Shown: one piece after another, positions 1-64,000 of the stretch
Numbering within the stretch: the stretch's first letter is position 1
How the letters are laid out: each line of letters opens with the position of its first letter
Origin: Pedobacter aquae
GTDB taxonomy: Bacteria > Bacteroidota > Bacteroidia > Sphingobacteriales > Sphingobacteriaceae
Direction: 5' to 3'
DNA: 64,000 bases
Assembly: GCF_008195825.1 (NCBI RefSeq)
Contig: NZ_CP043329.1
Span: 868,001-932,000, forward strand
Position numbers and translations under genes: made by a program
The notes under the pieces: model-generated
What the model was told of the DNA's origin: nothing
Databases searched by the model: none
The model's input: the letters and a program-made list of their open reading frames with translations, nothing else

Positions 1-3000
1 GGAAACAATAAGGGTTTACCAAACGAATTTAGAAAATACGCCCTAATTGAAAGCAAGCAATATCAAAATATTCCGAGAACAATTGCCAATGTGTTTTTAA
101 ATGCAAAGTTGGACGCAGAATTTGTAAAGGAAACAATTATAAAATCCTTAAATGAAGAAGAAGTTAAAATTGACTTAACTACGTATTCGCAGACACACCT
201 CAAAGATTTTGAAACAAATCTGAACGACATTAAGAAATGGACAGAAGGAAATATAGGTAATCAAGCAGAAAAAGTAACAACAACTTATTCCGCTTTGCGA
301 TACTTAGAGCAAAAGAAAAAAGATTTGGCTTTTCAATTAGGCTATTCATTGAACAATGTTAAAGAGAAACATCCAAAGGTTCAAGAACAGCTAAACACAG
401 AAGAGTTAAAGCGTGAAAGAGTATCAGAGAAACTCAAAGAACTTGACAACGTTTTTGACAAAAAGAAAGGCGAAATACAAAGACAGATTGGAGTTGTTTC
501 AGAAAAATTAAAAGAAATTTCAGCTAAGAAAAAGGAATATGAAGCATTGAGAATTGAAACAATTCTTAAACGAGTTGCTAACAAACCGACATTGGATTTG
601 GAAAAGAAAAACTTGTCGGAAGAAAGAGAAATTCTGACATCTAAATTTCTTGAAATACAAAAACGCTTCGAAGCACAATTAAATCAGTTGGAGAACCAAC
701 TTAAAGAATTTGAAAATAACAAGCAATCAGAAAAGAATACGGTAGAGCGAAATTTTACTCATTTCAGGGAAGATTTAAATAAACAATACGAATTGATAAA
801 TGATGAAATCCGAAAACAACACGAAGAAGAATTAAAAACAGCGAATGCTAAAGTAAAAGAAAAATCAAATGCAATTACTGATAACAAAATAAAATTATCT
901 GAAGTAAAGCATAAACGTTTTTATGAAACTGAAATTGCAAATTGTAAAACAGATATATCCAAAATGAATTCTGCAATCACAAAAGCAGAAAACGAAAAAG
1001 AACAGGCAGACAACAAAATCAAGTCTATACAGAAAGAGTGGGAATTTGAAGAAAAGAGTATAAAGGCTGACATAAATAGAAAAATTGAACGCAAAACAGA
1101 AGAGCAAGTAGCATTCAATAAACTTATCGTTGCCATTGATACAAAAATTGAAAATAGCAAAAATTCACTTTATGGCTGGCTAAATGAAAACATTCCCAAT
1201 TGGGATAAAACCATTGGAAAAATAATTGACGAAGAAAATGTATTGTTTCAACAAGGATTAAATCCTAAAATAGTTTCCGATTCAAATTTGAATTTGTACG
1301 GAATCAGTATCGACACAAGCGAAATCAATAAAAGTGTAAAAACGGTTGCAGACTTACAAAACGAGCAAGAAGACTTTAAATCCAAGATTGAAGAAATAAA
1401 ACAATCTATTGCAAATCTTAACGCTCAATCTAATGACGAGTTAGAGAAATTGAAACGCAAATTTCAACCCAAAATTAAAGAGCAAAAGGAAATTATTCAG
1501 AATTGCGAGTACACTAAAGAAAACTGCAAAACTAAATTGGACGAACTTACAATTCGTCAAACTGAATTTGAAAAGAAGGCTAAAGCAGAACAAAAAGCAG
1601 AAATAGATAAAATTGACGCAATCATTTCTAAACTAAGTGAAGAAAAAACAAAGGCAGAAGAAGAAGTTCAGAAAATAGAATTCAGTATCACAAAAACTAT
1701 TGAAGCAAAAAAGAAAGAAAAAGAAACCAAAATAAAATCAGAGCAAGAAAAAGTATCTATTATTCTTAACCAACTTGATGAACAAACTCAAGTAGAAAAG
1801 AATAATATAAACAAGAAAGTAGAAGCAATTAAGACGAATCGAAAGAAAGAACTTGATACAAAAGGTGCGGACACAAAGAGAATTGACGAAATTGATTTAA
1901 GACTTAATGCAATTAATTCTGAATTGTCCTTTATAGAATCTAACCGAGATAAAGTTGCTGAATACAATAAAGATAAAAGAGAATTGTTTGATAAAGAAGA
2001 TGAATTTAAGAATAAAGAAACATTGCTTAAAAAGCAATTAGACACAGAAGCAGATAAGCACAACCAACAAAAGGAAAAATACATTCAAGAACTTGGTAAA
2101 CATAAAGCTGAAATTGAAAAATTAAATCAGATTCTTTCAGCATATCAAAACGATTTGACCACTTTTGAAAACTTCACTAAAACTGAGATTTATCAATCTG
2201 TTGAACAGTTTGTTTATTCATTTAATGAAGTACACAGCACGGAACAAAATTGCAATCAGTTAATAAGCGAAATAAATACAACTGACAATACAATTATAAA
2301 ACGCTATGTAGAATTGCAGGAAGCTATAAATAAGTTTACAGGCAATTTCCAAGAAAATAATTTATTCAGTTTTAAAGTGAAATTTGCTGAAAGAACAGAG
2401 TATTTTGATTTTGCCGAAATGCTGAAAGAATTTGTTGATGAAGACAAAATTTTAGAATACAAAAAACGAGTTGAAGAGCGTTTTGCTCATATCATTCGTC
2501 AAATCGGAAAAGAAACTCAATCTCTGATAGAGAAAGAGGGCGAAATAAGCAAAATAATAAGCGAAATAAATAAAGATTTTGTTGCCAGAAATTTTGTAGG
2601 TGCAATTAAAAGTATGGAATTGAAAACTGACAAAAGTGCAAATAGCATTTATCAGTTGTTAGTTGAAATTAAAATGTTTAATGACGAAAACACGTTTGAC
2701 ATAGGAACACCTGATTTATTTTCATCAAACGGACAAGCTAACAAAAATGAAAGAGCAATTTCATTATTGAAGCAACTGATTAAAGAAATGAACACTTCAA
2801 AGGAAAAAGAAATTACGCTTTCTGATTCATTTGAATTACTATTTAAAATTGTAGAAAATAACAATGACACAGGTTGGGTTGAAAAGCTTACCAATGTTGG
2901 TTCGGAGGGAACAGATATTTTGGTAAAAGCTATGATAAATATTATGCTTTTAAATGTGTTTAAAGAAAGGGCATCTAAAAAGCTAAAGGACGATTTCCGT

Positions 3001-3234
3001 TTACATTGTATGCTTGACGAAATTGGAAAACTTCACGCGACAAATGAAAAAGGAATTTTGAAGTTTGCAAATGATAGAAATATTCTACTTATCAATGCTT
3101 CACCGAATACATATAACGCAACAGATTATCGCCACACTTATATTTTAAGAAAAGATGATAAAAATGTTACAATGGTTAATCGACTCACATCGGTAAAGGG
3201 AAATGCAAAAATTGAAACTCAAGCGAACGTTTAA
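1..3234 (+). CDS. SMC-like coiled-coil ATPase, JetC-like (Wadjet), 5' end outside window
   Basis: The frame stays open from base 1 without a stop, so the GTG at 91 is probably internal and the gene begins before the window. Almost all of the visible ~1070 residues are Lys/Glu-rich coiled coil, as in SMC/MukB-type ATPases. The C-terminal part has an ATPase half-site: a signature-like GSEGTD about 110 residues before the end, then a Walker-B-like LHCMLDE. The N-terminal Walker A must lie upstream. The stop overlaps the ATG of the next gene, a Toprim-type JetD-like protein, which is the JetC-JetD arrangement of Wadjet anti-plasmid systems. By family knowledge, the complex extrudes DNA loops and JetD cleaves small circles. 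JetA and JetB would be expected before base 1. Assignment to Wadjet is inference from architecture and gene order. Confidence 0.72.
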   Translation, partial: GNNKGLPNEFRKYALIESKQYQNIPRTIANVFLNAKLDAEFVKETIIKSLNEEEVKIDLTTYSQTHLKDFETNLNDIKKWTEGNIGNQAEKVTTTYSALRYLEQKKKDLAFQLGYSLNNVKEKHPKVQEQLNTEELKRERVSEKLKELDNVFDKKKGEIQRQIGVVSEKLKEISAKKKEYEALRIETILKRVANKPTLDLEKKNLSEEREILTSKFLEIQKRFEAQLNQLENQLKEFENNKQSEKNTVERNFTHFREDLNKQYELINDEIRKQHEEELKTANAKVKEKSNAITDNKIKLSEVKHKRFYETEIANCKTDISKMNSAITKAENEKEQADNKIKSIQKEWEFEEKSIKADINRKIERKTEEQVAFNKLIVAIDTKIENSKNSLYGWLNENIPNWDKTIGKIIDEENVLFQQGLNPKIVSDSNLNLYGISIDTSEINKSVKTVADLQNEQEDFKSKIEEIKQSIANLNAQSNDELEKLKRKFQPKIKEQKEIIQNCEYTKENCKTKLDELTIRQTEFEKKAKAEQKAEIDKIDAIISKLSEEKTKAEEEVQKIEFSITKTIEAKKKEKETKIKSEQEKVSIILNQLDEQTQVEKNNINKKVEAIKTNRKKELDTKGADTKRIDEIDLRLNAINSELSFIESNRDKVAEYNKDKRELFDKEDEFKNKETLLKKQLDTEADKHNQQKEKYIQELGKHKAEIEKLNQILSAYQNDLTTFENFTKTEIYQSVEQFVYSFNEVHSTEQNCNQLISEINTTDNTIIKRYVELQEAINKFTGNFQENNLFSFKVKFAERTEYFDFAEMLKEFVDEDKILEYKKRVEERFAHIIRQIGKETQSLIEKEGEISKIISEINKDFVARNFVGAIKSMELKTDKSANSIYQLLVEIKMFNDENTFDIGTPDLFSSNGQANKNERAISLLKQLIKEMNTSKEKEITLSDSFELLFKIVENNNDTGWVEKLTNVGSEGTDILVKAMINIMLLNVFKERASKKLKDDFRLHCMLDEIGKLHATNEKGILKFANDRNILLINASPNTYNATDYRHTYILRKDDKNVTMVNRLTSVKGNAKIETQANV

Positions 3235-4085
3235 TGAAGATTCCCGTCCACATAGCAGAAAAATTATTACAGCTTACAAAAGGCGATAAAATTCCATCAA
3301 GTAGTGCAAAACACACTTTGATTGACGAGTTAGTTAATGAAGGAATAATTGAAAGAAACGGAAGAATACAGAAGACGATACATATCACAAACATCAATTC
3401 ACTATTTCAATACTTACAGAACAAACACGGAATTAACGACTTAAAAAAATACATTGAAGTAATTCATAAAGAAAATGTACAACGAAGTGAATTAGTAGAG
3501 GTTTCTTCTGATTCTAAAATGAAAAAAGTTAGAACGTTCAAAGGTTTTTTAATCAACAGTTACATTCCCATTCAATCAACTTTTAACACCAAACCGACAA
3601 CGCTTAATTTTACGGACGGAATTTTTAAATTCATTTATGACTTTGAAAACTTCATTCCCGAACAAAGCATAACGATTGTTGGAATTGAAAACCCTGAAAA
3701 CTTCCGTTTCATAGACAAACAAAAACACTATTTCAAAGACATTAAACCGCTTTTTGTAAGTCGTTATCCTCAGAATCAAAGCAAAGACTTAATAAAATGG
3801 CTTCAATCAATTCCCAATAAATACATTCACTTTGGCGACTTTGATTTTGCTGGAATTGGAATTTATTTAAACGAGTATAAAAAACATCTTTCCGACAAGG
3901 CGACATTCTTTGTTCCTGAAAACATCGACTTCTTAATTTCAGAAAACGGAAGTAAAGAACGATACAACAAACAGAAAGTAAACTTTGACAGAAAAACAAT
4001 ACAAGAAGAAAAATTAATTGAACTAATAAACTTAATCCATAAAAATAAAAAGGGCTTAGACCAAGAGAGATTAATAAATGAATGA
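3234..4085 (+). CDS. JetD-like Toprim-domain nuclease (Wadjet-like system)
   Basis: A 283-residue protein whose ATG overlaps the stop of the SMC-like gene (TAATG), so the two are translationally coupled. The C-terminal half has the two acidic Toprim motifs in the expected order: a strand ending IVGIENPENF (the Glu), then YIHFGDFDFAGIGIY (the DxD). These match the ENxxxF and GDxDxxG pattern of JetD, the topoisomerase-VI-like nuclease that cuts DNA trapped by the Wadjet SMC complex. At 283 residues it is shorter than typical JetD (roughly 380-420), mostly at the N-terminus, so it may be a divergent type. Cargo status in the attC-like array that follows is inferred. Confidence 0.7.
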   Translation: MKIPVHIAEKLLQLTKGDKIPSSSAKHTLIDELVNEGIIERNGRIQKTIHITNINSLFQYLQNKHGINDLKKYIEVIHKENVQRSELVEVSSDSKMKKVRTFKGFLINSYIPIQSTFNTKPTTLNFTDGIFKFIYDFENFIPEQSITIVGIENPENFRFIDKQKHYFKDIKPLFVSRYPQNQSKDLIKWLQSIPNKYIHFGDFDFAGIGIYLNEYKKHLSDKATFFVPENIDFLISENGSKERYNKQKVNFDRKTIQEEKLIELINLIHKNKKGLDQERLINE

Positions 4086-4094
4086 CCAACCTTC

Positions 4095-4163
4095 AAAAGC
4101 ACACACATTGCCAAGTCGCACATCACGACACACAAGCCAAAACTTGGCAAAGAGTGTGCTTTT
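4095..4163. other. Imperfect hairpin after the jetD-like gene
   Basis: Arms at 4095-4115 and 4143-4163 pair at 19 of 21 positions (outer part AAAAGCACAC, inner part TTGCCAAG) around a 27-base loop. It lies just after the jetD-like stop codon and before the first attC-like site. It could end transcription or be a separate mobile repeat. No T-run follows on either strand, so a simple intrinsic terminator is unlikely. The frame open across it (4078-4434) looks spurious. Confidence 0.5.
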
Positions 4164-4300
4164 ACCGACCCAAGAAGAAATTCAATTTTTTTTCTCCCTC
4201 CCTTCTGAAATAATTAAAACACCCGACACGCAAACCAACCCGACAAAGACAATGAAACTCAACAACGACAATGGTTTACTGACACAATGGACAAGAACGC

Positions 4301-4440
4301 CAGCTGGTAACAGGCGTTTGGCTCAATGGCGGGTGACGTGGTTAATTGAACATTCTACCTCGCATCAACATTTGTGGTGTATTGACAGTTTTGTGCTCCG
4401 AAATCCGCCACTGCGCCAAGCGCCAAACCGTTAGTAGCCA
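4301..4440 (+). other. attC-like recombination site A
   Basis: A long imperfect palindrome bounded by TAAC (4308-4311) and GTTA (4430-4433). Inner arms TTTGGC (4317-4322) with GCCAAA (4422-4427), and TGGCGG (4327-4332) with CCGCCA (4405-4410), are separated by unpaired bases and a long centre, as in integron attC sites. The left tag CAGCTGG belongs to the cassette on the left (the Wadjet-like pair). The right tag GTTAGTAGCC is the reverse complement of the GGCTACTAAC at 5099-5108 that ends the next cassette. Its central 120 bases differ at only 3 positions from site C. The outer boxes do not fit the canonical RYYYAAC/GTTRRRY consensus. Confidence 0.75.
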
Positions 4441-4444
4441 TTTA

Positions 4445-5107
4445 ATGAAAACAGCAGCTTCTGTACTTCTTATTATTTCCGGACTTGTAACTTTAAGTTG
4501 CTCGCAGCCTAAAACTGTGCAACAGGAACAAAAAGTTGCAGATGACCTAGAGCCTAAATTTTCAGATACAATTAATAGAGCCGAAACTATTGTTGCAAAT
4601 AAGGAGCTCGAATTGAAGTTGAAAGGAGAAAAAGCTTCTATTGACGCCCTTGCCCCGGATACTAACTCATTAGTTCTATTGGCAAAACTACCAGGTAAAC
4701 ACAAGTTGGTTCGAGTGATTAACGATCAATGGCCTGAGGAGGTAGAAGCTTCTTATAATATTCTCAAGGAAAACTCTCAACTAAGATATTTTGTAGAAGT
4801 CCCGTTCAGTGAAAGTGGAGATTGGTTCATTGCTTACAAGAGCTATTTTGATTCTGAAGGACGACTTTTTGCTTTTCAAAAAGAAACGAACTTTTTTAAT
4901 AGCGAATGCACTAATGAAGCCGCTCGTGAAATTTCTTTGAAATACTATGATGGCCAATTTCAACTTATCGATTCTGTATATACGCTGACCGACTCAAATA
5001 ACAAGCCTTTGAAAAGAAGTTCCTGTTTTTTTCCATATGACTTTCCGTTCAAAATGTACAGGACCGTAGAGATTTTGAAGAACGAACTTAATATAAACGG
5101 CTACTAA
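4445..5107 (+). CDS. Cassette-borne hypothetical lipoprotein
   Basis: A 220-residue protein starting at the ATG five bases inside its cassette. Residues 1-19 form a lipoprotein signal peptide ending in the lipobox LSCS, so it should be an envelope-anchored lipoprotein. The mature part begins with a charged, probably helical segment and continues with a mixed alpha/beta region of about 150 residues that I cannot assign to a family. The stop codon TAA (5105-5107) lies inside the terminal tag GGCTACTAAC, so gene and cassette end together, as in compact integron cassettes. An upstream in-frame extension into the site A palindrome is possible but unlikely. Function unknown. Confidence 0.7.
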   Translation: MKTAASVLLIISGLVTLSCSQPKTVQQEQKVADDLEPKFSDTINRAETIVANKELELKLKGEKASIDALAPDTNSLVLLAKLPGKHKLVRVINDQWPEEVEASYNILKENSQLRYFVEVPFSESGDWFIAYKSYFDSEGRLFAFQKETNFFNSECTNEAAREISLKYYDGQFQLIDSVYTLTDSNNKPLKRSSCFFPYDFPFKMYRTVEILKNELNINGY

Positions 5108-5234
5108 CAACGGCTCTGTTGCAATTGCTGCAGACGTGGTTTATGTAATTTCAGTGCTTTCTATTACATTAGTCTGGGTTTGAAGTGAGTGCAATTAATG
5201 CCGCAACAGCAACAAGCCTTAGCCGTTATAGCCA
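5099..5234 (+). other. attC-like recombination site B
   Basis: Begins GGCTACTAAC and ends GTTATAGCCA. Inner arms include GGCT and TGTTGC on the left with GCAACAG and AGCC on the right, interrupted by unpaired bases, so it folds like sites A and C although its sequence is unrelated. The left tag matches the start tag of the preceding cassette. The right tag GTTATAGCCA (5225-5234) matches TGGCTATAAC at 6001-6010. Length is about 136 bases. Confidence 0.7.
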
Positions 5235-5267
5235 ATTGTAAAACGACATCGCAACCGAATAGACAAA

Positions 5268-5990
5268 TTGAACTTGATAGACAAAATAAAAGAGTTGACA
5301 ACTAAGCAGGACAAATCACCCGAACTGAAAAAAGGAGAGATAAAACAAATTCTCATTCAGACGACAGGTGAAGTTTTGCCTGACTTTGAATTTTTAGCAT
5401 ATAAAAATAGTTGCTACTCATTTCAGCGACTAAGACAGGTAAACAATTTGACAGTTCACGAAATACTTCACATAATTTTTACTCTTAAAGACAAAAACTT
5501 TGCCTGCTCAATTGCTTCAAGACTAAATCCTGAATACATTTCTTCAAATAACTACAACATTGGACTTCTAAATCCTCACCAAGACTTGAAAGTCTTAATA
5601 CATAATTCAGGTGCTTTAAACATTCAAGACGCTTACTATTTTCATAACGGACAAGTTGAAACCACCACAAGAACTGTCAAGGAAATTTTTGGAGATTACA
5701 AAAAATATGGACTACCATTCTTAGACAAACAACTTGAAAATTTGAAATCAAATGCAATTATTAAACGTGGTTTAGACTATATCGACAACTTACAAGCGGA
5801 TAAAGGAAAACTGAAAAACGAGGTAACAGAAGAACTCAACAAAGGCGGACTTTTACTTTCAAGTATAAAACATCCAATTTATGTTGACCTCAAAGAAAAT
5901 TTGCAATTAGTAAGCGGACAAACAAAAGAAGACAGACAACTAATACCGAAGACAGCTCACGAATTATTGGAAATATATTGGACGAGATGA
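5268..5990 (+). CDS. Cassette-borne hypothetical protein, 240 aa
   Basis: The only gene of the second cassette, starting at a TTG (5268) about 40 bases inside the cassette; no in-frame ATG lies near the N-terminus. The protein looks soluble and globular, with no signal peptide or membrane segment. It has a mixed N-terminal half and a helical C-terminal half (about residues 130-240) rich in Lys, Glu and Leu. I do not recognise the family. The stop lies 11 bases before the cassette's terminal tag at 6001. Cassette location makes an accessory role, such as defence or toxin-like, plausible but unproven. Confidence 0.6.
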   Translation: MNLIDKIKELTTKQDKSPELKKGEIKQILIQTTGEVLPDFEFLAYKNSCYSFQRLRQVNNLTVHEILHIIFTLKDKNFACSIASRLNPEYISSNNYNIGLLNPHQDLKVLIHNSGALNIQDAYYFHNGQVETTTRTVKEIFGDYKKYGLPFLDKQLENLKSNAIIKRGLDYIDNLQADKGKLKNEVTEELNKGGLLLSSIKHPIYVDLKENLQLVSGQTKEDRQLIPKTAHELLEIYWTR

Positions 5991-6000
5991 AAAGAACAAC

Positions 6001-6138
6001 TGGCTATAACAGGCCTTTGGCTCAATGGCGGGTGAAGTGGTTAATTGAACATTCTACCTCGCATCAACTTTTGTGGTGTATTGACAGTTTTGTGCTCCGA
6101 AATCCGCCACTGCGCCAAGCGCCAAACCGTTACCACCA
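6001..6138 (+). other. attC-like recombination site C
   Basis: Begins TGGCTATAAC and ends GTTACCACCA. The central 120 bases are nearly identical to site A (3 differences), while the outer tags are completely different. That is the pattern expected when each site junction combines the end of one cassette with the start of the next. The right tag GTTACCACCA (6129-6138) is the reverse complement of TGGTGGTAAC at 9741-9750. Confidence 0.75.
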
Positions 6139-6157
6139 ATACTAAAAACTCAATATT

Positions 6158-6388
6158 ATGGCAAAGAAAAATCTTGAAAATAACGGAAAGAAATGGACAA
6201 ATGAAGAAGTTGAAAAACTTAAAAAGTTAGCAGACGGAAATAAACCGACACCTTTAATGGCTTACGAATTAAAGCGTACCGAAAACTCTATTAGGGCTAA
6301 AGCAAGACAAGAAAAGGTTAGCTTACAACCTACTAATAAATCACCGTATGATACTAAGGTTTCTGATGCGAAGAAAGGTAAAAAATAA
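6158..6388 (+). CDS. SANT/Myb-like small DNA-binding protein
   Basis: A 76-residue basic protein opening the third cassette. Residues about 12-55 (starting KKWTNEEVEKLKKLA, then RTENSIRAKA) form a SANT/Myb-like three-helix unit, with the W near the start and the RT-x-SIRAKA recognition helix typical of small Bacteroidota proteins of this kind. The tail is Lys-rich. Such proteins are thought to bind DNA, but the target is unknown. The start at 6158 lies about 20 bases inside the cassette. Confidence 0.65.
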   Translation: MAKKNLENNGKKWTNEEVEKLKKLADGNKPTPLMAYELKRTENSIRAKARQEKVSLQPTNKSPYDTKVSDAKKGKK

Positions 6389-6485
6389 TATCTTCAAACT
6401 CTTTTCTTAATTCATTTGACCAAACGTAATCTTCGGGTAGTTGTGACCCCAATTGCATTAACAACTCATATATTCTATCATTCAT
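6354..6485 (-). CDS. Possible small protein or gene fragment (43 aa)
   Basis: A minus-strand frame starting MNDRIYELLMQLGSQLP and ending YLSSHQKP. The composition (mixed Leu, Asp/Glu, Trp, Tyr) looks coding and unlike the upstream extension of the same frame, which is low in information. Its end overlaps the tail of the SANT-like gene by about 35 bases. It may be a real microprotein or the end of a decayed gene within cassette 3. Confidence 0.3.
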   Translation of the reverse strand: MNDRIYELLMQLGSQLPEDYVWSNELRKEFEDIIFYLSSHQKP

Positions 6486-6599
6486 AAATACAAATTTACT
6501 TAACACTTTTAATGAATTATATGATAGCTTACCACCAATACTAAAACCTAAAATGTGGTTAGCTGACTGACTTAAAATAAATGACTTATAAGATATAAA

Positions 6600-6791
6600 A
6601 TGGAAAACGAAGAAAACATGACTACCTTTAAAATAGGTGATGTCGTACAATTAAAATCGGGTGGTCAAAAAATGACCGTAAAGAACTGCGTATTCGCAAA
6701 TGTTAACGTAACTTATTTTGACGAAATAAGTAAAGAATTTAAGTTTCAAACTTTTGAGGACGAACTACTCGTTAAGGTCGAGGAGGGCTAG
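6600..6791 (+). CDS. DUF2158 (YodC-like) small protein
   Basis: A 63-residue protein with the hallmark KIGDVVQLKSGGQKMTV of the DUF2158/YodC family, a small SH3-like beta barrel of unknown function that is frequent in accessory DNA. The family core begins at Met7 (base 6618), which could be the true start; 6600 gives a six-residue extension. It lies just after the second copy of the cassette-start repeat. Confidence 0.7.
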   Translation: MENEENMTTFKIGDVVQLKSGGQKMTVKNCVFANVNVTYFDEISKEFKFQTFEDELLVKVEEG

Positions 6792-6884
6792 CAGTTTCTT
6801 ATAAAGCACTCTTAACTCTGAATCATTAAAGCTGTACTTCTGTGCTATCTTTAATAGCTCTAATCTTATTTCTCTCTCTCTCAT
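6765..6884 (-). CDS. Possible 39-aa small protein
   Basis: A minus-strand frame starting MREREIRLELLKIAQKYSFN, helical and charged, like many tiny uncharacterised Bacteroidota proteins. Five bases upstream of its ATG is TACCTTTG, a match to the Bacteroidota -7 box TAnnTTTG, so the message could be nearly leaderless. Its 3' end overlaps the convergent DUF2158 gene by 27 bases. Confidence 0.35.
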   Translation of the reverse strand: MREREIRLELLKIAQKYSFNDSELRVLYKKLLALLDLNE

Positions 6885-6955
6885 AATACAAAGGTACATA
6901 CTGACTTTGATGTATTTTATTGGGGGTTAGCTAAGTAAATATTATCTTTAGATTT

Positions 6956-7651
6956 ATGAAAAACATAATACTTTTATTTCTTAGTGTTTTCTTACTCTCA
7001 TGTAAGAAGGACTGTAAAATTTTAAGTTATACTCAAGACGGGGGTGAGAAAAGTTCACTTGTGGACACTAACTCAAACTTACCCAAAAATTATATTTTTG
7101 ATGAAAAAGGAAGAGTTGTATTCAATAAGGTAGAGTTAGGCTCGGATAGTTACGAATACAAGTATTTTTATAACACCTCTAATAAACTTTCAAAAGTCGT
7201 AAAAAACAGATTTACAAATGACTCAAACCAAAAACCAATTTTATTTGTCATTGATACTTATACGTTCAATTATGTAGAAAACAATCCCTCTGTAGTTCAA
7301 GTTAAATCAAAAGGGGTTAATAAAGGTATTGGTTTCAGTGATGATTACACATTAACGTACTATATAGAATATGAAGAGGATGAAATAAATTCTCATGACA
7401 ACAGTTTAATTCAATTGGTAAAGTTTACACAAAAAGATATTGTAGGTAAAGGAGGTTACTTTTTACAAGAGCATTTTGGTGAATTACCTAACAAGTTAAT
7501 AAAATCTATTGTTAAAACATCACCTAAAGAACCAAGTACTAAAGAAAACTACATATATTTAAAGAATGAGGAAGATAAAATTATAGGTATTAAGAATATT
7601 ATCAATGGTACAAGTAATAAACCATTAGTAATAAATTCAATACTGTCCTAA
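6956..7651 (+). pseudogene. Hypothetical lipoprotein, 3' end replaced by IS insertion
   Basis: A frame of 231 residues with a lipoprotein signal peptide (lipobox LLSC, Cys16) and a mature domain rich in Tyr, Asn and beta-strand patterns, including DEKGRVVFNK and YEYKYFYN, resembling RHS/YD-like or outer-surface lipoprotein repeats of Bacteroidota. The last codons and the stop come from the IS4 element that starts at 7638. Removing the IS and one copy of its 9-bp target duplication restores a continuation of eight residues (YRFNYDCN) and a stop near 9027. Only about eight residues are lost, so the truncated product could still be functional. Family not recognised. Confidence 0.6.
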
Positions 7652-8973
7652 ACGTTTATGAAAACATCAAAAGTAACGCAATAGCTTAAAATTTATGAGA
7701 TAAAAATAGATTTCAGAAAAGAACCCCTTGAATAACTTGTTTATCTTTTAGCTCATCGGGTTCTTCAAAAGGCCTATCGAGCCAATTCTGTAGATTTATT
7801 TTCACAAATATGTTAAGTCTGATAAATGCGATAAGGTTGGAGAGCTGCCATCCATATTTAGCCATTGCTTTAAGTGCTTTAAGGATGAGGATGGTAATTA
7901 GCGCTGTCCATATCTGTATCATCACGGCATTTTCTGTGGTTCCGATAAATGATTTGATATGCAGGTTCTGTTTTATCTCTCTAAAAAAGATTTCAATCTG
8001 CCATCTGCTTTTATAAAGCTCACTGATGGTGTTTGCTGTCCAATACATTTGATTGGTAATAATTTCTATAGTTTGTTCATTTTTATCATCCCAAACAGCC
8101 ACTCTTCTTAAGTTTTTGGGATAGCTGTCCTTTGATTTTGCGGTTTTAAGCTCAATAATCTCGTCAATCAGGATATTCTTATGCCTGTTCTCCGGCAATA
8201 TATTTTCCTTAACTGTAGTATATTGGAGGTTTTCTTTATGTCTGATCACAAAAAATACGCCGTTGCTGTCCCAAACATTCAGCAGGGCAAAGTCATTATA
8301 GAATCGGTCTGCAACAATAACACTTCCTTTGTGTAAAGGCACATCATAAGCTCCTTTGTTATCCGCAGTTTTGCCGTTGGTAATATTGACATATGCTGGT
8401 AGATTGCCATCATAATCAAGCAGAGTATGCAGTTTAACCGCTCCTTTAGCTGTTTTGTACCTGGCCCAATCAAATAGAGAAAGACACAGACTGATAGTAG
8501 TGGAGTCTAACAGGAAGATTTTGGACTTAATCCTGAACTTTATTTGTTTAAAGCCTGCCTGCTGTCCCAAACTTTCTAACAGTATGAAATAATAGGACTT
8601 GAAGATGTTATAGTCCCTGTGCTTGTTCTGATAGCTTACACTAGATTTAGATGGAGCTTTTTGAATACCTAAATGATTGAGGTTGCCAGTAGCTGAACGA
8701 AGACCGTTACTAATATCACGTACCGATTGGCTTTTGGCAAACTGGCAGAACAACATCGATACTAGATGTGTCCAGCTTGTATAACCTTTATTATGTTTGT
8801 CGCTCTGAGATGTAGATACCAGTTTGTTGAACTTTGAACGCTCAAGTTTTGATATGATTTGGGAGAATAGTGTTACATTTACCATTGAGAAAGGGTTTGT
8901 TTTTTTGCACCTCAAAGGTAACGATGAGTTAAAACTTTCCTTTCTCCTTTTTTATTCGTTTAGGACGCTATTG
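7638..8973 (-). mobile_element. IS4-family insertion sequence
   Basis: A complete 1336-bp element. Terminal inverted repeats read CAATAnnGTCCTAAACG inward from both ends (7638-7654 and 8957-8973). A perfect 9-bp target duplication TAATAAATT flanks it (7629-7637 and 8974-8982), as expected for the IS4 family. It carries one transposase gene on the minus strand and interrupts a lipoprotein gene in cassette 3. Intact ends and duplication suggest recent insertion. Confidence 0.9.
7713..8915 (-). CDS. IS4-family transposase (DUF4372 + DDE_Tnp_1)
   Basis: A 400-residue transposase that fills most of the IS. The N-terminal part (about residues 10-85, containing FSQIISKLER and YTSWTHLVSMLFCQFA) is the DUF4372 domain. 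The catalytic DDE core follows: FLLDSTT (first Asp), VIVADRFYND (second Asp) and the YREK-type block SRWQIEIFFREIKQ (Glu). The first residues before MVNVTLF look like an extension, so Met11 may be the true start. Length and motifs are intact, so it should be active. Confidence 0.9.
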   Translation of the reverse strand: MRCKKTNPFSMVNVTLFSQIISKLERSKFNKLVSTSQSDKHNKGYTSWTHLVSMLFCQFAKSQSVRDISNGLRSATGNLNHLGIQKAPSKSSVSYQNKHRDYNIFKSYYFILLESLGQQAGFKQIKFRIKSKIFLLDSTTISLCLSLFDWARYKTAKGAVKLHTLLDYDGNLPAYVNITNGKTADNKGAYDVPLHKGSVIVADRFYNDFALLNVWDSNGVFFVIRHKENLQYTTVKENILPENRHKNILIDEIIELKTAKSKDSYPKNLRRVAVWDDKNEQTIEIITNQMYWTANTISELYKSRWQIEIFFREIKQNLHIKSFIGTTENAVMIQIWTALITILILKALKAMAKYGWQLSNLIAFIRLNIFVKINLQNWLDRPFEEPDELKDKQVIQGVLF

Positions 8974-9078
8974 TAATAAATTATAGATTTAATTATGACT
9001 GTAATTAGAATTGGTAATATATTTGTAATGGTATGACGAATATATTATTTTTAATTACTAGGTTTGTACTACTAAATT

Positions 9079-9240
9079 ATGTCACATAACAACTCACACA
9101 TGGATACTAAAGCAAAAGAGAAATCTTACGTAAATCCTTTGATTAAAATGATGGCTGATAAGAAAAGAATCGTTATTGCTATTAGAGAAGGAAAAGCCTT
9201 GTCTACATTAAAGGGTATTAAAATTGTCTCTCCGATATAA
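9079..9240 (+). CDS. Small protein upstream of DUF6169 gene (53 aa)
   Basis: A 53-residue frame starting MSHNNSHMDTKAKEKSYVNP, with a basic, helical centre (MMADKKRIVIAIREGKALS) and a short tail ending KIVSPI. It overlaps the start of the next gene by 17 bases in another frame, which points to translational coupling. Its size and position next to DUF6169, and its antitoxin-like or partner-like look, suggest the pair acts together. Function unknown. Confidence 0.55.
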   Translation: MSHNNSHMDTKAKEKSYVNPLIKMMADKKRIVIAIREGKALSTLKGIKIVSPI

Positions 9241-9724
9241 TATTACCAAAAATCCAGACGGTTCATATAATTTCATTACAGACGGTAATATAGAGTACGT
9301 TGCCTTTTTTACGTTATGTCAAATTAACGACAAAGAAGGGAACGAACATACTGTATACAGTTTTGGTTTTGAAAAAGCTGGTTCATATAAATCAGACAAA
9401 TTCAAAACTAAATACGACTTAAAAGTAAAAGAAACTATCATCTTTATAATTAAAGAGTTTTTTAAACTAAATGGGGATGGCACTCTAATCTATTTTTGTT
9501 TTTCTGATGATGAATTTGCTAGGCACAGAAGTATTACTTTTAGTAAGTGGTATAGAGAATCGCTATTTGAAACTATTGAACATCATAAAAAGTCTGTTAA
9601 ACAAAATGATGTTGTTTTTTATTGCGGTGCTTTAATAGCAAGGGAAAACCCACTTCGTGAGCTACTCATAGGTGCTATTAATTCTTATTTTAGTGATTTA
9701 GCTTCTTACAAGAACGACTTGTAA
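9224..9724 (+). CDS. DUF6169 family protein
   Basis: A 166-residue protein resembling the Bacteroidota DUF6169 family: YNFITDGNIEYVAFF near the N-terminus, a VYSFGFE strand, then IYFCFSDDEFARHRSITFSKWY in the middle. No signal peptide or membrane segment is present. It uses a TTG start (9224) within the end of the preceding 53-codon gene. It is the last gene of cassette 3 and ends 16 bases before the terminal tag TGGTGGTAAC. The family has no established function; repeated occurrence beside a short partner gene suggests a two-gene module. Confidence 0.65.
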   Translation: MSLRYNITKNPDGSYNFITDGNIEYVAFFTLCQINDKEGNEHTVYSFGFEKAGSYKSDKFKTKYDLKVKETIIFIIKEFFKLNGDGTLIYFCFSDDEFARHRSITFSKWYRESLFETIEHHKKSVKQNDVVFYCGALIARENPLRELLIGAINSYFSDLASYKNDL

Positions 9725-9740
9725 AGTTGAATAAAAGTAC

Positions 9741-9882
9741 TGGTGGTAACAAAGGGTTTAAAAAATTGTTCCGAATGTGCCATGTTGTACTCCTACTGCT
9801 TTCTATTTTTTGTTTGTGCTGTGCGATAGTTTTGGTGGGTTCTAATATCACAACTTCTTAAACCCTTATAACGTTAGCGGCA
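9741..9882 (+). other. attC-like recombination site D
   Basis: Begins TGGTGGTAAC and ends GTTAGCGGCA. Inner arms GGGTTTAA and TTGT on the left pair with ACAA and TTAAACCC on the right (9849-9866), with unpaired bases as in the other sites. The left tag closes cassette 3. The right tag opens a fourth cassette holding the VOC gene, whose expected end tag (TGCCGCTAAC) is not found in the window. Confidence 0.7.
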
Positions 9883-9923
9883 ACCTTACACGACCGTGTT
9901 CTAGCCCCCAATAAATCGGACAC

Positions 9924-10858
9924 TTATTGACAAAGTTGCGAATTAATATTTAAGTTATTTAAATTTGTTTTACCCCCAAAATAAGGCGCTTCTAAGCAAG
10001 GGATTGAATTATCATCTTTCCCTTCTTTGAAGAAATTTTTAGCATAATATTCCTCAATAAATTTTTCTGGTGTTTTATAGTTTAGAGAGCCATGCAGTCT
10101 TTCCTGATTATAGCATTTCATATATCTATTGCATCTTTCATTTCATTAAAGGTGGTATATTCATTTCTGCTGAGGAATTCTCTTTGCAGAATACTATGAA
10201 AAGCTTCAATATGCCCATCATCTTCCGGAGTAGCTACCTGGGTAAACTCTTGATAAACGCCATGGTAGTAGAAGAAAGCTCTTACATCATTAGCTATAAA
10301 TTGAGACCCATTATCACTTCTTACGGTAATAGATTTAAAGTCAGGTAAATCTGCTTTTAGCTTTTGCCATAAATCAATTACATGTTTCTTGCGGATGCTC
10401 CTACTGAACAAATGAGCTACTATTTTTCTGCTATAAACATCGATAACACTCAAGAGATAGGCATTTCTTGCCTCCTGATGGATATAGATATATTTAATGT
10501 CCATTTCAAAATAGTTTAAAGGTTTGTTTGCCTGTGGTTTTCTAAACTTGATGAAATTACGTTTTCCCACGCTTTTGATTCTTTGTTGCTTCAACAGATT
10601 GTGACTTTTCATCAAGCGGTATATTTTCTTTTTATTGACCACATAGCCTTCCTGATTTAATTGTTTGGTAACCTTGATATAGCCATAATCTAAGAACTCA
10701 TGGGCCAGAAGCTCCCTTATCCTGGGGAGCATGGATTCATTGCTTACCCAATTACCATCAAACAAAACGCTTGAAGACGGTCTTCGCCCTCTTTTTGATC
10801 TAGAAGTCGGATAGTAATAGGTGCTCCGCTCCATAGAGACAGCTTGACATAAATCCAT
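9924..10858 (-). pseudogene. IS3-family transposase OrfB, frameshifted
   Basis: Residues 1-246 (10858 to 10118) contain the HTH_21 region (YGYIKVTKQLNQEGYVVNKKKIYRLMK) and the rve integrase core: FEMDIKYIYI (first Asp), VRSDNGSQF (second Asp) and DDGHIEAFHSILQREF (Glu). The frame then ends early in DAIDI. The expected C-terminus (MKCYNQERLHGSLNYKTPEKF) continues in another frame down to 9924. A small indel near 10118-10125 is responsible; unlike other frameshifts in this window it is not in a G or C run. Catalytic residues are all present, but the C-terminal block is separated, so the transposase is probably inactive. Confidence 0.8.
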
Positions 10859-10887
10859 AATACTAATCTTTTGTGATGAATATTGAT

Positions 10888-11205
10888 TTATGACCTGCTC
10901 TCTTTCGAGATTCGAAGAGATGTTTTTTTTATAAGCTCTTCTTTGATCTCGATGATCAGAGCCTGTTTAACGATGAGCTTTTTCAGCCTATCATTCTCTT
11001 CCCTTAACGATCTTACTTCCGGGTCTATCTTAGCTCCATATTTTAGAGCCTTTTCTCCTCCAGATATAAACTTGTCTTTCCATCGGTAAATTGCCCTGCT
11101 GGATATGCCATGCTTATGAGCCGCTTCGTTGAAGCCTATTTGCTCAGCTTCCTTTACAATATTTACGCGTTGTTCTACCGTAAATTGCTTTTTCATTGTA
11201 CTCAT
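10888..11205 (-). CDS. IS3-family transposase OrfA (HTH)
   Basis: A 105-residue protein with a helix-turn-helix at residues about 8-55 (KKQFTVEQRVNIVKEAEQIG, then AAHKHGISSRAIYRWKDKF) and a leucine-zipper-like C-terminus (LREENDRLKKLIVKQALIIE), the usual OrfA layout. It binds the IS ends and normally joins OrfB by programmed -1 frameshifting. OrfB follows downstream in the other frame. Confidence 0.85.
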   Translation of the reverse strand: MSTMKKQFTVEQRVNIVKEAEQIGFNEAAHKHGISSRAIYRWKDKFISGGEKALKYGAKIDPEVRSLREENDRLKKLIVKQALIIEIKEELIKKTSLRISKESRS

Positions 11206-11285
11206 TAGTTCTTAGTTTTAAAGTTAAAACTTTGTCACTATTTTGTCCAGTGATTTAGGGGGCTAGAACAATAACAAGGATTACA

Positions 11286-11930
11286 ATGAACATTGACCAT
11301 ATTTTTATATTCACTGACGACAATGGAAAAGTTGCTGACGAATTAGTGGACTTCGGTTTGACAGAGGGAAGTAACAGAATTCACATTGGACAAGGAACAG
11401 CAAACCGAAAATTCTATTTCGAAAACTTTTTCTTGGAAATTTTATGGGTCCATAATATAAACGAGCTTACAAGCGACAAAACAAAGCCTATGGGACTTTG
11501 GCAACGAGCAGAATATAAAAACAACAATTTTTCGCCTTTTGGACTTTGCCTAGTAAACGCTGAAAACACTGAAGCAATTTTCAATAATGCTTTCAAATAT
11601 CAACCTGATTATTTTCCACAAGGAATGGAAATTGATATCATAAAAAATGAAGACCAGACAGATTTACCATGGACATTTAGATTGCCGTTTAAAGGTCAAA
11701 AGAAAACCGAAAACGAGCCTTTAAGACATAAAAATGATATTTCTGTTTTAACAAATGCGATTTTTGAGTGCGAATCAATTTCTCAAAATACGTTTTTAGA
11801 GCATTTAAAAAATCAAAATCAAATTCAATTTATTGAGTCTTCAAGACATTGGCTGAACTTGATTTTCGACAATGGTAAACAAAGGAAAAAACGAGATTTT
11901 GAGAAACTTAAATTGACAATAGAATACTAA
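11286..11930 (+). CDS. VOC (glyoxalase-fold) superfamily protein
   Basis: A 214-residue protein whose N-terminus MNIDHIFIFT, followed by FGLTEGSNRIHIGQGTANR and the strand FYFENFFLEILWVHN, is typical of the vicinal-oxygen-chelate fold, with potential metal ligands His5 and the Glu of LEILWV. A second half-domain (about 100-214) is less conserved. Enzymes of this fold isomerise, open or conjugate small molecules; the substrate cannot be read from sequence. It begins 15 bases after the IS3 end, so its original promoter side is displaced. It is the likely cargo of the fourth cassette. Confidence 0.65.
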   Translation: MNIDHIFIFTDDNGKVADELVDFGLTEGSNRIHIGQGTANRKFYFENFFLEILWVHNINELTSDKTKPMGLWQRAEYKNNNFSPFGLCLVNAENTEAIFNNAFKYQPDYFPQGMEIDIIKNEDQTDLPWTFRLPFKGQKKTENEPLRHKNDISVLTNAIFECESISQNTFLEHLKNQNQIQFIESSRHWLNLIFDNGKQRKKRDFEKLKLTIEY

Positions 11931-12022
11931 TAATAAAATAGTAATAATAAAAAACTATGCATAAGAGCTTACATTAGCGTAAGATTAAAAAAAGAAATTG
12001 AAGCAAAGACAAATTATCGCTA

Positions 12023-12859
12023 ATGTTCAACGGAAGAAAACTCATCATTGCTACCAAGCATCATAAAGAAAAGATTATTGCGCCTCTTCTGGAGAAAGCA
12101 TTGGGGCTTACTTGTTTTGTAGATGAAACTTTTGATACCGATACCTTAGGAACATTCACGGGCGAGGTAGAGCGAACTTTAGACCCCATAGCAACAGCTC
12201 GGGAGAAATGCTTACAAGCCATGCATAAAAATAATTGCGATTTAGGCTTGGCTAGTGAAGGTTCTTTTGGTCCGCATCCATCGCTATTTTTTGTTCAAGC
12301 CGATGATGAATTTCTGATTTTTATAGACCTTAAACATGGTATAGAAATTATTGCTAGGGAGTTAAGCACTGCAACCAATTTTAATGCGAAAAGCATTGCT
12401 AATGAGGAAGAACTTCTAGCATTTGCGGCAGAAATTGGCTTTCCCGAGCATGCATTAATCCTGAGGCCATCAAAAGATAATTTTACAGCTATTCATAAAG
12501 GCATTAACGATGCTGAAACATTAAAGAAAGTATTCCATCAACTCAACAAGGAATACCAAAGTGTTTATGCCGAGACCGATATGAGGGCCATGCACAATCC
12601 CACCCGAATGGGGGTGATAGAAAAAGCTACCTATAAACTGCTAGAAAAAATACAATCGCAATGCCCACAATGCCAAATGCCGGGTTTTGCGGTAACAGCG
12701 GTCAAGCCTGGGCTAAAATGTAATTTATGCGGTTTGCCAACCAAATCAACGCTGAGTTATGTTTACAGCTGCCAGCATTGCCATTTCAGCAAAGAAGAAA
12801 TGTATCCTAACCAAAAGCAAACAGAAGACCCTACTTATTGCGATTATTGTAATCCTTAG
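12023..12859 (+). CDS. DUF6671 family protein with C-terminal zinc ribbons
   Basis: A 278-residue protein. The N-terminal two thirds (starting MFNGRKLIIATKHHKEKI, with ASEGSFGPHP near residue 80) match the DUF6671 family. The C-terminal 70 residues carry four pairs of closely spaced cysteines (CPQCQ, CNLCG, CQHCH, CDYC), which should bind two zinc ions. Function is not established; zinc ribbons suggest nucleic-acid or protein binding. Base composition and spacing indicate return to the core chromosome after the cassette array. A short Lys-rich leader (11940-12020) separates it from the VOC gene. Confidence 0.7.
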   Translation: MFNGRKLIIATKHHKEKIIAPLLEKALGLTCFVDETFDTDTLGTFTGEVERTLDPIATAREKCLQAMHKNNCDLGLASEGSFGPHPSLFFVQADDEFLIFIDLKHGIEIIARELSTATNFNAKSIANEEELLAFAAEIGFPEHALILRPSKDNFTAIHKGINDAETLKKVFHQLNKEYQSVYAETDMRAMHNPTRMGVIEKATYKLLEKIQSQCPQCQMPGFAVTAVKPGLKCNLCGLPTKSTLSYVYSCQHCHFSKEEMYPNQKQTEDPTYCDYCNP

Positions 12860-12892
12860 GCATGAAGCAAAAGCTTCGTAATCAATAACGTA

Positions 12893-15190
12893 TCAATCTT
12901 TTATAAAATTGATGATATCTTTTCTTCGGTATTCGGGTGTTACTTTTAAGTGTTTTAGTTTACCGTTTTCTAAAGTTGCCTCAACGGTGGTTTGCTTGGG
13001 TGCGTATAGTTTAAAGCTTACGTCTTTGTTTTTCGGCCAAGCGGGGAAAAGCAATAGCTGATCTTCATGGCATTGTAGCAGCATTTCCTGTAAACCTATC
13101 ATACCAGAGCCACCCCAATTATGGTCTGGTGTCCAATCAAACCCTGGTCCCCAAAAAGCTGGAAATCTTCTGCCAGAGTCTTTCAATTTTAAAGTGGTTA
13201 AGCGGTAAGCTTCATCAGTTAAACCTAAACGGGCGGCAAAAATATTATCCTGTTTCCAACCTACATGACTTCTAAATTTTAGCGCATCGGGGTCGTGTTT
13301 GTAAGTATGGATAGCAGTATCTAAGCCTGTTTTTCCGAGTCCAAATATCCCCCAAGGGTAAACCGGGTAGAGCTGAGGTGTTTCGGTATTGTTGATACGT
13401 TCCCAAAGTTTGGCTGGGGCAATGGTGGTTTTCCCGTCTAACACACGATAAGAAATAGGAGGGATACGCTTCAACATGGTTTCCCATTGCGTTTTTTGTG
13501 TGGCAGATAAATAAGTATCAGGCAAGGCCAGTAAACGTTCTAAAACTGTTTTTAGAGCTGCTATGGTAGAATTAGCATTGTAAGCCATTTTATAGGTCTC
13601 GGCAGCAGAACCGGGGTATAAAATTAAATGCCCATGAGCATCCAAAGCTTTGCTGCCTCTTTGTTTAGCTAAATAAGTATAATGCTCGTTAAAAAAAGTT
13701 AGGCAGCTTTCTATAAATGGGATATAGTTTTGGATATTTTTACCCGCATAGTTTTCTTGCTCTAGCATCATCATACAAAACTCTAAAACGGTATCCCATT
13801 CGTATTCTAGCCAGGCATTATACTCCATGCCTTTATCATAATCGGCAGGCCTTTTCCAACCATATTCTGCCGGGTTGGGCAGCCCAAAATTTTCTAATTG
13901 CTCTGTAAAAGATGCTCCTTTATGCTTCCAGTAAAATTGGGTGCGTAGTTCGGCATTTTTTAAAGTATTGAGGTAGAAATTAAATTGTGGCAACATCAAA
14001 TCAAAATCTCCCGATTTTAACATGGGCCAATACAGCAATCTCTGGTTTTGGGCAGTATGCGTACCACCACCCCAATTCCTAAAATCTGGAGTAAATTTTT
14101 GGGTGCTATCTTTTAAAGAAGGGTCGTAAGTAAATAAGCCACCGTTAAATTTAGTAGGCCATTGCCCAAAAGCATTGCAAGCTAGCATATACCTAAAAAG
14201 CTGATAATTTCTACCTATTTGCCAATCTTCGGTATTTTCTTGGGCTTTGGTGTAGATATAAGAACGCTGCCAATAGCTGCGCCACCATAGCATGGTGTTG
14301 TCTTGCGCTTTCTTGTCTTTAAGAGCTTTCAGCCGAGCGGTTTTCAATTCATTTTTCCAGCTGTTGATGTCTGGCTTTTGCGCTTGGTATAAGGTAATGT
14401 TGATTTGCTGGTATTTACTGGCTTTGATGCTACTTAAGCTCCAACCTTTAAAATCAGTATCCAAATATTTTCCTGTATGCGTTCCGCTGGCTTTCATATT
14501 GCTTGCGCTGATGATTCCGCCTGAGGTTAAATACGCTAAAGGATTGTGTAAACTATCTTGAATAGCGGCTAAACCTTGCTGTTTAACGGTAGCATCAAAA
14601 ACAGTTTTCTTACGGTTTTTATGGTAAAAAAGGATGTTATTTTGCTCAAAATTGATGCTATCGGCATAAACTACAACGGGTTCTTGTGGTGCCCATTTCC
14701 AAGAATTAGCATTGTTGGCTTTCCCTTTTAATGGCCTATCTTGGTAACGCCAGCTTTCATAAACCAATTGGGTATGTATGTCCTCTTTACTTTTTACCTC
14801 TACCCGAATATTCGGATGAAAAACATCTACACTTATTTTTACGCTTGTGCCTTTAGCTCCATCAATGGTAATGAAACCCTCTTTTAAATGAAGCTCTTGC
14901 TTAAAAATACCATCAGCAAAAGGGTTGGGGCTCAGTTTTATTCTTACCCTGCCTAGCTTCAAAAGCATATTATGCTCATCAAACGTACCGCTTTTAGATA
15001 AGTAAAAGAGGATGTCATTTCCCTCTGTCCAAACGTTTAAACCTATATCTCCACCTCCGCAAGGCATAGACTCTCCAGCGTTTTTACTTTGCGTGAGCCA
15101 CACCGGGTGGTAAGCAGAAATATCCTGCGCAACAGCAGTTAACCGAAGTGCTAAAAGGAAAATCAGGCTATATAAATTTCGTTTTTTCAT
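12893..15190 (-). CDS. DUF5703-domain glycoside hydrolase-like protein, secreted
   Basis: A 765-residue protein with a signal peptide (residues 1-21, cleaved after AVAQ). The N-terminal beta-rich domain contains ESMPCGGGDIGLNVW and FYLSKSGTFDEHNMLLKLGRVRI, the hallmark of DUF5703_N. The rest is a Trp-rich (alpha/alpha)6-barrel-like catalytic domain (NGGLFTYD, NWGGGTHTAQNQRLLYWPM, GPGFDWTPDHNWGG), related to the GH95-type fold. Its ATG directly follows the stop of the sialate O-acetylesterase gene (TAAATG), so the two are co-translated. Together they probably remove acetyl groups and sugars from a plant or microbial polysaccharide; the substrate is not certain. Confidence 0.75.
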   Translation of the reverse strand: MKKRNLYSLIFLLALRLTAVAQDISAYHPVWLTQSKNAGESMPCGGGDIGLNVWTEGNDILFYLSKSGTFDEHNMLLKLGRVRIKLSPNPFADGIFKQELHLKEGFITIDGAKGTSVKISVDVFHPNIRVEVKSKEDIHTQLVYESWRYQDRPLKGKANNANSWKWAPQEPVVVYADSINFEQNNILFYHKNRKKTVFDATVKQQGLAAIQDSLHNPLAYLTSGGIISASNMKASGTHTGKYLDTDFKGWSLSSIKASKYQQINITLYQAQKPDINSWKNELKTARLKALKDKKAQDNTMLWWRSYWQRSYIYTKAQENTEDWQIGRNYQLFRYMLACNAFGQWPTKFNGGLFTYDPSLKDSTQKFTPDFRNWGGGTHTAQNQRLLYWPMLKSGDFDLMLPQFNFYLNTLKNAELRTQFYWKHKGASFTEQLENFGLPNPAEYGWKRPADYDKGMEYNAWLEYEWDTVLEFCMMMLEQENYAGKNIQNYIPFIESCLTFFNEHYTYLAKQRGSKALDAHGHLILYPGSAAETYKMAYNANSTIAALKTVLERLLALPDTYLSATQKTQWETMLKRIPPISYRVLDGKTTIAPAKLWERINNTETPQLYPVYPWGIFGLGKTGLDTAIHTYKHDPDALKFRSHVGWKQDNIFAARLGLTDEAYRLTTLKLKDSGRRFPAFWGPGFDWTPDHNWGGSGMIGLQEMLLQCHEDQLLLFPAWPKNKDVSFKLYAPKQTTVEATLENGKLKHLKVTPEYRRKDIINFIKD

Positions 15191-16624
15191 TTAAAAATCA
15201 TCAGTTCTGAAAGATGAAAGCGGCAAGCCTTCGGTAGAGAATAGTTCGCCCACAACAAAATCTTTAAAAGCATATCTTACAGCAACGGGCTCTTTTACCA
15301 TAGGAGAAGATACAACAACAGTACTGCCTTGTATAATGGCTTTCGCCGGATAATATTGTTTATTGGTCCCGGCAATCTCAAATTGTTGAAGCTCTTTGCT
15401 ATAGCTGGTTAAGCCATTAGGGGCGGTTTTAAATTTTACAGTGATAACGCTTCCGCTGATTTGGGTGCTTTCAACTGCCGGACTAGCATATCCGAAGCCT
15501 TTTAAGCCATAAGTTTGAGCCAATGCTAATAAAGCCAAGCGGGTTCCAACTGGCTCTTTATGCATGGGGTGGATATTGTTTTCTTCACCAATATCTAACA
15601 AAACAGCCATGGCCGAGTTGTTTATTTTAGCTTCTACTTTACGCTGGGCATCTCTGATATAGGCCGAATTATATTTGCCACCAATACGATAAGGAGGCAA
15701 TTGTGCATAATTATAAGGAGCTATTTGTGCATAATAAAAAGGGAAATCGCCTTGTTTCCATTCTTCTCTCCATTGTTTTACCACAGCCGGGAATAAAGAC
15801 TCGTACTGGTCTGGTCTTTCGTAGTTAGATTCGCCCTGATACCAAATACACCCTTTTATCGCATAAGGAATAATGGGTTTTAACATGGCATTGTATAATA
15901 GGGTAGCGGTACGATTAGGGGATTTTATACTATCTTGCCTTTGCGGGATGTTGATGTCTTTGAAGTCCTGGAGGGCTTGTTTGCTCATCCAGGCTTCAGC
16001 AACAGAACCGCCATAACTGCAATTGATTAAGCCGATTGGCACTTGCAGCATTTCTTGTAAAAGCCTACCGAAATAATAGCCAGTAGCACTAAAATTAGCG
16101 ATGCTTTCTGGTTGTGCTACCTTCCAAAAGGAAGTTTTACTGGTATCTTGTGGTAATAATTGAGAACCTCTGGGTACAGTATAAACCCTAATGTTTGGGT
16201 TAGATGATTTGAGTACCGCTGCATTGGCTTCCCAAATAGGCTGACTTTTAAAGCCTTTCATGGGCATTTCCATGTTTGATTGTCCGCTGCATAACCAAAC
16301 CTCACCAATCAGAATATTTTGAAGTTTTACCTCGCCAGAAGCACTTTTAATCCTAATTTCTTGCTCAATAAAGCTGGCTTTTGGTGTTTGTAACTGTACC
16401 CACCATTCGCCTTTACTATTGGCTTTTATGGTCTGCTGTTTTTTGTTCCAACTACTATAAACCGATAGTTTTTCATTTGGCTTGGTCCATCCCCAAAGCT
16501 TTACATTTGCCTGCTGTTGTAAAACCATATGGTCTGTAAAAACACGAGCCAATTTTACTTGCGCTGTTAAGGAGAGACAAAAGAAAAGCAAACTAAGCAC
16601 AAAGCCGTAAAAGCGTAAAATCAT
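15191..16624 (-). CDS. Sialate O-acetylesterase (SASA/SGNH family), secreted
   Basis: A 477-residue protein with an N-terminal signal peptide (cleaved around SLTAQ). The SGNH blocks are visible: WLCSGQSNMEMP holds the nucleophilic Ser; NCSYGGSVAEAWM and GCIWYQGESN follow; LLDIGEENNIHPMHK supplies the Asp/His pair near residue 340. The family deacetylates sialic acids and, in Bacteroidota polysaccharide loci, acetylated plant glycans such as xylan or pectin. It is the first gene of a two-gene operon with the DUF5703 hydrolase. The upstream side is a 510-base gap shared with the divergent GH88 gene, so the genes may share a regulatory region. Confidence 0.85.
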   Translation of the reverse strand: MILRFYGFVLSLLFFCLSLTAQVKLARVFTDHMVLQQQANVKLWGWTKPNEKLSVYSSWNKKQQTIKANSKGEWWVQLQTPKASFIEQEIRIKSASGEVKLQNILIGEVWLCSGQSNMEMPMKGFKSQPIWEANAAVLKSSNPNIRVYTVPRGSQLLPQDTSKTSFWKVAQPESIANFSATGYYFGRLLQEMLQVPIGLINCSYGGSVAEAWMSKQALQDFKDINIPQRQDSIKSPNRTATLLYNAMLKPIIPYAIKGCIWYQGESNYERPDQYESLFPAVVKQWREEWKQGDFPFYYAQIAPYNYAQLPPYRIGGKYNSAYIRDAQRKVEAKINNSAMAVLLDIGEENNIHPMHKEPVGTRLALLALAQTYGLKGFGYASPAVESTQISGSVITVKFKTAPNGLTSYSKELQQFEIAGTNKQYYPAKAIIQGSTVVVSSPMVKEPVAVRYAFKDFVVGELFSTEGLPLSSFRTDDF

Positions 16625-17134
16625 CGTTAAAAGAAATATTTAAAGTTTATTTAATGAAATTAAGCAAGTTGTGCCTTATACAGAAGTTTTTGCTAAGATG
16701 ATACAGAACTTGGAGAAAATGGTATAATGGTTAGGGGGGAGTCCGATGTCCGCAGTCCGCTGTCCGAGGTCCGCTGTCGGAAGACCGCAGACCGATGTCC
16801 GAAGACCGCCGATCGAGGCTCGAAGTAAAGAGTATTAAGAATAAATCCTTAGCTCTCAACCCAAAACTGACAACTGATAACCGGAAACTGGCAACCGACA
16901 ACCAACAACCAACAACTGACAACCAACAACTGATAACTGGCAACTGATAACCAACAACTGATAACTGGCAACTGACAACCAACAACTGATAACCGTCAAC
17001 TGATAACCAACAACTGATAACCGTCAACTGATAACCAACAACTGATAAATAAATATGGGACTTTTTCCATCTCGTCGGTCATGATATAAAAGCTTTGGCT
17101 TTTGAAAAACCATAATTCCTTTTAAATTTAAGAT
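16625..17134. repeat. Intergenic low-complexity repeats between divergent operons
   Basis: Two degenerate arrays occupy 16736-17046. The first (to about 16816) is built of 7-8-base variants of GTCCGATG and GTCCGCAG. The second repeats AACTGATAACC, AACTGGCAACC and AACCAACAACC units, with almost no G on the plus strand in places. A minus-strand frame through it (16731-17027) encodes only LSVVSCQLSVVG-like repeats and is not a gene. The remaining bases next to each start codon probably hold the divergent promoters. Confidence 0.75.
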
Positions 17135-18394
17135 ATGAACAAGATTGTATTTACAACAAAACGAGGTTTTTATACGGTAGTAACTTTGTTTTTAATGTTA
17201 GCATTAAGCAGCCAGGCGCAAGATGATTTTGTAAAGAAAAGCTTTGCTACGGCGGCTCCACTTTACGAAAATCTATTGAAAACTACCGAAGGAAATTTTA
17301 AAGATTATCCACACGCTTTATACCCTGATGGTAGGTTGAAATATCTTCAAATAGACGAGTGGACAGGTGGTTTTTGGCCAGGTGCTTTATGGTATATGTA
17401 CGAGTTTACCAAAGACGATAAATGGCGCAAACATGCTGAAGCATGGACAAATTCTTTAGAAACAAACCAGTACAATACTCAGCATCATGATATTGGTTTT
17501 ATGATGTATTGCAGCTATGGAAATGCCATCAGGTTTAACCCAAATCCAAAATATCAAGAGATTTTGGTGCAATCTGCTAAGTCTTTATGTAAAAGATATT
17601 CGCCCGTGGTAGGCAGCATCCAATCATGGAACAAGCGTAAATCAAAAGGGAATATCAATACTTGGGAATACCCCGTGATTATGGATAACATGATGAATTT
17701 AGAATTGCTTTTTTATGCTGCTAAAGTTACAGGTGATACCATTTATAAACATATCGCTATCAAGCATGCCGAGCAAACCATGAAAAACCATATCAGAGCA
17801 GATTATAGCTCTTACCATGTGGTAAACTATGATCCTCAAACGGGTAAAGTCTTGCATCAACAAACTTTACAAGGTTTTTCTGATAACTCTACTTGGGCTA
17901 GGGGACAAGCCTGGGGAATTCATGGTTTTACCACTACGTATCGTGAAACTAAAGACGAAAGATTTCTAAAAACAGCTATCGGTTTGGCAGATTTCTTCAT
18001 CAAACATCCTAACCTACCAAAAGATAAAATACCTTATTGGGATTTTAATGTTGGACAGCCAGGCTATAAACCCGATTGGAATTTTAACCCTCAGCAATAC
18101 CAACCTACACCAAGAGATGCATCGGCGGCAGCTATAACCAGTTCTGCCTTATTAGAGTTGAGTACTTATGTGAAAGGAGCAAAAGCTAAACTGTACAGAA
18201 ATACAGCTATCCAAATGTTAAAGTCTTTAAGTACTGATGCTTACCTCAATACAGATCAAGCTAATCCTTATTTCTTATTGAAGCATAGCACTGGTAATTT
18301 ACCAAGCAATAATGAGGTAAATGTGCCGCTTATTTATGCCGATTATTATTTCCTAGAAGCTTTATTGAGGTATCAAAAATTAACAGCTAAATAA
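17135..18394 (+). CDS. GH88 unsaturated glucuronyl hydrolase, secreted
   Basis: A 419-residue protein with a signal peptide (residues about 1-28, ending SSQAQ). The (alpha/alpha)6-barrel of family GH88 is evident: DEWTGGFWPGALWYMYE, NTWEYPVIMDNMMNLELL with a candidate catalytic Asp, and STWARGQAWGIHGFTTTYRET. Such enzymes hydrate the double bond of 4,5-unsaturated uronic acids left by polysaccharide lyases, releasing the terminal sugar. It is followed after one base by the EEP gene. Its presence with an esterase and a DUF5703 hydrolase suggests breakdown of an acetylated, uronic-acid-containing polysaccharide. No SusC/SusD pair is adjacent. Confidence 0.85.
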   Translation: MNKIVFTTKRGFYTVVTLFLMLALSSQAQDDFVKKSFATAAPLYENLLKTTEGNFKDYPHALYPDGRLKYLQIDEWTGGFWPGALWYMYEFTKDDKWRKHAEAWTNSLETNQYNTQHHDIGFMMYCSYGNAIRFNPNPKYQEILVQSAKSLCKRYSPVVGSIQSWNKRKSKGNINTWEYPVIMDNMMNLELLFYAAKVTGDTIYKHIAIKHAEQTMKNHIRADYSSYHVVNYDPQTGKVLHQQTLQGFSDNSTWARGQAWGIHGFTTTYRETKDERFLKTAIGLADFFIKHPNLPKDKIPYWDFNVGQPGYKPDWNFNPQQYQPTPRDASAAAITSSALLELSTYVKGAKAKLYRNTAIQMLKSLSTDAYLNTDQANPYFLLKHSTGNLPSNNEVNVPLIYADYYFLEALLRYQKLTAK

Positions 18395-18395
18395 G

Positions 18396-19187
18396 ATGAA
18401 AAAGCTGTTTTTTATAGCCCTTTTATTATTCAACTTTGCTGATTTAAGGGCTCAAAGTCAGGAAATATTACTTAAAGTGATGTCTTTCAATATTCACCAT
18501 GCAAACCCGCCAGCAGAAGAACAAAGCGGTAAAATAGATATAGATGCGATTGCCAATGCCATTAAACAAAGTCATGCAGATATCATTGCCCTACAAGAAA
18601 TTGATGAAAATACTAAAAGAAGTGGTAAAGGCAACCAAGCAAAGCTGATAGCTAAAAAGCTAGGCCTTAAAGTGTATTTCGCTAAAGCGATAGATTTTCA
18701 AGGTGGTGCTTATGGTATAGCTATTTTATCTAAATTCCCCATGAGCGAGCATCAAATATACCGCTTAACCAATCAGGCTGATGCCGAGGCAGAACCTAGA
18801 GTTTTGCAAACGGTAAAGATCAAACTACCGGGGAAACACTATATCCGCTTTGTCAATACGCATCTTGATTTCTTAGAGACAGGTAACCGCGAGTTGCAAG
18901 CACAGCAGATTGTAGACATCACTAAAACTGAAAAATTGCCTTTAATTATAGCGGGCGACTGGAATGCTAGTCCGCAAAGCAAAACCTTAAGCATTATGGA
19001 TGGCGCTTTTACCAGAACCTGTACAGATTGCCCCTCAACCTATCCGGATGATAAATACAGTACCGCTATAGATTTCATTGCTTTTGATAAAAAAACAGGT
19101 TTTAAAGTGAAAAGTCATCAAGTTTTAAATCAGGTACAGGCATCAGACCATTATCCTATAGTAGCAGAATTGGTTTTGAATAAGTAA
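18396..19187 (+). CDS. Endonuclease/exonuclease/phosphatase (EEP) family protein, secreted
   Basis: A 263-residue protein with a signal peptide (residues 1-19). EEP motifs occur in order: VMSFNIHHANP, IIALQEIDENT (metal-binding Glu), RFVNTHLDFLE, IIAGDWNASP (Asp and Asn), and QASDHYPIVAEL (Asp-His). The metal-dependent phosphodiesterase fold acts on nucleic acids, phospholipids or inositol phosphates. The export signal suggests an extracellular or periplasmic substrate. The start codon lies one base after the GH88 stop, so the two are co-transcribed. Confidence 0.8.
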   Translation: MKKLFFIALLLFNFADLRAQSQEILLKVMSFNIHHANPPAEEQSGKIDIDAIANAIKQSHADIIALQEIDENTKRSGKGNQAKLIAKKLGLKVYFAKAIDFQGGAYGIAILSKFPMSEHQIYRLTNQADAEAEPRVLQTVKIKLPGKHYIRFVNTHLDFLETGNRELQAQQIVDITKTEKLPLIIAGDWNASPQSKTLSIMDGAFTRTCTDCPSTYPDDKYSTAIDFIAFDKKTGFKVKSHQVLNQVQASDHYPIVAELVLNK

Positions 19188-19201
19188 TTCATGAGCAAAA
19201 G

Positions 19202-19235
19202 ATCAGCAGCGTTTCCTAAAAGGAGCGCTGCATCT
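19202..19235 (+). terminator. Hairpin after the EEP gene
   Basis: GCAGCG (19206-19211) pairs with CGCTGC (19226-19231), with inner pairing CCT/AGG around AAA. It starts about 15 bases after the EEP stop. There is no long T-run, so termination strength is uncertain. Confidence 0.45.
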
Positions 19236-19430
19236 TACCAAACGCCCAAACCACCCAACAAACTAACCAACTAACAACCTAACCACCTAACAACCCAACC
19301 ACCTAACAACCCAACCACCTAACAACCCAACCAACTAACCACCTAACAACCCAACAAACTAACCAACTAACAAACTAACCACCCAACAAACCAACCAACT
19401 AACCAACTAACAAACTAACCAACTACCCCC
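19236..19430. repeat. AACCAACTAACC-type degenerate tandem repeat
   Basis: About 195 bases composed only of A, C and T on the plus strand, made of 4-8-base units such as AACTAACC, AACCACCT and AACAACCC in irregular order. It fills the gap between the convergent EEP and blh genes. The same family recurs at 49395-49460. No coding potential is seen. Confidence 0.8.
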
Positions 19431-19432
19431 CC

Positions 19433-20308
19433 CTAACCCCCATAAAGCCTATGCATCACCAATACATGCGGTAAGGTAATCAGCGAAAGCAAGATGAAAG
19501 ATTGTCCGATATTAAAATCAAAGAAATAGAGGTAGAGCGCAAATCCTGCTAAGGAAATAAGGCTAAAAGGCAGCATCGCTATAAAGAAATCTCTTTTACG
19601 TTTTTGATACCGCTGGGTATAGAATATCACCTGGTGCTGGGTAGATTGTAGCGCATGCCATAAGCAAAAAACCACAATAAAGCCAAATAATAAAGGCGTG
19701 AAAAGGTACCATAAGGTTACCAAAACAAGCTGTAAGCAATATTTAAGAAGATGCTGCTTTTGGTAAATATAGATGCTGATGAGGTAAGCAAAACCGAGTA
19801 ATAATAGGGTTGCTATTTGCCAGTTAGTTAATGTAAGCGGACTGGTATCATAAATGAACTCGTTAAAATTACCCTTGCCAATCATGGCCTTGAAAATAAA
19901 TAGCGCTTCTTCCAGATGTAAAACCACAGGGAAAGCCAGCAAAACAATACCCCATAAAATAGAAGGGAAGTAGCTGATGTTCTCATTCTCGAAATTAGAC
20001 TGACCAAAATGATGGAAAGAAACCACAAAAAACACCAAAAGCGCCAATAAAGGGATAAAATACCATAAAAGAGCATAAGCCGCTATAATCCCTAAATAAA
20101 GCACTAGAAATTTTGCCATTCCCAACCAGTTTTGCTCTTTACGGTACAAATGGTCGTTAGCACCATGCGGAATACCTATGCTACATAATAGAATACCAGC
20201 CAGAAGAACCTGCGTAATTGGACCAAAATGGAAGAAGTAAAAAAGCAGTAGCAATACAAACTGCAAAATCATTTGTATGGTAAATAATTTAGAGTTGATG
20301 TATAGCAT
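19433..20308 (-). CDS. blh: Blh/Brp-type beta-carotene 15,15'-dioxygenase
   Basis: A 291-residue polytopic membrane protein with six to eight predicted helices. The Brp/Blh signature GIPHGANDHLY lies at about residues 45-55, FHHFGQSNFEN near 100-110, and HALQSTQHQ near 220, supplying the His residues that bind the catalytic iron. By family knowledge it cleaves beta-carotene into two retinal molecules. The ATG is four bases after the crtY stop on the same strand, and the rhodopsin gene precedes crtY, so the operon makes the pump, its carotenoid precursor and its retinal. Length is normal. Confidence 0.92.
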   Translation of the reverse strand: MLYINSKLFTIQMILQFVLLLLFYFFHFGPITQVLLAGILLCSIGIPHGANDHLYRKEQNWLGMAKFLVLYLGIIAAYALLWYFIPLLALLVFFVVSFHHFGQSNFENENISYFPSILWGIVLLAFPVVLHLEEALFIFKAMIGKGNFNEFIYDTSPLTLTNWQIATLLLLGFAYLISIYIYQKQHLLKYCLQLVLVTLWYLFTPLLFGFIVVFCLWHALQSTQHQVIFYTQRYQKRKRDFFIAMLPFSLISLAGFALYLYFFDFNIGQSFILLSLITLPHVLVMHRLYGG

Positions 20309-20312
20309 AGGT

Positions 20313-21506
20313 TTACTTTGTGAAATAGCGGATTAATGATTTTAAAAACAACAAGATAGGCAATTTAGAAAATATCATAACCTCTTCTTTGATGCTGGTT
20401 TCTTCATCCAAAAATTTTAATATTCTTGGAGTAGGTTGTTTCTTAAAAAGTGTTTGAAATATTTCTTTACCTCGTTGTGGCTGCGATACCAAAATTTGTA
20501 ATAATATAGTGTCGTAAACCCTAAAGCGCCAAGGCCTATAAGTGGTGGGTAAGGCAGCATGGGTAGCCATCGCTTTAGCCAAATCATCAGCATATTTAGC
20601 CATCCTTTTAAAGCCGTAGCCCGTGGTGGGTTTTATGGCGCCTGCCAGTGTACCTAAGAAAATAATGTTTTCGTTTTTATGTAAAGTTTTGCGCTTGCTA
20701 TCAAAATGGGTGGTCATGGGTATAGCGCCCACTTCTGTTTCTGTAATTTCGTAAGGGGTGTTTCTTGCGGCAAGGTAATCTTTCAGTAAAGCCTCGGCTG
20801 CTGTGGGGTTTAATTTTTCCTCACCAAAGCGGGTTATTTCTACTAAAGATTCTGTATCTGAAAAAGGCAACTCGTATAAAAATTGTGTTTGACCATTTTG
20901 CGGAATATCAAAATCCATTAAAGTCATACGCGAAGAATTAAAAACTGGCTTCAAGGTTTTTACTCGCCAGCCCACAAAAGACTGCCACATTAAAATATGC
21001 TGCTTATCGTTATTGTTTAAATAAGTTTTCAGTGGCTGCGAGCTAAAAACATCTTCTCCATCCGCTAAGGCAGATAAAAATAGCTTACTGGTTTTCCAAG
21101 ATGCTTGTTTGGTTTTTACCATCAAATCCGGAGACTGTGAATAATCCTCAAAAGAAGTATATAACCAGCTAATATTCTCACATTTAGCTAATAGATTTTT
21201 CATTTTTAGATAAAAATCATTACTTCTAATATGGTAATAAGAATAGGGAAAAATACTTCCACTTTTAGAGGTAGCCTCTGCGTTAAGCGAATAATGCCAA
21301 ACCTTATCTGCCAGTTGCTGGGGGCTAAGCTCTTCTTTAGCCCAATAGCACCAAGTTCTATCGTTAAACTTCTGGGTGTCTTGCTCAACAATAACAAGCG
21401 TTTTATGCTTTAATAATCCATGTTTATATAAAGCATAAGCCATCCATAAACCAGATGCGCCAGCGCCAATAATGGTATAGTTATAAAAAGTAGGGTTACT
21501 TTGCAT
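20313..21506 (-). CDS. crtY: Lycopene beta-cyclase (CrtY family)
   Basis: A 397-residue flavoprotein. It opens with the dinucleotide-binding motif GAGASGLWMAYAL (residues about 13-25), followed by the lycopene-cyclase signature NDRTWCYW near residue 50; GTLAGAIKPTTGYGFKRM near residue 290 is the C-terminal FAD/substrate motif. It converts lycopene to beta-carotene, the substrate of Blh encoded four bases downstream. The rhodopsin gene lies 75 bases upstream on the same strand. Other carotenoid genes (crtE, crtB, crtI, crtZ) are not in this window and must lie elsewhere. Confidence 0.92.
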   Translation of the reverse strand: MQSNPTFYNYTIIGAGASGLWMAYALYKHGLLKHKTLVIVEQDTQKFNDRTWCYWAKEELSPQQLADKVWHYSLNAEATSKSGSIFPYSYYHIRSNDFYLKMKNLLAKCENISWLYTSFEDYSQSPDLMVKTKQASWKTSKLFLSALADGEDVFSSQPLKTYLNNNDKQHILMWQSFVGWRVKTLKPVFNSSRMTLMDFDIPQNGQTQFLYELPFSDTESLVEITRFGEEKLNPTAAEALLKDYLAARNTPYEITETEVGAIPMTTHFDSKRKTLHKNENIIFLGTLAGAIKPTTGYGFKRMAKYADDLAKAMATHAALPTTYRPWRFRVYDTILLQILVSQPQRGKEIFQTLFKKQPTPRILKFLDEETSIKEEVMIFSKLPILLFLKSLIRYFTK

Positions 21507-21581
21507 AAACTGCTGCTAAAAAAGCTTGTAAAAACAAAACTTGTTTAAGGCTCCGTTTTGCTGTTAGTTAGTGTGTGTTAA

Positions 21582-22316
21582 TTAAGCTTTTTTGCTATTG
21601 ATAGCAATATTGTATACAACTAAACCAAAACCAATTTTGTTGATAGCATCAGCAATGTTATAGAATAAATCTACATTGCTAGACTCCCAACCTAAACCGG
21701 TATTTAACCATCCACCTGGCATACACATGTAACCAATTGGATAAATAGCCCAACCTACCAACACAAACCATCCTAAGGTATTGATACCTTTGATAACGGT
21801 ACTGTCGCCAGTATTTTTAGCTAATTTTGCTACTTCACCATACCAAGCAGAGTACAATACGTACACATAACCAATGGTAGATAAAGTTCCCCATAAAGCT
21901 ACCTGAGTGCTGTCTCCACCAGAGAAAGCTTCACCAATGTAACCTGTTACTAACATAAATACCGATGCAAGGATCAACTTCCACAATAAAGAAGTTTTAG
22001 CACCAGCAGATTTAGTTAATAAATAAAATTCAACACACATTAACGGTACCGTTAAAGTCCAGTCAATGTACCTCAAAGCAGTAGGCGTTTGGCCAGTTGC
22101 CAAATAATAGTCTCTCATGTAATAGTAATGTACTGCAGCAATACCAGTAATTAATGCAGAAACTAACATAGAGAGTTTCCATTTTCCGTCTACACTTCCT
22201 CTTTCAAAGAAGAAAAAAACAGATGCGGCTAACATAGCCATGTACCCTGTAAAGAAGGTAAAAGCAATCGGGTCATCCACAGGGATAGCAACCACGTTTA
22301 AAATTGATGAAATCAT
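21582..22316 (-). CDS. Proton-pumping microbial rhodopsin with antenna-type fenestration glycine
   Basis: A 244-residue seven-helix rhodopsin. Helix C reads RYIDWTLTVPLMCVEF, giving Asp85, Thr89 and Glu96, the DTE pattern of outward proton pumps, with Met93 at the green-tuning position. His63 in helix B matches the His partner of the proton acceptor. The retinal Schiff-base Lys is Lys227 (DAINKIGF). In helix E (ALWGTLSTIGYVYVLY), Gly143 aligns with Gly156 of xanthorhodopsin, where bacteriorhodopsin has Trp138. This opening allows carotenoid antennas to contact retinal. The gene leads an operon with crtY and blh. It acts in the inner membrane, generating proton motive force in light. Confidence 0.93.
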   Translation of the reverse strand: MISSILNVVAIPVDDPIAFTFFTGYMAMLAASVFFFFERGSVDGKWKLSMLVSALITGIAAVHYYYMRDYYLATGQTPTALRYIDWTLTVPLMCVEFYLLTKSAGAKTSLLWKLILASVFMLVTGYIGEAFSGGDSTQVALWGTLSTIGYVYVLYSAWYGEVAKLAKNTGDSTVIKGINTLGWFVLVGWAIYPIGYMCMPGGWLNTGLGWESSNVDLFYNIADAINKIGFGLVVYNIAINSKKA

Positions 22317-22351
22317 AAAATTTTGTTTAAGGTTTTACAATAATTGTTCAA

Positions 22352-22359
22352 CAAAAATA
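22352..22359 (-). promoter_or_regulatory. Candidate -7 box of the rhodopsin operon
   Basis: On the minus strand TATTTTTG, 36 bases before the rhodopsin ATG, fits the Bacteroidota -7 consensus TAnnTTTG. A clear TTG at the -33 position is not seen, so the call is tentative. Confidence 0.35.
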
Positions 22360-23659
22360 AATATAAAAAGTTTTAAATGTTTGATAGCTAGTGTGTTGTT
22401 TTATTAACAAAATTTTATGATTTTATATAAATGTGCCTTTTTGAGTATGTAAAGCCTTATTTTATCGGGGAAAAATGTGTAATTTTTACCTCAAATATTT
22501 TCATATTAAGATAAAATTGTCTTTAAAATAGGTGGTTTTGTTCGTGATTTTCAGTTGCCAACTGCCATTAATTCAGTTTCTAGTTGAGAGTTTCCAGTTT
22601 CCAGTTCTGGATGGTGAGTTTTATTGATTGATTTTTGATGGATTGAATTATTGATTAAGAGATTTTTGTGTCATCGCGATGAGGAACGAAGAAGCAATCT
22701 ATTTTTAATTTTTCCTTTTGAATTTTTAATTTTCCTTTTTAATTTTTAATTTTTCCTTTTGAATTTTTAATTTTTCCTTTTTAATTTTTCCTTTTTCCTT
22801 TTGAATTTTTAATTTTTCCTTTTTAATTTTTCCTTTTTCCTTTTGAATTTTTCCTTTTTAATTTTTAATTTTTCCTTTTGAATTTTTAATTTTTCCTTTT
22901 GAATTTTTCCTTTTGAATTTTTAATTTTTCCTTTTGAATTTTTAATTTTCCTTTTTAATTTTTAATTTTTCCTTTTTAATTTTTTCTTTTTCCTTTTTAA
23001 TTTTTCCTTTTTCCTTTTGAATTTTTCCTTTTTAATTTTTCTTTTTCCTTTTGAATTTTCCTTTTTAATTTTTAATTTTTCCTTTTGAATTTTTAATTTT
23101 CCTTTTTAATTTTTAATTTTTAATTTTTCCTTTTGAATTTTTAATTTTTCCTTTTTAATTTTTAATTAGAAAAGCCCATGCCGTACTACTATCATCCGCC
23201 AGTCCGGTGCTTTGCTTAACTCCTCGTCCATTTTCCGCAAAAGCTTCAAATGTCCTGTGGGGTATCGCCCTCGCCCCGGTTTAGGTGGGGTGGGGTTGAT
23301 ACATGTAGGTTGCAATACCTTTCAAAATATAATTGGGTGATATGAAATTTTATACTCAAGTCAAAATAGAAAAGAGCCTAATATATCCACAACATTCAAT
23401 TAATATTTTTACTGTTTCTTAGGGTGTATTCACTATATTGGACCTGTTAAATTAATTATCATTTTGTGAACTGAGTTAAAGAAATATTCAGTGATAAAAA
23501 GACTTCACAAACATGGCTTGTTGATAAAATAGGAAAGATCTATCAAACTAATGTTTACTACTTTCGTAATGTAAGAACCAAGTTTAAGGCATCAATGCCA
23601 AATCGAGTAAATCCTTGACGGTGATATCAAAGTATTAATTGTTTCAAACAAGAATAAAT
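22360..23659. repeat. Long intergenic gap: T-rich tandem repeats, interspersed-repeat remnants, gene remnant
   Basis: At 22667-22705 is a fragment of a common Bacteroidota intergenic repeat (GTCATCGCGATGAGGAACGA). From about 22706 to 23165 runs a degenerate array of TTTTTAA, TTTTTCC and TTTTGAA units. At 23166-23300 the minus strand reads in two overlapping frames like a repeat found at the ends of many Sphingobacteriaceae loci (one frame gives KAPDWRMIVVRHG). At 23475-23618 an open stretch without start codon (ending FKASMPNRVNP) looks like a decayed gene end. The last 40 bases should hold the hsd promoter. Confidence 0.6.
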
Positions 23660-26430
23660 ATGAACAAACAAAAACTCGCTGCTAAAATTTGGGCATCTGC
23701 CAATCAGATGCGTTCAAAAATTGAGGCTAACGAATACAAAGACTATATTTTAGGTTTTATCTTTTACAAATACCTTTCAGAAAAGGAACTTCAATTTACA
23801 AAGAAAGAAGACTTCACGGAGGCAGACATAAAAGCATTGAGCGAAGAAGATACCGAAACAGTTGAACACATCAAAAGTAATATCGGCTACTTCATCGCTT
23901 ATGATAATCTATTTTCAACATGGATAAGCATAGATAAAGATTTTGATGTTGCCAATGTTCGTGATGCTCTTTCTGCATTTAGCCGTTTGATTAGTCCTGC
24001 TCACAAAAAATTGTTTGATGGCATTTTTGATACCTTACAAACTGGACTTAGCAAACTAGGCGATAGTGCAGCTTCTCAAACAAAAGCCATTCGTGACTTA
24101 CTACATTTAATCAAGGATATTCCAATGGATGGCAGGCAAGACTATGATGTGCTTGGTTTTATTTATGAATATCTAATTGAAAAGTTTGCTGCAAATGCCG
24201 GTAAAAAAGCAGGTGAATTTTATACCCCCACGAAGTATCGGTTTTGATGTCGGAAATAATCGCCCATCATTTGCGAGACAAAAAAGAAATTCAAATTTAT
24301 GACCCTACAAGTGGTTCGGGTTCTTTGCTCATCAATATTGGAAACAGCGTTGCAAAACACATAGATGATGAGAACAACATTAAATACTATGCTCAGGAAC
24401 TCAAAGAAAATACTTACAACCTAACCAGAATGAACTTGGTGATGAGAGGTATTTTACCGAACAATATTGTAACTCGTAACGGCGACACCTTAGAGTATGA
24501 CTGGCCATACTTTGACGAAAACGACCCTATTCATAGTTACAATCCACTTTATGTAGATGCAGTAGTTTCAAATCCACCGTATTCGCAAAAGTGGGACCCT
24601 GTTCACAAAGAAGCCGACCCACGTTATTCACGTTTTGGACTTGCACCAAAATCAAAAGCAGATTACGCTTTCTTACTGCATGACCTTTTTCACATCAAGC
24701 CTGATGGTATTATGGCTATTGTATTGCCGCATGGGGTGTTATTCCGTGGGGGTGAAGAAAGTATTATTCGTGAAAAGCTAATCGAATCAAATCATATTGA
24801 CACAATCATTGGTTTACCACCAGCGATATTTTTCGGAACTGGCATTCCAACTATCGTGATGATTCTTAAACAGAAACGTACCAACACAGATGTTTTGATT
24901 ATTGATGCATCCAAAGGTTTCGTAAAAGAAGGGAAAAACAACAAGCTAAGAGCGTCAGATATTAAACGAATAGCCGATACCGTTCGTGATCGTGAAACAT
25001 TGCCCAAATTTTCTAAAGTTGTAACACGAGAAGAAATCCGAGAGAATGAATATAACCTGAATATTCCTCGTTATGTTGATTCTTCTGAAAACCCTGAAAG
25101 TTGGGACATATACGCTTCTATGTTTGGCGGTATTCCTGAAAATGAAATTGACGAATTGCAAGTATTTTGGGAAGCTTTTCCTAAACTTCGAGATACATTG
25201 TTTGCCAAAAACTCACCTGTTAACTCAAACCTGATTGTTGACGACATCAACACAGCTATAAAGGAACACAAAAGCGTTCACGCTTTTGTAAACGGTTTCA
25301 ATACGGCATTTGCCGATTTTGGCAGTTACTTAAAAACCGAATTATTGACCAAAATCCTAACTGTAAAAGTCAACAGAGAAAAAACGGTGTTGAGTGATGA
25401 CATATTTAAGCGACTGGAAAACATCAAACTGATTGATAAATATGAAGCCTACCAACTTTTAGACAATGAATGGGGCGTAATAAATGTTGATTTAGAGATT
25501 ATACAAACGGAAGGGTTTGAAGCAACCAAAAAAGTGGACCCCAACATGGTTACCAAGAAAAAAGACGGAGTTGAACAAGAAGAGCAAGACGGATGGATGG
25601 GTAGAATTATGCCGTTTTTACTAGTGCAGGAAACTTATTTGAAAGACGAGCTAAACAGTTTAAGAACCAAAGAAAATAGAGTGGCTGAAATAGCCAGCGA
25701 GTTAGAAGAAATTATTGATTCACTTTCGGAGGAAGAAAGGGAAACAAGTATTTTAAATGACAATTATGATGCTTTTGTAGTAAAGGAGCTCAACGAATAC
25801 CTGAAAGAAATTTTTGCTGATGTGGAAACGGAAGAAATCAAAGTATTGAAGGTGTATTTAAACTTGCTTGAAAGCAAAGCAAAAAAGCCAGAGAAAGAAA
25901 ACTTCATAAAATCGCACAAAGAGGTGAATTGGTCGAAAATGGAGGCAAATAATGACGGCACTTTTGGCAAGGCAAATATCAACAAATACCTGTTTGAATT
26001 GCAATCAACTTTTACTTTCCCTGATGAATCTTTTGAAAACAAGATGGTGAAAGCATCAACTTTGTTGGTAGACGAAAAAGAGTTAAAAGCTCAAATAAAA
26101 GTAGCAGCAGCAGCACTACATTTAAAGACGAAAGAAACGATTGAGAACCTGACTGATGAACAAGTATTTGAATTGCTTGAGTTAAAATGGATTGTTCCAG
26201 TTGTTTCTTCATTGAACAATTTGCCCGAAACCATTATCACAACCCTTACCAACAAGGCGCAGACATTGGCAGACAAATACGCCATCACCTACTCTGATGT
26301 AGCCAAAGAAATTAAAGCAGCAGAAAGGACTTTGTCAATATTGATTGGCGACCTTGAAGGAAATGAGTTTGACATGAAAGGTTTGAACGAATTAAAATCA
26401 CTTTTAAAAACCGAAAAGCAAAATGGCTAA
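23660..26430 (+). pseudogene. hsdM: Type I restriction-modification DNA methyltransferase HsdM, frameshifted
   Basis: Residues up to GEFYTP (HsdM N-terminal helical domain, starting MNKQKLAAKIWASANQMRSK) end in a wrong-frame TKYRF stop at 24245-24247. The frame continues from 24247 with the N6-adenine methyltransferase core: DPTSGSGSLL (SAM binding, 24301) and NPPY (24571-24582). One extra C in the run at 24225-24229 (5 to 6) restores GEFYTPHEVSVLMSEI, the normal family sequence. The whole gene would encode about 920 residues, long for HsdM, with an extended helical C-terminus. It overlaps hsdS by eight bases. The break is either a sequencing error or real inactivation or phase variation. Confidence 0.88.
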
Positions 26431-27583
26431 AACAAATACAAATCCCGAAGTGCGATTTGCCGGTTTTACAGAAGCATGGGAAGAGCGGGAACTTGGTGAC
26501 GTTGCAAAATTCAATCCTAAGCATGAGATTCCTGATGTTTTCAATTATGTAGACTTAGAATCAGTAGTTGGCACAGAAATGATTTCTTACAGAAAAGAAT
26601 ATAAAATAACAGCACCTTCAAGAGCACAAAGACTAGCAGAAAAAGGAGACGTTTTTTATCAAACAGTTAGACCATATCAAAAGAATAATTTACTGTTTGA
26701 TAGGGAAGATAAGGATTTTGTCTTTTCAACTGGATATGCTCAAATGAGACCTGTAATTGAAAGTAGTTTCTTGTTTACGCTAATTCAAAAAGATGAATTT
26801 GTAAGAGTTGTTTTGAATAATTGCACTGGCACAAGTTATCCAGCAATTAATTCCACTGTCTTAGCTTCTATTAAACTGTATTTTCCTAAAAGCAAAGACG
26901 AACAAACCCAAATAGGCAACTTCTTTGAAAACTTAGACAATCTAATTACAGAAAACCAACAAAAACATACAAAGCTGCAATCGCTTAAACAAGCCATGCT
27001 CGATAAAATGTTTCCAAAACAAGGGCAGCTTATTCCAGAGATTCGTTTTAAGGGATTTGAGGGGAATTGGGAGGAAATCAATGTAGGTAGTATTTGCAAA
27101 ACAACAATAGGTGTGTTTGTTATCAAAACAAGGCAAAACGATTTAAGTCCTTATCCAGTTTATAATGGAGGAGTTTCATATACTGGGTTCTATGATGAAT
27201 ATAATAATGAAGCTAATAAAATCGTCATAAGTGCCAGAGGAGCGAATGCAGGTTTCGTCAACATTGTCAGAACGAAATATTGGGCTGGTAATAGCTGTTA
27301 TTCTGTTGATGTTTTGGACAAAGGATTATTTGATATTGATTTTCTTTTTTATTACATAAAAAAATATCAAAGGAGATTTCTTGAAAATCAACAATCGGCA
27401 AACATTCCATCAGTTTCAAAAAGTGATGTAGAAAGATTTAAAGTATTTTACCCTTCTAAAACTGAACAATCAGCGATTGCCAAATACCTATTGAGCCTTG
27501 ACAATCAAATTTCTAATCACGATTTACAAATCATAAAACTACAAAACATTAAAAAAGCATTTTTAGCCAAAATGTTTATTTAA
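26423..27583 (+). CDS. hsdS: Type I restriction-modification specificity subunit HsdS
   Basis: A 386-residue protein with the two-repeat HsdS layout: target-recognition domain 1 (about 10-160, starting FAGFTEAWEERELGDVAKF), central helical spacer (about 160-200, KHTKLQSLKQAMLDKMFP), target-recognition domain 2 (about 205-350, starting RFKGFEGNWEEINVGSI) and distal helix (IIKLQNIKKAFLAKMFI). The two domains each read half of the bipartite recognition site. The start codon overlaps the hsdM stop (ATGGCTAA). The sequence motif recognised cannot be predicted from this text. Confidence 0.9.
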   Translation: MAKTNTNPEVRFAGFTEAWEERELGDVAKFNPKHEIPDVFNYVDLESVVGTEMISYRKEYKITAPSRAQRLAEKGDVFYQTVRPYQKNNLLFDREDKDFVFSTGYAQMRPVIESSFLFTLIQKDEFVRVVLNNCTGTSYPAINSTVLASIKLYFPKSKDEQTQIGNFFENLDNLITENQQKHTKLQSLKQAMLDKMFPKQGQLIPEIRFKGFEGNWEEINVGSICKTTIGVFVIKTRQNDLSPYPVYNGGVSYTGFYDEYNNEANKIVISARGANAGFVNIVRTKYWAGNSCYSVDVLDKGLFDIDFLFYYIKKYQRRFLENQQSANIPSVSKSDVERFKVFYPSKTEQSAIAKYLLSLDNQISNHDLQIIKLQNIKKAFLAKMFI

Positions 27584-27596
27584 AAATTAGTACAGT

Positions 27597-30500
27597 ATGA
27601 CATTTACATCAGAAGCCGCATTTGAAGCCGCATTGATACAAGCTCTTTCTAATAAGGGTTGGGAAAAAGAAGTTTTGAAACGTCCTACTGAAAAAGACTT
27701 GTTGAAAAACTGGGCTAATATACTTTTTGAGAACAACAGAGCCAAAGACCGTTTAAATGACTTCCCATTGACCGAAGGGGAAATGCAACAAATATTGGAG
27801 CAGATAAATGCTTTACGAACTCCATTAAAATTAAACGGCTTTATTAATGGCAAAACAGTTTCGATAAAAAGAGATAACCCTGATGATACATTGCACTTTG
27901 GTAAAGAAGTAAGTTTAAAAATTTATGACCGATTAGAAATTGCAGCAGGGCAAAGCCGTTACCAAATTGCCCAACAACCTGTTTTCCCAACCAAGTCAAA
28001 AATATTAAACGACAGACGTGGCGACTTAATGCTTTTAATCAATGGAATGCCATTGATTCATATTGAATTAAAAAAGAACGGAGTTTCAGTAAGTCAGGCT
28101 TGCCATCAAATTGAAAAGTATTCACGAGGCGGAGTTTTTTCAGGCTTGTTTTCACTCGTTCAGATTTTTGTAGCAATGGAGCCAAAAGAAACGGTTTATT
28201 TCGCCAACCCTGGACCAGATGGCAAATTCAATAAAGACTTTTATTTCAATTGGGCAGACTTCAATAATGAGCCTATAAATGATTGGAGTGATATTGCTTC
28301 TTCGTTATTGTTTATTCCAATGGCTCACCAGTTAATCGGTTTCTATACCGTAGCAGATAGTAACGATGGCGTTTTGAAAGTCATGCGGAGTTATCAATAC
28401 TTTGCAGCCAATGCCATATCGGATAAAGTGGCCAAAACAGATTGGAAAAGCAAACACGCTTTAGGCGGTTTCATTTGGCACACCACAGGTTCGGGTAAAA
28501 CCATGACCAGTTTTAAATCTGCCCAACTCATTGCTAATTCGCAAGATGCAGACAAGGTGATTTTCTTAATGGATAGGATTGAACTCGGCACACAATCCTT
28601 GAAAGAATACCGTGGTTTCGCAAACGAAAATGAAGATGTGCAAGCAACGGAAAATACTGGCGTTTTGGTTACGAAACTTAAAAGTGATGACCCTGCAAAT
28701 ACCCTCATTGTTACGTCTATTCAAAAAATGAGCAACATCAAAGATGAAGATGTTGGACTAAATGCTCACGACATTCTACTCATGAACAAAAAGAGAATTG
28801 TTTTTATTGTAGATGAATGTCACCGTTCTACTTTCGGTGATATGCTTATCACGATTAAAGATACATTCTCATCTGCTATATTCTTTGGTTTTACAGGTAC
28901 TCCAATTCAAGATGAAAATCAAAAGAAATTAAACACTACATCCACCGTTTTTGGTGATGAACTGCACAGATATAGCATTGCAGATGGTATTCGAGATAAA
29001 AACGTTTTGGGTTTTGATCCATATAAAATCCTTACATATAGAGACCGTGATTTGCGATTAGCTGTTGCTTTGGAAAAAGCAAGAGCCAACAATGAAGTAG
29101 AAGCATTGGCAGACCCAAGAAAAGCAAGCGTATTTAATAAATACATGAATAGAGTAAGAATGGCAGGGCATTTTGAAACTTCGGGTCGTTACGTTCGGGG
29201 TATTGAAGATTATTTGCCAACTGCGCAATATGACCGTGATGAGCATTTTGAAAAAGTAGTTGAAGATATTTTGAGTAATTGGATTGTGCTAAGCCAAAAC
29301 GGAAAATTCCACGCCATTTTTGCCACAAGTAGTATTGCTGATGCAATCCATTATTACTGTCTTTTCAAGGTAAAAAATCCGCACTTAAAAATCACCGCAT
29401 TATTTGATCCACACATTGACAATAATGGGAATGCAGCCTACAAAGAGGACGGTCTTGTAGAAATAATGACCGATTACAATGAACGCTATGAGCAAGATTT
29501 TAGGTTAGCCAATCATGCCAAATTCAAAAAAGATATTGCGGCAAGACTGGCACACAAAGAGCCTTATTTAAGAATTGAAACAACTCCCGAAAAGCAAATT
29601 GATTTATTGATTGTAGTTGACCAAATGCTTACAGGCTTTGACTCCAAATGGATTAATACACTTTACATGGATAAAGTGCTTCAATATGAAAATATCATTC
29701 AAGCATTTTCAAGAACCAATCGCCTTTTTGGACCTGATAAACCGTTTGGAACAATTCGCTACTATCGAATGCCACATACAATGGAACGCAACATCAATGA
29801 TGCGATTAAACTGTACTCCGGCGACAAGCCAATCGGACTTTTTGTTGAGCATTTAGATGTCAATCTCTATTCGATGAATTACGTTTTCGGCGAAATTCAA
29901 AACTTATTCATAACAGCAGGAATTGATAATTTCGAGAGACTTCCTGATAATTTATCAGAAATAGGTCGATTTGCTATACTTTTTAAGACGTTCAATAATT
30001 ATTTAGAAGCAGCAAAAATTCAAGGCTTCAATTGGAACAAATCAACCTACAGTTTTGGAAAAGGAAAAGATAAGGTAACCATTCAAATGGCTTTGAATGA
30101 AAATACCTATTTGATACTAGCGCTTCGTTACAAAGAACTATTTAATACAGGTGGTGGCGGTGGTGGCGGTGATGTGCCTTTTGAAATTGAAGGTTATTTG
30201 ACCGAGATAGATACCGACAAAATAGATTCAGATTATATGAACTCTCGTTTTGACAAGTTTATCAAAGAACTTAAAAAAGGAGATGTTGACCCAACAGAAT
30301 TACAAAACACGTTGGACGAATTGTATAAATCATTCGCTACTCTGACACAAGAAGAACAGAAATACGCAAACCTTTTTATTCGAGATGTTCAAACAGGTGT
30401 TGCAAATCTTGAAAGCGGAAAAACTTTTAGAGAATATATAACAGAATATGAGTTCAACGCAAAGAATGACCAAATAAAGATAATCTCAACACTATTCGGA

Positions 30501-30725
30501 CTAGATGAATCAAAACTTCGATTACTCATGTCATCTGGCTTAACAGAAGCAAATATCAACGAATACGGACGTTTCGATGAGTTGAAAAACACGGTTGACA
30601 AGTACAAAGCAAAATCATATTTTGAAAAAGTAGAAGGGAATACTATTCCTGCTTTTAAAGTAAATATCAGAGTTCACAATCTATTACAAAAGTTTATAAT
30701 TGAAGGTGGTTTTGATATTGAATAA
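27597..30725 (+). CDS. hsdR: Type I restriction endonuclease subunit HsdR
   Basis: A 1042-residue motor-nuclease subunit. The N-terminal PD-(D/E)xK nuclease shows HIELKKNG (Glu157 and Lys159). The SF2 helicase follows with Walker A TTGSGKT (about 296-302), DECH box (406-409) and GFTGTP; the second RecA lobe contains DQMLTGFDSKW and QAFSRTNR. An odd seven-glycine run (GGGGGGG, about residue 850) precedes the C-terminal domain that contacts HsdM. It translocates DNA and cuts unmethylated invaders. It starts 13 bases after hsdS. Reading frame is intact, so restriction would be present without a functional methylase if the hsdM frameshift were real, which argues for a sequence error there. Confidence 0.92.
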   Translation: MTFTSEAAFEAALIQALSNKGWEKEVLKRPTEKDLLKNWANILFENNRAKDRLNDFPLTEGEMQQILEQINALRTPLKLNGFINGKTVSIKRDNPDDTLHFGKEVSLKIYDRLEIAAGQSRYQIAQQPVFPTKSKILNDRRGDLMLLINGMPLIHIELKKNGVSVSQACHQIEKYSRGGVFSGLFSLVQIFVAMEPKETVYFANPGPDGKFNKDFYFNWADFNNEPINDWSDIASSLLFIPMAHQLIGFYTVADSNDGVLKVMRSYQYFAANAISDKVAKTDWKSKHALGGFIWHTTGSGKTMTSFKSAQLIANSQDADKVIFLMDRIELGTQSLKEYRGFANENEDVQATENTGVLVTKLKSDDPANTLIVTSIQKMSNIKDEDVGLNAHDILLMNKKRIVFIVDECHRSTFGDMLITIKDTFSSAIFFGFTGTPIQDENQKKLNTTSTVFGDELHRYSIADGIRDKNVLGFDPYKILTYRDRDLRLAVALEKARANNEVEALADPRKASVFNKYMNRVRMAGHFETSGRYVRGIEDYLPTAQYDRDEHFEKVVEDILSNWIVLSQNGKFHAIFATSSIADAIHYYCLFKVKNPHLKITALFDPHIDNNGNAAYKEDGLVEIMTDYNERYEQDFRLANHAKFKKDIAARLAHKEPYLRIETTPEKQIDLLIVVDQMLTGFDSKWINTLYMDKVLQYENIIQAFSRTNRLFGPDKPFGTIRYYRMPHTMERNINDAIKLYSGDKPIGLFVEHLDVNLYSMNYVFGEIQNLFITAGIDNFERLPDNLSEIGRFAILFKTFNNYLEAAKIQGFNWNKSTYSFGKGKDKVTIQMALNENTYLILALRYKELFNTGGGGGGGDVPFEIEGYLTEIDTDKIDSDYMNSRFDKFIKELKKGDVDPTELQNTLDELYKSFATLTQEEQKYANLFIRDVQTGVANLESGKTFREYITEYEFNAKNDQIKIISTLFGLDESKLRLLMSSGLTEANINEYGRFDELKNTVDKYKAKSYFEKVEGNTIPAFKVNIRVHNLLQKFIIEGGFDIE

Positions 30726-31403
30726 TATATTGTTTAAAGAATTAAATTTAAAATCTAACAAAGACTGTTGCATTGCTAAATAACCTTTATCGAAAACTCA
30801 GTCTATAACCTAAAACAGACGACTTAATATGCAAACTAAACAATGAAAAAACGCAAAAGGTTATATTAAAAAGAACAACTATCAAGAGGGTGATGCTTAC
30901 AAAATACTATTACTTTCTTTTAATCACATTGTTATCATAGGAACAGAGTCTTTTAAAAGCTTAATTTAGTATTTTCTTTTAATAAGAGATTATCTTTTAA
31001 ATACCAAATAATTGTAAAAAAATAACTTTTCCACAGTCATAAGATGCTGTAAATAAGTTTTTTATATAAAATAACCATTTGCAGATTAAATTTTAAAACC
31101 AATCTGTGGAAAACTCAAAACTGTATATTTCATAACGTACCTTAAATTTGAATAAGAGTTAATAATTTTGATAGCATTATCAAAAAAAGCCATCAGGGTT
31201 AGCGCCCCGATGACCTCTAAGTAGGCTCCCGAAAATAGGAAACATACCGTTTCGCAGCGGCAATTTTCATGAATCAAATCCATATATCCAAAAGTGGGTG
31301 TTCATAAATTTGTTAATATGTGTTAGTCCTCTATCGTTTGTTCTGCTTTTTATTTTGTTAACATTAACACAATCAGGCGAGAGCATGATTTTAAAGGAGG
31401 AAA
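30726..31403. other. Intergenic gap after hsdR
   Basis: A 678-base A+T-rich stretch without convincing plus-strand genes. It contains a possible minus-strand small RNA ending in an intrinsic terminator (see the entry at 31182-31270). The leader of the next gene includes a strong Shine-Dalgarno-like AAAGGAGGA (about 31393-31401), unusual for Bacteroidota. Confidence 0.5.
31182..31270 (-). ncRNA. Predicted small RNA ending in an intrinsic terminator
   Basis: On the minus strand, CATCGGGG (31205-31212) and CCCTGATG (31191-31198) form a stem closed by a G-U pair, followed by GC and seven T (31182-31188), a good intrinsic terminator. The G-U pair would be an A-C mismatch on the other strand, so the RNA is read from the minus strand. 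Upstream, CCG/CGG and GGTATGTTTCC-like segments could form further stems (31220-31265). The overlapping 65-codon frame seems spurious. No known RNA family was recognised. The 5' end is a guess. Confidence 0.4.
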
Positions 31404-32192
31404 ATGATGTTGAAAACTAATTTCGAAAATTTACTTCATATAATTAAAGAATTAGATGAAGATTTAAACAAAAATGAAGTCCAAAAAGAGATTCAAAAGG
31501 TTATACTGGAACCCAGATTATCTCTTAAACAATTAGCGGCTTATCCATTGGCAAGTGCTAAAGCTAAGTTAAGTATTTTAACAAAGGCAAAGTATCCAGG
31601 AAGCTACATTCCAAGATTTTACGAGGAAGCTAGAAAAATTATTTGCAATACATTCTCTTCTAATTATCCTGATGCAGAAATTTATTTTGAAGAATTTGAG
31701 AGATATGCAAATATACTTCTTCAAGAGGCTCAGAGTCTAGATAGGGATAACAAGAAGAATAAGATATGCTCTTCAAATGCACTGAACGAAATGCGACATT
31801 TAAGTTCTATCCTTAATCCTATATTAGAAACTTTTATTCTGAATAGTAACCTAAAAAAAACTAGAGAACACCTTTACATACAAGAAGTGAGAATTGGCTG
31901 TATGGCAGATATATTAATCTATGAAAACGGAGGAGCTACTTTAACAGGGTTATTAAAATTCAATTTCACTAAAGCACCATTAAAAAAGAGAGAAGCGGAA
32001 AATATGTTGTACATAATGAAACTATTTTTTGAAAGAAATTCACAAGTTAGCTTTAAGAATAAGAATTGTATTCTTGTAGATGTCTTTGCTCATAAGCTTT
32101 ATATATCAGCAAATGATGCTCAAATCAGTGTGGACATTAAAAATTCTTGTAAGGAAATAAGAGATACTTGGAGTCTGATCACAAAAAGTTAA
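31404..32192 (+). CDS. Hypothetical protein, possible PD-(D/E)xK-like fold, 262 aa
   Basis: A 262-residue soluble protein not recognised as a known family. Residues 1-130 are mostly helical (starting MLKTNFENLLHIIKELDEDL). Around residues 170-195, RIGCMADILIYENG followed by TGLLKFNF has the Asp then x-x-Lys spacing of a PD-(D/E)xK nuclease core, but the match is weak. A strong AGGAGG-type ribosome-binding site precedes the double ATG. It lies between a restriction system and a DRT1 reverse transcriptase, so a defence role is plausible. The next gene starts 65 bases downstream on the same strand. Confidence 0.5.
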   Translation: MMLKTNFENLLHIIKELDEDLNKNEVQKEIQKVILEPRLSLKQLAAYPLASAKAKLSILTKAKYPGSYIPRFYEEARKIICNTFSSNYPDAEIYFEEFERYANILLQEAQSLDRDNKKNKICSSNALNEMRHLSSILNPILETFILNSNLKKTREHLYIQEVRIGCMADILIYENGGATLTGLLKFNFTKAPLKKREAENMLYIMKLFFERNSQVSFKNKNCILVDVFAHKLYISANDAQISVDIKNSCKEIRDTWSLITKS

Positions 32193-32257
32193 TCTTATAA
32201 ATAAGTTAGACACGGAATCTTAAAATATTTAAAAAAGTCAATTAATATTAGCGAATA

Positions 32258-33135
32258 ATGTTGACCTACAATGAACTTATTGATTTAAGGAGCAAGTTAG
32301 CTAATGATGAAATTCCCTTAGAACTTGCTAAGGAACTATATTGGAAGGATTTTAAAGGGGGAAACGTTCGTGGCACACAAAAGATTGGAAGGAAAGACGA
32401 GCTAAAATTCTTAAAGAAAAATGCGAAATATGCGATAGTACAAATACTTTAACTATTCAGCATCTTTCTCATCCAAAAAAATATGCAGACTATGAGAGAG
32501 AAGTAACAAGAAAATACACACAAATTTTTAAAGAAATTAATTCTGACATTGATAAATCAGAATTTAGGAAATATATCGTAGAAAACTATAATTACATAGC
32601 TGTTCCTTTATGCACAAATTGTGGAGACAACCGTCCTAATAAGAGGGTGAGGAAATTACCTCAGTATCGTTGTGCAGTATGCCAACACGAGTTTGATGAG
32701 CCAATTTATAAATCGTTAGAAGAACTCATCACAATTTTTTATAATAACGAAGAAGCTCTTGATGTTCGGGATAAGTGTTTTATATCGAAAAAATGGAAAA
32801 ACAATCACAATTTATCTAGTATAAAATATTGGTTTCAAAGAGAAAAGGCTAAAAATAAAAATGAAGAAATAATCGAGAAAGAAGCATTCTTACTCTATTT
32901 AACTGACGAAATAAAATATCTATCATTTGAAGATACAATAACAGCTTGTAGAAGGTGTGCCTTTAACTATGATTTGAAAAATATGGAGTTATGCCCTAAC
33001 TGCAAAGTACATTACAAAGGTATTCAGTATCAAACTTGTATTCCATGTTTGCCTGAAGATAAAAGAAAACTAGTTTTAGAAAGTATTGAGTTTGCTAAAG
33101 AAATGGAAGAAATACATAGAAAGCTTGGTCTATAA
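32258..33135 (+). pseudogene. HNH/zinc-ribbon nuclease-like protein, frameshifted
   Basis: The N-terminal 34 residues (MLTYNELIDLRSKLANDEIP, ending WKDFKGG) run into a wrong frame. One extra G in the run at 32357-32361 (5 to 6) restores a continuous protein of about 292 residues. It then contains KRSWHTKDWKERRAKILKEK, the HNH-like block CEICDSTNTLTIQHLSHP, and further zinc-binding pairs (LCTNCG, CAVCQ, CRRC, CPNC, CIPC). The treble-clef pattern suggests a metal-dependent nuclease or nucleic-acid binder. Coupled with the upstream unknown gene it may form a defence pair. As printed, only fragments are translated. Confidence 0.6.
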
Positions 33136-33240
33136 ATCTCATTAATGATTTATTTCTTTTTGTGTTAATAATCCAAAAACAATTCTTTTCATATTTAAGA
33201 AAAATATTTCTATTATTACAATATAATTCTTATTTACGTT

Positions 33241-33612
33241 ATGAAAAATTTCTATACCATACTATTAATTGCTTTATGTGCAGTATCTCTTAATATAAAA
33301 GCACAAGAAACACCTAAAGAACAGCCCACTAAAATCTCTATAAAAGAAGCCCCACAATACCTCAATAAACTTGTAACCATTTGCGACTCCGTTTACAGCA
33401 CCAAAGCCTTAGAAAAATTAACCTTCTTAAACTTTGGCGGTAACTTCCCCAATGCACCAATAACATTGGTGGTTTTTAAAAGTGATGAAGCTAAATTTCC
33501 TCAAGAACCAGCCACCCTATACAACCATAAACGTATTTGTGTAACTGGAAAGCTTACGGAGTATAAAGGGAAATTGCAATTGGTTCTTAATGGAGTGGGG
33601 CAGGTTAATTAA
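33241..33612 (+). CDS. Secreted OB-fold-like protein
   Basis: A 123-residue protein with a clear signal peptide (residues 1-20, ending NIKAQ). The mature part shows an OB-fold-like pattern: LVTICDSVYSTKALEKLTFLNFGGNFPNAPITLVVF, then HKRICVTGKLTEYKGKLQLVLNG, as in short periplasmic nucleic-acid-binding OB proteins. Function unknown. Its composition looks like core genome rather than the A+T-rich flanking defence genes, so it may be a resident gene between two insertions. Confidence 0.6.
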   Translation: MKNFYTILLIALCAVSLNIKAQETPKEQPTKISIKEAPQYLNKLVTICDSVYSTKALEKLTFLNFGGNFPNAPITLVVFKSDEAKFPQEPATLYNHKRICVTGKLTEYKGKLQLVLNGVGQVN

Positions 33613-33732
33613 ACATATTATGAATTTATAGGGTGGATATGCGCTATGGGATAACGGATATTTACTAACCTGCAAGACTAAAAAACCAGTAGTGCAATCA
33701 TTAATAAGACAGACAAAAAAGAAATTATACCA

Positions 33733-36700
33733 ATGAGGATGTCAGAAATATCAAAAGAAGAACTTAAAGAAGCTTACATAAAACTCAAATCACATATTTA
33801 CTATGATACGACAGAATTATATCAACGAAGAAAATTAGCTGAATTTGAAACAGGTTTACTTGATGATGATTATTTATTTGGTCAAAAGAAAACACCATAT
33901 GCTAATGGTATTTTTAATCTCAATGTTAAGCTGGAAGATAAATTTGATAAAATTGTTGAATGGATAAACAATCACAAGAAGGAAAGCACATTTGAACAAT
34001 TTCTTGACGATATCAAACTAATTTACCTCCCAAAGAAATTTAAAAAAACAGATAATGGAGATAATTTTCTTAGCAATCAGAGAGTTCAAGATCATTATGA
34101 AGTTGAAAGGGTCACCGTATTTGCTGACATACCAATCGAATTACATCTTGTAACAATTTTATGGTTGACACAGTATGGTTATAAATTAGATGTAAAACTT
34201 GACGAAAGTTGTGTTGGCAATAGATTAATACTAAATAAATCGAAAGATAGAATTGTAAAAGGAAGCGGTTTATTTAAGCCCTATTTTAGTCAATATCAAA
34301 AATGGAGAGACCAATCTGTTGAGGAAGCCCAAAGAAAGTTACAAAGTGGAAGTAAAGTAGCCTTTATTAATCTTGACCTCAAGGATTATTTCTATTCAGT
34401 CCGTATAAATTTTGAAGAAATTGAGAAAGTTATATTTGGTGAGTCTGGTTATAAAGGCGGTTCTAACATTCACGATATTTTTAAAGAGTTTCACTTTCGT
34501 TTTACTAAAAAATTAGCCGAAAAGAAATACCCCAACAAGTTTATTGAAAATATTCTTACAAGAGATGTGGTACTTCCAATTGGTATTGCTTCATCCTATG
34601 TCCTTGCCAATTATTACTTAAACGATTTTGATATTAGAATCAGAAAGTTAATCCCTCAAGTTTATTATAGTCGTTACGTTGACGATATTCTTATTGTTAT
34701 TGAAAATCCCGACTTTGATTTTCATAAAAATGAAAAATGCGAAAGTGTAAGATTTAGTTTCAAAAAATACTATGAAAAAGAAAAGAGTAAAGAGAAAGTA
34801 ACTTTTGCACAAACAGAGGAAGATTATTTCAATAAATACATCGTTTCAAAAACAGAAAGATTTATCTTAGAAACCCTATACCCATTGGTGAAATTGATTG
34901 ACTTTCCTGATGAATTGAAAACCATAGAAGTCAATGATAAGGTAGAATGTTGTTCAGTAAAAAATGAAAAAAAGATTTTTAAAATCACTTGCTTGGAAGG
35001 AGCATATTTTCAAGGGGATAAAACATTATTGTATTACTTCGATAATGAAGAATCAACTGCAGTTATTGATAAATTAAAGCAAGAGTTAGAAGAGCGTACA
35101 AGTGAATTTAGAGATTTTCCTGAAGATGGAATGGGTGATGGTTCTTTTGACGAGCAGGCATATCATTTAGTTTTTGATGGAACGGAAGGCAAAATACGAA
35201 CACTAAAAGATTACAAGGAAAATCGTTACGGATTAAGCGTTTTCTTAGCTAATAGAATATTTGCAGCACTTCGAAGGTCAAAAAAGGTTGACAAAAAGGA
35301 AACTGAAAAGCTATTGAAACTTTTTAAAGGGTTAAATAATTTAGAACATTTCAGACTTTGGGAAAAAGTATTTACATTTCTTCTAGTTAATGAAGACCAG
35401 GAAGGCTTCGTATTGTTTTATAAACACACTCTTGAGCAGATTCAAAAACTTAATAAAACTACTAAGATTCAAGATTCAGAAATCACTTACAATAATGTAG
35501 CAAATTCTTTAATGCAGTATTTTGACATTTCATTAGAAATGCCTTTAGCACTAAATCCTGATTTTATTAAAAAAGGTACTAAGCCATATAAAGACCTTGA
35601 AATATTCCATAACACTTACAAGGATGATGTAAGTTTTTGGAATAACATAACTTTGACCAAACCTGGTTCATTTTACATTTACAAATTTCGTATGTGTAAT
35701 TTAATTAGACATAATTATGTGGCGCATCCATTATTAAACTATACAAAAGCTTCTGGTTGGTCACCATTAAATTTAGTTGACCGAAACTTACCAACTTCAC
35801 AAAAGTCAATTGATAAATTAGAATTTTCTGACGAAAAAAAGGAGCTTTCACCTCGTCTTGTAAAGTTTTGGGAATGTTGCATTGCAATAACTACAAATAA
35901 ATTGCTTAAAAATTCAAAAGATTTTATTGTGGGCGATGAAAGATACCAATATACAAGCATATTAAACGACAGTAAGAAAGATGAAGATTTTATTCTAGAT
36001 GAAGCATTCAAACTATATTCAGAAATTAATGCTTCGCACTTTACTTCAGACTCTCCAGACATAAGTGACTTCTTTACACGTGTACACAAGAATATTACGC
36101 AACTTAATGGAGAAAATGAAGTTGAAATAAATGAATTACATATCAATACTAATGAACGGTTTATCGAAAAACCTTCAATTTCAATAGCAAATACTCAAGT
36201 CAAAATATCAAATATTGAATCCAGCATTAAGGGTAAACCTAACTTAAGTAATCAACGATATTTGACCTTTGCAAAACTTTTAAAGGATTCAAGAAAAGGA
36301 GGAGCAGATATTTTTGTTCTTCCTGAGTTTTCTGTTCCTTATGAATTTGTATCAAGTCTTGCAAAATATAGCGAGAAGAATCAAATGGCCATTATTGCAG
36401 GTCTAGAACATTGGAAAGTTGAAGACGTTTGTTATAACTTCATTGTTTCAATAGTTCCTGTAAAAATTAATGGTGTAAATGATGCTATTGTATTATATCG
36501 TCTTAAAAACCATTATGCACATGTCGAAGAGTTAATTATTAGAGGTTATGGGTACAGAGTGCCAAAACCAAAACCATATCGTTACGACTTGATAAATTGG
36601 CGAAATTTATATTTTACTTCTTATTACTGTTTTGAACTTGCGGATACCTTTCATAGAAGTATTTTTCGTTCAAAGATTGACTTGTTAATTGCATCAGAAT

Positions 36701-37053
36701 GGAATAAAGACACTCCTTACTTTTCAAACATTGTGGAAGCACTTTCAAGAGATTTACATTGCTATATTGCACAAGTTAATACGAGTCAATTCGGCGACTC
36801 TCGTTTGACACAACCAGCAGAATCAGCGCTTAAAGACTTAATGAAGTTGAAAGGCGGTAAAAATGATACTATTATACTTGAGGACCTAAACATCAATGCC
36901 CTAAGAGAATTTCAACTCAAATATTTTGAAAGAATCAAAGCAGACCAAGACGATTCATTTAAACCTTTACCGCCTGACTGGAATAGAAAAGATGTTAACA
37001 ATCGCATTGACAATAAAAACATATTTTCGAAGGATAAGCATGATGATGAATAG
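33733..37053 (+). CDS. DRT1-type defence reverse transcriptase fused to a nitrilase domain
   Basis: A 1106-residue protein. The N-terminal reverse transcriptase has the first catalytic Asp215 (AFINLDLKDYFYSV), PIGIASSYVLANYYL, and the active-site box YVDD (residues 315-318). A long middle region (about 400-810) is of unknown fold. The C-terminal domain (from about 815) is a carbon-nitrogen hydrolase with the Glu-Lys-Cys triad: Glu865 (VLPEFSVPYEF), Lys925 (YRLKNHYAHVEE) and Cys966 (SYYCFELAD). An RT-nitrilase fusion is the definition of defence-associated reverse transcriptase type 1 (UG1-like), an anti-phage system. It appears to be a single gene with its own leader. Start chosen at ATG 33733; Met3 is an alternative. 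Confidence 0.85.
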   Translation: MRMSEISKEELKEAYIKLKSHIYYDTTELYQRRKLAEFETGLLDDDYLFGQKKTPYANGIFNLNVKLEDKFDKIVEWINNHKKESTFEQFLDDIKLIYLPKKFKKTDNGDNFLSNQRVQDHYEVERVTVFADIPIELHLVTILWLTQYGYKLDVKLDESCVGNRLILNKSKDRIVKGSGLFKPYFSQYQKWRDQSVEEAQRKLQSGSKVAFINLDLKDYFYSVRINFEEIEKVIFGESGYKGGSNIHDIFKEFHFRFTKKLAEKKYPNKFIENILTRDVVLPIGIASSYVLANYYLNDFDIRIRKLIPQVYYSRYVDDILIVIENPDFDFHKNEKCESVRFSFKKYYEKEKSKEKVTFAQTEEDYFNKYIVSKTERFILETLYPLVKLIDFPDELKTIEVNDKVECCSVKNEKKIFKITCLEGAYFQGDKTLLYYFDNEESTAVIDKLKQELEERTSEFRDFPEDGMGDGSFDEQAYHLVFDGTEGKIRTLKDYKENRYGLSVFLANRIFAALRRSKKVDKKETEKLLKLFKGLNNLEHFRLWEKVFTFLLVNEDQEGFVLFYKHTLEQIQKLNKTTKIQDSEITYNNVANSLMQYFDISLEMPLALNPDFIKKGTKPYKDLEIFHNTYKDDVSFWNNITLTKPGSFYIYKFRMCNLIRHNYVAHPLLNYTKASGWSPLNLVDRNLPTSQKSIDKLEFSDEKKELSPRLVKFWECCIAITTNKLLKNSKDFIVGDERYQYTSILNDSKKDEDFILDEAFKLYSEINASHFTSDSPDISDFFTRVHKNITQLNGENEVEINELHINTNERFIEKPSISIANTQVKISNIESSIKGKPNLSNQRYLTFAKLLKDSRKGGADIFVLPEFSVPYEFVSSLAKYSEKNQMAIIAGLEHWKVEDVCYNFIVSIVPVKINGVNDAIVLYRLKNHYAHVEELIIRGYGYRVPKPKPYRYDLINWRNLYFTSYYCFELADTFHRSIFRSKIDLLIASEWNKDTPYFSNIVEALSRDLHCYIAQVNTSQFGDSRLTQPAESALKDLMKLKGGKNDTIILEDLNINALREFQLKYFERIKADQDDSFKPLPPDWNRKDVNNRIDNKNIFSKDKHDDE

Positions 37054-37226
37054 CAACATTTAGACATTTATAACTTTAGCATGCTGGCGGACAGAAGCCC
37101 AGCACATAACAGCACCTACCCAAAAGTGGGCTTCATTAGTTAAATCAAGCTTTGCGCTTGTTTTAACAGTTTTATACATCTCCCCGAAAGTAATAAACAA
37201 TCAATCTTTAACAATTATAACGATTA
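37054..37226. other. Structured gap after the DRT1 gene
   Basis: Contains GCTGG paired with CCAGC (about 37083-37100), CCCA paired with TGGG, and an AAGC/GCTT hairpin followed by TTTT. CATAACAGC and TTAGTTA elements recall attC-like arms, but no full palindrome is formed. It could serve as a terminator, a remnant recombination site, or an RNA linked to the RT. Confidence 0.3.
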
Positions 37227-38285
37227 ATGTCTAAGCCAAAATTTTCAGCAAATCAGTTAGCGGATCCTCGTTTTGAGGATGTTAATTCAGCGGATATTCT
37301 TAGATATTTCATACAAAAAATAAGCAAAAATGAATTGAAAAAGTTGAAGATTTTTGAAAAAGAATATTTAATTATTTTAATGAAAAATATTGTTAAGGAT
37401 GAGATACAAAATGAACTCAACCCTCCTGATTACATTTTAGCAAATAAGTTTAAATATCTAGCATTTAATCCTTATGATTATAAAGAACTAGATGAAGCTA
37501 CCTTTAATCATTTAGTTCTATTTTATTATGATAATTTAGACTTTCTTATGCCCATTTCATTTACCTATAATGGAATAACAAGGCAATATACGAGAGAAGA
37601 GATTGATTTAGATCGTAATAAATTTAATCAACTTCTTTTTTGGTGGAAAGAGCAACTTAGTGTTGGTAATAAATCAAGTCCATTATTAAAAGAAATCAAG
37701 GATGAGTATCATAAAAAAGTAGAAATATTGAAAGAATATTTTAATCAGAGATCTTTTGGGTATAATTTATTTAAAAGAAACGTTTTAAAATGGGAGTGTC
37801 TAATGTTTTATATATACTTTATTATTAAGAAATATTTACAGTCTAGAGATGTAAAAGAGTTATGCGAAGTGGTAAATAACAAATACATTATTACAAATTA
37901 CAGTTTTGTTCATATTCTTTCACGACATTATTTTGCTGACTTTAATACGATTTATTTTAACAAGACTGTTATTAGAGATGAAACATTGTTTGATCCATGG
38001 AATTTACCGCAAGGTGTAAAAATAATTATTGAACTATTTGAAGAACATCGTCCTAATTGGGATACCGAGAAAGATCACTTATTTTTCCGCTATAATTTAA
38101 CAACGTACATATTATATTTCAAAGAAAAGTTTGTAGATAAATTAGGACATAAACTAAAGGAAATAAGAACTCTTTACCCAGTTTCTACCGAAAGTGATAA
38201 TAAAAAGCTTACTATTTTAAAGACACAAAAAAAAATTATCGATTATGTATTTTTTATGATTAAAATTAGATTTTTAAGTTTATAA
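37227..38285 (+). CDS. Hypothetical protein, 352 aa, in defence island
   Basis: A Lys/Asn-rich, strongly A+T-biased gene with 352 residues, without signal peptide or clear membrane segments. Hydrophobic-aromatic stretches (WECLMFYIYFIIKKYL about residue 190; FVHILSRHYFADFNTIYF about 230; RYNLTTYILYFKEKFVDKLGHKLKEI near 290) suggest an alpha-helical fold. I do not recognise the family. Composition resembles phage-defence genes and the location beside DRT1 supports a defence role, but this is inference. It starts 170 bases after DRT1, so it may be transcribed separately. Confidence 0.55.
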   Translation: MSKPKFSANQLADPRFEDVNSADILRYFIQKISKNELKKLKIFEKEYLIILMKNIVKDEIQNELNPPDYILANKFKYLAFNPYDYKELDEATFNHLVLFYYDNLDFLMPISFTYNGITRQYTREEIDLDRNKFNQLLFWWKEQLSVGNKSSPLLKEIKDEYHKKVEILKEYFNQRSFGYNLFKRNVLKWECLMFYIYFIIKKYLQSRDVKELCEVVNNKYIITNYSFVHILSRHYFADFNTIYFNKTVIRDETLFDPWNLPQGVKIIIELFEEHRPNWDTEKDHLFFRYNLTTYILYFKEKFVDKLGHKLKEIRTLYPVSTESDNKKLTILKTQKKIIDYVFFMIKIRFLSL

Positions 38286-38358
38286 ATTGAATGTATTAGA
38301 AAGATATATTTATTCAACTAATGATGAAATCTATCGCTAACTATCTTCTCTAAATTCC

Positions 38359-38496
38359 ATGAAATTCATACATATCATCTACCTCATATTGATAACCATA
38401 ATTATCATATTAGCCTATAACTCTATCCAAAAAATCAAATCTATGCGTGAAAAATACTATAGACCTAGTGTTACAACATCACTTAAGGCAGCTTAG
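38359..38496 (+). CDS. Small single-pass membrane protein (45 aa)
   Basis: A 45-residue frame whose residues 3-22 are a continuous hydrophobic helix (FIHIIYLILITIIIILAYNS), followed by a basic tail (KKIKSMREKYYR region). This is the layout of type I toxins and of small membrane stress peptides. It is too short for certainty. No antisense RNA or partner was identified. Confidence 0.4.
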   Translation: MKFIHIIYLILITIIIILAYNSIQKIKSMREKYYRPSVTTSLKAA

Positions 38497-38653
38497 TCCG
38501 CTCTCTAAAATATATCAGCCATCTTTTAACAAACTCCTATTTTTTAATTTTATTTAACTCTTTTCCCTTTAGAAGTTACGCTTTTACTATGACAAGATAG
38601 TTAAGAATCTATGAGAAAGCTTCAATTTTAAATGCTAATTCATTTATATTGTT

Positions 38654-38884
38654 TCAAGCATTAAAGTCTACTAATTCTTTAGCTTCTACACCTAAACCTT
38701 TTGCTAACTCAAAAATAGTGGATAATCTAACATCGAACTTTCCGTTCTCTATTTTAGAAATATTACTATCATCTAAATCACAATTTTGAGCAACCTTACG
38801 GAGCGTTAAATTCTTCTTTTTTCTCATTTGCTGGATTTTTTCACCAAACTTTCTCTTAATTTCTGTAGTATCTTTTTGAATCAT
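38654..38884 (-). CDS. XRE-family transcriptional regulator
   Basis: A 76-residue protein consisting of a single Cro/CI-type helix-turn-helix: GEKIQQMRKKKNLTLRKVAQ, then DLDDSNISKIENGKFDVRLSTIFELAKGL. Such minimal regulators commonly control neighbouring accessory genes. It is transcribed toward the defence island from its downstream edge and may repress genes there; the target is not known. Confidence 0.8.
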   Translation of the reverse strand: MIQKDTTEIKRKFGEKIQQMRKKKNLTLRKVAQNCDLDDSNISKIENGKFDVRLSTIFELAKGLGVEAKELVDFNA

Positions 38885-38999
38885 TCAAAGTCTTATTACA
38901 AATCCTTTGAAGTTCTTTAGATTAAGAAAAAAAATTGCGGTTAAATATTACCATAAATTAAAATACTTTTTTATATTTGATTTTAACTTAAACAGGTAT

Positions 39000-39210
39000 T
39001 AATAAGAGTCTTGCAACACCATTTCTGACGCCGTTGAAGCAAGAGCAACAGATTAGTACCCATATCTATGTGTAGATGTATATATTTGTACGTCGAAATA
39101 GATGTGGGACTGTTGTAAATCCATTTCAACGTAAGGCGTCAGAAACTTTAAGGTGTTATGGTATGCGGTCCCACATGTATTTAAGCATTCCATCAAAATA
39201 AGACTCGTTA
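39000..39210. repeat. Large nested imperfect palindrome
   Basis: Complementary blocks occur in mirror order: AACACC (39015-39020) with GGTGTT (39152-39157), TTTCTGACGCC (39022-39032) with GGCGTCAGAAA (39135-39145), GTTGAA (39033-39038) with TTCAAC (39125-39130), CAACAG (39046-39051) with CTGTTG (39110-39115), and CCCATATCTAT with ATAGATGTGGG (39098-39108, one mismatch). Outer AGAGTCTT/AAGACTC pairing extends it. GTGGGAC also pairs with GTCCCAC at 39169, giving an alternative fold. A MITE or structured RNA are both possible. Confidence 0.7.
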
Positions 39211-39220
39211 ACATCATAAT

Positions 39221-39331
39221 ATGAAAACGAGCAACATTTACCCAAGCAAACAGCAAAAAGCAATTAAAGCCAAAAGCTTTGCTGCATCCCTTAAAAATCT
39301 ATTCAAAAACATCATTAAAAGTCCGGTATAG
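39221..39331 (+). CDS. Small basic peptide (36 aa)
   Basis: Frame starting MKTSNIYPSKQQKAIKAKSF and ending NIIKSPV, rich in Lys. It is followed by a convincing terminator (39345-39412), which supports an independent short transcript. It lies upstream of a thioredoxin-like/SusC/SusD operon, and short peptides at this place occur in related genomes, but its role is unknown. Confidence 0.4.
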   Translation: MKTSNIYPSKQQKAIKAKSFAASLKNLFKNIIKSPV

Positions 39332-39344
39332 GGGCAAAGACATC

Positions 39345-39412
39345 AACCGGTCTGGCCCATTGCATCCCATGAAATAAGTTAAAAAGCTGTTAATAGCCCG
39401 GCCGGTTTTTTC
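39345..39412 (+). terminator. Intrinsic terminator after the small peptide gene
   Basis: AACCGG near 39345-39350 pairs with CCGGTT (39402-39407), with GGCC and GGGC partners extending the stem, a loop of about 30 bases, and a run of six T (39406-39411). Confidence 0.65.
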
Positions 39413-39489
39413 TATCTGAGAAGAGTGCTTAATGATAACATTTCGACTCCGCTCCATGTGACAAATCCTTAAACCCAAACACAAAAAAA

Positions 39490-40806
39490 ATGAACGATAA
39501 ACATCGTATAGGATACCTATGGCCTTTTTTTAGGAGGTACAACCTTATTAAACTGCTTGTATTACTGCTAGTTGTGGTATCATACAGCAAAAAAGCCAAA
39601 GCCCAGCAAGCTTTAGCCAAAGCCAGTACTTTACCACAGCAAGAAATAACCTTACTATCAAACCCAGCCAGTAGCATAAGCTTTCCAGAAAAGAAGAAAC
39701 CCTGTCTACTGGTGTTTTGGAATGCCAGCTGCAAAACTACCCAAAAGCAAATGCAGCTTTTAGATAGCCTGCAAGAGCAGTTTAGCGGGCAGCTACATAT
39801 CTTAACAGTTACAGCAGAAGAGGGCGAGATAGCAAAGCAATGGCTTCAAAAAAGCCAAATCAAGTTAAACCTTCCTATTGCAGCAGCACATAATAACTTA
39901 AAGCAATACTTTCCGCATCAATTACACCCTCATGTAGTATGGCTTAATCAAGAAGGGCAGTTTCAGGCAACAAGTGCTTTAGATTATGTTACAGCAGCAC
40001 ATCTAAAAACTTTTATAACAGGTAAAATGCCCTTAATACCTCAAAAAGAAGACCGTATAGATTTTAAACCCGGTAAAAGTACTTTATTAAGAGAAAAGCT
40101 TAAAAGCTACAGCATGGTAGCGCCATACTTGCCAGGTGTAGAGCCAGCCTTTAAAGTCTGGAAGGATAGCAACACCGTATATACACAGGTCATCAATTTC
40201 AGCAGCTATACTTTATACCTGATGGCTATCAATAAATTCTTGGGCTATCCAGCCAACCAAATCATTTGGGAGGTAGCAGATAGAAATCATTATCAATTCC
40301 CTAAAGAGAAAATCAATCAAGATAGCTGGAAAAGAGCCCATAGCTATTGCTATGAATCGGCCATGCCTTTACACCTGCCCGCAAGTGCCCGGCTAGATAA
40401 AATGCGACAAGATTTAAACACCGCATTAAATGTTGATGTAAGGCTAGAACAGCGTAAAACCAAAGTTTGGCGCTTACATGCCTTAGGAGCAATTCAAGCT
40501 TCGGCAGGCGGCAAAGCTTATAATAATTTTGAGCAAGACACAGCCCTAAAACAAATGCGAAATGCTGGTTTAGAAGCCTTGCTTTACGAATTAAACCAGC
40601 GGGAAGAAAATCTACCTTTTATAGATGAAACCGCTTTTAGTGGCAAATTAGACCTAGACCTTTACCTACCTAAAGGTTTTATAGATAGTCAGGCATTGAT
40701 AATAGCCTTAAGGAAATACCATATCGGTATGGAACAGGTAGAAAGAGAAATTCCATTTCTGGTATTTACAGAATCCAACTATTTAACAAATCACCTAAAC
40801 CCATAA
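39490..40806 (+). CDS. Thioredoxin-like (TlpA-type) protein with TIGR03435-like C-terminus
   Basis: A 438-residue protein with an N-terminal membrane anchor or signal (residues about 18-38). Residues about 60-190 form a thioredoxin-like domain; the active-site region reads FWNASCKTTQKQM, with one Cys instead of CxxC, so it cannot form the usual disulphide. The C-terminal 220 residues (DFKPGKSTLLREKLKSYS, FIDETAFSGKLDLDLYLP) resemble the TIGR03435 family. It precedes susC by six bases, so it is the first gene of this uptake operon. Such thioredoxin-like proteins often accompany SusC/SusD pairs in Pedobacter. Confidence 0.65.
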   Translation: MNDKHRIGYLWPFFRRYNLIKLLVLLLVVVSYSKKAKAQQALAKASTLPQQEITLLSNPASSISFPEKKKPCLLVFWNASCKTTQKQMQLLDSLQEQFSGQLHILTVTAEEGEIAKQWLQKSQIKLNLPIAAAHNNLKQYFPHQLHPHVVWLNQEGQFQATSALDYVTAAHLKTFITGKMPLIPQKEDRIDFKPGKSTLLREKLKSYSMVAPYLPGVEPAFKVWKDSNTVYTQVINFSSYTLYLMAINKFLGYPANQIIWEVADRNHYQFPKEKINQDSWKRAHSYCYESAMPLHLPASARLDKMRQDLNTALNVDVRLEQRKTKVWRLHALGAIQASAGGKAYNNFEQDTALKQMRNAGLEALLYELNQREENLPFIDETAFSGKLDLDLYLPKGFIDSQALIIALRKYHIGMEQVEREIPFLVFTESNYLTNHLNP

Positions 40807-40811
40807 ACAAA

Positions 40812-43800
40812 ATGAAACATGTATTAACGCTCTTATGCTTGCTTTTCTTTAGTCGCTATACGGCTATGGCCCAAGGAACAGCCATTAGCGGAACCATAAA
40901 AAATAAAAATGGCGATCCCCTTGCTGGAGCCATCATCACTGTAGAGCCCTCATCCATAACAACCCAAGCAGATGCCAATGGTAATTTCAGCATCAGAACA
41001 ACACAAACTGAAGTGAGCGTTAGCATCACCATGCTATCCTTCCAAAAGCAAGAATTTAGGCTCAAAACGCCTTTTCCAGAACGATTGAACATTACCTTAT
41101 TGGAAGACCCTAAGCAATTGCAAGAAGTAGTCATCTCATCAGGTTACCAGCAGCTCAATAAGGAAAGAGCAACAGGAGCATTTGAGCAATTCAATACCGA
41201 GCTGTTGGAAAGAAATGTGAGCAGTGGTATTTTAGAAAGATTAGACGGCCTCAATGCTACTACTTTATTTGATAAACGTTCTTTTAATATTAACGCTCCA
41301 CAAGGTGATGCTAATATCCTTATCAGGGGGTAAACACCATCAATGCCAACCGTAATCCACTTATCATCTTAGATAACTTCCCTTTTGAGGGTGAGCTAAA
41401 CAGCATCAATCCTAATGATATTGCTTCGGTAAGTATTCTTAAAGATGCTGCTGCGGCATCTATCTGGGGAGCAAGAGCAGGTAATGGCGTGATTGTCATC
41501 ACCACTAAAAGAGGAAAGCTCAACCAAAGCATGCAGCTCAGTTTTAATAACAATATCAATATCACTGCAAAGCCGCGGCTCTTTGATGATCCTATCATGA
41601 GCAGTAGCGATTATATAGACAATGAGATAGATTTATTTTCAAGAGGCTATTTCACAAGCTTAGAGAATAATGTACGCAGACCAGCATTAAGCCCAGTAGT
41701 AGAATTGTTAATCGCCAGAAGAGAAGGACGTATCACAGAAGCAGCACTCAATAGCCAAATCAATAACTTAAAGCAATTAGATGTCAGAAACGATTATCTA
41801 GATGCGGTATACAGAAGAGAAGTGAACCAGCAGTATGCCCTAAACTTAAAAGGAGGAAGTGCTAAGCATAGCTATTTCATTTCGGCAGGATATGACAAAG
41901 GCTTACAAGCTTTAAGAAGCAATAGCAGCCAGCGTAGCACCTTAAGGATGAACAATAGCTATAAACCCTTAAAAGGCTTAGAACTACAAAGTAACCTGCA
42001 ATACAGTTTTAACCAACAAGAAGGGCAAAGCCGCTCGGCAGCTATGGGTTATGGTCGCCTGCTGATAGGTAACCGTCAGTTATACCCTTATGCCCGCCTG
42101 ATAAATGAAGATGGTAGCCCCGCTATCATAGAAAAGGATTTCCGTAGCAGAAGTATTGCTGCCATAGGTAATAACCAATTGCTTGATTGGAATTACCGTC
42201 CGCTAGATGAGCTTAACTTTCCGGGAGAAACGCAGCATAACCAAACATTAATAGCAGATTTAGCTGCCCGCTATCAGGTTTTAAGCTGGTTATCAGCAGA
42301 ACTGAAATATCAATATCAACAAGGTGTAACGGATAGAGAAGACCTCAACACCGCTGCATCCTATTTTAGCAGGAATTTAATCAACCGTTACAGCCAAGTC
42401 TCAGGGAATTTGCTCAACAGGCCCATTCCCTTAGGAGGCATCTTAGATGAATTTAGGTCGAACCAGCAAGCCCATTCAGGAAGGGCACAACTAGGTTTTG
42501 ATAAAGCCTGGACAAATCATGAAATCCATGCTATTGCAGGAGCAGAAATCAGGCAAGCTGCCAGTAGCTTTAGCAGCAATAGAGCTTATGGTTATGATGA
42601 GAATGTCTTAACGGCTATTCCAGTAGATTATATAACGCTATTCCCGGGCTTCCAAAACTTATCACCATCGGCAAGAATACCTTATGTTGGTGCATTTGGA
42701 GAAACACTCAATAGGTATGTTTCTTATTATGCAAATGCCGCTTATACCTATCAACAACGTTATACCATTTCTACAAGTGTGCGTAAAGATGCATCAAACA
42801 TTTTTGGAGTACGTACCAATGAGAAAGGCGTACCACTATGGTCGGCAGGTGCTTTATGGAATATAGCCAAAGAAGATTTCTATGCGTTAGACTGGTTACC
42901 ACAGCTTAAGCTAAGAGGCTCTTATGGCTTTGCAGGTAATATAGATAATAGCTTATCGGCACTCACAACGCTCACTTATTTTAGTGGAGCAAACCCAATT
43001 ACCAATTTACCCTATGCCAATATCTCAAGTCCGCCCAATGGCGAACTTAGATGGGAGAAAGTAGGAACCTTTAATGCTGGGCTAGACTTTGCCAGTAAGA
43101 ATAACCGTATCAGCGGTAGTTTTGATATCTATAGCAAAAGAACTACAGATCTTTTAGGGATAGAACCTGCAAACCCATTCACAGGATTTACAACTTTGAC
43201 GCTCAACGGAGCATCCAGCAAGGGTAGTGGTTGGGAGCTACAGCTCAATAGCCTGAATACAACAGGTAAACTAGCATGGACAAGTAATCTTTCCTTAGCA
43301 CATAGTCGTTCAGAAATCACCCGATATAAAGCAGATGTTTTTGTATCTGGTCTGGTAGGGAATGGAATATCACTCAATCCGGTAGAAAACTATCCGGTAT
43401 TTCCACTTTTTAGTTATAGATGGAGAGGTTTAGATGGGCAAAATGGAGACCCGGTAGGTGAACTAGCCGGAGTAAATAGTAAAGATTATGCCGCTATAGT
43501 GAACAATACTCCACTAGATGAATTGGTCCTGCATGGTTCAGCAATTCCTTTATACAATGGAGCATTCCGTAATACTTTAACCTATGGAGCTTTTAGCCTA
43601 TCCATGAATATCACTTTTAGACTGGATTACTATTTCAGGAGCAGAAGTATCAGCTATACGGAACTCTATGCCAATGGAAAAGGTCATGCCGATTATGCCA
43701 AACGCTGGCAACAAGCCGGAGATGAAGCTTTTACCCAAGTACCATCAAAGATTTATCCTGCTATAGCCAACAGGGATATATTTTATAACAACTCTGAAAT

Positions 43801-44029
43801 CACGGTCAGTAAAGGCGACCATATTCGCCTGCAAGATATACGTTTTGGATGGCAGCTTTTACCCAAGCCAACTAAGAAATTACCTTTTAGAAGATTGGAG
43901 CTTTTTACTTATGCCAATAACCTGGGAATCATTTGGAGAGCAAGTGAAGGGAATATAGACCCCGATTATGGTTTTGATAGCATAGCACCTTCAGCCATTT
44001 ATGCATTAGGATTAAGAGCAGAATTTTAA
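40812..44029 (+). pseudogene. susC: SusC/RagA-type TonB-dependent outer-membrane transporter, frameshifted
   Basis: The first 173 residues contain the signal peptide (to about residue 20), a carboxypeptidase-D-like domain (ISGTIKNKNGDPLAGAIITV) and the start of the plug, ending ANILIRG. One extra G in the run at 41326-41330 (5 to 6) restores RGVNTINANRNPLIILDNFPF and the plug SILKDAAAASIWGARAGNGVIVITTKRG, joined to the 22-strand barrel (to 44029). The full protein would be about 1070 residues, normal for the family. It imports a ligand delivered by SusD. The frame break may be a sequencing error. Confidence 0.88.
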
Positions 44030-45448
44030 ATGATAAAAGCAAAAGACATGAAAACAAGTATACACAAACAAAGAAAACATAGCCTAGCAAGTTTAAACAT
44101 GAAGCTTATCATCAAGGTAAAACTCATCCTATTGATGATAGGTATCAGCCTAAGCAGCTGTCAGGATTTCTTAGAAGCCAAGCCAGATAAAAGTTTGGCA
44201 GTACCAACCAGTTTAAGAGATATGAATGCTATATTGGATAACAATACCACCAACTTTTATTCCTTTATAGCAGAAGTAGCGGCAGATAACTTCTATCATA
44301 CCGAAGCTTTATGGAATGCTGTACCCACAGAAAGAGACCGGAATATTTATATCTGGGAAAATACGGCAGCAGATGGAGATGGCGGAACATTGGCCGGACG
44401 GTACAGAACCATTTTTAATGCCAATATTGTTTTAGAAACCCTTCCGGAAATAAGCATTCAAGAATCTGAACGGGAAGAATATAAGCGTATACAAGGCTTT
44501 GCCTATTTCGCCAGAGGCTATGCGCTTTTAGAAATGGCGCAACTTTTTACAGAGCCTTATCAGGAAAGTATAGCCGCTACGGCTAAAGGATTACCCTTAA
44601 AATTAAGTGCTGATGTAAATGAGCCAAGTCCTAGGGCTAGTTTAGAAGAAACTTATAAACGTATAGAAGGTGATTTGAAACAGGCAGCACAATTATTGCC
44701 AGCTCAAAGCAGCTCGCCAACAAGAGCCAATAAAGCGGCAGCTTATGCTGTACTAGCGAGAATGTATCTTTACCAGCGTAAATATCCGCAAGCAGGTTTA
44801 TATGCCGATTCCTCTTTACAAGTAAATAATCAGCTTTTAGACTATAAAACCATCAATAACAGCGCAACGCCTTTCCCTATTTTCAATCGTGAAAAGTTAT
44901 TTTATGCCTATGCTAGCTCCAGTAATGTAACAGTAGCTAGAGCCAAGGTAGACACCTTGCTTTATGCTAGTTATGCCAACGGCGACCGTAGGAAGTTACT
45001 TTTCTTCAGAAGAAACGCTGATAACAGCTATGCCTTTCAAGGAAGTTATGCGCAGAGCACCATTACTTTTGCAATGGGGCCCACTACCGCAGAAATGTAT
45101 TTAACAAGGGCCGAGAGTAGGGCAAGGGCAGGTAATAAAGATGAAGCCCTACAAGATTTAAATACCCTGATGCGAAACCGTTGGGACAATACATTTGTGC
45201 CTTTTACAGCAGCAAACGCCAATGAGGCATTAAGACTCATCTTAGCTGAAAGAAGAAAAGAATTGATATTTAGAGGGTTAAGATGGGCTGATTTAAGACG
45301 TTTAAATTTTGAGCCAGAATTTGCTCAGGTATTACAAAGAAAATTAGGAAACCGAACGTTTACCTTGTTACCCAATGATAAGCGTTATGTTTTTCCGATA
45401 CCAGAAAGTATCATACAATTATCAGGAATAGCACAAAATGATAGATAG
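44030..45448 (+). CDS. susD: SusD/RagB-family nutrient-binding lipoprotein
   Basis: A 472-residue protein whose lipobox LSSC places the acylated Cys at residue 44 from this start; Met24 (base 44099) would give a normal 20-residue signal peptide and is a likely alternative start. SusD features: CQDFLEAKPDKSLAVPTSLRDMNAILDN near the mature N-terminus, tetratricopeptide-like helices (AYAVLARMYLYQRKYPQAG), and a C-terminal RADLRRLNFE-type block (LIFRGLRWADLRRLNFEPEF). It caps SusC on the cell surface. The ATG follows the susC stop directly. Confidence 0.88.
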   Translation: MIKAKDMKTSIHKQRKHSLASLNMKLIIKVKLILLMIGISLSSCQDFLEAKPDKSLAVPTSLRDMNAILDNNTTNFYSFIAEVAADNFYHTEALWNAVPTERDRNIYIWENTAADGDGGTLAGRYRTIFNANIVLETLPEISIQESEREEYKRIQGFAYFARGYALLEMAQLFTEPYQESIAATAKGLPLKLSADVNEPSPRASLEETYKRIEGDLKQAAQLLPAQSSSPTRANKAAAYAVLARMYLYQRKYPQAGLYADSSLQVNNQLLDYKTINNSATPFPIFNREKLFYAYASSSNVTVARAKVDTLLYASYANGDRRKLLFFRRNADNSYAFQGSYAQSTITFAMGPTTAEMYLTRAESRARAGNKDEALQDLNTLMRNRWDNTFVPFTAANANEALRLILAERRKELIFRGLRWADLRRLNFEPEFAQVLQRKLGNRTFTLLPNDKRYVFPIPESIIQLSGIAQNDR

Positions 45449-45452
45449 AAAG

Positions 45453-45487
45453 AACATCCGGGAGGGGATAGGCTTCTCCCGGATGAA
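45453..45487. terminator. Bidirectional terminator hairpin between susD and DUF6520 gene
   Basis: A perfect 10-bp inverted repeat CATCCGGGAG (45455-45464) and CTCCCGGATG (45476-45485) with an 11-base loop, in the gap between two convergent genes. Confidence 0.65.
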
Positions 45488-45497
45488 ATGGGGGTTC

Positions 45498-45833
45498 TTA
45501 TTCTACACTACGCAATCTTACATCTTGTTGTTGTGTAGAAGGGTCTTGCAAAGCGGCATTGATTTGACTTTGCAAAGCAGAGGTAATGTCTGGTTGGCCT
45601 GGCGCACCTTCCTGCGCTCTAATGGCACAAACTTGTTCAGAACCTTCGCAACCCGGAGGCGTTTCCATACCACTGCTGTAGTTGGAAGGGTCTGTTACAG
45701 AGCCACTACCATCATACTGAAACCAAAGTTCTTGAGCTGCAATACTACTGCTATTGGCTTTAAAAGCAGAGAATAAAACAGCGCCTGAGATTGCTGCTAC
45801 AGCAATCATAGGAATGATGAATTTTTTCTTCAT
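45498..45833 (-). CDS. DUF6520 family protein, small secreted
   Basis: A protein of about 111 residues from Met MKKKFIIPMIAVAAISGAV (ATG near 45833). The frame extends 33 bases upstream but the family start is at this Met. Signal/anchor residues 1-20 are followed by a short domain with two Cys (PGCEGSEQVC) and an acidic, Gln-rich tail. The DUF6520 family is restricted to Bacteroidota and functionally unknown; members occur near SusC/D or bacteriocin-like loci. Divergent from the unknown gene at 46006? No: both are on the minus strand and may be co-transcribed. Confidence 0.65.
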   Translation of the reverse strand: MKKKFIIPMIAVAAISGAVLFSAFKANSSSIAAQELWFQYDGSGSVTDPSNYSSGMETPPGCEGSEQVCAIRAQEGAPGQPDITSALQSQINAALQDPSTQQQDVRLRSVE

Positions 45834-46005
45834 CGTAGATTTGGCTTTGCTACACCTCGAAGCCATAGAGTTTTACATGATGATGCCTACTCTTTTTAAG
45901 GGTTTTCGGCATCCCCCTTTCATAGGTAGAAAATGTGAGAACAGCGGTGGTGTTTACTGCCACCACCAGCTGTTAACAGGGGATATCTTGCAGCTATCCC
46001 ACTGA

Positions 46006-46401
46006 TTAATTAAAATAGGTGATGTTAAAAGTTAAAACTTCAAGATTGCTATAAGCCAGCTCGGGCGTAAAATTGCTATTGCTACTTTCATTTAAGTTGA
46101 GCAGTTTTCCGCGGTCTTTACCATCATCTGAAACAGTTGATGCGTTCATTTTATTAAGACCAATTGGTAAACGATGAGCCATAAAATAGCTTCCTCTAGC
46201 AGCAGCCTGACTAACAAAGCGTTCATCAAGACTATAGAGGTAAGCTAATTGAGCTTCATCTAAGTCGAAATGTTCTGCAACCCAGAGTTTGAAATTCTGG
46301 TGTAAGGCATCAGCTACTAAATTTAATTCTTGGTCGCTCAAAGCATATAGAGTAGTTAATAATTGCTGTAAACCAGCGGGAGTAAAAGGAACTTTTTCCA
46401 T
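46006..46401 (-). CDS. Hypothetical protein, 131 aa
   Basis: Protein starting MEKVPFTPAGLQQLLTTLYAL (ATG at 46401); an in-frame extension to 46446 is possible but the inner Met is preferred. It is mainly helical in its N-terminal 75 residues with LSDQELNLVADALHQNF and DLDEAQLAYLYSLDERFV, and has a Ser/Asn-rich C-terminus. It lies upstream of the DUF6520 gene on the same strand and probably belongs with it. Family not recognised. Confidence 0.5.
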   Translation of the reverse strand: MEKVPFTPAGLQQLLTTLYALSDQELNLVADALHQNFKLWVAEHFDLDEAQLAYLYSLDERFVSQAAARGSYFMAHRLPIGLNKMNASTVSDDGKDRGKLLNLNESSNSNFTPELAYSNLEVLTFNITYFN

Positions 46402-46667
46402 AGAATATTTTTTAATAATGAATAGATAGGCCGGCCGGCTAAACAAATGTAAAGGGTGTTTTATAGAGAATAAGAAGGTTTTTTACCCCTAAAATGACGA
46501 ACTACACAAATTAAATGATGAATAACACAGAGATTCTAGAAGAAGCCTAAGTTTTGTTGATGATTATGTTGAATCTTATAGAAATTAAGCTTAGAATCTG
46601 CTTTTTTTCTTGCTTTTTTTGTTAACGAGATATTATATTAGGTTTTAGAAGCTTAAATCTATTACCT

Positions 46668-47510
46668 ATGAAACAAAAAAGCCTCATTCCTGAAGCTAAA
46701 TCCGAGAAATATTTTCCTTTTTATCTTCGTTTGTTAGTTCCATTACTTGTATCACACTATTTAATCGTAGTTCCACAAACAAAATCTTTTTGGCAAATCA
46801 TGCAACAGACAAATTATTATGTTGCTATGCTTTACAGTACTGGTATTGCTGTTTTTATCATACAAAGTGTTCACCTTATCAGTATTTATTTAGATCATCG
46901 TTTACCTTGGGAAGAGAATTGGTATAAAAGATTGTTATATCAATGCTTACTGGGCCTAATATTCATCTTACTCTTAAACTATTTAGCTATAAGGTTATAT
47001 TTCTGGGTTTTCAATAATGATTTTAAGGCGAGCGGTTATATGCAGATAGAATTCCAGATTGTGTTATGGATGCTATTAAGCTTGAATATTATTTATGTGA
47101 GCTGGTATTATATACGTTTACATCAAAAGCAAATTGCATCAAGAGAAAAACCTGATGTTTTTATAGAAGGGAACTTAGGAAATAAGGTGTTTAAAATCAA
47201 TTCAAAAGACATTGCAGCTATCATAAAAAAAGGAAATGTAGGTATTATATATACCCAAAACCAAAGGTCTTACACAAGTAACGATGCTATTCAGCTTCAC
47301 ATGCAAAAATTAGATAAAGCACATTTTATACAAATCAATAGATCAGAAATTTATTCCCGCTCTGTTATTACGGGTTACGAAAGATTAAGCAATTTTCGTT
47401 GTCGCTTACAGTTACAATATATATCAGAAGTACAACAAGAACCCATAGTGGCTCGTCAAAGATTGAAGTATTTTTTAAACTGGTTTGAAGAAGAAGAGCT
47501 AACAAATTAG
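46668..47510 (+). CDS. LytTR-family regulator with membrane N-terminus
   Basis: A 280-residue protein. Four hydrophobic segments fall in residues about 18-150 (LRLLVPLLVSHYLIVVP, YYVAMLYSTGIAVFIIQSVHL, LLYQCLLGLIFILLLNYLAI, FQIVLWMLLSLNIIYVSWYYI). The C-terminal LytTR DNA-binding domain is at about 165-275 (VFKINSKDIAAIIKKGNVGIIYT, HFIQINRSEIYSRSVITGYE). It is not linked to a histidine kinase, so it may sense membrane or small molecules directly. It is divergent from the DUF6520 pair, whose gap (46402-46667) may hold its operator. Confidence 0.75.
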   Translation: MKQKSLIPEAKSEKYFPFYLRLLVPLLVSHYLIVVPQTKSFWQIMQQTNYYVAMLYSTGIAVFIIQSVHLISIYLDHRLPWEENWYKRLLYQCLLGLIFILLLNYLAIRLYFWVFNNDFKASGYMQIEFQIVLWMLLSLNIIYVSWYYIRLHQKQIASREKPDVFIEGNLGNKVFKINSKDIAAIIKKGNVGIIYTQNQRSYTSNDAIQLHMQKLDKAHFIQINRSEIYSRSVITGYERLSNFRCRLQLQYISEVQQEPIVARQRLKYFLNWFEEEELTN

Positions 47511-48257
47511 TCAATCTTTCCAACCTTCAAGTTATCACATCATTTAGGCATCTTTCTACTCTGTACTTTTGACTTTCTACTTAAAAATATCCTCCCTCTT
47601 TCATTCTCCCTCCAAAGGGAGACACTAGCGGCATAACTTTCAAACGTATGAAATAGAAAGTCTTCTTTCTTTTAAAGATGTAGCTCTAAGCGATTTGCAA
47701 GGTATCCTCCTCTTAGAGGAGGTGCAGGAGGAGGCTCTATCCCTTTTTTACTTTCCACTTTCCAAGCTATCACATCATTAGGCAATCTTTCCAAGCTTTC
47801 CAACCTTCCAAGCTATCAGGATATTTAGGCATCTTCCTACTCAAAACTATCCTCCCTCTTTCATTCTCCCTCCAGAGGGAGACACTGGCGGCATAATTAC
47901 AAACGTTTGAAATAGAAAGTCTTCTTTTTTTTAAAGATGCAGATCTAAGCCATTTACAAAGCGTCCTCCTCTTAGAGGAGGTGCAGGAGGAGGCCCTTTC
48001 TACTCAATCTTTCCACTTTACAACCAACCAACCTATCTCAGCATTTAGGCATCTTTCTACTCTGTACTTTATACTTTTGACTCTGTACTTCTCCACCTAT
48101 TTCCTTTTTAATAAATATTTTTATTTTAGATTTATATAGCTTGCAGCAATCCCTTTCCTATTATCCTGCTATTACTGTAGCAATCTACCTGATATAAGTT
48201 CACAGCATCAGAAAACAAATCTTTTGCTTAAGACTAACTATCTTAATAACTGAGAAC
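47511..48257. repeat. Intergenic gap with two 147-bp repeat copies
   Basis: Copies of a conserved element lie at 47589-47735 and 47849-47994. Each begins with a stem-loop (CTCCCTCC with GGGAG), has a middle portion with GAAATAGAAAGTCTTCTTT, and ends in a palindrome TCCTCCTCTTAGAGGAGG followed by TGCAGGAGGAGGC. The copies are separated by TTTCCAACCTTC-type pyrimidine-rich text. A third copy is at 48724-48870. No genes are apparent. The promoter of the next gene should be within 48120-48250. Confidence 0.75.
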
Positions 48258-48530
48258 ATGACAAAATTTTTTAAACTCATTAACATACTGTTAAATGTAG
48301 AAACGTTACTCCAACAAATACTTACTACTTTAAATAAACAACAGGAATTAGAACAAGAAGAAGAATGGATGGATGCTTATGAAGTAAGAGACTTTTTTAA
48401 AATTCATCGGAGTACTCTTTACCGTTGGCAGTGTGAAAAAATTATAGAGCCTAGCAGGATGGGCAGAAAAAATATGTACAGAAAATCCCATATCCAAAGA
48501 ATTTTAGAACAAAGCCACAGAGATACCTGA
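48258..48530 (+). CDS. HTH_17 (excisionase/MerR-like) DNA-binding protein
   Basis: A 90-residue protein. After a helical N-terminus (LLQQILTTLNKQQELEQEEEW) the helix-turn-helix reads WMDAYEVRDFFKIHRSTLYRWQCEKIIEPSRMGRKNMYRKSHIQRIL, the HTH_17 pattern used by mobile-element regulators in Bacteroidota. It lies between copies of the 147-bp repeat. Downstream is a hairpin (GGAGAG 48576-48581 with CTCTCC 48594-48599) that may end transcription. Target unknown. Confidence 0.75.
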   Translation: MTKFFKLINILLNVETLLQQILTTLNKQQELEQEEEWMDAYEVRDFFKIHRSTLYRWQCEKIIEPSRMGRKNMYRKSHIQRILEQSHRDT

Positions 48531-49745
48531 GCATTATAGACAAAGTCTTCTTTATAATTTTTAATCAAATCATGGGGAGAGAGCCATTAAGGACTCTCCT
48601 CTTCATGATTTCATTGCTCATGAAAGTAAGAATTACTGCTGATGTACTTTACACTTTCCAACCAACCTATCACAACATTTAGGTATCTTTTTACTCCATA
48701 ATTTTGACTTTCTACTCAAAAAAATCCTCCCTCTTTCATTCTCCCTCCAGAGGGAGACACTGGCGGTATACCTTTCAAGCGTATGAAATAGAAAGTCTTC
48801 TTTCTTTTAAAGATGCAGCTCTAAGCCATTTGCAAAGTGTCCTCCTCTTAGAGGAGGTGCAGGAGGAGGCACCTTCTACTCCAATCTTTCCACTTTACAA
48901 CCAACCAACCTATCTCAGCATTTAGGCATCTTTCTACTTTCTACTCTGTACTTTCTACTTTTAAAACTCTCTTTAGGCTCCACCATATCAAGCCCTAGCA
49001 TTACATCTCCTTTTACGCAGAACTCCGGCATGGCAAGATTTTCGGGTAGCATTATCCCAGCCTCAGCAGAAACATTCAAAGAAAATCTTCGAGCCAGTGT
49101 ATTTTGGTTCCTTTTGGGCGACAAAAGGAACGAGCCCCGCCGGCGATAGAGGCGGATAACAATTGTTTAAAGATGTTTAAAATAAAATATGATGACATCA
49201 ATCGATAAAATCGAAAAGCCATAATAAGCACTCGTTGCAAACGAGCGCAAGAAGAATAATCTTTCCACTTTCAAGCAACCTTCCAACCTTCCAAGCTATC
49301 ACAACATTTAGGCATCTTTTTACACCGTAATTTGACTTTCTACTTTCAAAAACCAGTATGCGTTTCACTACCATAGCCACCCAACTCCCGAGCTATCAGG
49401 ACTAACCACCAACTAACCAACTAACAAACTAACCACCCAACTAACCAACTAACCACCAAACACATACATCACACAGAGATCACACAGAGCAATCCGAAGG
49501 AACACCGAAGGAAGAAAACACCAAAAAATGAATTTTCTAAGATTTTTAGTTCAGAAGCAGCAAAAGCTGAAAGAAGCAATAGGTTCTATTTTGTTCTATA
49601 AAGGTTGCATAAGGTTCTATGATGTTCTTTTGAATGTTAGCCTATAGGATATTAATAATCAGCGTTTTAGGTTTGTGATGTCCAAAGCGTTATACCGGTA
49701 TCAGCACAAAGACAGGTTTATTTTTTCACATTAAATTTTAACAAC
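48531..49745. repeat. Long repetitive intergenic region
   Basis: Holds a candidate terminator (48571-48605), the third 147-bp repeat copy (48724-48870), and partial copies of the flanking TTTAGGCATCTTT text (48893-48962, 49259-49345). A fragment around 49100-49150 reads on the plus strand VFWFLLGDKRNEPRR, a common Bacteroidota interspersed repeat. A short AACTAACC array is at 49395-49460. The last 100 bases should contain the promoter of the next gene. No convincing gene was found. Confidence 0.65.
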
Positions 49746-50312
49746 ATGGCAAAGTCAAGAAACAACGTCATCACACATGGTTTATCAGGTTTAATAGGCG
49801 ATTTACTGGTCTTTAGACAAAGGGCAGGAAAAACAATCGTATCAGACCGACCAAAAGTCAGGGTTGATAATCCAAATCCCGACCAACTAGAAGTAAGGGA
49901 ACGCTTTATCAAAGCAGCAAGGTATGCAAAAGCAGCCATCAGTGATTTAACTATAAAAGCCTTATATCAGGCCGCTGCAAAGGCAGGTCAAAGCGCCTAT
50001 AATGTAGCTTTTGCAGATTATAAGAAAGCCCCTGAAATTGAGGCCAATCCTAATTATAATGGATACTCGGGCCAAATAGGTTATCAAGTAGAAGCAACTG
50101 TTTATGATAATTTTATGGTTACAGCTGTCAAAGTAGAAATCAGAGACGCCTCTAATGCTTTGATAGAACAAGGAGACGCCATCCAACAAGATGATGTATC
50201 GAAATGGATTTATGCAACAACAGTAGCAAATCCTGATTATGCAACATCAAGTATCATCATAAAGGCATATGATATGCCCGAAAATGAAACCATCCAAGTA
50301 ACCCAACTTTAA
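49746..50312 (+). CDS. DUF6266-like protein
   Basis: A 188-residue protein with the N-terminal motif HGLSGLIGDLLVFRQRAGKTIVSDRPKV, then NPNPDQLEVRERFIKAARYAKAA, shared with the next gene and with DUF6266 proteins (G-x-SGK-x-G, then N-P-x-T-x-Q-x-x-R-x-R-F). The C-terminal 90 residues are beta-rich. The family is frequent in Pedobacter-like genomes in several copies; function is not known. First of at least five genes on the same strand. Confidence 0.65.
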   Translation: MAKSRNNVITHGLSGLIGDLLVFRQRAGKTIVSDRPKVRVDNPNPDQLEVRERFIKAARYAKAAISDLTIKALYQAAAKAGQSAYNVAFADYKKAPEIEANPNYNGYSGQIGYQVEATVYDNFMVTAVKVEIRDASNALIEQGDAIQQDDVSKWIYATTVANPDYATSSIIIKAYDMPENETIQVTQL

Positions 50313-50365
50313 TCATCTATTTGTCTGACATCGCAAGGTGTCAGACAATTTTAAAAACCAATATC

Positions 50366-50995
50366 ATGGCATTCATAAAATCAGACAGCTTCTATGCAGG
50401 TCTTTCAGGGAAAGTAGGTGACCTTATATTCTGTAAGGGTACAAAAGGCACCATCGTAAGAAGAGCTTCACAAAATAAATCTAATCATCATCCAACACCA
50501 GGGCAAGAAGAATGTAGAAGCCGTTTTGTAATGGCCAATAAATTTCTACTCACAGCAGCTCATGTCCTTAAAATGGGAGCTATAGAAAATGAAGAAATTG
50601 AAGTCCAAAAAAGGAATCGTTCTGCAATTAGAAAAAGTATTGTAGGTGGGGTTTATCCTCATTTATTTATTGATTTTTCTAAACTCATTCTCACTAAAGG
50701 AAAGATGAGTTTACCTGATAAACTCAACATAAAACTGAAAGAGCATAAGCTCGAAATCAGTTGGAATAGCAGAAAAGTTAACACGCAAAGTGAACTCATT
50801 ATTGCTTGCTACAGCGCCATTCAAAACTGCTGGATAACACAGCTTATAAAATTCAGAAAAGATGAACAAAGTCATCATTTTACAATTCCAAATAGCCTCC
50901 ATGAAGGTTTCGAATGTTACGCCTTTGTAAGAGCTATAAACAGACAAGCGGTATCCAACAGTAAGTACTTCGGAGGTTTCCAATGCATAGTATAA
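50366..50995 (+). CDS. DUF6266 family protein
   Basis: A 209-residue protein from ATG 50366 (starting MAFIKSDSFYAGLSGKVGDL); the frame extends upstream to 50321 but this Met lies at the right place. It has the full DUF6266 motif set: GLSGKVGDLIFCKGTKGTIVRR, then HPTPGQEECRSRFVMANKF. The C-terminal half has Ig-like strands (KLNIKLKEHKLEISWNS). It follows its paralogue by 53 bases. Secreted surface or structural roles have been supposed, but none is shown. Confidence 0.75.
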   Translation: MAFIKSDSFYAGLSGKVGDLIFCKGTKGTIVRRASQNKSNHHPTPGQEECRSRFVMANKFLLTAAHVLKMGAIENEEIEVQKRNRSAIRKSIVGGVYPHLFIDFSKLILTKGKMSLPDKLNIKLKEHKLEISWNSRKVNTQSELIIACYSAIQNCWITQLIKFRKDEQSHHFTIPNSLHEGFECYAFVRAINRQAVSNSKYFGGFQCIV

Positions 50996-51016
50996 AACTC
51001 TAAAGCAATATTTAAA

Positions 51017-51394
51017 ATGAAAAGTATATACATAACTCCAAGATGGGTTTACAGTATTCCCATCCGTATCTATAAAGAACAACTTAGTATTATATTTTTA
51101 TTAGTTCTTTTTTTGTACAGTTCAACAATTTTAAGACTAATAGATAGCAATGCCGCCCCGCTAGATGCAGGCATCCTAAGTGCTATCCTATTAGCCATTC
51201 TAGCTTTCCTGCTATTTAAAGCACTTACCTGGTGGCTGATTGAAAATATCTGGCCAGTATTGGGCAATTTCTCCAAAGAACAATTTTATACACACTTTAA
51301 CCATCTATCCTCATGGCAAAAAATCATCATCTATTTAAGTTTCTATTTGTTTTTACTCTATGGCTTTATCTTCACACTCATAGCCATTCTGTAA
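51017..51394 (+). CDS. Small membrane protein, holin-like
   Basis: A 125-residue protein with three hydrophobic segments (about residues 23-42, 51-72 and 104-125). Its size, membrane topology and overlap by 82 bases with a peptidoglycan hydrolase gene suggest a holin-type helper, but no holin family motif is recognisable. It ends in a hydrophobic tail at the very C-terminus (GFIFTLIAIL). Function inferred from context only. Confidence 0.5.
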   Translation: MKSIYITPRWVYSIPIRIYKEQLSIIFLLVLFLYSSTILRLIDSNAAPLDAGILSAILLAILAFLLFKALTWWLIENIWPVLGNFSKEQFYTHFNHLSSWQKIIIYLSFYLFLLYGFIFTLIAIL

Positions 51395-51891
51395 AAGCAG
51401 GAACATTATCAGCAAACAGAACAAAGTTAAAACGTATCTACAGCCAAGAAATAGGCATAAGAGAAAAAAGCAACCGTAACGACGGTAGTCAAGTAGAAAG
51501 CTATCTCAAATATACTGGCCATAGCAAAGGCGCTCCCTGGTGTGCCGCCTTTGTAAGCTGGTGCTTAGGCCAAGCAGGTATCAGTAATCCACAGACTGCA
51601 TGGAGTCCGGCATTATTACCCGCAAAGCGTATCATCTGGGAAAATACTTGGCAGAAAGAAAAGATACAGCCACAGGCAGGAGATGTATTTGGTATTTGGT
51701 ACGCTTCCAAAAAACGTATTGCCCATTGTGGTTTTATAGATGCATGGGGCGAAAGCATCGTGATCACCGTTGAAGGGAATACCAATGAAGCAGGAAGCAG
51801 AGAAGGTGATGGGGTTTACCGCAAGCGGAGGCTTAAACGTACTTTATATGCCGTGGCAGATTGGATTACAGAAAGGAGGGTGAGTATATGA
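51313..51891 (+). CDS. CHAP-type peptidoglycan hydrolase (TIGR02594-like), secreted
   Basis: A 192-residue protein with a signal peptide (about residues 1-29). The CHAP domain holds the catalytic Cys in GAPWCAAFVSWCLGQAG (about residues 74-90) and the His in KRIAHCGFID (about 136-145); EGNTNEAGSREGDGVY follows. It should cleave cross-links in the cell wall. The signal peptide overlaps the preceding membrane protein gene in another frame. Its stop overlaps the ATG of the following lipoprotein (ATGA). Confidence 0.8.
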   Translation: MAKNHHLFKFLFVFTLWLYLHTHSHSVKAGTLSANRTKLKRIYSQEIGIREKSNRNDGSQVESYLKYTGHSKGAPWCAAFVSWCLGQAGISNPQTAWSPALLPAKRIIWENTWQKEKIQPQAGDVFGIWYASKKRIAHCGFIDAWGESIVITVEGNTNEAGSREGDGVYRKRRLKRTLYAVADWITERRVSI

Positions 51892-52370
51892 GAAAACTTA
51901 TAATATTATTTCTCATGCTTGTACTAACAGCCTGTTCAAGTCAGAAATCCCGATATCAGCAACTCCTCACAGAACTAGAAAAGACCAAACAGGCTAGCAT
52001 GATAAAAGATAGCCTGCAAAGTAAAAGCAGTACGATAAGCGCTACACAGCAGCAAGTAAAAGAAGGTATCGTCTTAGAAATGGATGAACTGTTTTACTGG
52101 CATCCAGATAGCGGCCTAAAGCAGCGACCGGGCTTTATTAAAGTGAAAGTTTATAAAAGCAGGAGTAAAGACAGTTTAGCGCAAGCTATCCATCAACAGC
52201 AAAGCAGTAGTATTAAAGCCCATCAGCAAGAACAAGAGTTGCTAAAGAAAACGACTCATAAAGCATTAGAAAAGGAAGTGGAAAGGAAAGGGAGTTTTAT
52301 TGGAATCATATTCGGTATGATTTTCTTAGGCTTGGTGGTTTTAGGGCTTTGGTGGAGATTAAAATCTTGA
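51888..52370 (+). CDS. Lipoprotein with C-terminal membrane helix, spanin-like
   Basis: A 160-residue protein starting MRKLIILFLMLVLTACSSQ, a lipoprotein signal with Cys at about 16. A long Gln/Lys-rich helical middle (about 25-135, KSRYQQLLTELEKTKQAS) ends in a hydrophobic helix at 138-156 (GIIFGMIFLGLVVLGLWW) and a short basic tail. Attachment to both membranes by its two ends is the topology of unimolecular phage spanins. Translationally coupled to the CHAP gene (ATGA). No family was recognised, so the spanin analogy is inference. Confidence 0.55.
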   Translation: MRKLIILFLMLVLTACSSQKSRYQQLLTELEKTKQASMIKDSLQSKSSTISATQQQVKEGIVLEMDELFYWHPDSGLKQRPGFIKVKVYKSRSKDSLAQAIHQQQSSSIKAHQQEQELLKKTTHKALEKEVERKGSFIGIIFGMIFLGLVVLGLWWRLKS

Positions 52371-52719
52371 ATATTTAAGGTAAGTAGGTAAAAAACGATG
52401 TAATCATTCACTCATGTTAAGTACTGTTTGAAGGCAACGCAAGCCAGAGAGACTGCTTCATTCTTCGCTTGACAGAATCATCGAATAGAGTGAGGCAATT
52501 TCTACATCCAGCTTCGAGTCCTTTGCGCTCTCCGTGGTTAAAAAAAAAGCGATACCATCGCCACACCAAGTTAAGACCTCATTGCAAACGAGCTCAAGAG
52601 GATTCCTCCAAACTCTTTCATAAACCACCCACCACAAAAATTATATAACACTTTCCTAAAACTGTATAACACATTAGCTACTAAAGCCAGTAAATTTGTG
52701 TTATGAAAAGGAGGAAAAG
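52371..52719. promoter_or_regulatory. copA upstream region with repeated motif
   Basis: Contains repeat debris near 52430-52610 (an interspersed Bacteroidota repeat, GACTGCTTCATTCTTCGC). Just upstream of copA, TATAACAC occurs at 52644-52651 and 52665-52672, exactly 21 bases apart, i.e. two DNA turns, a plausible operator. TAAATTTG at 52691-52698 fits the -7 box TAnnTTTG. Confidence 0.5.
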
Positions 52720-54945
52720 ATGGCAACAACAATAAAAACGCAAAACTTCCCGGTAATGGGGATGACTTGTGCGGGTTGTGCGATAAGTGTAGAGACTATG
52801 CTTGCAGCACAAGAAGGTGTAAAGCAGGCCGAGGTAAATTATGCCAGTCAATCAGTTAAGCTAAGCTTTAACCCAGAGCTGGTAAAGCCGCAAGATTTTC
52901 AGAAAGTTTTACAAGGCGTGGGTTATGATATCATTATAGACGAAGAAAATGCACAAGAAAAACAGGAAGAGGTGCAGCAGCAGGCTTACCATAGCTTAAA
53001 GCATAATTTTATTTTAGCGGCTATATTAACCACACCAATAGTGGTGATAGGGATGTTTTTGATGGATATGCCTTATGCCAATGAGCTGATGCTGGTTTTA
53101 AGCACACCTGTTTTATTCTTTTACGGCCGAAGTTTTTTCATCAATGCTTACAAACAGGCTAAACATGGCAAAGCCAATATGGATTCTTTGGTGGCTTTAA
53201 GTACAGGTATAGCTTATATTTTCAGCGTCTTTAATACTTTTAACCCACATTTTTGGCATCAAAGAGGGTTACATCCGCATGTTTATTTTGAGGCTGCGGC
53301 AGTGGTTATTGTCTTTATCATGTTGGGTAAGTTGTTAGAAGGCAGGGCAAAATCTAGCACCTCTACAGCCATCAAAAAGCTTATGGGTTTACAACCTAAA
53401 ACGGTTATACGTTTAGGGGCTAGGGGCGAGGAAGAAGTGCCTATTAGCCAGGTTCAGGTAGGAGATTTAATTTTGATAAGGTCTGGCGAGAAGATACCTG
53501 TAGACGGTAGGGTAACAGAAGGCAATTCTTTTGTAGACGAGAGCATGCTTAGCGGAGAGCCTATTGCTGTAGCCAAGCAAGCAGACGATATCGTTTTTGC
53601 GGGTACCATAAACCAAAAAGGTAGCTTTAAGTTTACAGCAGAAAAGGTAGGAGAGCATACCTTATTGGCGCAAATCATCAAGCTGGTTCAGGATGCCCAA
53701 GGTTCTAAAGCGCCTGTACAAAAATTGGCAGATAAAATTGCCGGAATATTTGTTCCGTTGGTGATGCTGATAGCCCTATTAACCTTTGCCATTTGGATGC
53801 TTTTTGGCGGCGAGCATGCTTTTACACAAGGCATAATGGCTATGGTTACAGTATTGGTTATTGCTTGTCCTTGTGCTTTAGGTTTAGCCACACCAACCGC
53901 CATTATGGTGGGTATTGGTAAAGGTGCCGAGCAGGGTATACTCATTAAAGATGCCGAGGCGCTAGAAGCCGGTCACCAAGTAAATGCTATCATTTTAGAT
54001 AAAACAGGAACCATTACAGCAGGACATCCTCAAGTGCAGCAAGTGCTTTGGTCAAAAGCAGCTTTGAATAAGTTGGAAACTTATGAAGCGGTTTTATTGG
54101 CGATGGAACAGCAGTCTGAACATCCATTGGCAGAGGCCATCATTAGTCATTTAAAACAAAAATCTTTGCCAACGGTACAGCCGAGACAGTTTAACAGCTT
54201 AACGGGTTTGGGTGTAGAAGCGGTTTTTGAGCAAGAAACGTATGTAGCCGCTAGCCATAAAATACTTCAGCAGCAAAATTTAGCTATCGCTGATGATTTG
54301 CAGCAGCAATTACTGGCTTTAAAAGAGCAAGCCTATACACTGGTATATTTTGCAAACAGTAAAGAAGTTTTGGCTGTTGTGGCTATCGCCGATGAGGTGA
54401 AAGAAGGCTCTAGAGAAGCTATACAGCAATTACAACAACAAGGCATTGCGGTGTATATGCTTACCGGAGATAATGAGCAAACCGCCAAAGCTGTGGCCCT
54501 ACAAACAGGTATTCAGCATTATCAGGCTGATGTTTTACCTGCGGATAAAGCCGCATTTGTTGATAAATTGCAGCAAGAAGGCAAAGTGGTAGCCATGATA
54601 GGCGATGGTATCAATGATAGCCATGCTTTAGCACAGGCCAATGTATCTATTGCTATGGGTAAAGGTTCTGATATTGCCATAGATGTAGCTAAAATCACCT
54701 TGGTATCTTCAGATTTAAGGTTGGTGCCTAAAGCTTTACAGCTATCCTCACATACCGTAAAAACCATTAGGCAGAATTTGTTTTGGGCCTTTATTTATAA
54801 CCTTATCGGGATACCCCTTGCGGCAGGAATTTTATATCCTTTTAACGGATTTTTATTGAACCCGATGCTGGCTGGTGCAGCAATGGCTTTAAGCTCCGTA
54901 TCGGTAGTAACAAACAGTTTACGCTTAAAATATTTAACATCATAA
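52720..54945 (+). CDS. copA: Copper-translocating P-type ATPase
   Basis: A 741-residue P1B-type ATPase from ATG 52720, after GGAGGA; the frame runs further up but this start is best. One N-terminal heavy-metal-associated domain (GMTCAGCA, Cys17/Cys20). Eight membrane helices carry the ion-binding CPC motif (Cys383-Pro384-Cys385). The phosphorylation motif DKTGT starts at Asp427, and GDGIND lies near residue 630. It exports copper(I) from the cytoplasm. It is followed 11 bases on by a copper-chaperone-like gene. Length is normal. Confidence 0.93.
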   Translation: MATTIKTQNFPVMGMTCAGCAISVETMLAAQEGVKQAEVNYASQSVKLSFNPELVKPQDFQKVLQGVGYDIIIDEENAQEKQEEVQQQAYHSLKHNFILAAILTTPIVVIGMFLMDMPYANELMLVLSTPVLFFYGRSFFINAYKQAKHGKANMDSLVALSTGIAYIFSVFNTFNPHFWHQRGLHPHVYFEAAAVVIVFIMLGKLLEGRAKSSTSTAIKKLMGLQPKTVIRLGARGEEEVPISQVQVGDLILIRSGEKIPVDGRVTEGNSFVDESMLSGEPIAVAKQADDIVFAGTINQKGSFKFTAEKVGEHTLLAQIIKLVQDAQGSKAPVQKLADKIAGIFVPLVMLIALLTFAIWMLFGGEHAFTQGIMAMVTVLVIACPCALGLATPTAIMVGIGKGAEQGILIKDAEALEAGHQVNAIILDKTGTITAGHPQVQQVLWSKAALNKLETYEAVLLAMEQQSEHPLAEAIISHLKQKSLPTVQPRQFNSLTGLGVEAVFEQETYVAASHKILQQQNLAIADDLQQQLLALKEQAYTLVYFANSKEVLAVVAIADEVKEGSREAIQQLQQQGIAVYMLTGDNEQTAKAVALQTGIQHYQADVLPADKAAFVDKLQQEGKVVAMIGDGINDSHALAQANVSIAMGKGSDIAIDVAKITLVSSDLRLVPKALQLSSHTVKTIRQNLFWAFIYNLIGIPLAAGILYPFNGFLLNPMLAGAAMALSSVSVVTNSLRLKYLTS

Positions 54946-54956
54946 TTTACAAGAAC

Positions 54957-55166
54957 ATGGAAACTATAAAATTTAAAACCAATATTAAATGTGGTGGATG
55001 CATTGCCACCGTAACGCCAGCTTTAAATAGCCTTAAGGGACTTAACAAATGGGAAGTTGATACCGTTAATGCGGATAAAATACTAACCGTAGAAGCAGAA
55101 GGAATTAGCGCCCAGGAAATTGCCGATACGGTAAAGAAGGCGGGTTTTACCGCAGAGCAAGTTTAG
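54957..55166 (+). CDS. CopZ-like heavy-metal-associated chaperone
   Basis: A 69-residue single HMA domain: KFKTNIKCGGCIATVTPALN gives the Cys-x-x-Cys metal site at residues 12-15 (CGGC), and VEAEGISAQEIADTVKKAGF completes the ferredoxin-like fold. It should hand copper to the adjacent ATPase. It starts 11 bases after the copA stop. Confidence 0.88.
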   Translation: METIKFKTNIKCGGCIATVTPALNSLKGLNKWEVDTVNADKILTVEAEGISAQEIADTVKKAGFTAEQV

Positions 55167-55183
55167 ACTTAAGTCGATAAATA

Positions 55184-55214
55184 AACATTAATGCAATTTT
55201 GTTGCATTAATGTT
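55184..55214. promoter_or_regulatory. Palindromic operator overlapping the COG0523 GTPase promoter
   Basis: A perfect 13-bp inverted repeat AACATTAATGCAA (55184-55196) / TTGCATTAATGTT (55202-55214) around TTTTG. The TTG at 55202-55204 is 20 bases from TATATTTG (55225-55232), so the pair forms -33 and -7 boxes. A repressor on the palindrome would block transcription. Zur-type control is likely by comparison with other COG0523 genes, but the exact regulator is unproven. Confidence 0.65.
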
Positions 55215-55250
55215 TTCCTCATGTTATATTTGCTTCAAAAGAAAGCAAAT

Positions 55251-56414
55251 ATGAATAAGAAATTACCTGTTACAGTTTTAAGTGGTTTTCTTGGAAGCGG
55301 GAAAACCACTTTGCTTAACCATATTTTACATCATAAAGAGAACTTAAAAGTTGCGGTGATAGTAAATGATATGAGTGAAGTAAATATTGACGCCCGTCTG
55401 GTTAAAAACGAGGCTACTTTATCTAGAACAGAAGAGAAATTGGTGGAAATGAGTAATGGCTGTATTTGTTGCACCTTACGGGAAGATTTGATGATTGAGG
55501 TAGAAAAACTGGCTAATGAGGGTAAATTTGATTACCTACTGATAGAAAGTACGGGTATTTCTGAGCCTATACCTGTAGCGCAAACCTTTACTTTTAAGGA
55601 TGAGGAGAAGGGGATAGACCTCTCACGCTTTAGTTATATAGATCAAATGATTACCGTGGTTGATGCCTATAATTTCTTTAAAGATTTTGGAACATCAGAA
55701 CTATTGAAAGATAGGCAGCTTACCGAAATGGAGGATGACAACCGTACCATCGTAAACTTATTGACCGACCAAATTGAGTTTGCTAATACCATCATTTTAA
55801 ATAAGGTAGATTTGGTTAAACCTGCTGATGTAGCATTGCTAAAAGCTTTAATCAATAAACTTAATCCCGATGCCGGTGTGATAGAAACCGTATTTTCTAA
55901 AGTCAACATTCATGATATTTTGTATACGCATCAATTTGATTTTGAGAAGGCATCCTCATCTGCCGGATGGCAAAAAGAATTAGAACAAGAGCACATCCCG
56001 GAAACGGAAGAATATGGTATCAGTTCTTTTGTTTTTAGAAATAAAAGGCCTTTTCATCCAGAAAGATGGATGCTTTACCTGCAACAAGAGTTTCCGCATA
56101 ACATCATCAGGTCTAAGGGTTTGTTTTGGATGGCCGATAAACCTCATGAAGCTTATAATTTTTCACAGGCTGGTGGCTCTTCTCGTTTAGAGGGCGCTGG
56201 TGTATGGTGGACAAGTATGCCTTTCGCAGAGCGTATCAAATATCCCGATTATTTGGAGAACAAAGATTATATAGAAAATAAATGGGATAAAAGGTTTGGA
56301 GACCGCTTAAATGAGTTGGTTTTTATTGGTCAAGATATGGATAAGGAACAGATTTTAAAAGATCTGGAAACTTGCCTCACTACAGACCAAGAATTATTTG
56401 CTTTTCAGCTTTAA
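55251..56414 (+). CDS. COG0523/CobW-family metal-chaperone GTPase
   Basis: A 387-residue protein from ATG 55251. It has Walker A GSGKT (Gly15-Lys18), the metal-binding CxCC motif GCICC (Cys71-Cys74), Walker B LIESTG, and the NKVD-type NKVDLVKP. A C-terminal CobW_C domain follows (about 270-380). The family delivers zinc or cobalt to client proteins. Upstream palindrome and promoter indicate regulation by metal, and its link to zinc is inferred. The ORF can be extended to 55191 but the extension would overlap the operator, so 55251 is chosen. Confidence 0.85.
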   Translation: MNKKLPVTVLSGFLGSGKTTLLNHILHHKENLKVAVIVNDMSEVNIDARLVKNEATLSRTEEKLVEMSNGCICCTLREDLMIEVEKLANEGKFDYLLIESTGISEPIPVAQTFTFKDEEKGIDLSRFSYIDQMITVVDAYNFFKDFGTSELLKDRQLTEMEDDNRTIVNLLTDQIEFANTIILNKVDLVKPADVALLKALINKLNPDAGVIETVFSKVNIHDILYTHQFDFEKASSSAGWQKELEQEHIPETEEYGISSFVFRNKRPFHPERWMLYLQQEFPHNIIRSKGLFWMADKPHEAYNFSQAGGSSRLEGAGVWWTSMPFAERIKYPDYLENKDYIENKWDKRFGDRLNELVFIGQDMDKEQILKDLETCLTTDQELFAFQL

Positions 56415-56431
56415 GCTGATATACTTAAAAT

Positions 56432-56468
56432 AAAAACGCCGGCAAGAGTATTTCTTGCCGACGTTTTA
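56432..56468. terminator. Bidirectional terminator between GTPase and TolC genes
   Basis: AAAACGCCGGCAAGA (56433-56447) pairs with TCTTGCCGACGTTTT (56453-56467) with one mismatch, with A-run and T-run on each side, between convergent genes. Confidence 0.85.
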
Positions 56469-56486
56469 CAACCAAACCTAAAAAAA

Positions 56487-57875
56487 TTAATTTACCAAAG
56501 ATCCCAACAACCACTCTTTCTTAAGTTTGTTTTTGAGCATCTTATTTTGTGTTTCTATCAGTTTTTCTTGTGCCTCTATCAATTTACTCTCTCGGGCATT
56601 GATAAGAAACAAAGAGCTATCTCCAAATTTAAAGCGCATTTCTTCGCCCTCCAAGAGTTTCTGGTTAGCTACCAAAGCTTCTTTAAGGGTGCGTAATTGA
56701 TTTTGCAGGGCTCCAAATTCTGCTAAATTCTGACTTAGTTTTACGCTTAAATCATTACGTACTAAATCTTGCTCCAATTCTGTATTTCTGATTTTTATTT
56801 TCGCTTCTGCCAATTCTCCTCTTGCAGCAGCAAAAGTAAGGGGCATAGCTATCTGAAAGCTTACTTTATTGTTTTGCTCCCAAAATCTTCTGTTTACATT
56901 TCTCAGAAATTGTGTATCGTTATTTAATAAACCTACTTGTAAATCTATCGTTGGTCTTAAACTTTCAGCTTTTAAGCGCCTTTCTATTTGTAAATCACGC
57001 AGCTTAAAATCGTAACTTAAAAGTTTAGGGTTATTGGCAATATTTAATTCTGCACTTTCTGGTAAAGTAATATTAGCTTCTTGAGGCAAAGCGTTTAATT
57101 TCTCAATATCTACCGGGGTATTGTCTTCTAACCATAAAAAAGAGGCTAAAAGGTATTTGGCTACCTGTAAATCTAAATTAGCTTGTTGGTATTGTACTTC
57201 GCGTTGTTGTACCTGTGTTAATGCCTCCACAGTATCAATGGCTGGCCTGTCTCCACCTCTAAAACCTTCTTTCACCGCCTCAAACCTGACGGTGCTAAGT
57301 GCTAATGCCTGACGATAGACTTCGGCAATTTTATATTGGTTTTGCCAGCCTAAATAAGCCTCACCAGCGTTCAAAATTAAATCGTTAATGATTAATATTT
57401 GTTCATTTTCACTGGCTTCGGTAAAAATACGAGCCTGTTTTAAAGCAGCTCTTCTTTTATCCATCAATAAACCTTTACCTAAAGAAAAATTAACACCTAC
57501 ATTGCTTAAACCTTCTTTGGGTAATTTACTTTCTGGGTTAAGGAAAGCACCTTCGGCAGTAGCATAATTTCCTTTCAGTTCTATACCATACCATAAGGGT
57601 ATTTTAACCTCGGGCGTTAAAAACTGAAAGTATTCTGTACCATCAAAAGCTTTTCTATCGTAATCTACAGACAGCTTTGGGTCAAAACCGCCCCAAGCTT
57701 GTTGCATGCGGGCTTTGGCTAGTCTGCCAACCAAATTAGCTTGCTGTGCTACCGGATGATAAGATCTGATAATCTCTTTAAAAGATTCCCATTTAAGGGT
57801 ATCTGTAGGCTGTTGTTGTGCAAAAGCCGGCAGCAAAAACGCTATCAGAATAATAGAAACTAATAACCTTTTCAT
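56487..57875 (-). CDS. TolC-family outer-membrane channel
   Basis: A 462-residue protein with a signal peptide (about 1-20, ending PAFAQ). TolC features: long amphipathic helices with LNAGEAYLGWQNQYKIAEVYRQAL, a repeat-like second half (NLAEFGALQNQLRTLKEALV), and a C-terminal ELIETQNKMLKNKLKKEWLLGSL-like helix. It forms the outer exit of a type I secretion or efflux system with the HlyD-type adaptor and the ABC protein encoded upstream. Its start overlaps the HlyD stop by four bases. Confidence 0.87.
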   Translation of the reverse strand: MKRLLVSIILIAFLLPAFAQQQPTDTLKWESFKEIIRSYHPVAQQANLVGRLAKARMQQAWGGFDPKLSVDYDRKAFDGTEYFQFLTPEVKIPLWYGIELKGNYATAEGAFLNPESKLPKEGLSNVGVNFSLGKGLLMDKRRAALKQARIFTEASENEQILIINDLILNAGEAYLGWQNQYKIAEVYRQALALSTVRFEAVKEGFRGGDRPAIDTVEALTQVQQREVQYQQANLDLQVAKYLLASFLWLEDNTPVDIEKLNALPQEANITLPESAELNIANNPKLLSYDFKLRDLQIERRLKAESLRPTIDLQVGLLNNDTQFLRNVNRRFWEQNNKVSFQIAMPLTFAAARGELAEAKIKIRNTELEQDLVRNDLSVKLSQNLAEFGALQNQLRTLKEALVANQKLLEGEEMRFKFGDSSLFLINARESKLIEAQEKLIETQNKMLKNKLKKEWLLGSLVN

Positions 57876-59242
57876 TTCTTATCGCTTTTTGCTTGATCTT
57901 TACCACCTGTCTTATTACCTGTACTTGTAGCTACATAATACTCAGGAGGGAAGCCATTTAGCTGACGCCATAGTTCGTAAATAACGGGCACATCTTTCAA
58001 TAAGGCTATACCTTTAGCTCCGGTACCGTAGCTTAATTGTGGTGGCCATGGTTTCTCATTTTTATCTGGACGCACCCAAGCTCTAAATTTTCCGTTTAAA
58101 CTGATGGATGGATCTACCGCAGCGATAACACCGCCAAAAGTACCGTAAGAAGTGTTGGGCCAGCCAGAGAATACAATAGCCGGGAAACCATCAAATTGTA
58201 AACGCACTTTCTGACCTTTATTAATCAAAGGTAAATCTAAAGGGTCTACAAAAATTTCTACAGCAACTTCAAAATTAATAGGTACAATCTCTAGCAGAGG
58301 GTCGCCTTCTTTAACTGTTTCGCCAATACCTGCTTTGGTAGTTCTTATCACCTGGCCAGATTGTGGCGCAGTAATCACATAAAAACCCCTTCTAATTTCG
58401 TAGTTAGACATTTGGTTTTTAAGCTTGGCAACTTCACTTTGGGTGGTAGCCATATCTGATAGGGTAGAGAGCCTATCGCCATTAGCTTTTAGTACTTTTT
58501 CTTGATATTCTTGCTCTACAGCATTTTGCTCTAGGCGGATGATTAATAACTCGTTACGACTGTTGTAAAACTTGTTTTCTGCCCCCATCTTTTTAGATAG
58601 CGCATCCTGATAAGCTTGTTGTCTTTGTTCATACTCGGTTAAAGATTTTAAGCCAGCATCGTATAATTGTTTTTGTCGTTTCAACTGCTCATCAGCAATT
58701 CTGAGCTGGTTTTCTGCTGCTACATAGCTGATGCTATCAGACTGTACAATTAAAGTGTATTGTTTAAGCTTATTCCTTAGCTGACTTAATTTTAAGGCTC
58801 TAGAGTTTTCTATAGCTATGGCTTGGTCGCCAGTCAATCTAGCCTTATTCTCATAAAAATCTATAGATGCTGATTTGGCTTTAATTTGCTCATCTACACG
58901 TATCAATTGAGATGGGTCTAAATATTCTTCCTTAATCTCCGTTATTTTTAATAAGGTATCGCCTTTTTTAACAATATCACCGTCTTTTACGTACCATTGC
59001 TCTATACGACCAGCAATAATACTGTTAATTTCTTGTGGTCTTTGTTGTGGGTTAAGCGTAGAAACCACACCATCAGGCTGTATATTTTGTGTCCACGGCA
59101 AACATAAAACTATTACTAAACCTATAAGAGTAAAGGTAAACCATTTTCTTCTTCTCGAGGTTCCATCACGCTCATGCATGATTCTGCCGAAAGACTTATA
59201 TTTTGTAAAATGGTCTGAAGGTATCTTACTTTCTAAAAACAT
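57872..59242 (-). CDS. HlyD-family membrane-fusion protein
   Basis: A 456-residue periplasmic adaptor. A cytoplasmic N-terminus and single transmembrane segment (about 37-54, WFTFTLIGLVIVLCLPW) precede a lipoyl-like half (VKDGDIVKKGDTLLKI), a long coiled-coil hairpin (about 105-265) and the second lipoyl half (ITAPQSGQVIRTTKAGIGETVKEGDPLLEIVP). It links the ABC exporter to the TolC protein. Spacing is 10 bases after the ABC gene and four bases overlapping tolC, so all three form one operon. Confidence 0.87.
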   Translation of the reverse strand: MFLESKIPSDHFTKYKSFGRIMHERDGTSRRRKWFTFTLIGLVIVLCLPWTQNIQPDGVVSTLNPQQRPQEINSIIAGRIEQWYVKDGDIVKKGDTLLKITEIKEEYLDPSQLIRVDEQIKAKSASIDFYENKARLTGDQAIAIENSRALKLSQLRNKLKQYTLIVQSDSISYVAAENQLRIADEQLKRQKQLYDAGLKSLTEYEQRQQAYQDALSKKMGAENKFYNSRNELLIIRLEQNAVEQEYQEKVLKANGDRLSTLSDMATTQSEVAKLKNQMSNYEIRRGFYVITAPQSGQVIRTTKAGIGETVKEGDPLLEIVPINFEVAVEIFVDPLDLPLINKGQKVRLQFDGFPAIVFSGWPNTSYGTFGGVIAAVDPSISLNGKFRAWVRPDKNEKPWPPQLSYGTGAKGIALLKDVPVIYELWRQLNGFPPEYYVATSTGNKTGGKDQAKSDKK

Positions 59243-59252
59243 AATTAAAACG

Positions 59253-60935
59253 TTAATTTTCTACTAACTGGCCATTTTCTAAATAAATAATTCTCTCACA
59301 CTGGTTTTTAAAGGTTTCATCATTACTGATGGCTACCAGTGTAAACTCATGATCTGGGTTGGTTAGGTAATTGATAACCTGTTGCCTAATCTGAGGCTCT
59401 ATACCATTCCAATTATCTTCTACTAAAATAAGGGCTGGTTTGGTTACCAGACAACGAGCTAGTAATATTTTTTGGATGATATTGAAAGGTAATTTTTTTC
59501 CTTGTGGGTCTACATAAGTATCATAACCTTGTTGTTGTTTACTGATATAATCATCTAAACCAACAATTTTACATACTAAATCTAAATCAGCAAAACTTAT
59601 TTCAGGATTACCTAAAGTAATATTATCGAAAATAGAACCGCTAAATACGTCTTCATCACCTAATAATGAGGATACATTTCTGTTTAAGGTTCTGGTATCT
59701 ATCATTTTTAAAGGAGTATTGTTATATAAGATATTGCCTTTAAAGTCTTGATAAATTCCAGAAAGAATTCTTAGTAAGGTTGATTTACCCGATCCTTCCG
59801 ATCCTATAATACAAACTTTTTCTCCTGATTTTATCTCAAGATTGATGTTTTTTAAGGTTAATGATTCATGAGGATAAGCAAAATCTAAAGATGTCATTTT
59901 AAGATTTAAGCCATTAGAGGTAGCAAAGGCTAAACTTTTTTCGTCGCTTACCTCATCATCTTGTGGTTTTGCCAATACTTTATTGAGTTTTTCTAGAGCA
60001 GTAAGAACATCATAAACAACTTCTAAGCTCAAAATCATTTTCTCTATAGAGCTTAAAATGGTAATGATTACAATTTCTGCTGCAATAAACTGTCCTAAGT
60101 TAATTTGCTGTTCTATAAATAGGTAAGAACCCAAAATTAACATTGCTGCGGTGGTAACCACTTTAAAAGCAGTAAGAATACGGTATTGAAACAACAAAAC
60201 CGAAAAATGCTGGTCTCTGGAAGTTAAATAACCATTAACCAGTTTGTCGGTTCTCTTGAGGTGTAACTCATGATGCCTGTTTAGCTTGAAGGGTTTGACC
60301 GCTCTAGATATTTCTTCTAGCCAATGTGCTACATCGTATTTATAATCAGATTCTTTCATACTGGTAACAAAACCTTTGTCAGATGAAAAATAAAAGATTA
60401 TAATAACCAATGTAAATATGGTAATCGCAAAAATGATAAATACCGGATGGTAAAAGCATAATAATGTTAAACCAAAAATAATTTGAATGCTGGCTGCCGG
60501 GAAGTCTAATAAAAGCTTTGAAAAACCTTTTTGAAGATTTGCAGTATCAAAAAATCTATTTACCAATTCTGGTAGGTAATAAGAATCAACACTTAACAAA
60601 TTAAGCTTTGGGATGCGATAAGCATAAGCAAAAGTTAAGCGAGTAAATATTTTTTGTTGTAAGCGCTCTGTGATACGCATTTGCGCTATTTGCAAAATAC
60701 CTGTAAATAATACACCGGCTATCACAACACCAATTAAAACAATTAATGAAGTACTTATGGTGCCTCCGAAGAGTAAATTTACAATAGCTTGAATTCCTAA
60801 GGGTAGAGAGAGCAGTATAAAACCATTAATAATGGCATAAAAATAAACGTTACTAATTTCTCTTTTCTCTAAATTAACCAGTTGGTTAAACCTTTTAATT
60901 GCTTTTCTTATAGAATAGTTTTCAGCATTCGCCAT
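59253..60935 (-). CDS. ABC transporter (type I secretion) with degenerate ATPase motifs
   Basis: A 560-residue protein with six transmembrane helices (about 30-310) and a nucleotide-binding domain (about 345-560). Walker A is normal (GSEGSGKSTLLR, about 376-387). The signature normally reading LSGGQ is LPFNI (near residue 480), Walker B reads LILVED with Asp in place of the catalytic Glu (near 503), and the H-loop His is Asn (ISND, near 537). Hydrolysis is probably weak or absent unless a partner subunit supplies a site. First gene of the ABC-HlyD-TolC operon. No N-terminal C39 peptidase is present. Confidence 0.85.
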   Translation of the reverse strand: MANAENYSIRKAIKRFNQLVNLEKREISNVYFYAIINGFILLSLPLGIQAIVNLLFGGTISTSLIVLIGVVIAGVLFTGILQIAQMRITERLQQKIFTRLTFAYAYRIPKLNLLSVDSYYLPELVNRFFDTANLQKGFSKLLLDFPAASIQIIFGLTLLCFYHPVFIIFAITIFTLVIIIFYFSSDKGFVTSMKESDYKYDVAHWLEEISRAVKPFKLNRHHELHLKRTDKLVNGYLTSRDQHFSVLLFQYRILTAFKVVTTAAMLILGSYLFIEQQINLGQFIAAEIVIITILSSIEKMILSLEVVYDVLTALEKLNKVLAKPQDDEVSDEKSLAFATSNGLNLKMTSLDFAYPHESLTLKNINLEIKSGEKVCIIGSEGSGKSTLLRILSGIYQDFKGNILYNNTPLKMIDTRTLNRNVSSLLGDEDVFSGSIFDNITLGNPEISFADLDLVCKIVGLDDYISKQQQGYDTYVDPQGKKLPFNIIQKILLARCLVTKPALILVEDNWNGIEPQIRQQVINYLTNPDHEFTLVAISNDETFKNQCERIIYLENGQLVEN

Positions 60936-61412
60936 ATAATTTTTTTCGCTTCTTTAATTTTCTTAAGACATACAGTTTTGTCTTCACTGCCTTAACAACG
61001 TTTATTTTAATATGAAGTTTAAACTAATGTTACTTTTTGTGCGCAACCTAGTATTTTTTCTTTAGCTAAGCTAATTTGATTATAAATTTTAATGCTTTTC
61101 TAATCTTTTTGTCTTTTTTCTTCTCAAATCGAGTGATTTATCCTTTTAATAACTGTTATTTTAATATTAAGGCAGGCAGCCTTGCGCTGCGCTGCCATAA
61201 CAACATTTATTTGGGGATGAAGTTTAAACTAATGTTGCTTTTTTTGTACAACCTAGCGTTTTTTTGTCTAATTAAGTTGATTCTTTGGTAAATTTTAATG
61301 CTTTTATAGTCTTTTTGTGTAATTGTTCTTTTTTTGAATAATTTTTTGTCTTTAATAGCAGTTTTTGAAATATTAAGGCAGGCAGCCTTGCGCTGCGCTG
61401 CCATAACAACAT
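60936..61412. repeat. Tandem partial copies of the 3' end of the following small gene
   Basis: Three related blocks of about 120-130 bases start near 61010, 61193 and 61400, each containing GATGAAGTTTAA-type text and TTTTAATGCTTTT, about 206 bases apart for the last two. The two later blocks are preceded by AAGGCAGGCAGCCTTGCGCTGCGCTGCC (61170-61197 and 61379-61406), which can form a GGCAGC/GCTGCC hairpin. They correspond on the minus strand to the C-terminal coding end (SISLNFIPK) of the small gene at 61413. The 61207-61404 frame in this region is therefore a duplicate fragment, not a gene. Confidence 0.7.
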
Positions 61413-61691
61413 TTATTTGGGGATGAAGTTTAAGCTAATACTGCTCTTAATGTGCAGCTTAGTATTTCTTTCTTTAGCTAAGCTAATTTCTTCTCTTATA
61501 TTTTTTAATGCTTCCTCTAATTCCGCTATTCTTTTCAACTCATCAGCAGGAATAGATTTTTGTCCTTCATGGTTAATTAAAGATTGTCTATTATGATATT
61601 CTAATTTTGCATTATACAGTGTAGAAATTAAATGTGCGGCATCTTCTGCGCTAAAAGACCAGTCTATAAACGAAAATTGTTTTCCTTCCAT
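61413..61691 (-). CDS. Hypothetical coiled-coil protein, 92 aa
   Basis: A 92-residue protein starting MEGKQFSFIDWSFSAEDAAHL, with a helical middle and a heptad-like segment (DELKRIAELEEALKNIREEISLAKE) and a tail KSSISLNFIPK. The tail is duplicated downstream in tandem partial copies. No known family. It is transcribed toward the ABC transporter operon but about 480 bases away, and divergent from the LysR gene, so the 90-base gap at 61692-61780 may hold both promoters. Confidence 0.55.
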   Translation of the reverse strand: MEGKQFSFIDWSFSAEDAAHLISTLYNAKLEYHNRQSLINHEGQKSIPADELKRIAELEEALKNIREEISLAKERNTKLHIKSSISLNFIPK

Positions 61692-61780
61692 GTTGTTTGC
61701 TTATTTAAACATCACAAACATATAAGGTCTTTTTCATATATTATTATTTATATTTGATATGAAATACATAACTAATTTTT

Positions 61781-62713
61781 ATGAATTATACGCTACATCA
61801 ATTACAGGTTTTTCTTAAAATAGTAGAAACAAAAAGTATTACAAAAGCTGCACATGAACTTTTTTTAACTCAACCTGCGGTATCTATTCAGTTCAAAAAT
61901 TTCCAAGATCAATTTGACATTTCTTTAACAGAAGTTGTTGGTAAACAAGTATATATAACTGATTTTGGTTTTGAAATTGCCCGTATGGCGCAAAAAATTT
62001 TAGATGAGGTAAATGCCATCAATTATAAAACACAAGCTTATAAAGGCATCTTATCTGGTAGGTTAAAAATTGCGGTGGTATCTACCGGAAAATATATTAT
62101 GCCTTACTTTTTAACAGACTTTTTAAAAGAACACCCCGGTATAGATTTAACGATGGACGTTACCAACAAGTCTAAAGTGCTTGAAAGTTTAGAAAATAAT
62201 GAGGTAGATTTTGCTTTAGTATCTGTACTACCTCAAAGATTAGCCGTAAATGAGGAAGTGCTTTTAGAAGATAATTTATACTTATTGGGTAATAAAGAAC
62301 ATCAGTTTAACCAAGGGCCTTACAAGAAGAGTATTTTTAATGAGATACAGTTAATATATAGAGAAGTAGGTTCTGGTACCCGATTTATCATGGAAAGCTT
62401 TTTTGAACAGAGTAAGGTAAATGTTAGAAAAAAGTTAGAGCTTACCTCTAATGAAGCTGTTAAGCAAGCGGTTATTGCTGGTTTAGGTTTTTCTGTTATG
62501 CCTTTAATAGGGGTACATAATGAGGTAATGCTTAAAGATTTAAATATTATACCTGTGGCTGGTTTGCCTATTAAAACCAAATGGAGGATGATTTGGTTGA
62601 AAACCAAAAAGCTATCGCCTGTGGCCGAAACTTTCTTAGACTATACCAGAGAGCATAAAAAAGACATACAAGACAAAAGTTTTAGTTGGGTTAAAGAATT
62701 GAGTTTAGAATAA
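61781..62713 (+). CDS. LysR-family transcriptional regulator
   Basis: A 310-residue protein. The N-terminal winged helix-turn-helix reads LHQLQVFLKIVETKSITKAAHELFLTQPAVSIQFKNFQDQF. Residues about 90-295 form the periplasmic-binding-like effector domain (GRLKIAVVSTGKYIMPYFL, VIAGLGFSVMPLIGV), of CysB-type length. It should sense a small molecule and act at divergent or adjacent genes. The porin gene starts 45 bases downstream on the same strand, so the two are probably co-regulated. Confidence 0.85.
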   Translation: MNYTLHQLQVFLKIVETKSITKAAHELFLTQPAVSIQFKNFQDQFDISLTEVVGKQVYITDFGFEIARMAQKILDEVNAINYKTQAYKGILSGRLKIAVVSTGKYIMPYFLTDFLKEHPGIDLTMDVTNKSKVLESLENNEVDFALVSVLPQRLAVNEEVLLEDNLYLLGNKEHQFNQGPYKKSIFNEIQLIYREVGSGTRFIMESFFEQSKVNVRKKLELTSNEAVKQAVIAGLGFSVMPLIGVHNEVMLKDLNIIPVAGLPIKTKWRMIWLKTKKLSPVAETFLDYTREHKKDIQDKSFSWVKELSLE

Positions 62714-62758
62714 GCCACTAGATAAAAATTCTTATTTTCGGCTTTTAATCATTTGCGC

Positions 62759-63952
62759 ATGAGATTTACATATTTTATAAGTTTATTTTTATTTGCAGGA
62801 GTTTTAACTCATCAAGCGGTAGCACAAACAGAGGTAGACGAGCGTTCTATGCAGTTTAAAGGTCTTAAGTTTGCATCTAAAGATTCTTTATTCTTTATAA
62901 ATTTTAGATTTAGGATGCAAAATAGAATGGGTTTCGTGACCGAGGATGCAGATGATTTAGGTATCAGAGAATGGGATGCCCGTGTAAGAAGATTAAGACT
63001 TAGAGGTGATGGCTACATATTAGGAGAGAAGTTGGCTTATAGCGTACAGCTATCTTTTTCACGTGGCGATCAAGACACAGATAACACCGGTGTAGCTAAT
63101 ATTGTACGTGATGCGGTTATTTTCTATCATTTCACAGATAATTTTTATGTAGCCTTTGGGCAAAATAAACTTCCAGGAAACAGACAACGTGTAAATTCAT
63201 CGGGGCAGTTGCAATTTGCAGACCGCTCTATTGTAAATGGTGCTTTAACGATAGATAGAGATTTTGGTTTAAAAGCCTATTATACCAATACCCTAGGAAA
63301 TGCAGTTTATCAATTAAAAGGAGCTATTTCTACAGGGGAAGGTCGCTCTGTAAACACCACAGATAAAGGCTTGGCTTATACCGGAAGGGTAGAGTTTTTA
63401 CCCTTTGGTAGTTTTACCAATGATGGAGATTACTCTGAAGGAGATTTAGAGCGAGAACAAAAACCAAAATTAAGTCTTGCTGGTGGCTATTCTTATAATA
63501 AGGCTACTACAAATACCGGAGGACAATTAGGTGAAGATTTATTTGCACCCGTAGATATGAAAACCTTCATGTTTGATGCTATTTTTAAATATAACGGTTG
63601 GGCTTATGCTGCCGAGTTTATTAAAAGAGATGTAAATAACCCTCTAACATATGATAGTGATGGTACTTTAAGCTATGCTTATGAAGGTTATGGTTTAAAT
63701 AATCAGTTCTCTTATATTTTTAAAAATAATGTAGAAACAGCTTTTAGGTATTCTTATTTAACGCCTTCAAAAAGATTAGCCAATTTAGAAGATACCCGAG
63801 AGGTGTACGAATTAGGCTTAACCAAATATTTAAAAGGGCATAAAGTAAAAGCACAACTTAATATGAGTTATAATGTAGGCAACCAGAATTATAGCCTAAA
63901 TCATGATAAAAATTATTGGGGCGCTATGTTCCAGATAGAATTAGGGATATAG
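62759..63952 (+). CDS. OprO/OprP-like phosphate-selective porin family protein
   Basis: A 397-residue outer-membrane protein; ATG 62759 gives a signal peptide (residues 1-23, ending AVAQ). Barrel features include FINFRFRMQNRMGF, EWDARVRRLRLRGDGYILG, and QNKLPGNRQRVNSSGQLQF, which match the porin O/P family. Alternating strands continue to the C-terminal aromatic-ended strand (YWGAMFQIELGI). It forms anion-selective pores; the ligand cannot be told. It lies 45 bases after the LysR gene. The remaining 48 bases of the window are featureless. Confidence 0.8.
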   Translation: MRFTYFISLFLFAGVLTHQAVAQTEVDERSMQFKGLKFASKDSLFFINFRFRMQNRMGFVTEDADDLGIREWDARVRRLRLRGDGYILGEKLAYSVQLSFSRGDQDTDNTGVANIVRDAVIFYHFTDNFYVAFGQNKLPGNRQRVNSSGQLQFADRSIVNGALTIDRDFGLKAYYTNTLGNAVYQLKGAISTGEGRSVNTTDKGLAYTGRVEFLPFGSFTNDGDYSEGDLEREQKPKLSLAGGYSYNKATTNTGGQLGEDLFAPVDMKTFMFDAIFKYNGWAYAAEFIKRDVNNPLTYDSDGTLSYAYEGYGLNNQFSYIFKNNVETAFRYSYLTPSKRLANLEDTREVYELGLTKYLKGHKVKAQLNMSYNVGNQNYSLNHDKNYWGAMFQIELGI

Positions 63953-64000
63953 AATTATTAGTCTTTCACCTTTTAAAAGTATTTAAATAACATTTAAACC

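What the first reader, a model, noticed from the sequence alone, without database searches (positions are those of the whole stretch)
33733..37053. DRT1-type reverse transcriptase-nitrilase defence gene
YVDD active site and a C-terminal nitrilase domain with visible Glu865, Lys925 and Cys966 in one 1106-residue protein. This architecture defines defence-associated reverse transcriptase type 1. The 400-residue middle region has no assignment. The adjacent gap has several small hairpins that could be part of a template RNA.
Basis: partly seen in the sequence, partly recalled or inferred. Interest (0 to 1): 0.75.

Follow-up and report, generated by a model that had tools for sequence, protein, structure and literature searches.

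The report
UG5 reverse transcriptase-nitrilase defence gene
The gene is a genuine bacterial anti-virus protein joining a reverse transcriptase to a nitrilase enzyme, but it belongs to the UG5 family rather than to DRT1 as first proposed, and it most likely works without any RNA template.

Summary
The protein is UG5-nitrilase (UG5-large), not UG1/DRT1: PADLOC gives RT_UG5-nitrilase 779.9 bits, Drt1a 93.9, and in the RT tree three UG1 rows form a separate 100/100 branch. Asp215/317/318 are 80/80; Glu865, Lys925, Glu932, Cys966 are 80/80, 79/79, 79/79, 77/78. The middle region is predicted helical; its fold match is inconclusive. Template RNA is not supported: the 3' hairpin is a dispersed repeat with five other matches in the genome, and 12 of 60 relatives have 60 bp or less on both sides. 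UG5 and UG1 profiles align collinearly to a C-terminal K-P-x-P-P motif resembling the DRT1 lid. Ser457, the only hydroxyl residue at least 95% conserved between palm and nitrilase, is my candidate DNA-priming site. Relatives often adjoin type I restriction genes (15 of 80), but so do 2 of 20 control RT loci, no significant difference. New member of a known kind; mechanism inferred.

The parts
33733..37053 (+). UG5-nitrilase (UG5-large) gene, 1106 aa; start at 33739 (Met3) is a possible alternative
   Evidence: ORF; PADLOC RT_UG5-nitrilase 1.1e-234; RT tree
34315..34815 (+). Reverse transcriptase core (Pfam RVT_1, residues 195-361)
   Evidence: Pfam 41.6 bits, cut-off 29.6; Asp215, Asp317, Asp318 80/80
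34675..34686 (+). YVDD active-site motif, residues 315-318
   Evidence: invariant in 80 rows, but part of the retrieval pattern
35101..35103 (+). Ser457, candidate DNA-priming residue at the start of a flexible loop (inference)
   Evidence: Ser in 78/80 rows, 44/46 below 50% identity and the only S/T/Y at least 95% conserved in 331-800; low-confidence loop 457-469 in the model; within one to several residues of the UG1 VSG serine in two profile alignments that disagree there
35224..36132 (+). Middle helical region, about residues 498-800
   Evidence: AlphaFold2 models; only weak HEAT/ARM-like matches, Z at most 7.6
36157..37002 (+). Nitrilase (CN-hydrolase) domain, about residues 809-1090
   Evidence: VIA-align Z 22.0, rmsd 3.0, 230 aligned to 2e11_A; Foldseek E about 2e-8; Pfam CN_hydrolase only 14.3 bits, below cut-off
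36325..36327 (+). Nitrilase Glu865
   Evidence: 80/80
36505..36507 (+). Nitrilase Lys925
   Evidence: 79/79
36526..36528 (+).
   Evidence: 79/79
36628..36630 (+). Nitrilase nucleophile Cys966
   Evidence: 77/78, one Ser
36961..36975 (+). C-terminal K-P-L-P-P motif, residues 1077-1081, proposed counterpart of the DRT1 lid (inference)
   Evidence: Lys1077 74/76, Pro1080 74/76, Pro1081 72/76; aligned to UG1 KTPPAG by hhalign
37091..37172 (.). Dispersed hairpin-forming repeat in the 3' gap; not specific to this gene
   Evidence: five other matches in the own genome, four at 85-89% over 53-80 nt and one of 21 nt; also in L049 and in L134 (L102 is the same region as L134)
23639..30725 (+). Neighbouring type I restriction-modification genes: hsdM in two frames (23639-24247, 24244-26430), hsdS 26423-27583, hsdR 27597-30725
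   Evidence: Pfam and PADLOC

Best explanation
This is a single-gene class 3 defence RT of the UG5-nitrilase (UG5-large) family. Shown here: a complete RT catalytic set, a complete nitrilase catalytic set, a predicted helical middle, and collinear profile similarity with UG1/DRT1 down to a C-terminal lid-like motif. Inferred by homology: the RT adds short DNA to a serine of its own (best candidate Ser457) without an RNA template; the DNA-bearing protein assembles into nitrilase-core oligomers; the C-terminal K-P-x-P-P tail closes the nitrilase pocket and keeps the enzyme dormant; phage replication disturbs that state and the nitrilase then acts on an unknown substrate to stop the cell. My confidence by step: family assignment about 0.97; template-free protein-primed synthesis about 0.8; lid and dormant-assembly control about 0.55; Ser457 as the primer about 0.45. 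The stated confidence is for the explanation as a whole.
For: PADLOC best hit RT_UG5-nitrilase; the same model is best for six fused relatives and both halves of a split one, while a UG1 control scores Drt1a 1242 bits. RT tree of 102 rows: query inside the UG5 set, UG1 apart. Catalytic residues near-invariant. Model pLDDT 85.3, pTM 0.89; nitrilase fold Z 22.0. hhalign UG5 (61 rows) against UG1 (6 rows): probability 99.6, E 4e-24; my own run (99.5, 2e-22) puts Glu865, Lys925, Glu932, Cys966 and Lys1077 on their UG1 counterparts. Literature: DRT1, 'DRT5S' and 'DRT5L' make protein-attached DNA without a supplied template; DRT1 needs both RT and nitrilase, primes on Ser402 in an unresolved loop, and loses defence with K1219A or A1223F in its C-terminal loop (PMC13275509, sections 5-8). 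L069 has lost both Cys966 (Ser) and Lys1077 (Glu), as expected if the two work together, though it is one sequence.
Against: No activity was measured on this protein. PMC13275509 states that Ser402 is not conserved in other class 3 DRTs, and my two profile alignments place the UG5 serine one to several residues off the UG1 serine. Tyr15 and Tyr23 are also near-invariant (76/80, 77/80) and could prime instead. Several relatives are two separate ORFs, so fusion is not required. That the paper's 'DRT5S/L' are UG5-small/-large is my inference from 'class 3' and S/L; in the older numbering DRT type 5 is UG16. Oligomer and lid states were not modelled. The UG1 profile has only six rows. The nitrilase substrate is unknown.
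Confidence: 0.65

Rival explanations
1. It is a DRT type 1 (UG1) protein.
For: Same RT-helical-nitrilase order, same catalytic residues, collinear profile alignment with UG1.
Against: PADLOC Drt1a 93.9 bits against 779.9 for UG5-nitrilase; the three UG1 rows form a separate 100/100 branch of length 2.29; 15-17% identity in the profile alignments; the VSG-type motif seen in most UG1 rows is replaced by TSEFR.
Confidence: 0.02
2. The RT copies a structured non-coding RNA encoded in a flanking gap, like retrons, DRT2 or DRT9.
For: The 3' gap folds better than dinucleotide shuffles, z -2.76, 0 of 200 as good.
Against: That hairpin belongs to a dispersed repeat with five other matches in the genome, also near a DRT3 locus and upstream of a TIR-Argonaute pair; the 5' gap folds no better than shuffles (z -0.70); neither gap finds a match beside the UG5 gene of the 74% identical relative L018; 12 of 60 relatives have same-strand ORFs within 60 bp on both sides; no Rfam match reaches its gathering score.
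Confidence: 0.04
3. The DNA product itself is the toxic effector, as proposed for random-DNA-making abortive infection RTs, and the nitrilase is only a structural oligomerisation core.
For: Nitrilases typically act as oligomers, and some other defence RTs act through their DNA product (PMC13275509, passages and discussion).
Against: The nitrilase catalytic residues are near-invariant (77/78 to 80/80), more than a bare scaffold would need (inference), and in DRT1 the catalytic Cys is essential for defence.
Confidence: 0.1
4. UG5-nitrilase is a guard of type I restriction, set off when a phage blocks or bypasses the neighbouring HsdRMS enzyme, as PrrC is.
For: 15 of 80 relatives have a same-strand hsd gene within 200 bp, some as hsdM-hsdS-UG5-hsdR with gaps or overlaps of a few bases; precedent: prrC embedded in ecoprrI (PMC12707154, passages).
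Against: 2 of 20 control RT loci (a retron, a UG1) show the same; Fisher p 0.52 computed with 16 of 80, so specificity to UG5 is not shown. In the window the hsd genes end 3.0 kb upstream and hsdM is out of frame. Embedded genes can act on their own: TgvAB protection did not depend on HsdR restriction activity (PMC11411939, passages).
Confidence: 0.08

Closest known systems
UG5-nitrilase / UG5-large RT (PADLOC RT_UG5-nitrilase PDLC03780)
   Same: Near full-length match, residues 3-1091, 779.9 bits; same catalytic residues and layout as the other members.
   Different: Nothing basic seen; the protein is about 200 residues longer than the 907-position profile.
DRT1 / UG1 RT-nitrilase (PDB 9YFD per PMC13275509)
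   Same: RT, helical middle, nitrilase and a C-terminal lid-like motif (K-P-x-P-P here, K-T-P-P-A-G in UG1) in the same order.
   Different: Separate RT branch; 15-17% identity; different motif in the priming loop; no solved UG5 structure was found by sequence.
'DRT5S/DRT5L' of PMC13275509
   Same: Class 3; purified proteins make covalently attached DNA without a supplied template (section 5). Presumably UG5-small/-large.
   Different: Identity with UG5 is my inference; their priming residue and structure were not given in the sections read.
Nitrilase/amidase superfamily enzymes (e.g. 2e11, yeast Nit2)
   Same: Fold and the Glu-Lys-Glu-Cys residues (tetrad recalled and described in PMC13275509, section 8).
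   Different: Fused to an RT; substrate unknown; Pfam CN_hydrolase below cut-off.

Membership tests
UG5-nitrilase (UG5-large) | Best profile match is UG5-nitrilase over nearly the full length | tested here: met
   1.1e-234, residues 3-1091
UG5-nitrilase (UG5-large) | RT domain groups with UG5 and apart from UG1, DRT3 RTs, UG36 and retrons | tested here: met
   deep forks inside the class 3 clade are unresolved, and only three UG1 rows and one UG36 row were used
UG5-nitrilase (UG5-large) | Intact RT Asp residues and nitrilase Glu-Lys-Glu-Cys | tested here: met
[quoted passage not shown]
   reported for 'DRT5S/L' in PMC13275509
UG5-nitrilase (UG5-large) | Anti-phage activity | not testable with these tools
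   no experiment
DRT1 (UG1) | Best profile match and RT clade are UG1 | tested here: not met
   93.9 bits against 779.9; separate branch
DRT1 (UG1) | RT-nitrilase fusion | tested here: met
   shared with UG5 and so not diagnostic
DRT1 (UG1) | Conserved priming serine (Ser402 of the published DRT1) | tested here: inconclusive
   Ser457 lies in the matching loop, but alignment there is uncertain by one to several residues; the paper says Ser402 is not conserved in other class 3 DRTs
DRT1 (UG1) | C-terminal lid motif with its Lys | tested here: met
   Lys1077 aligned with the Lys of UG1 KTPPAG; its function was not tested
RNA-templated defence RTs (retron, DRT2, DRT9) | Conserved structured RNA gene beside the RT | tested here: not met
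Type I RM-embedded guard (PrrC-like) | Gene lies inside an intact hsd operon | tested here: not met
   in the window 3.0 kb downstream of hsdR, hsdM out of frame; met by some relatives
HEAT-like alpha-repeat of UG/Abi RTs | Helical repeat fold in the middle region | tested here: inconclusive
   helical in both models; best Z 7.6, within the range of common arrangements

The most novel reading that the evidence does not exclude
UG5-nitrilase proteins are self-primed, self-caged nitrilases that double as sentinels of type I restriction: the DNA made on Ser457 holds the lid shut, and phage attack on, or escape from, the neighbouring Hsd enzyme releases it. The recurrent hsdM-hsdS-UG5-hsdR layouts with overlapping genes would then be functional coupling rather than ordinary defence clustering.
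Probability: 0.08. Interest if true: 0.65.

Novelty: new member of a known kind. Interest (0 to 1): 0.36.

Why it matters
Class 3 defence RTs are called the least characterised class (PMC13275509, passage). Two residue-level predictions follow that a bench laboratory can test at once: Ser457 as the DNA-priming residue of UG5, and Lys1077 with the K-P-x-P-P tail as the counterpart of the DRT1 nitrilase lid. If both hold, DRT1-style DNA-caged control extends to a second, widespread family (records of many bacterial phyla and some archaeal MAGs among the 80 loci). The correction from UG1 to UG5, and the removal of the template-RNA idea, also prevent a wrong experiment.

Tried and rejected
Template RNA in the gaps: rejected. 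DRT1/UG1 label: rejected. Downstream ORF 37227-38285 as a partner: no PADLOC, Pfam or NCBIfam family, no tblastn match in the loci held by then (L002-L118), one weak match (24%) in 18 genus genomes besides itself; rejected as a conserved component. ORFs 31404-32192, 32647-33135 and 33241-33612 likewise have no match in those loci. Mobile carriage: no match in 50,697 phage records; five plasmid records at 25-28% identity over 45% of the query; in IMG/VR 47 loci, of which four cover most of the protein and the rest only short RT stretches. Type I RM link as UG5-specific: not shown against the small control. Empty-site comparison: left flank found in 7 of 18 and right flank in 6 of 18 genus genomes, own genome included; apart from the own genome no contig carried both, so it was inconclusive. 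The solved-structure sequence search found only weak RT matches, E 0.33 or worse; Foldseek of the middle region gave no match at E 0.001, which does not show a new fold. No DRT1 structure appeared among the 50 rows shown by each fold search of the whole model; the library ends in April 2026.

Rows dropped: L084 from the 80-row alignment; A2 uses 61 rows (the query and 60 of 80 loci; the 20 left out are split, truncated, near-duplicate or disrupted ones and L080, which is long and fused); the tree has 7 of 8 fetched retron loci. Adjacency controls: 20 of the 22 retron, Drt3a and UG1 genomes found were fetched. L086 was first counted as hsdR and removed after Pfam showed a ResIII helicase. Only 10 of the hsd-like proteins were checked in Pfam: nine confirmed, L086 not; the others rest on my own profiles.
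Full report
Observation. The window carries an open frame of 1106 codons at 33733-37053 on the plus strand, present once in a one-contig genome of 3.85 Mb.

Family. PADLOC scores RT_UG5-nitrilase at 779.9 bits over residues 3-1091 and Drt1a (UG1) at 93.9. Pfam sees RVT_1 above its cut-off and CN_hydrolase only below it. Nine proteins scanned as a check behaved as expected: six fused relatives (L018, L022, L063, L070, L077, L069) and both halves of a split one (L044) have UG5-nitrilase as best model, and a UG1 protein has Drt1a. A maximum-likelihood tree of 102 RT domains sets apart retrons, two groups of RTs from DRT3 loci (one of them with the single UG36 row, a join the tool flags as long branches meeting) and a class 3 clade of 86 rows (95/95). 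Within that clade three UG1 rows form their own 100/100 branch, and the query groups with L018 (100/100) inside a 25-row group (99/94). Deep branching between UG1 and the UG5 subclades is unresolved. UG1 is DRT type 1 (PMC7699616, passage), and both UG1 and UG5 are fused to nitrilases (PMC8934634, passages), so the fusion cannot define DRT1.

Relatives. The family is sparse: 8 of 395 sampled phylum genomes and 4 of 60 near relatives, the own genome included in both. Across 80 rows the RT Asp residues are invariant and the nitrilase set is Glu865 80/80, Lys925 79/79, Glu932 79/79, Cys966 77/78; 46 rows below 50% identity give 46/46, 46/46, 46/46 and 44/45. The one Cys966-to-Ser member, L069 from a Methanobrevibacter MAG, also has Lys1077 changed to Glu.

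Structure. A model from 61 rows has mean pLDDT 85.3 and pTM 0.89. Residues 809-1090 or so are a nitrilase fold (Z 22.0 to 2e11, rmsd 3.0, 230 aligned; Foldseek E about 2e-8). The middle is predicted helical; folded alone (415-806) it has pLDDT 79.1 and only weak matches, many to HEAT/ARM-type proteins, best Z 7.6, which the tool counts as possibly just a common arrangement. It is therefore likely, not shown, to correspond to the alpha-helical repeat domain of DRT1.

Comparison with DRT1. The cryo-EM and genetic study of DRT1 (PMC13275509; sections 5-10 read) shows template-free DNA synthesis primed by Ser402 in an unresolved loop, DNA-dependent tetramers and filaments, a C-terminal lid loop in which Lys1219 and Ala1223 are essential, and abortive infection needing both enzymes; it also reports template-free, covalent synthesis by class 3 'DRT5S' and 'DRT5L', which I take to be UG5-small and -large. 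Profile alignment of 61 UG5 against 6 UG1 proteins is collinear (probability 99.6, E 4e-24, printed only in part; 99.5, 2e-22 in my own run without realignment). The second run places Glu865, Lys925, Glu932 and Cys966 on the UG1 residues, and the UG5 K-P-x-P-P tail (Lys1077 74/76) on the UG1 K-T-P-P-A-G tail. Of five UG1 proteins whose ends I printed, three carry VKT followed by P, K or Q and then PAG, the other two YPPAG- or HPPAG-type ends; the lid numbering of the paper fits the first kind (inference). Between the palm and the nitrilase (331-800) only Lys430, Ser457, Trp543 and Pro707 are at least 95% conserved; Ser457 is the only hydroxyl residue among them and opens a loop of low confidence (457-469). 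I therefore propose Ser457 as the priming site. Against it: the paper says Ser402 is not conserved in other class 3 DRTs, the two alignments disagree by one to several residues there, and Tyr15 and Tyr23 are also near-invariant.

No template RNA. The 3' gap folds with z -2.76 and the 5' gap with -0.70. The 3' hairpin (37091-37172) is a dispersed repeat: the own genome has five other matches, four of them 85-89% over 53-80 nt and one of 21 nt, and copies lie near a DRT3 locus (L134) and upstream of a TIR-Argonaute pair (L049). In the closest relative, L018, neither gap has a match beside the UG5 gene, whereas the end of the gene itself does. Of 60 loci with same-strand ORFs on both sides, 12 have 60 bp or less on each side, some overlapping (mechanically called ORFs of at least 100 codons). 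Only one Rfam match below E 1 was seen over 30726-39490, far under its gathering score.

Neighbourhood. Upstream lie hsdM (in two frames), hsdS and hsdR, ending 3.0 kb from the gene on the same strand. The stretch is AT-rich: the gene has 30.7% GC against 39-42% in four genes further right. Among 80 relatives, 20 have hsd-like genes in the fetched DNA (15 of 47 with at least 5 kb on both sides) and 16 have one within 200 bp on the same strand; each of these counts includes L086, which proved to be a ResIII helicase, so adjacency stands at 15 of 80. Layouts include hsdM-hsdS-UG5-hsdR (L074, L079, L095), hsdM-UG5-hsdS (L029) and hsdS-UG5-hsdM (L027). Of 20 control RT loci, four have an hsd-like hit in the fetched DNA (L128, L131, L139 and, weakly, L137), and two, a retron (L128) and a UG1 (L139), lie directly beside hsd genes (L139 ORFs); Fisher p 0.52 with 16 of 80 against 2 of 20, so enrichment over other defence RTs is not shown. 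Genes embedded in type I loci are known (PMC11411939 and PMC12707154, passages). I saw no report of UG5 genes in such loci in the listings, of which only asked about type I loci; the held library lacks many papers, including the main UG/Abi survey.

Split forms. Several relatives encode RT and nitrilase as two ORFs, mostly with 1- or 4-nt overlaps, broken at query positions 686-695 (L039, L044, L045, L047, L086), 731 (L042) or 793-795 (L090, L091, L095, L096). These fall in four places in the tree, so fusion state has probably changed repeatedly; L071, L082, L094 and L097 are less clear.

Verdict. What the nitrilase attacks, and what triggers it, remain unknown.

Noticed in passing
window 23639-26430: hsdM is out of frame: HsdM_N and the start of N6_Mtase lie in ORF 23639-24247, the rest in 24244-26430. 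Real inactivation, phase variation or sequencing error cannot be told apart.
   Followed up: partly
window 37091-37172; L134 4611-4693 and 9588-9654; L049 4619-4686: Dispersed hairpin repeat of about 80 nt seen in three Bacteroidota genomes, in L134 and L049 near other defence genes; five other matches in the own genome. Its exact 22-mer core was not found in viral contigs.
   Followed up: partly
L049 5097-10976: A UG5-nitrilase gene 34 bp downstream of a TIR-domain protein and a short Argonaute.
   Followed up: no
L128 and L139: A retron RT between hsdR and hsdS, and a split UG1 RT-nitrilase next to hsdR: type I RM loci host other defence RTs too.
   Followed up: partly
L117, L118: RT-nitrilase-like proteins on E. 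coli and Sinorhizobium meliloti plasmids, annotated hypothetical, about 25-28% identical to the query; they form their own branch inside the class 3 clade and were not scanned for family.
   Followed up: partly
window 91-4085: An SMC-like protein (DUF3584) with a DUF7281 protein that weakly matches Wadjet JetD.
   Followed up: no
window 22618-23160: Long T-rich tandem repeat region upstream of the hsd genes.
   Followed up: no
L069: A UG5-nitrilase with both the nitrilase Cys (to Ser) and the tail Lys (to Glu) lost, in a Methanobrevibacter MAG.
   Followed up: no
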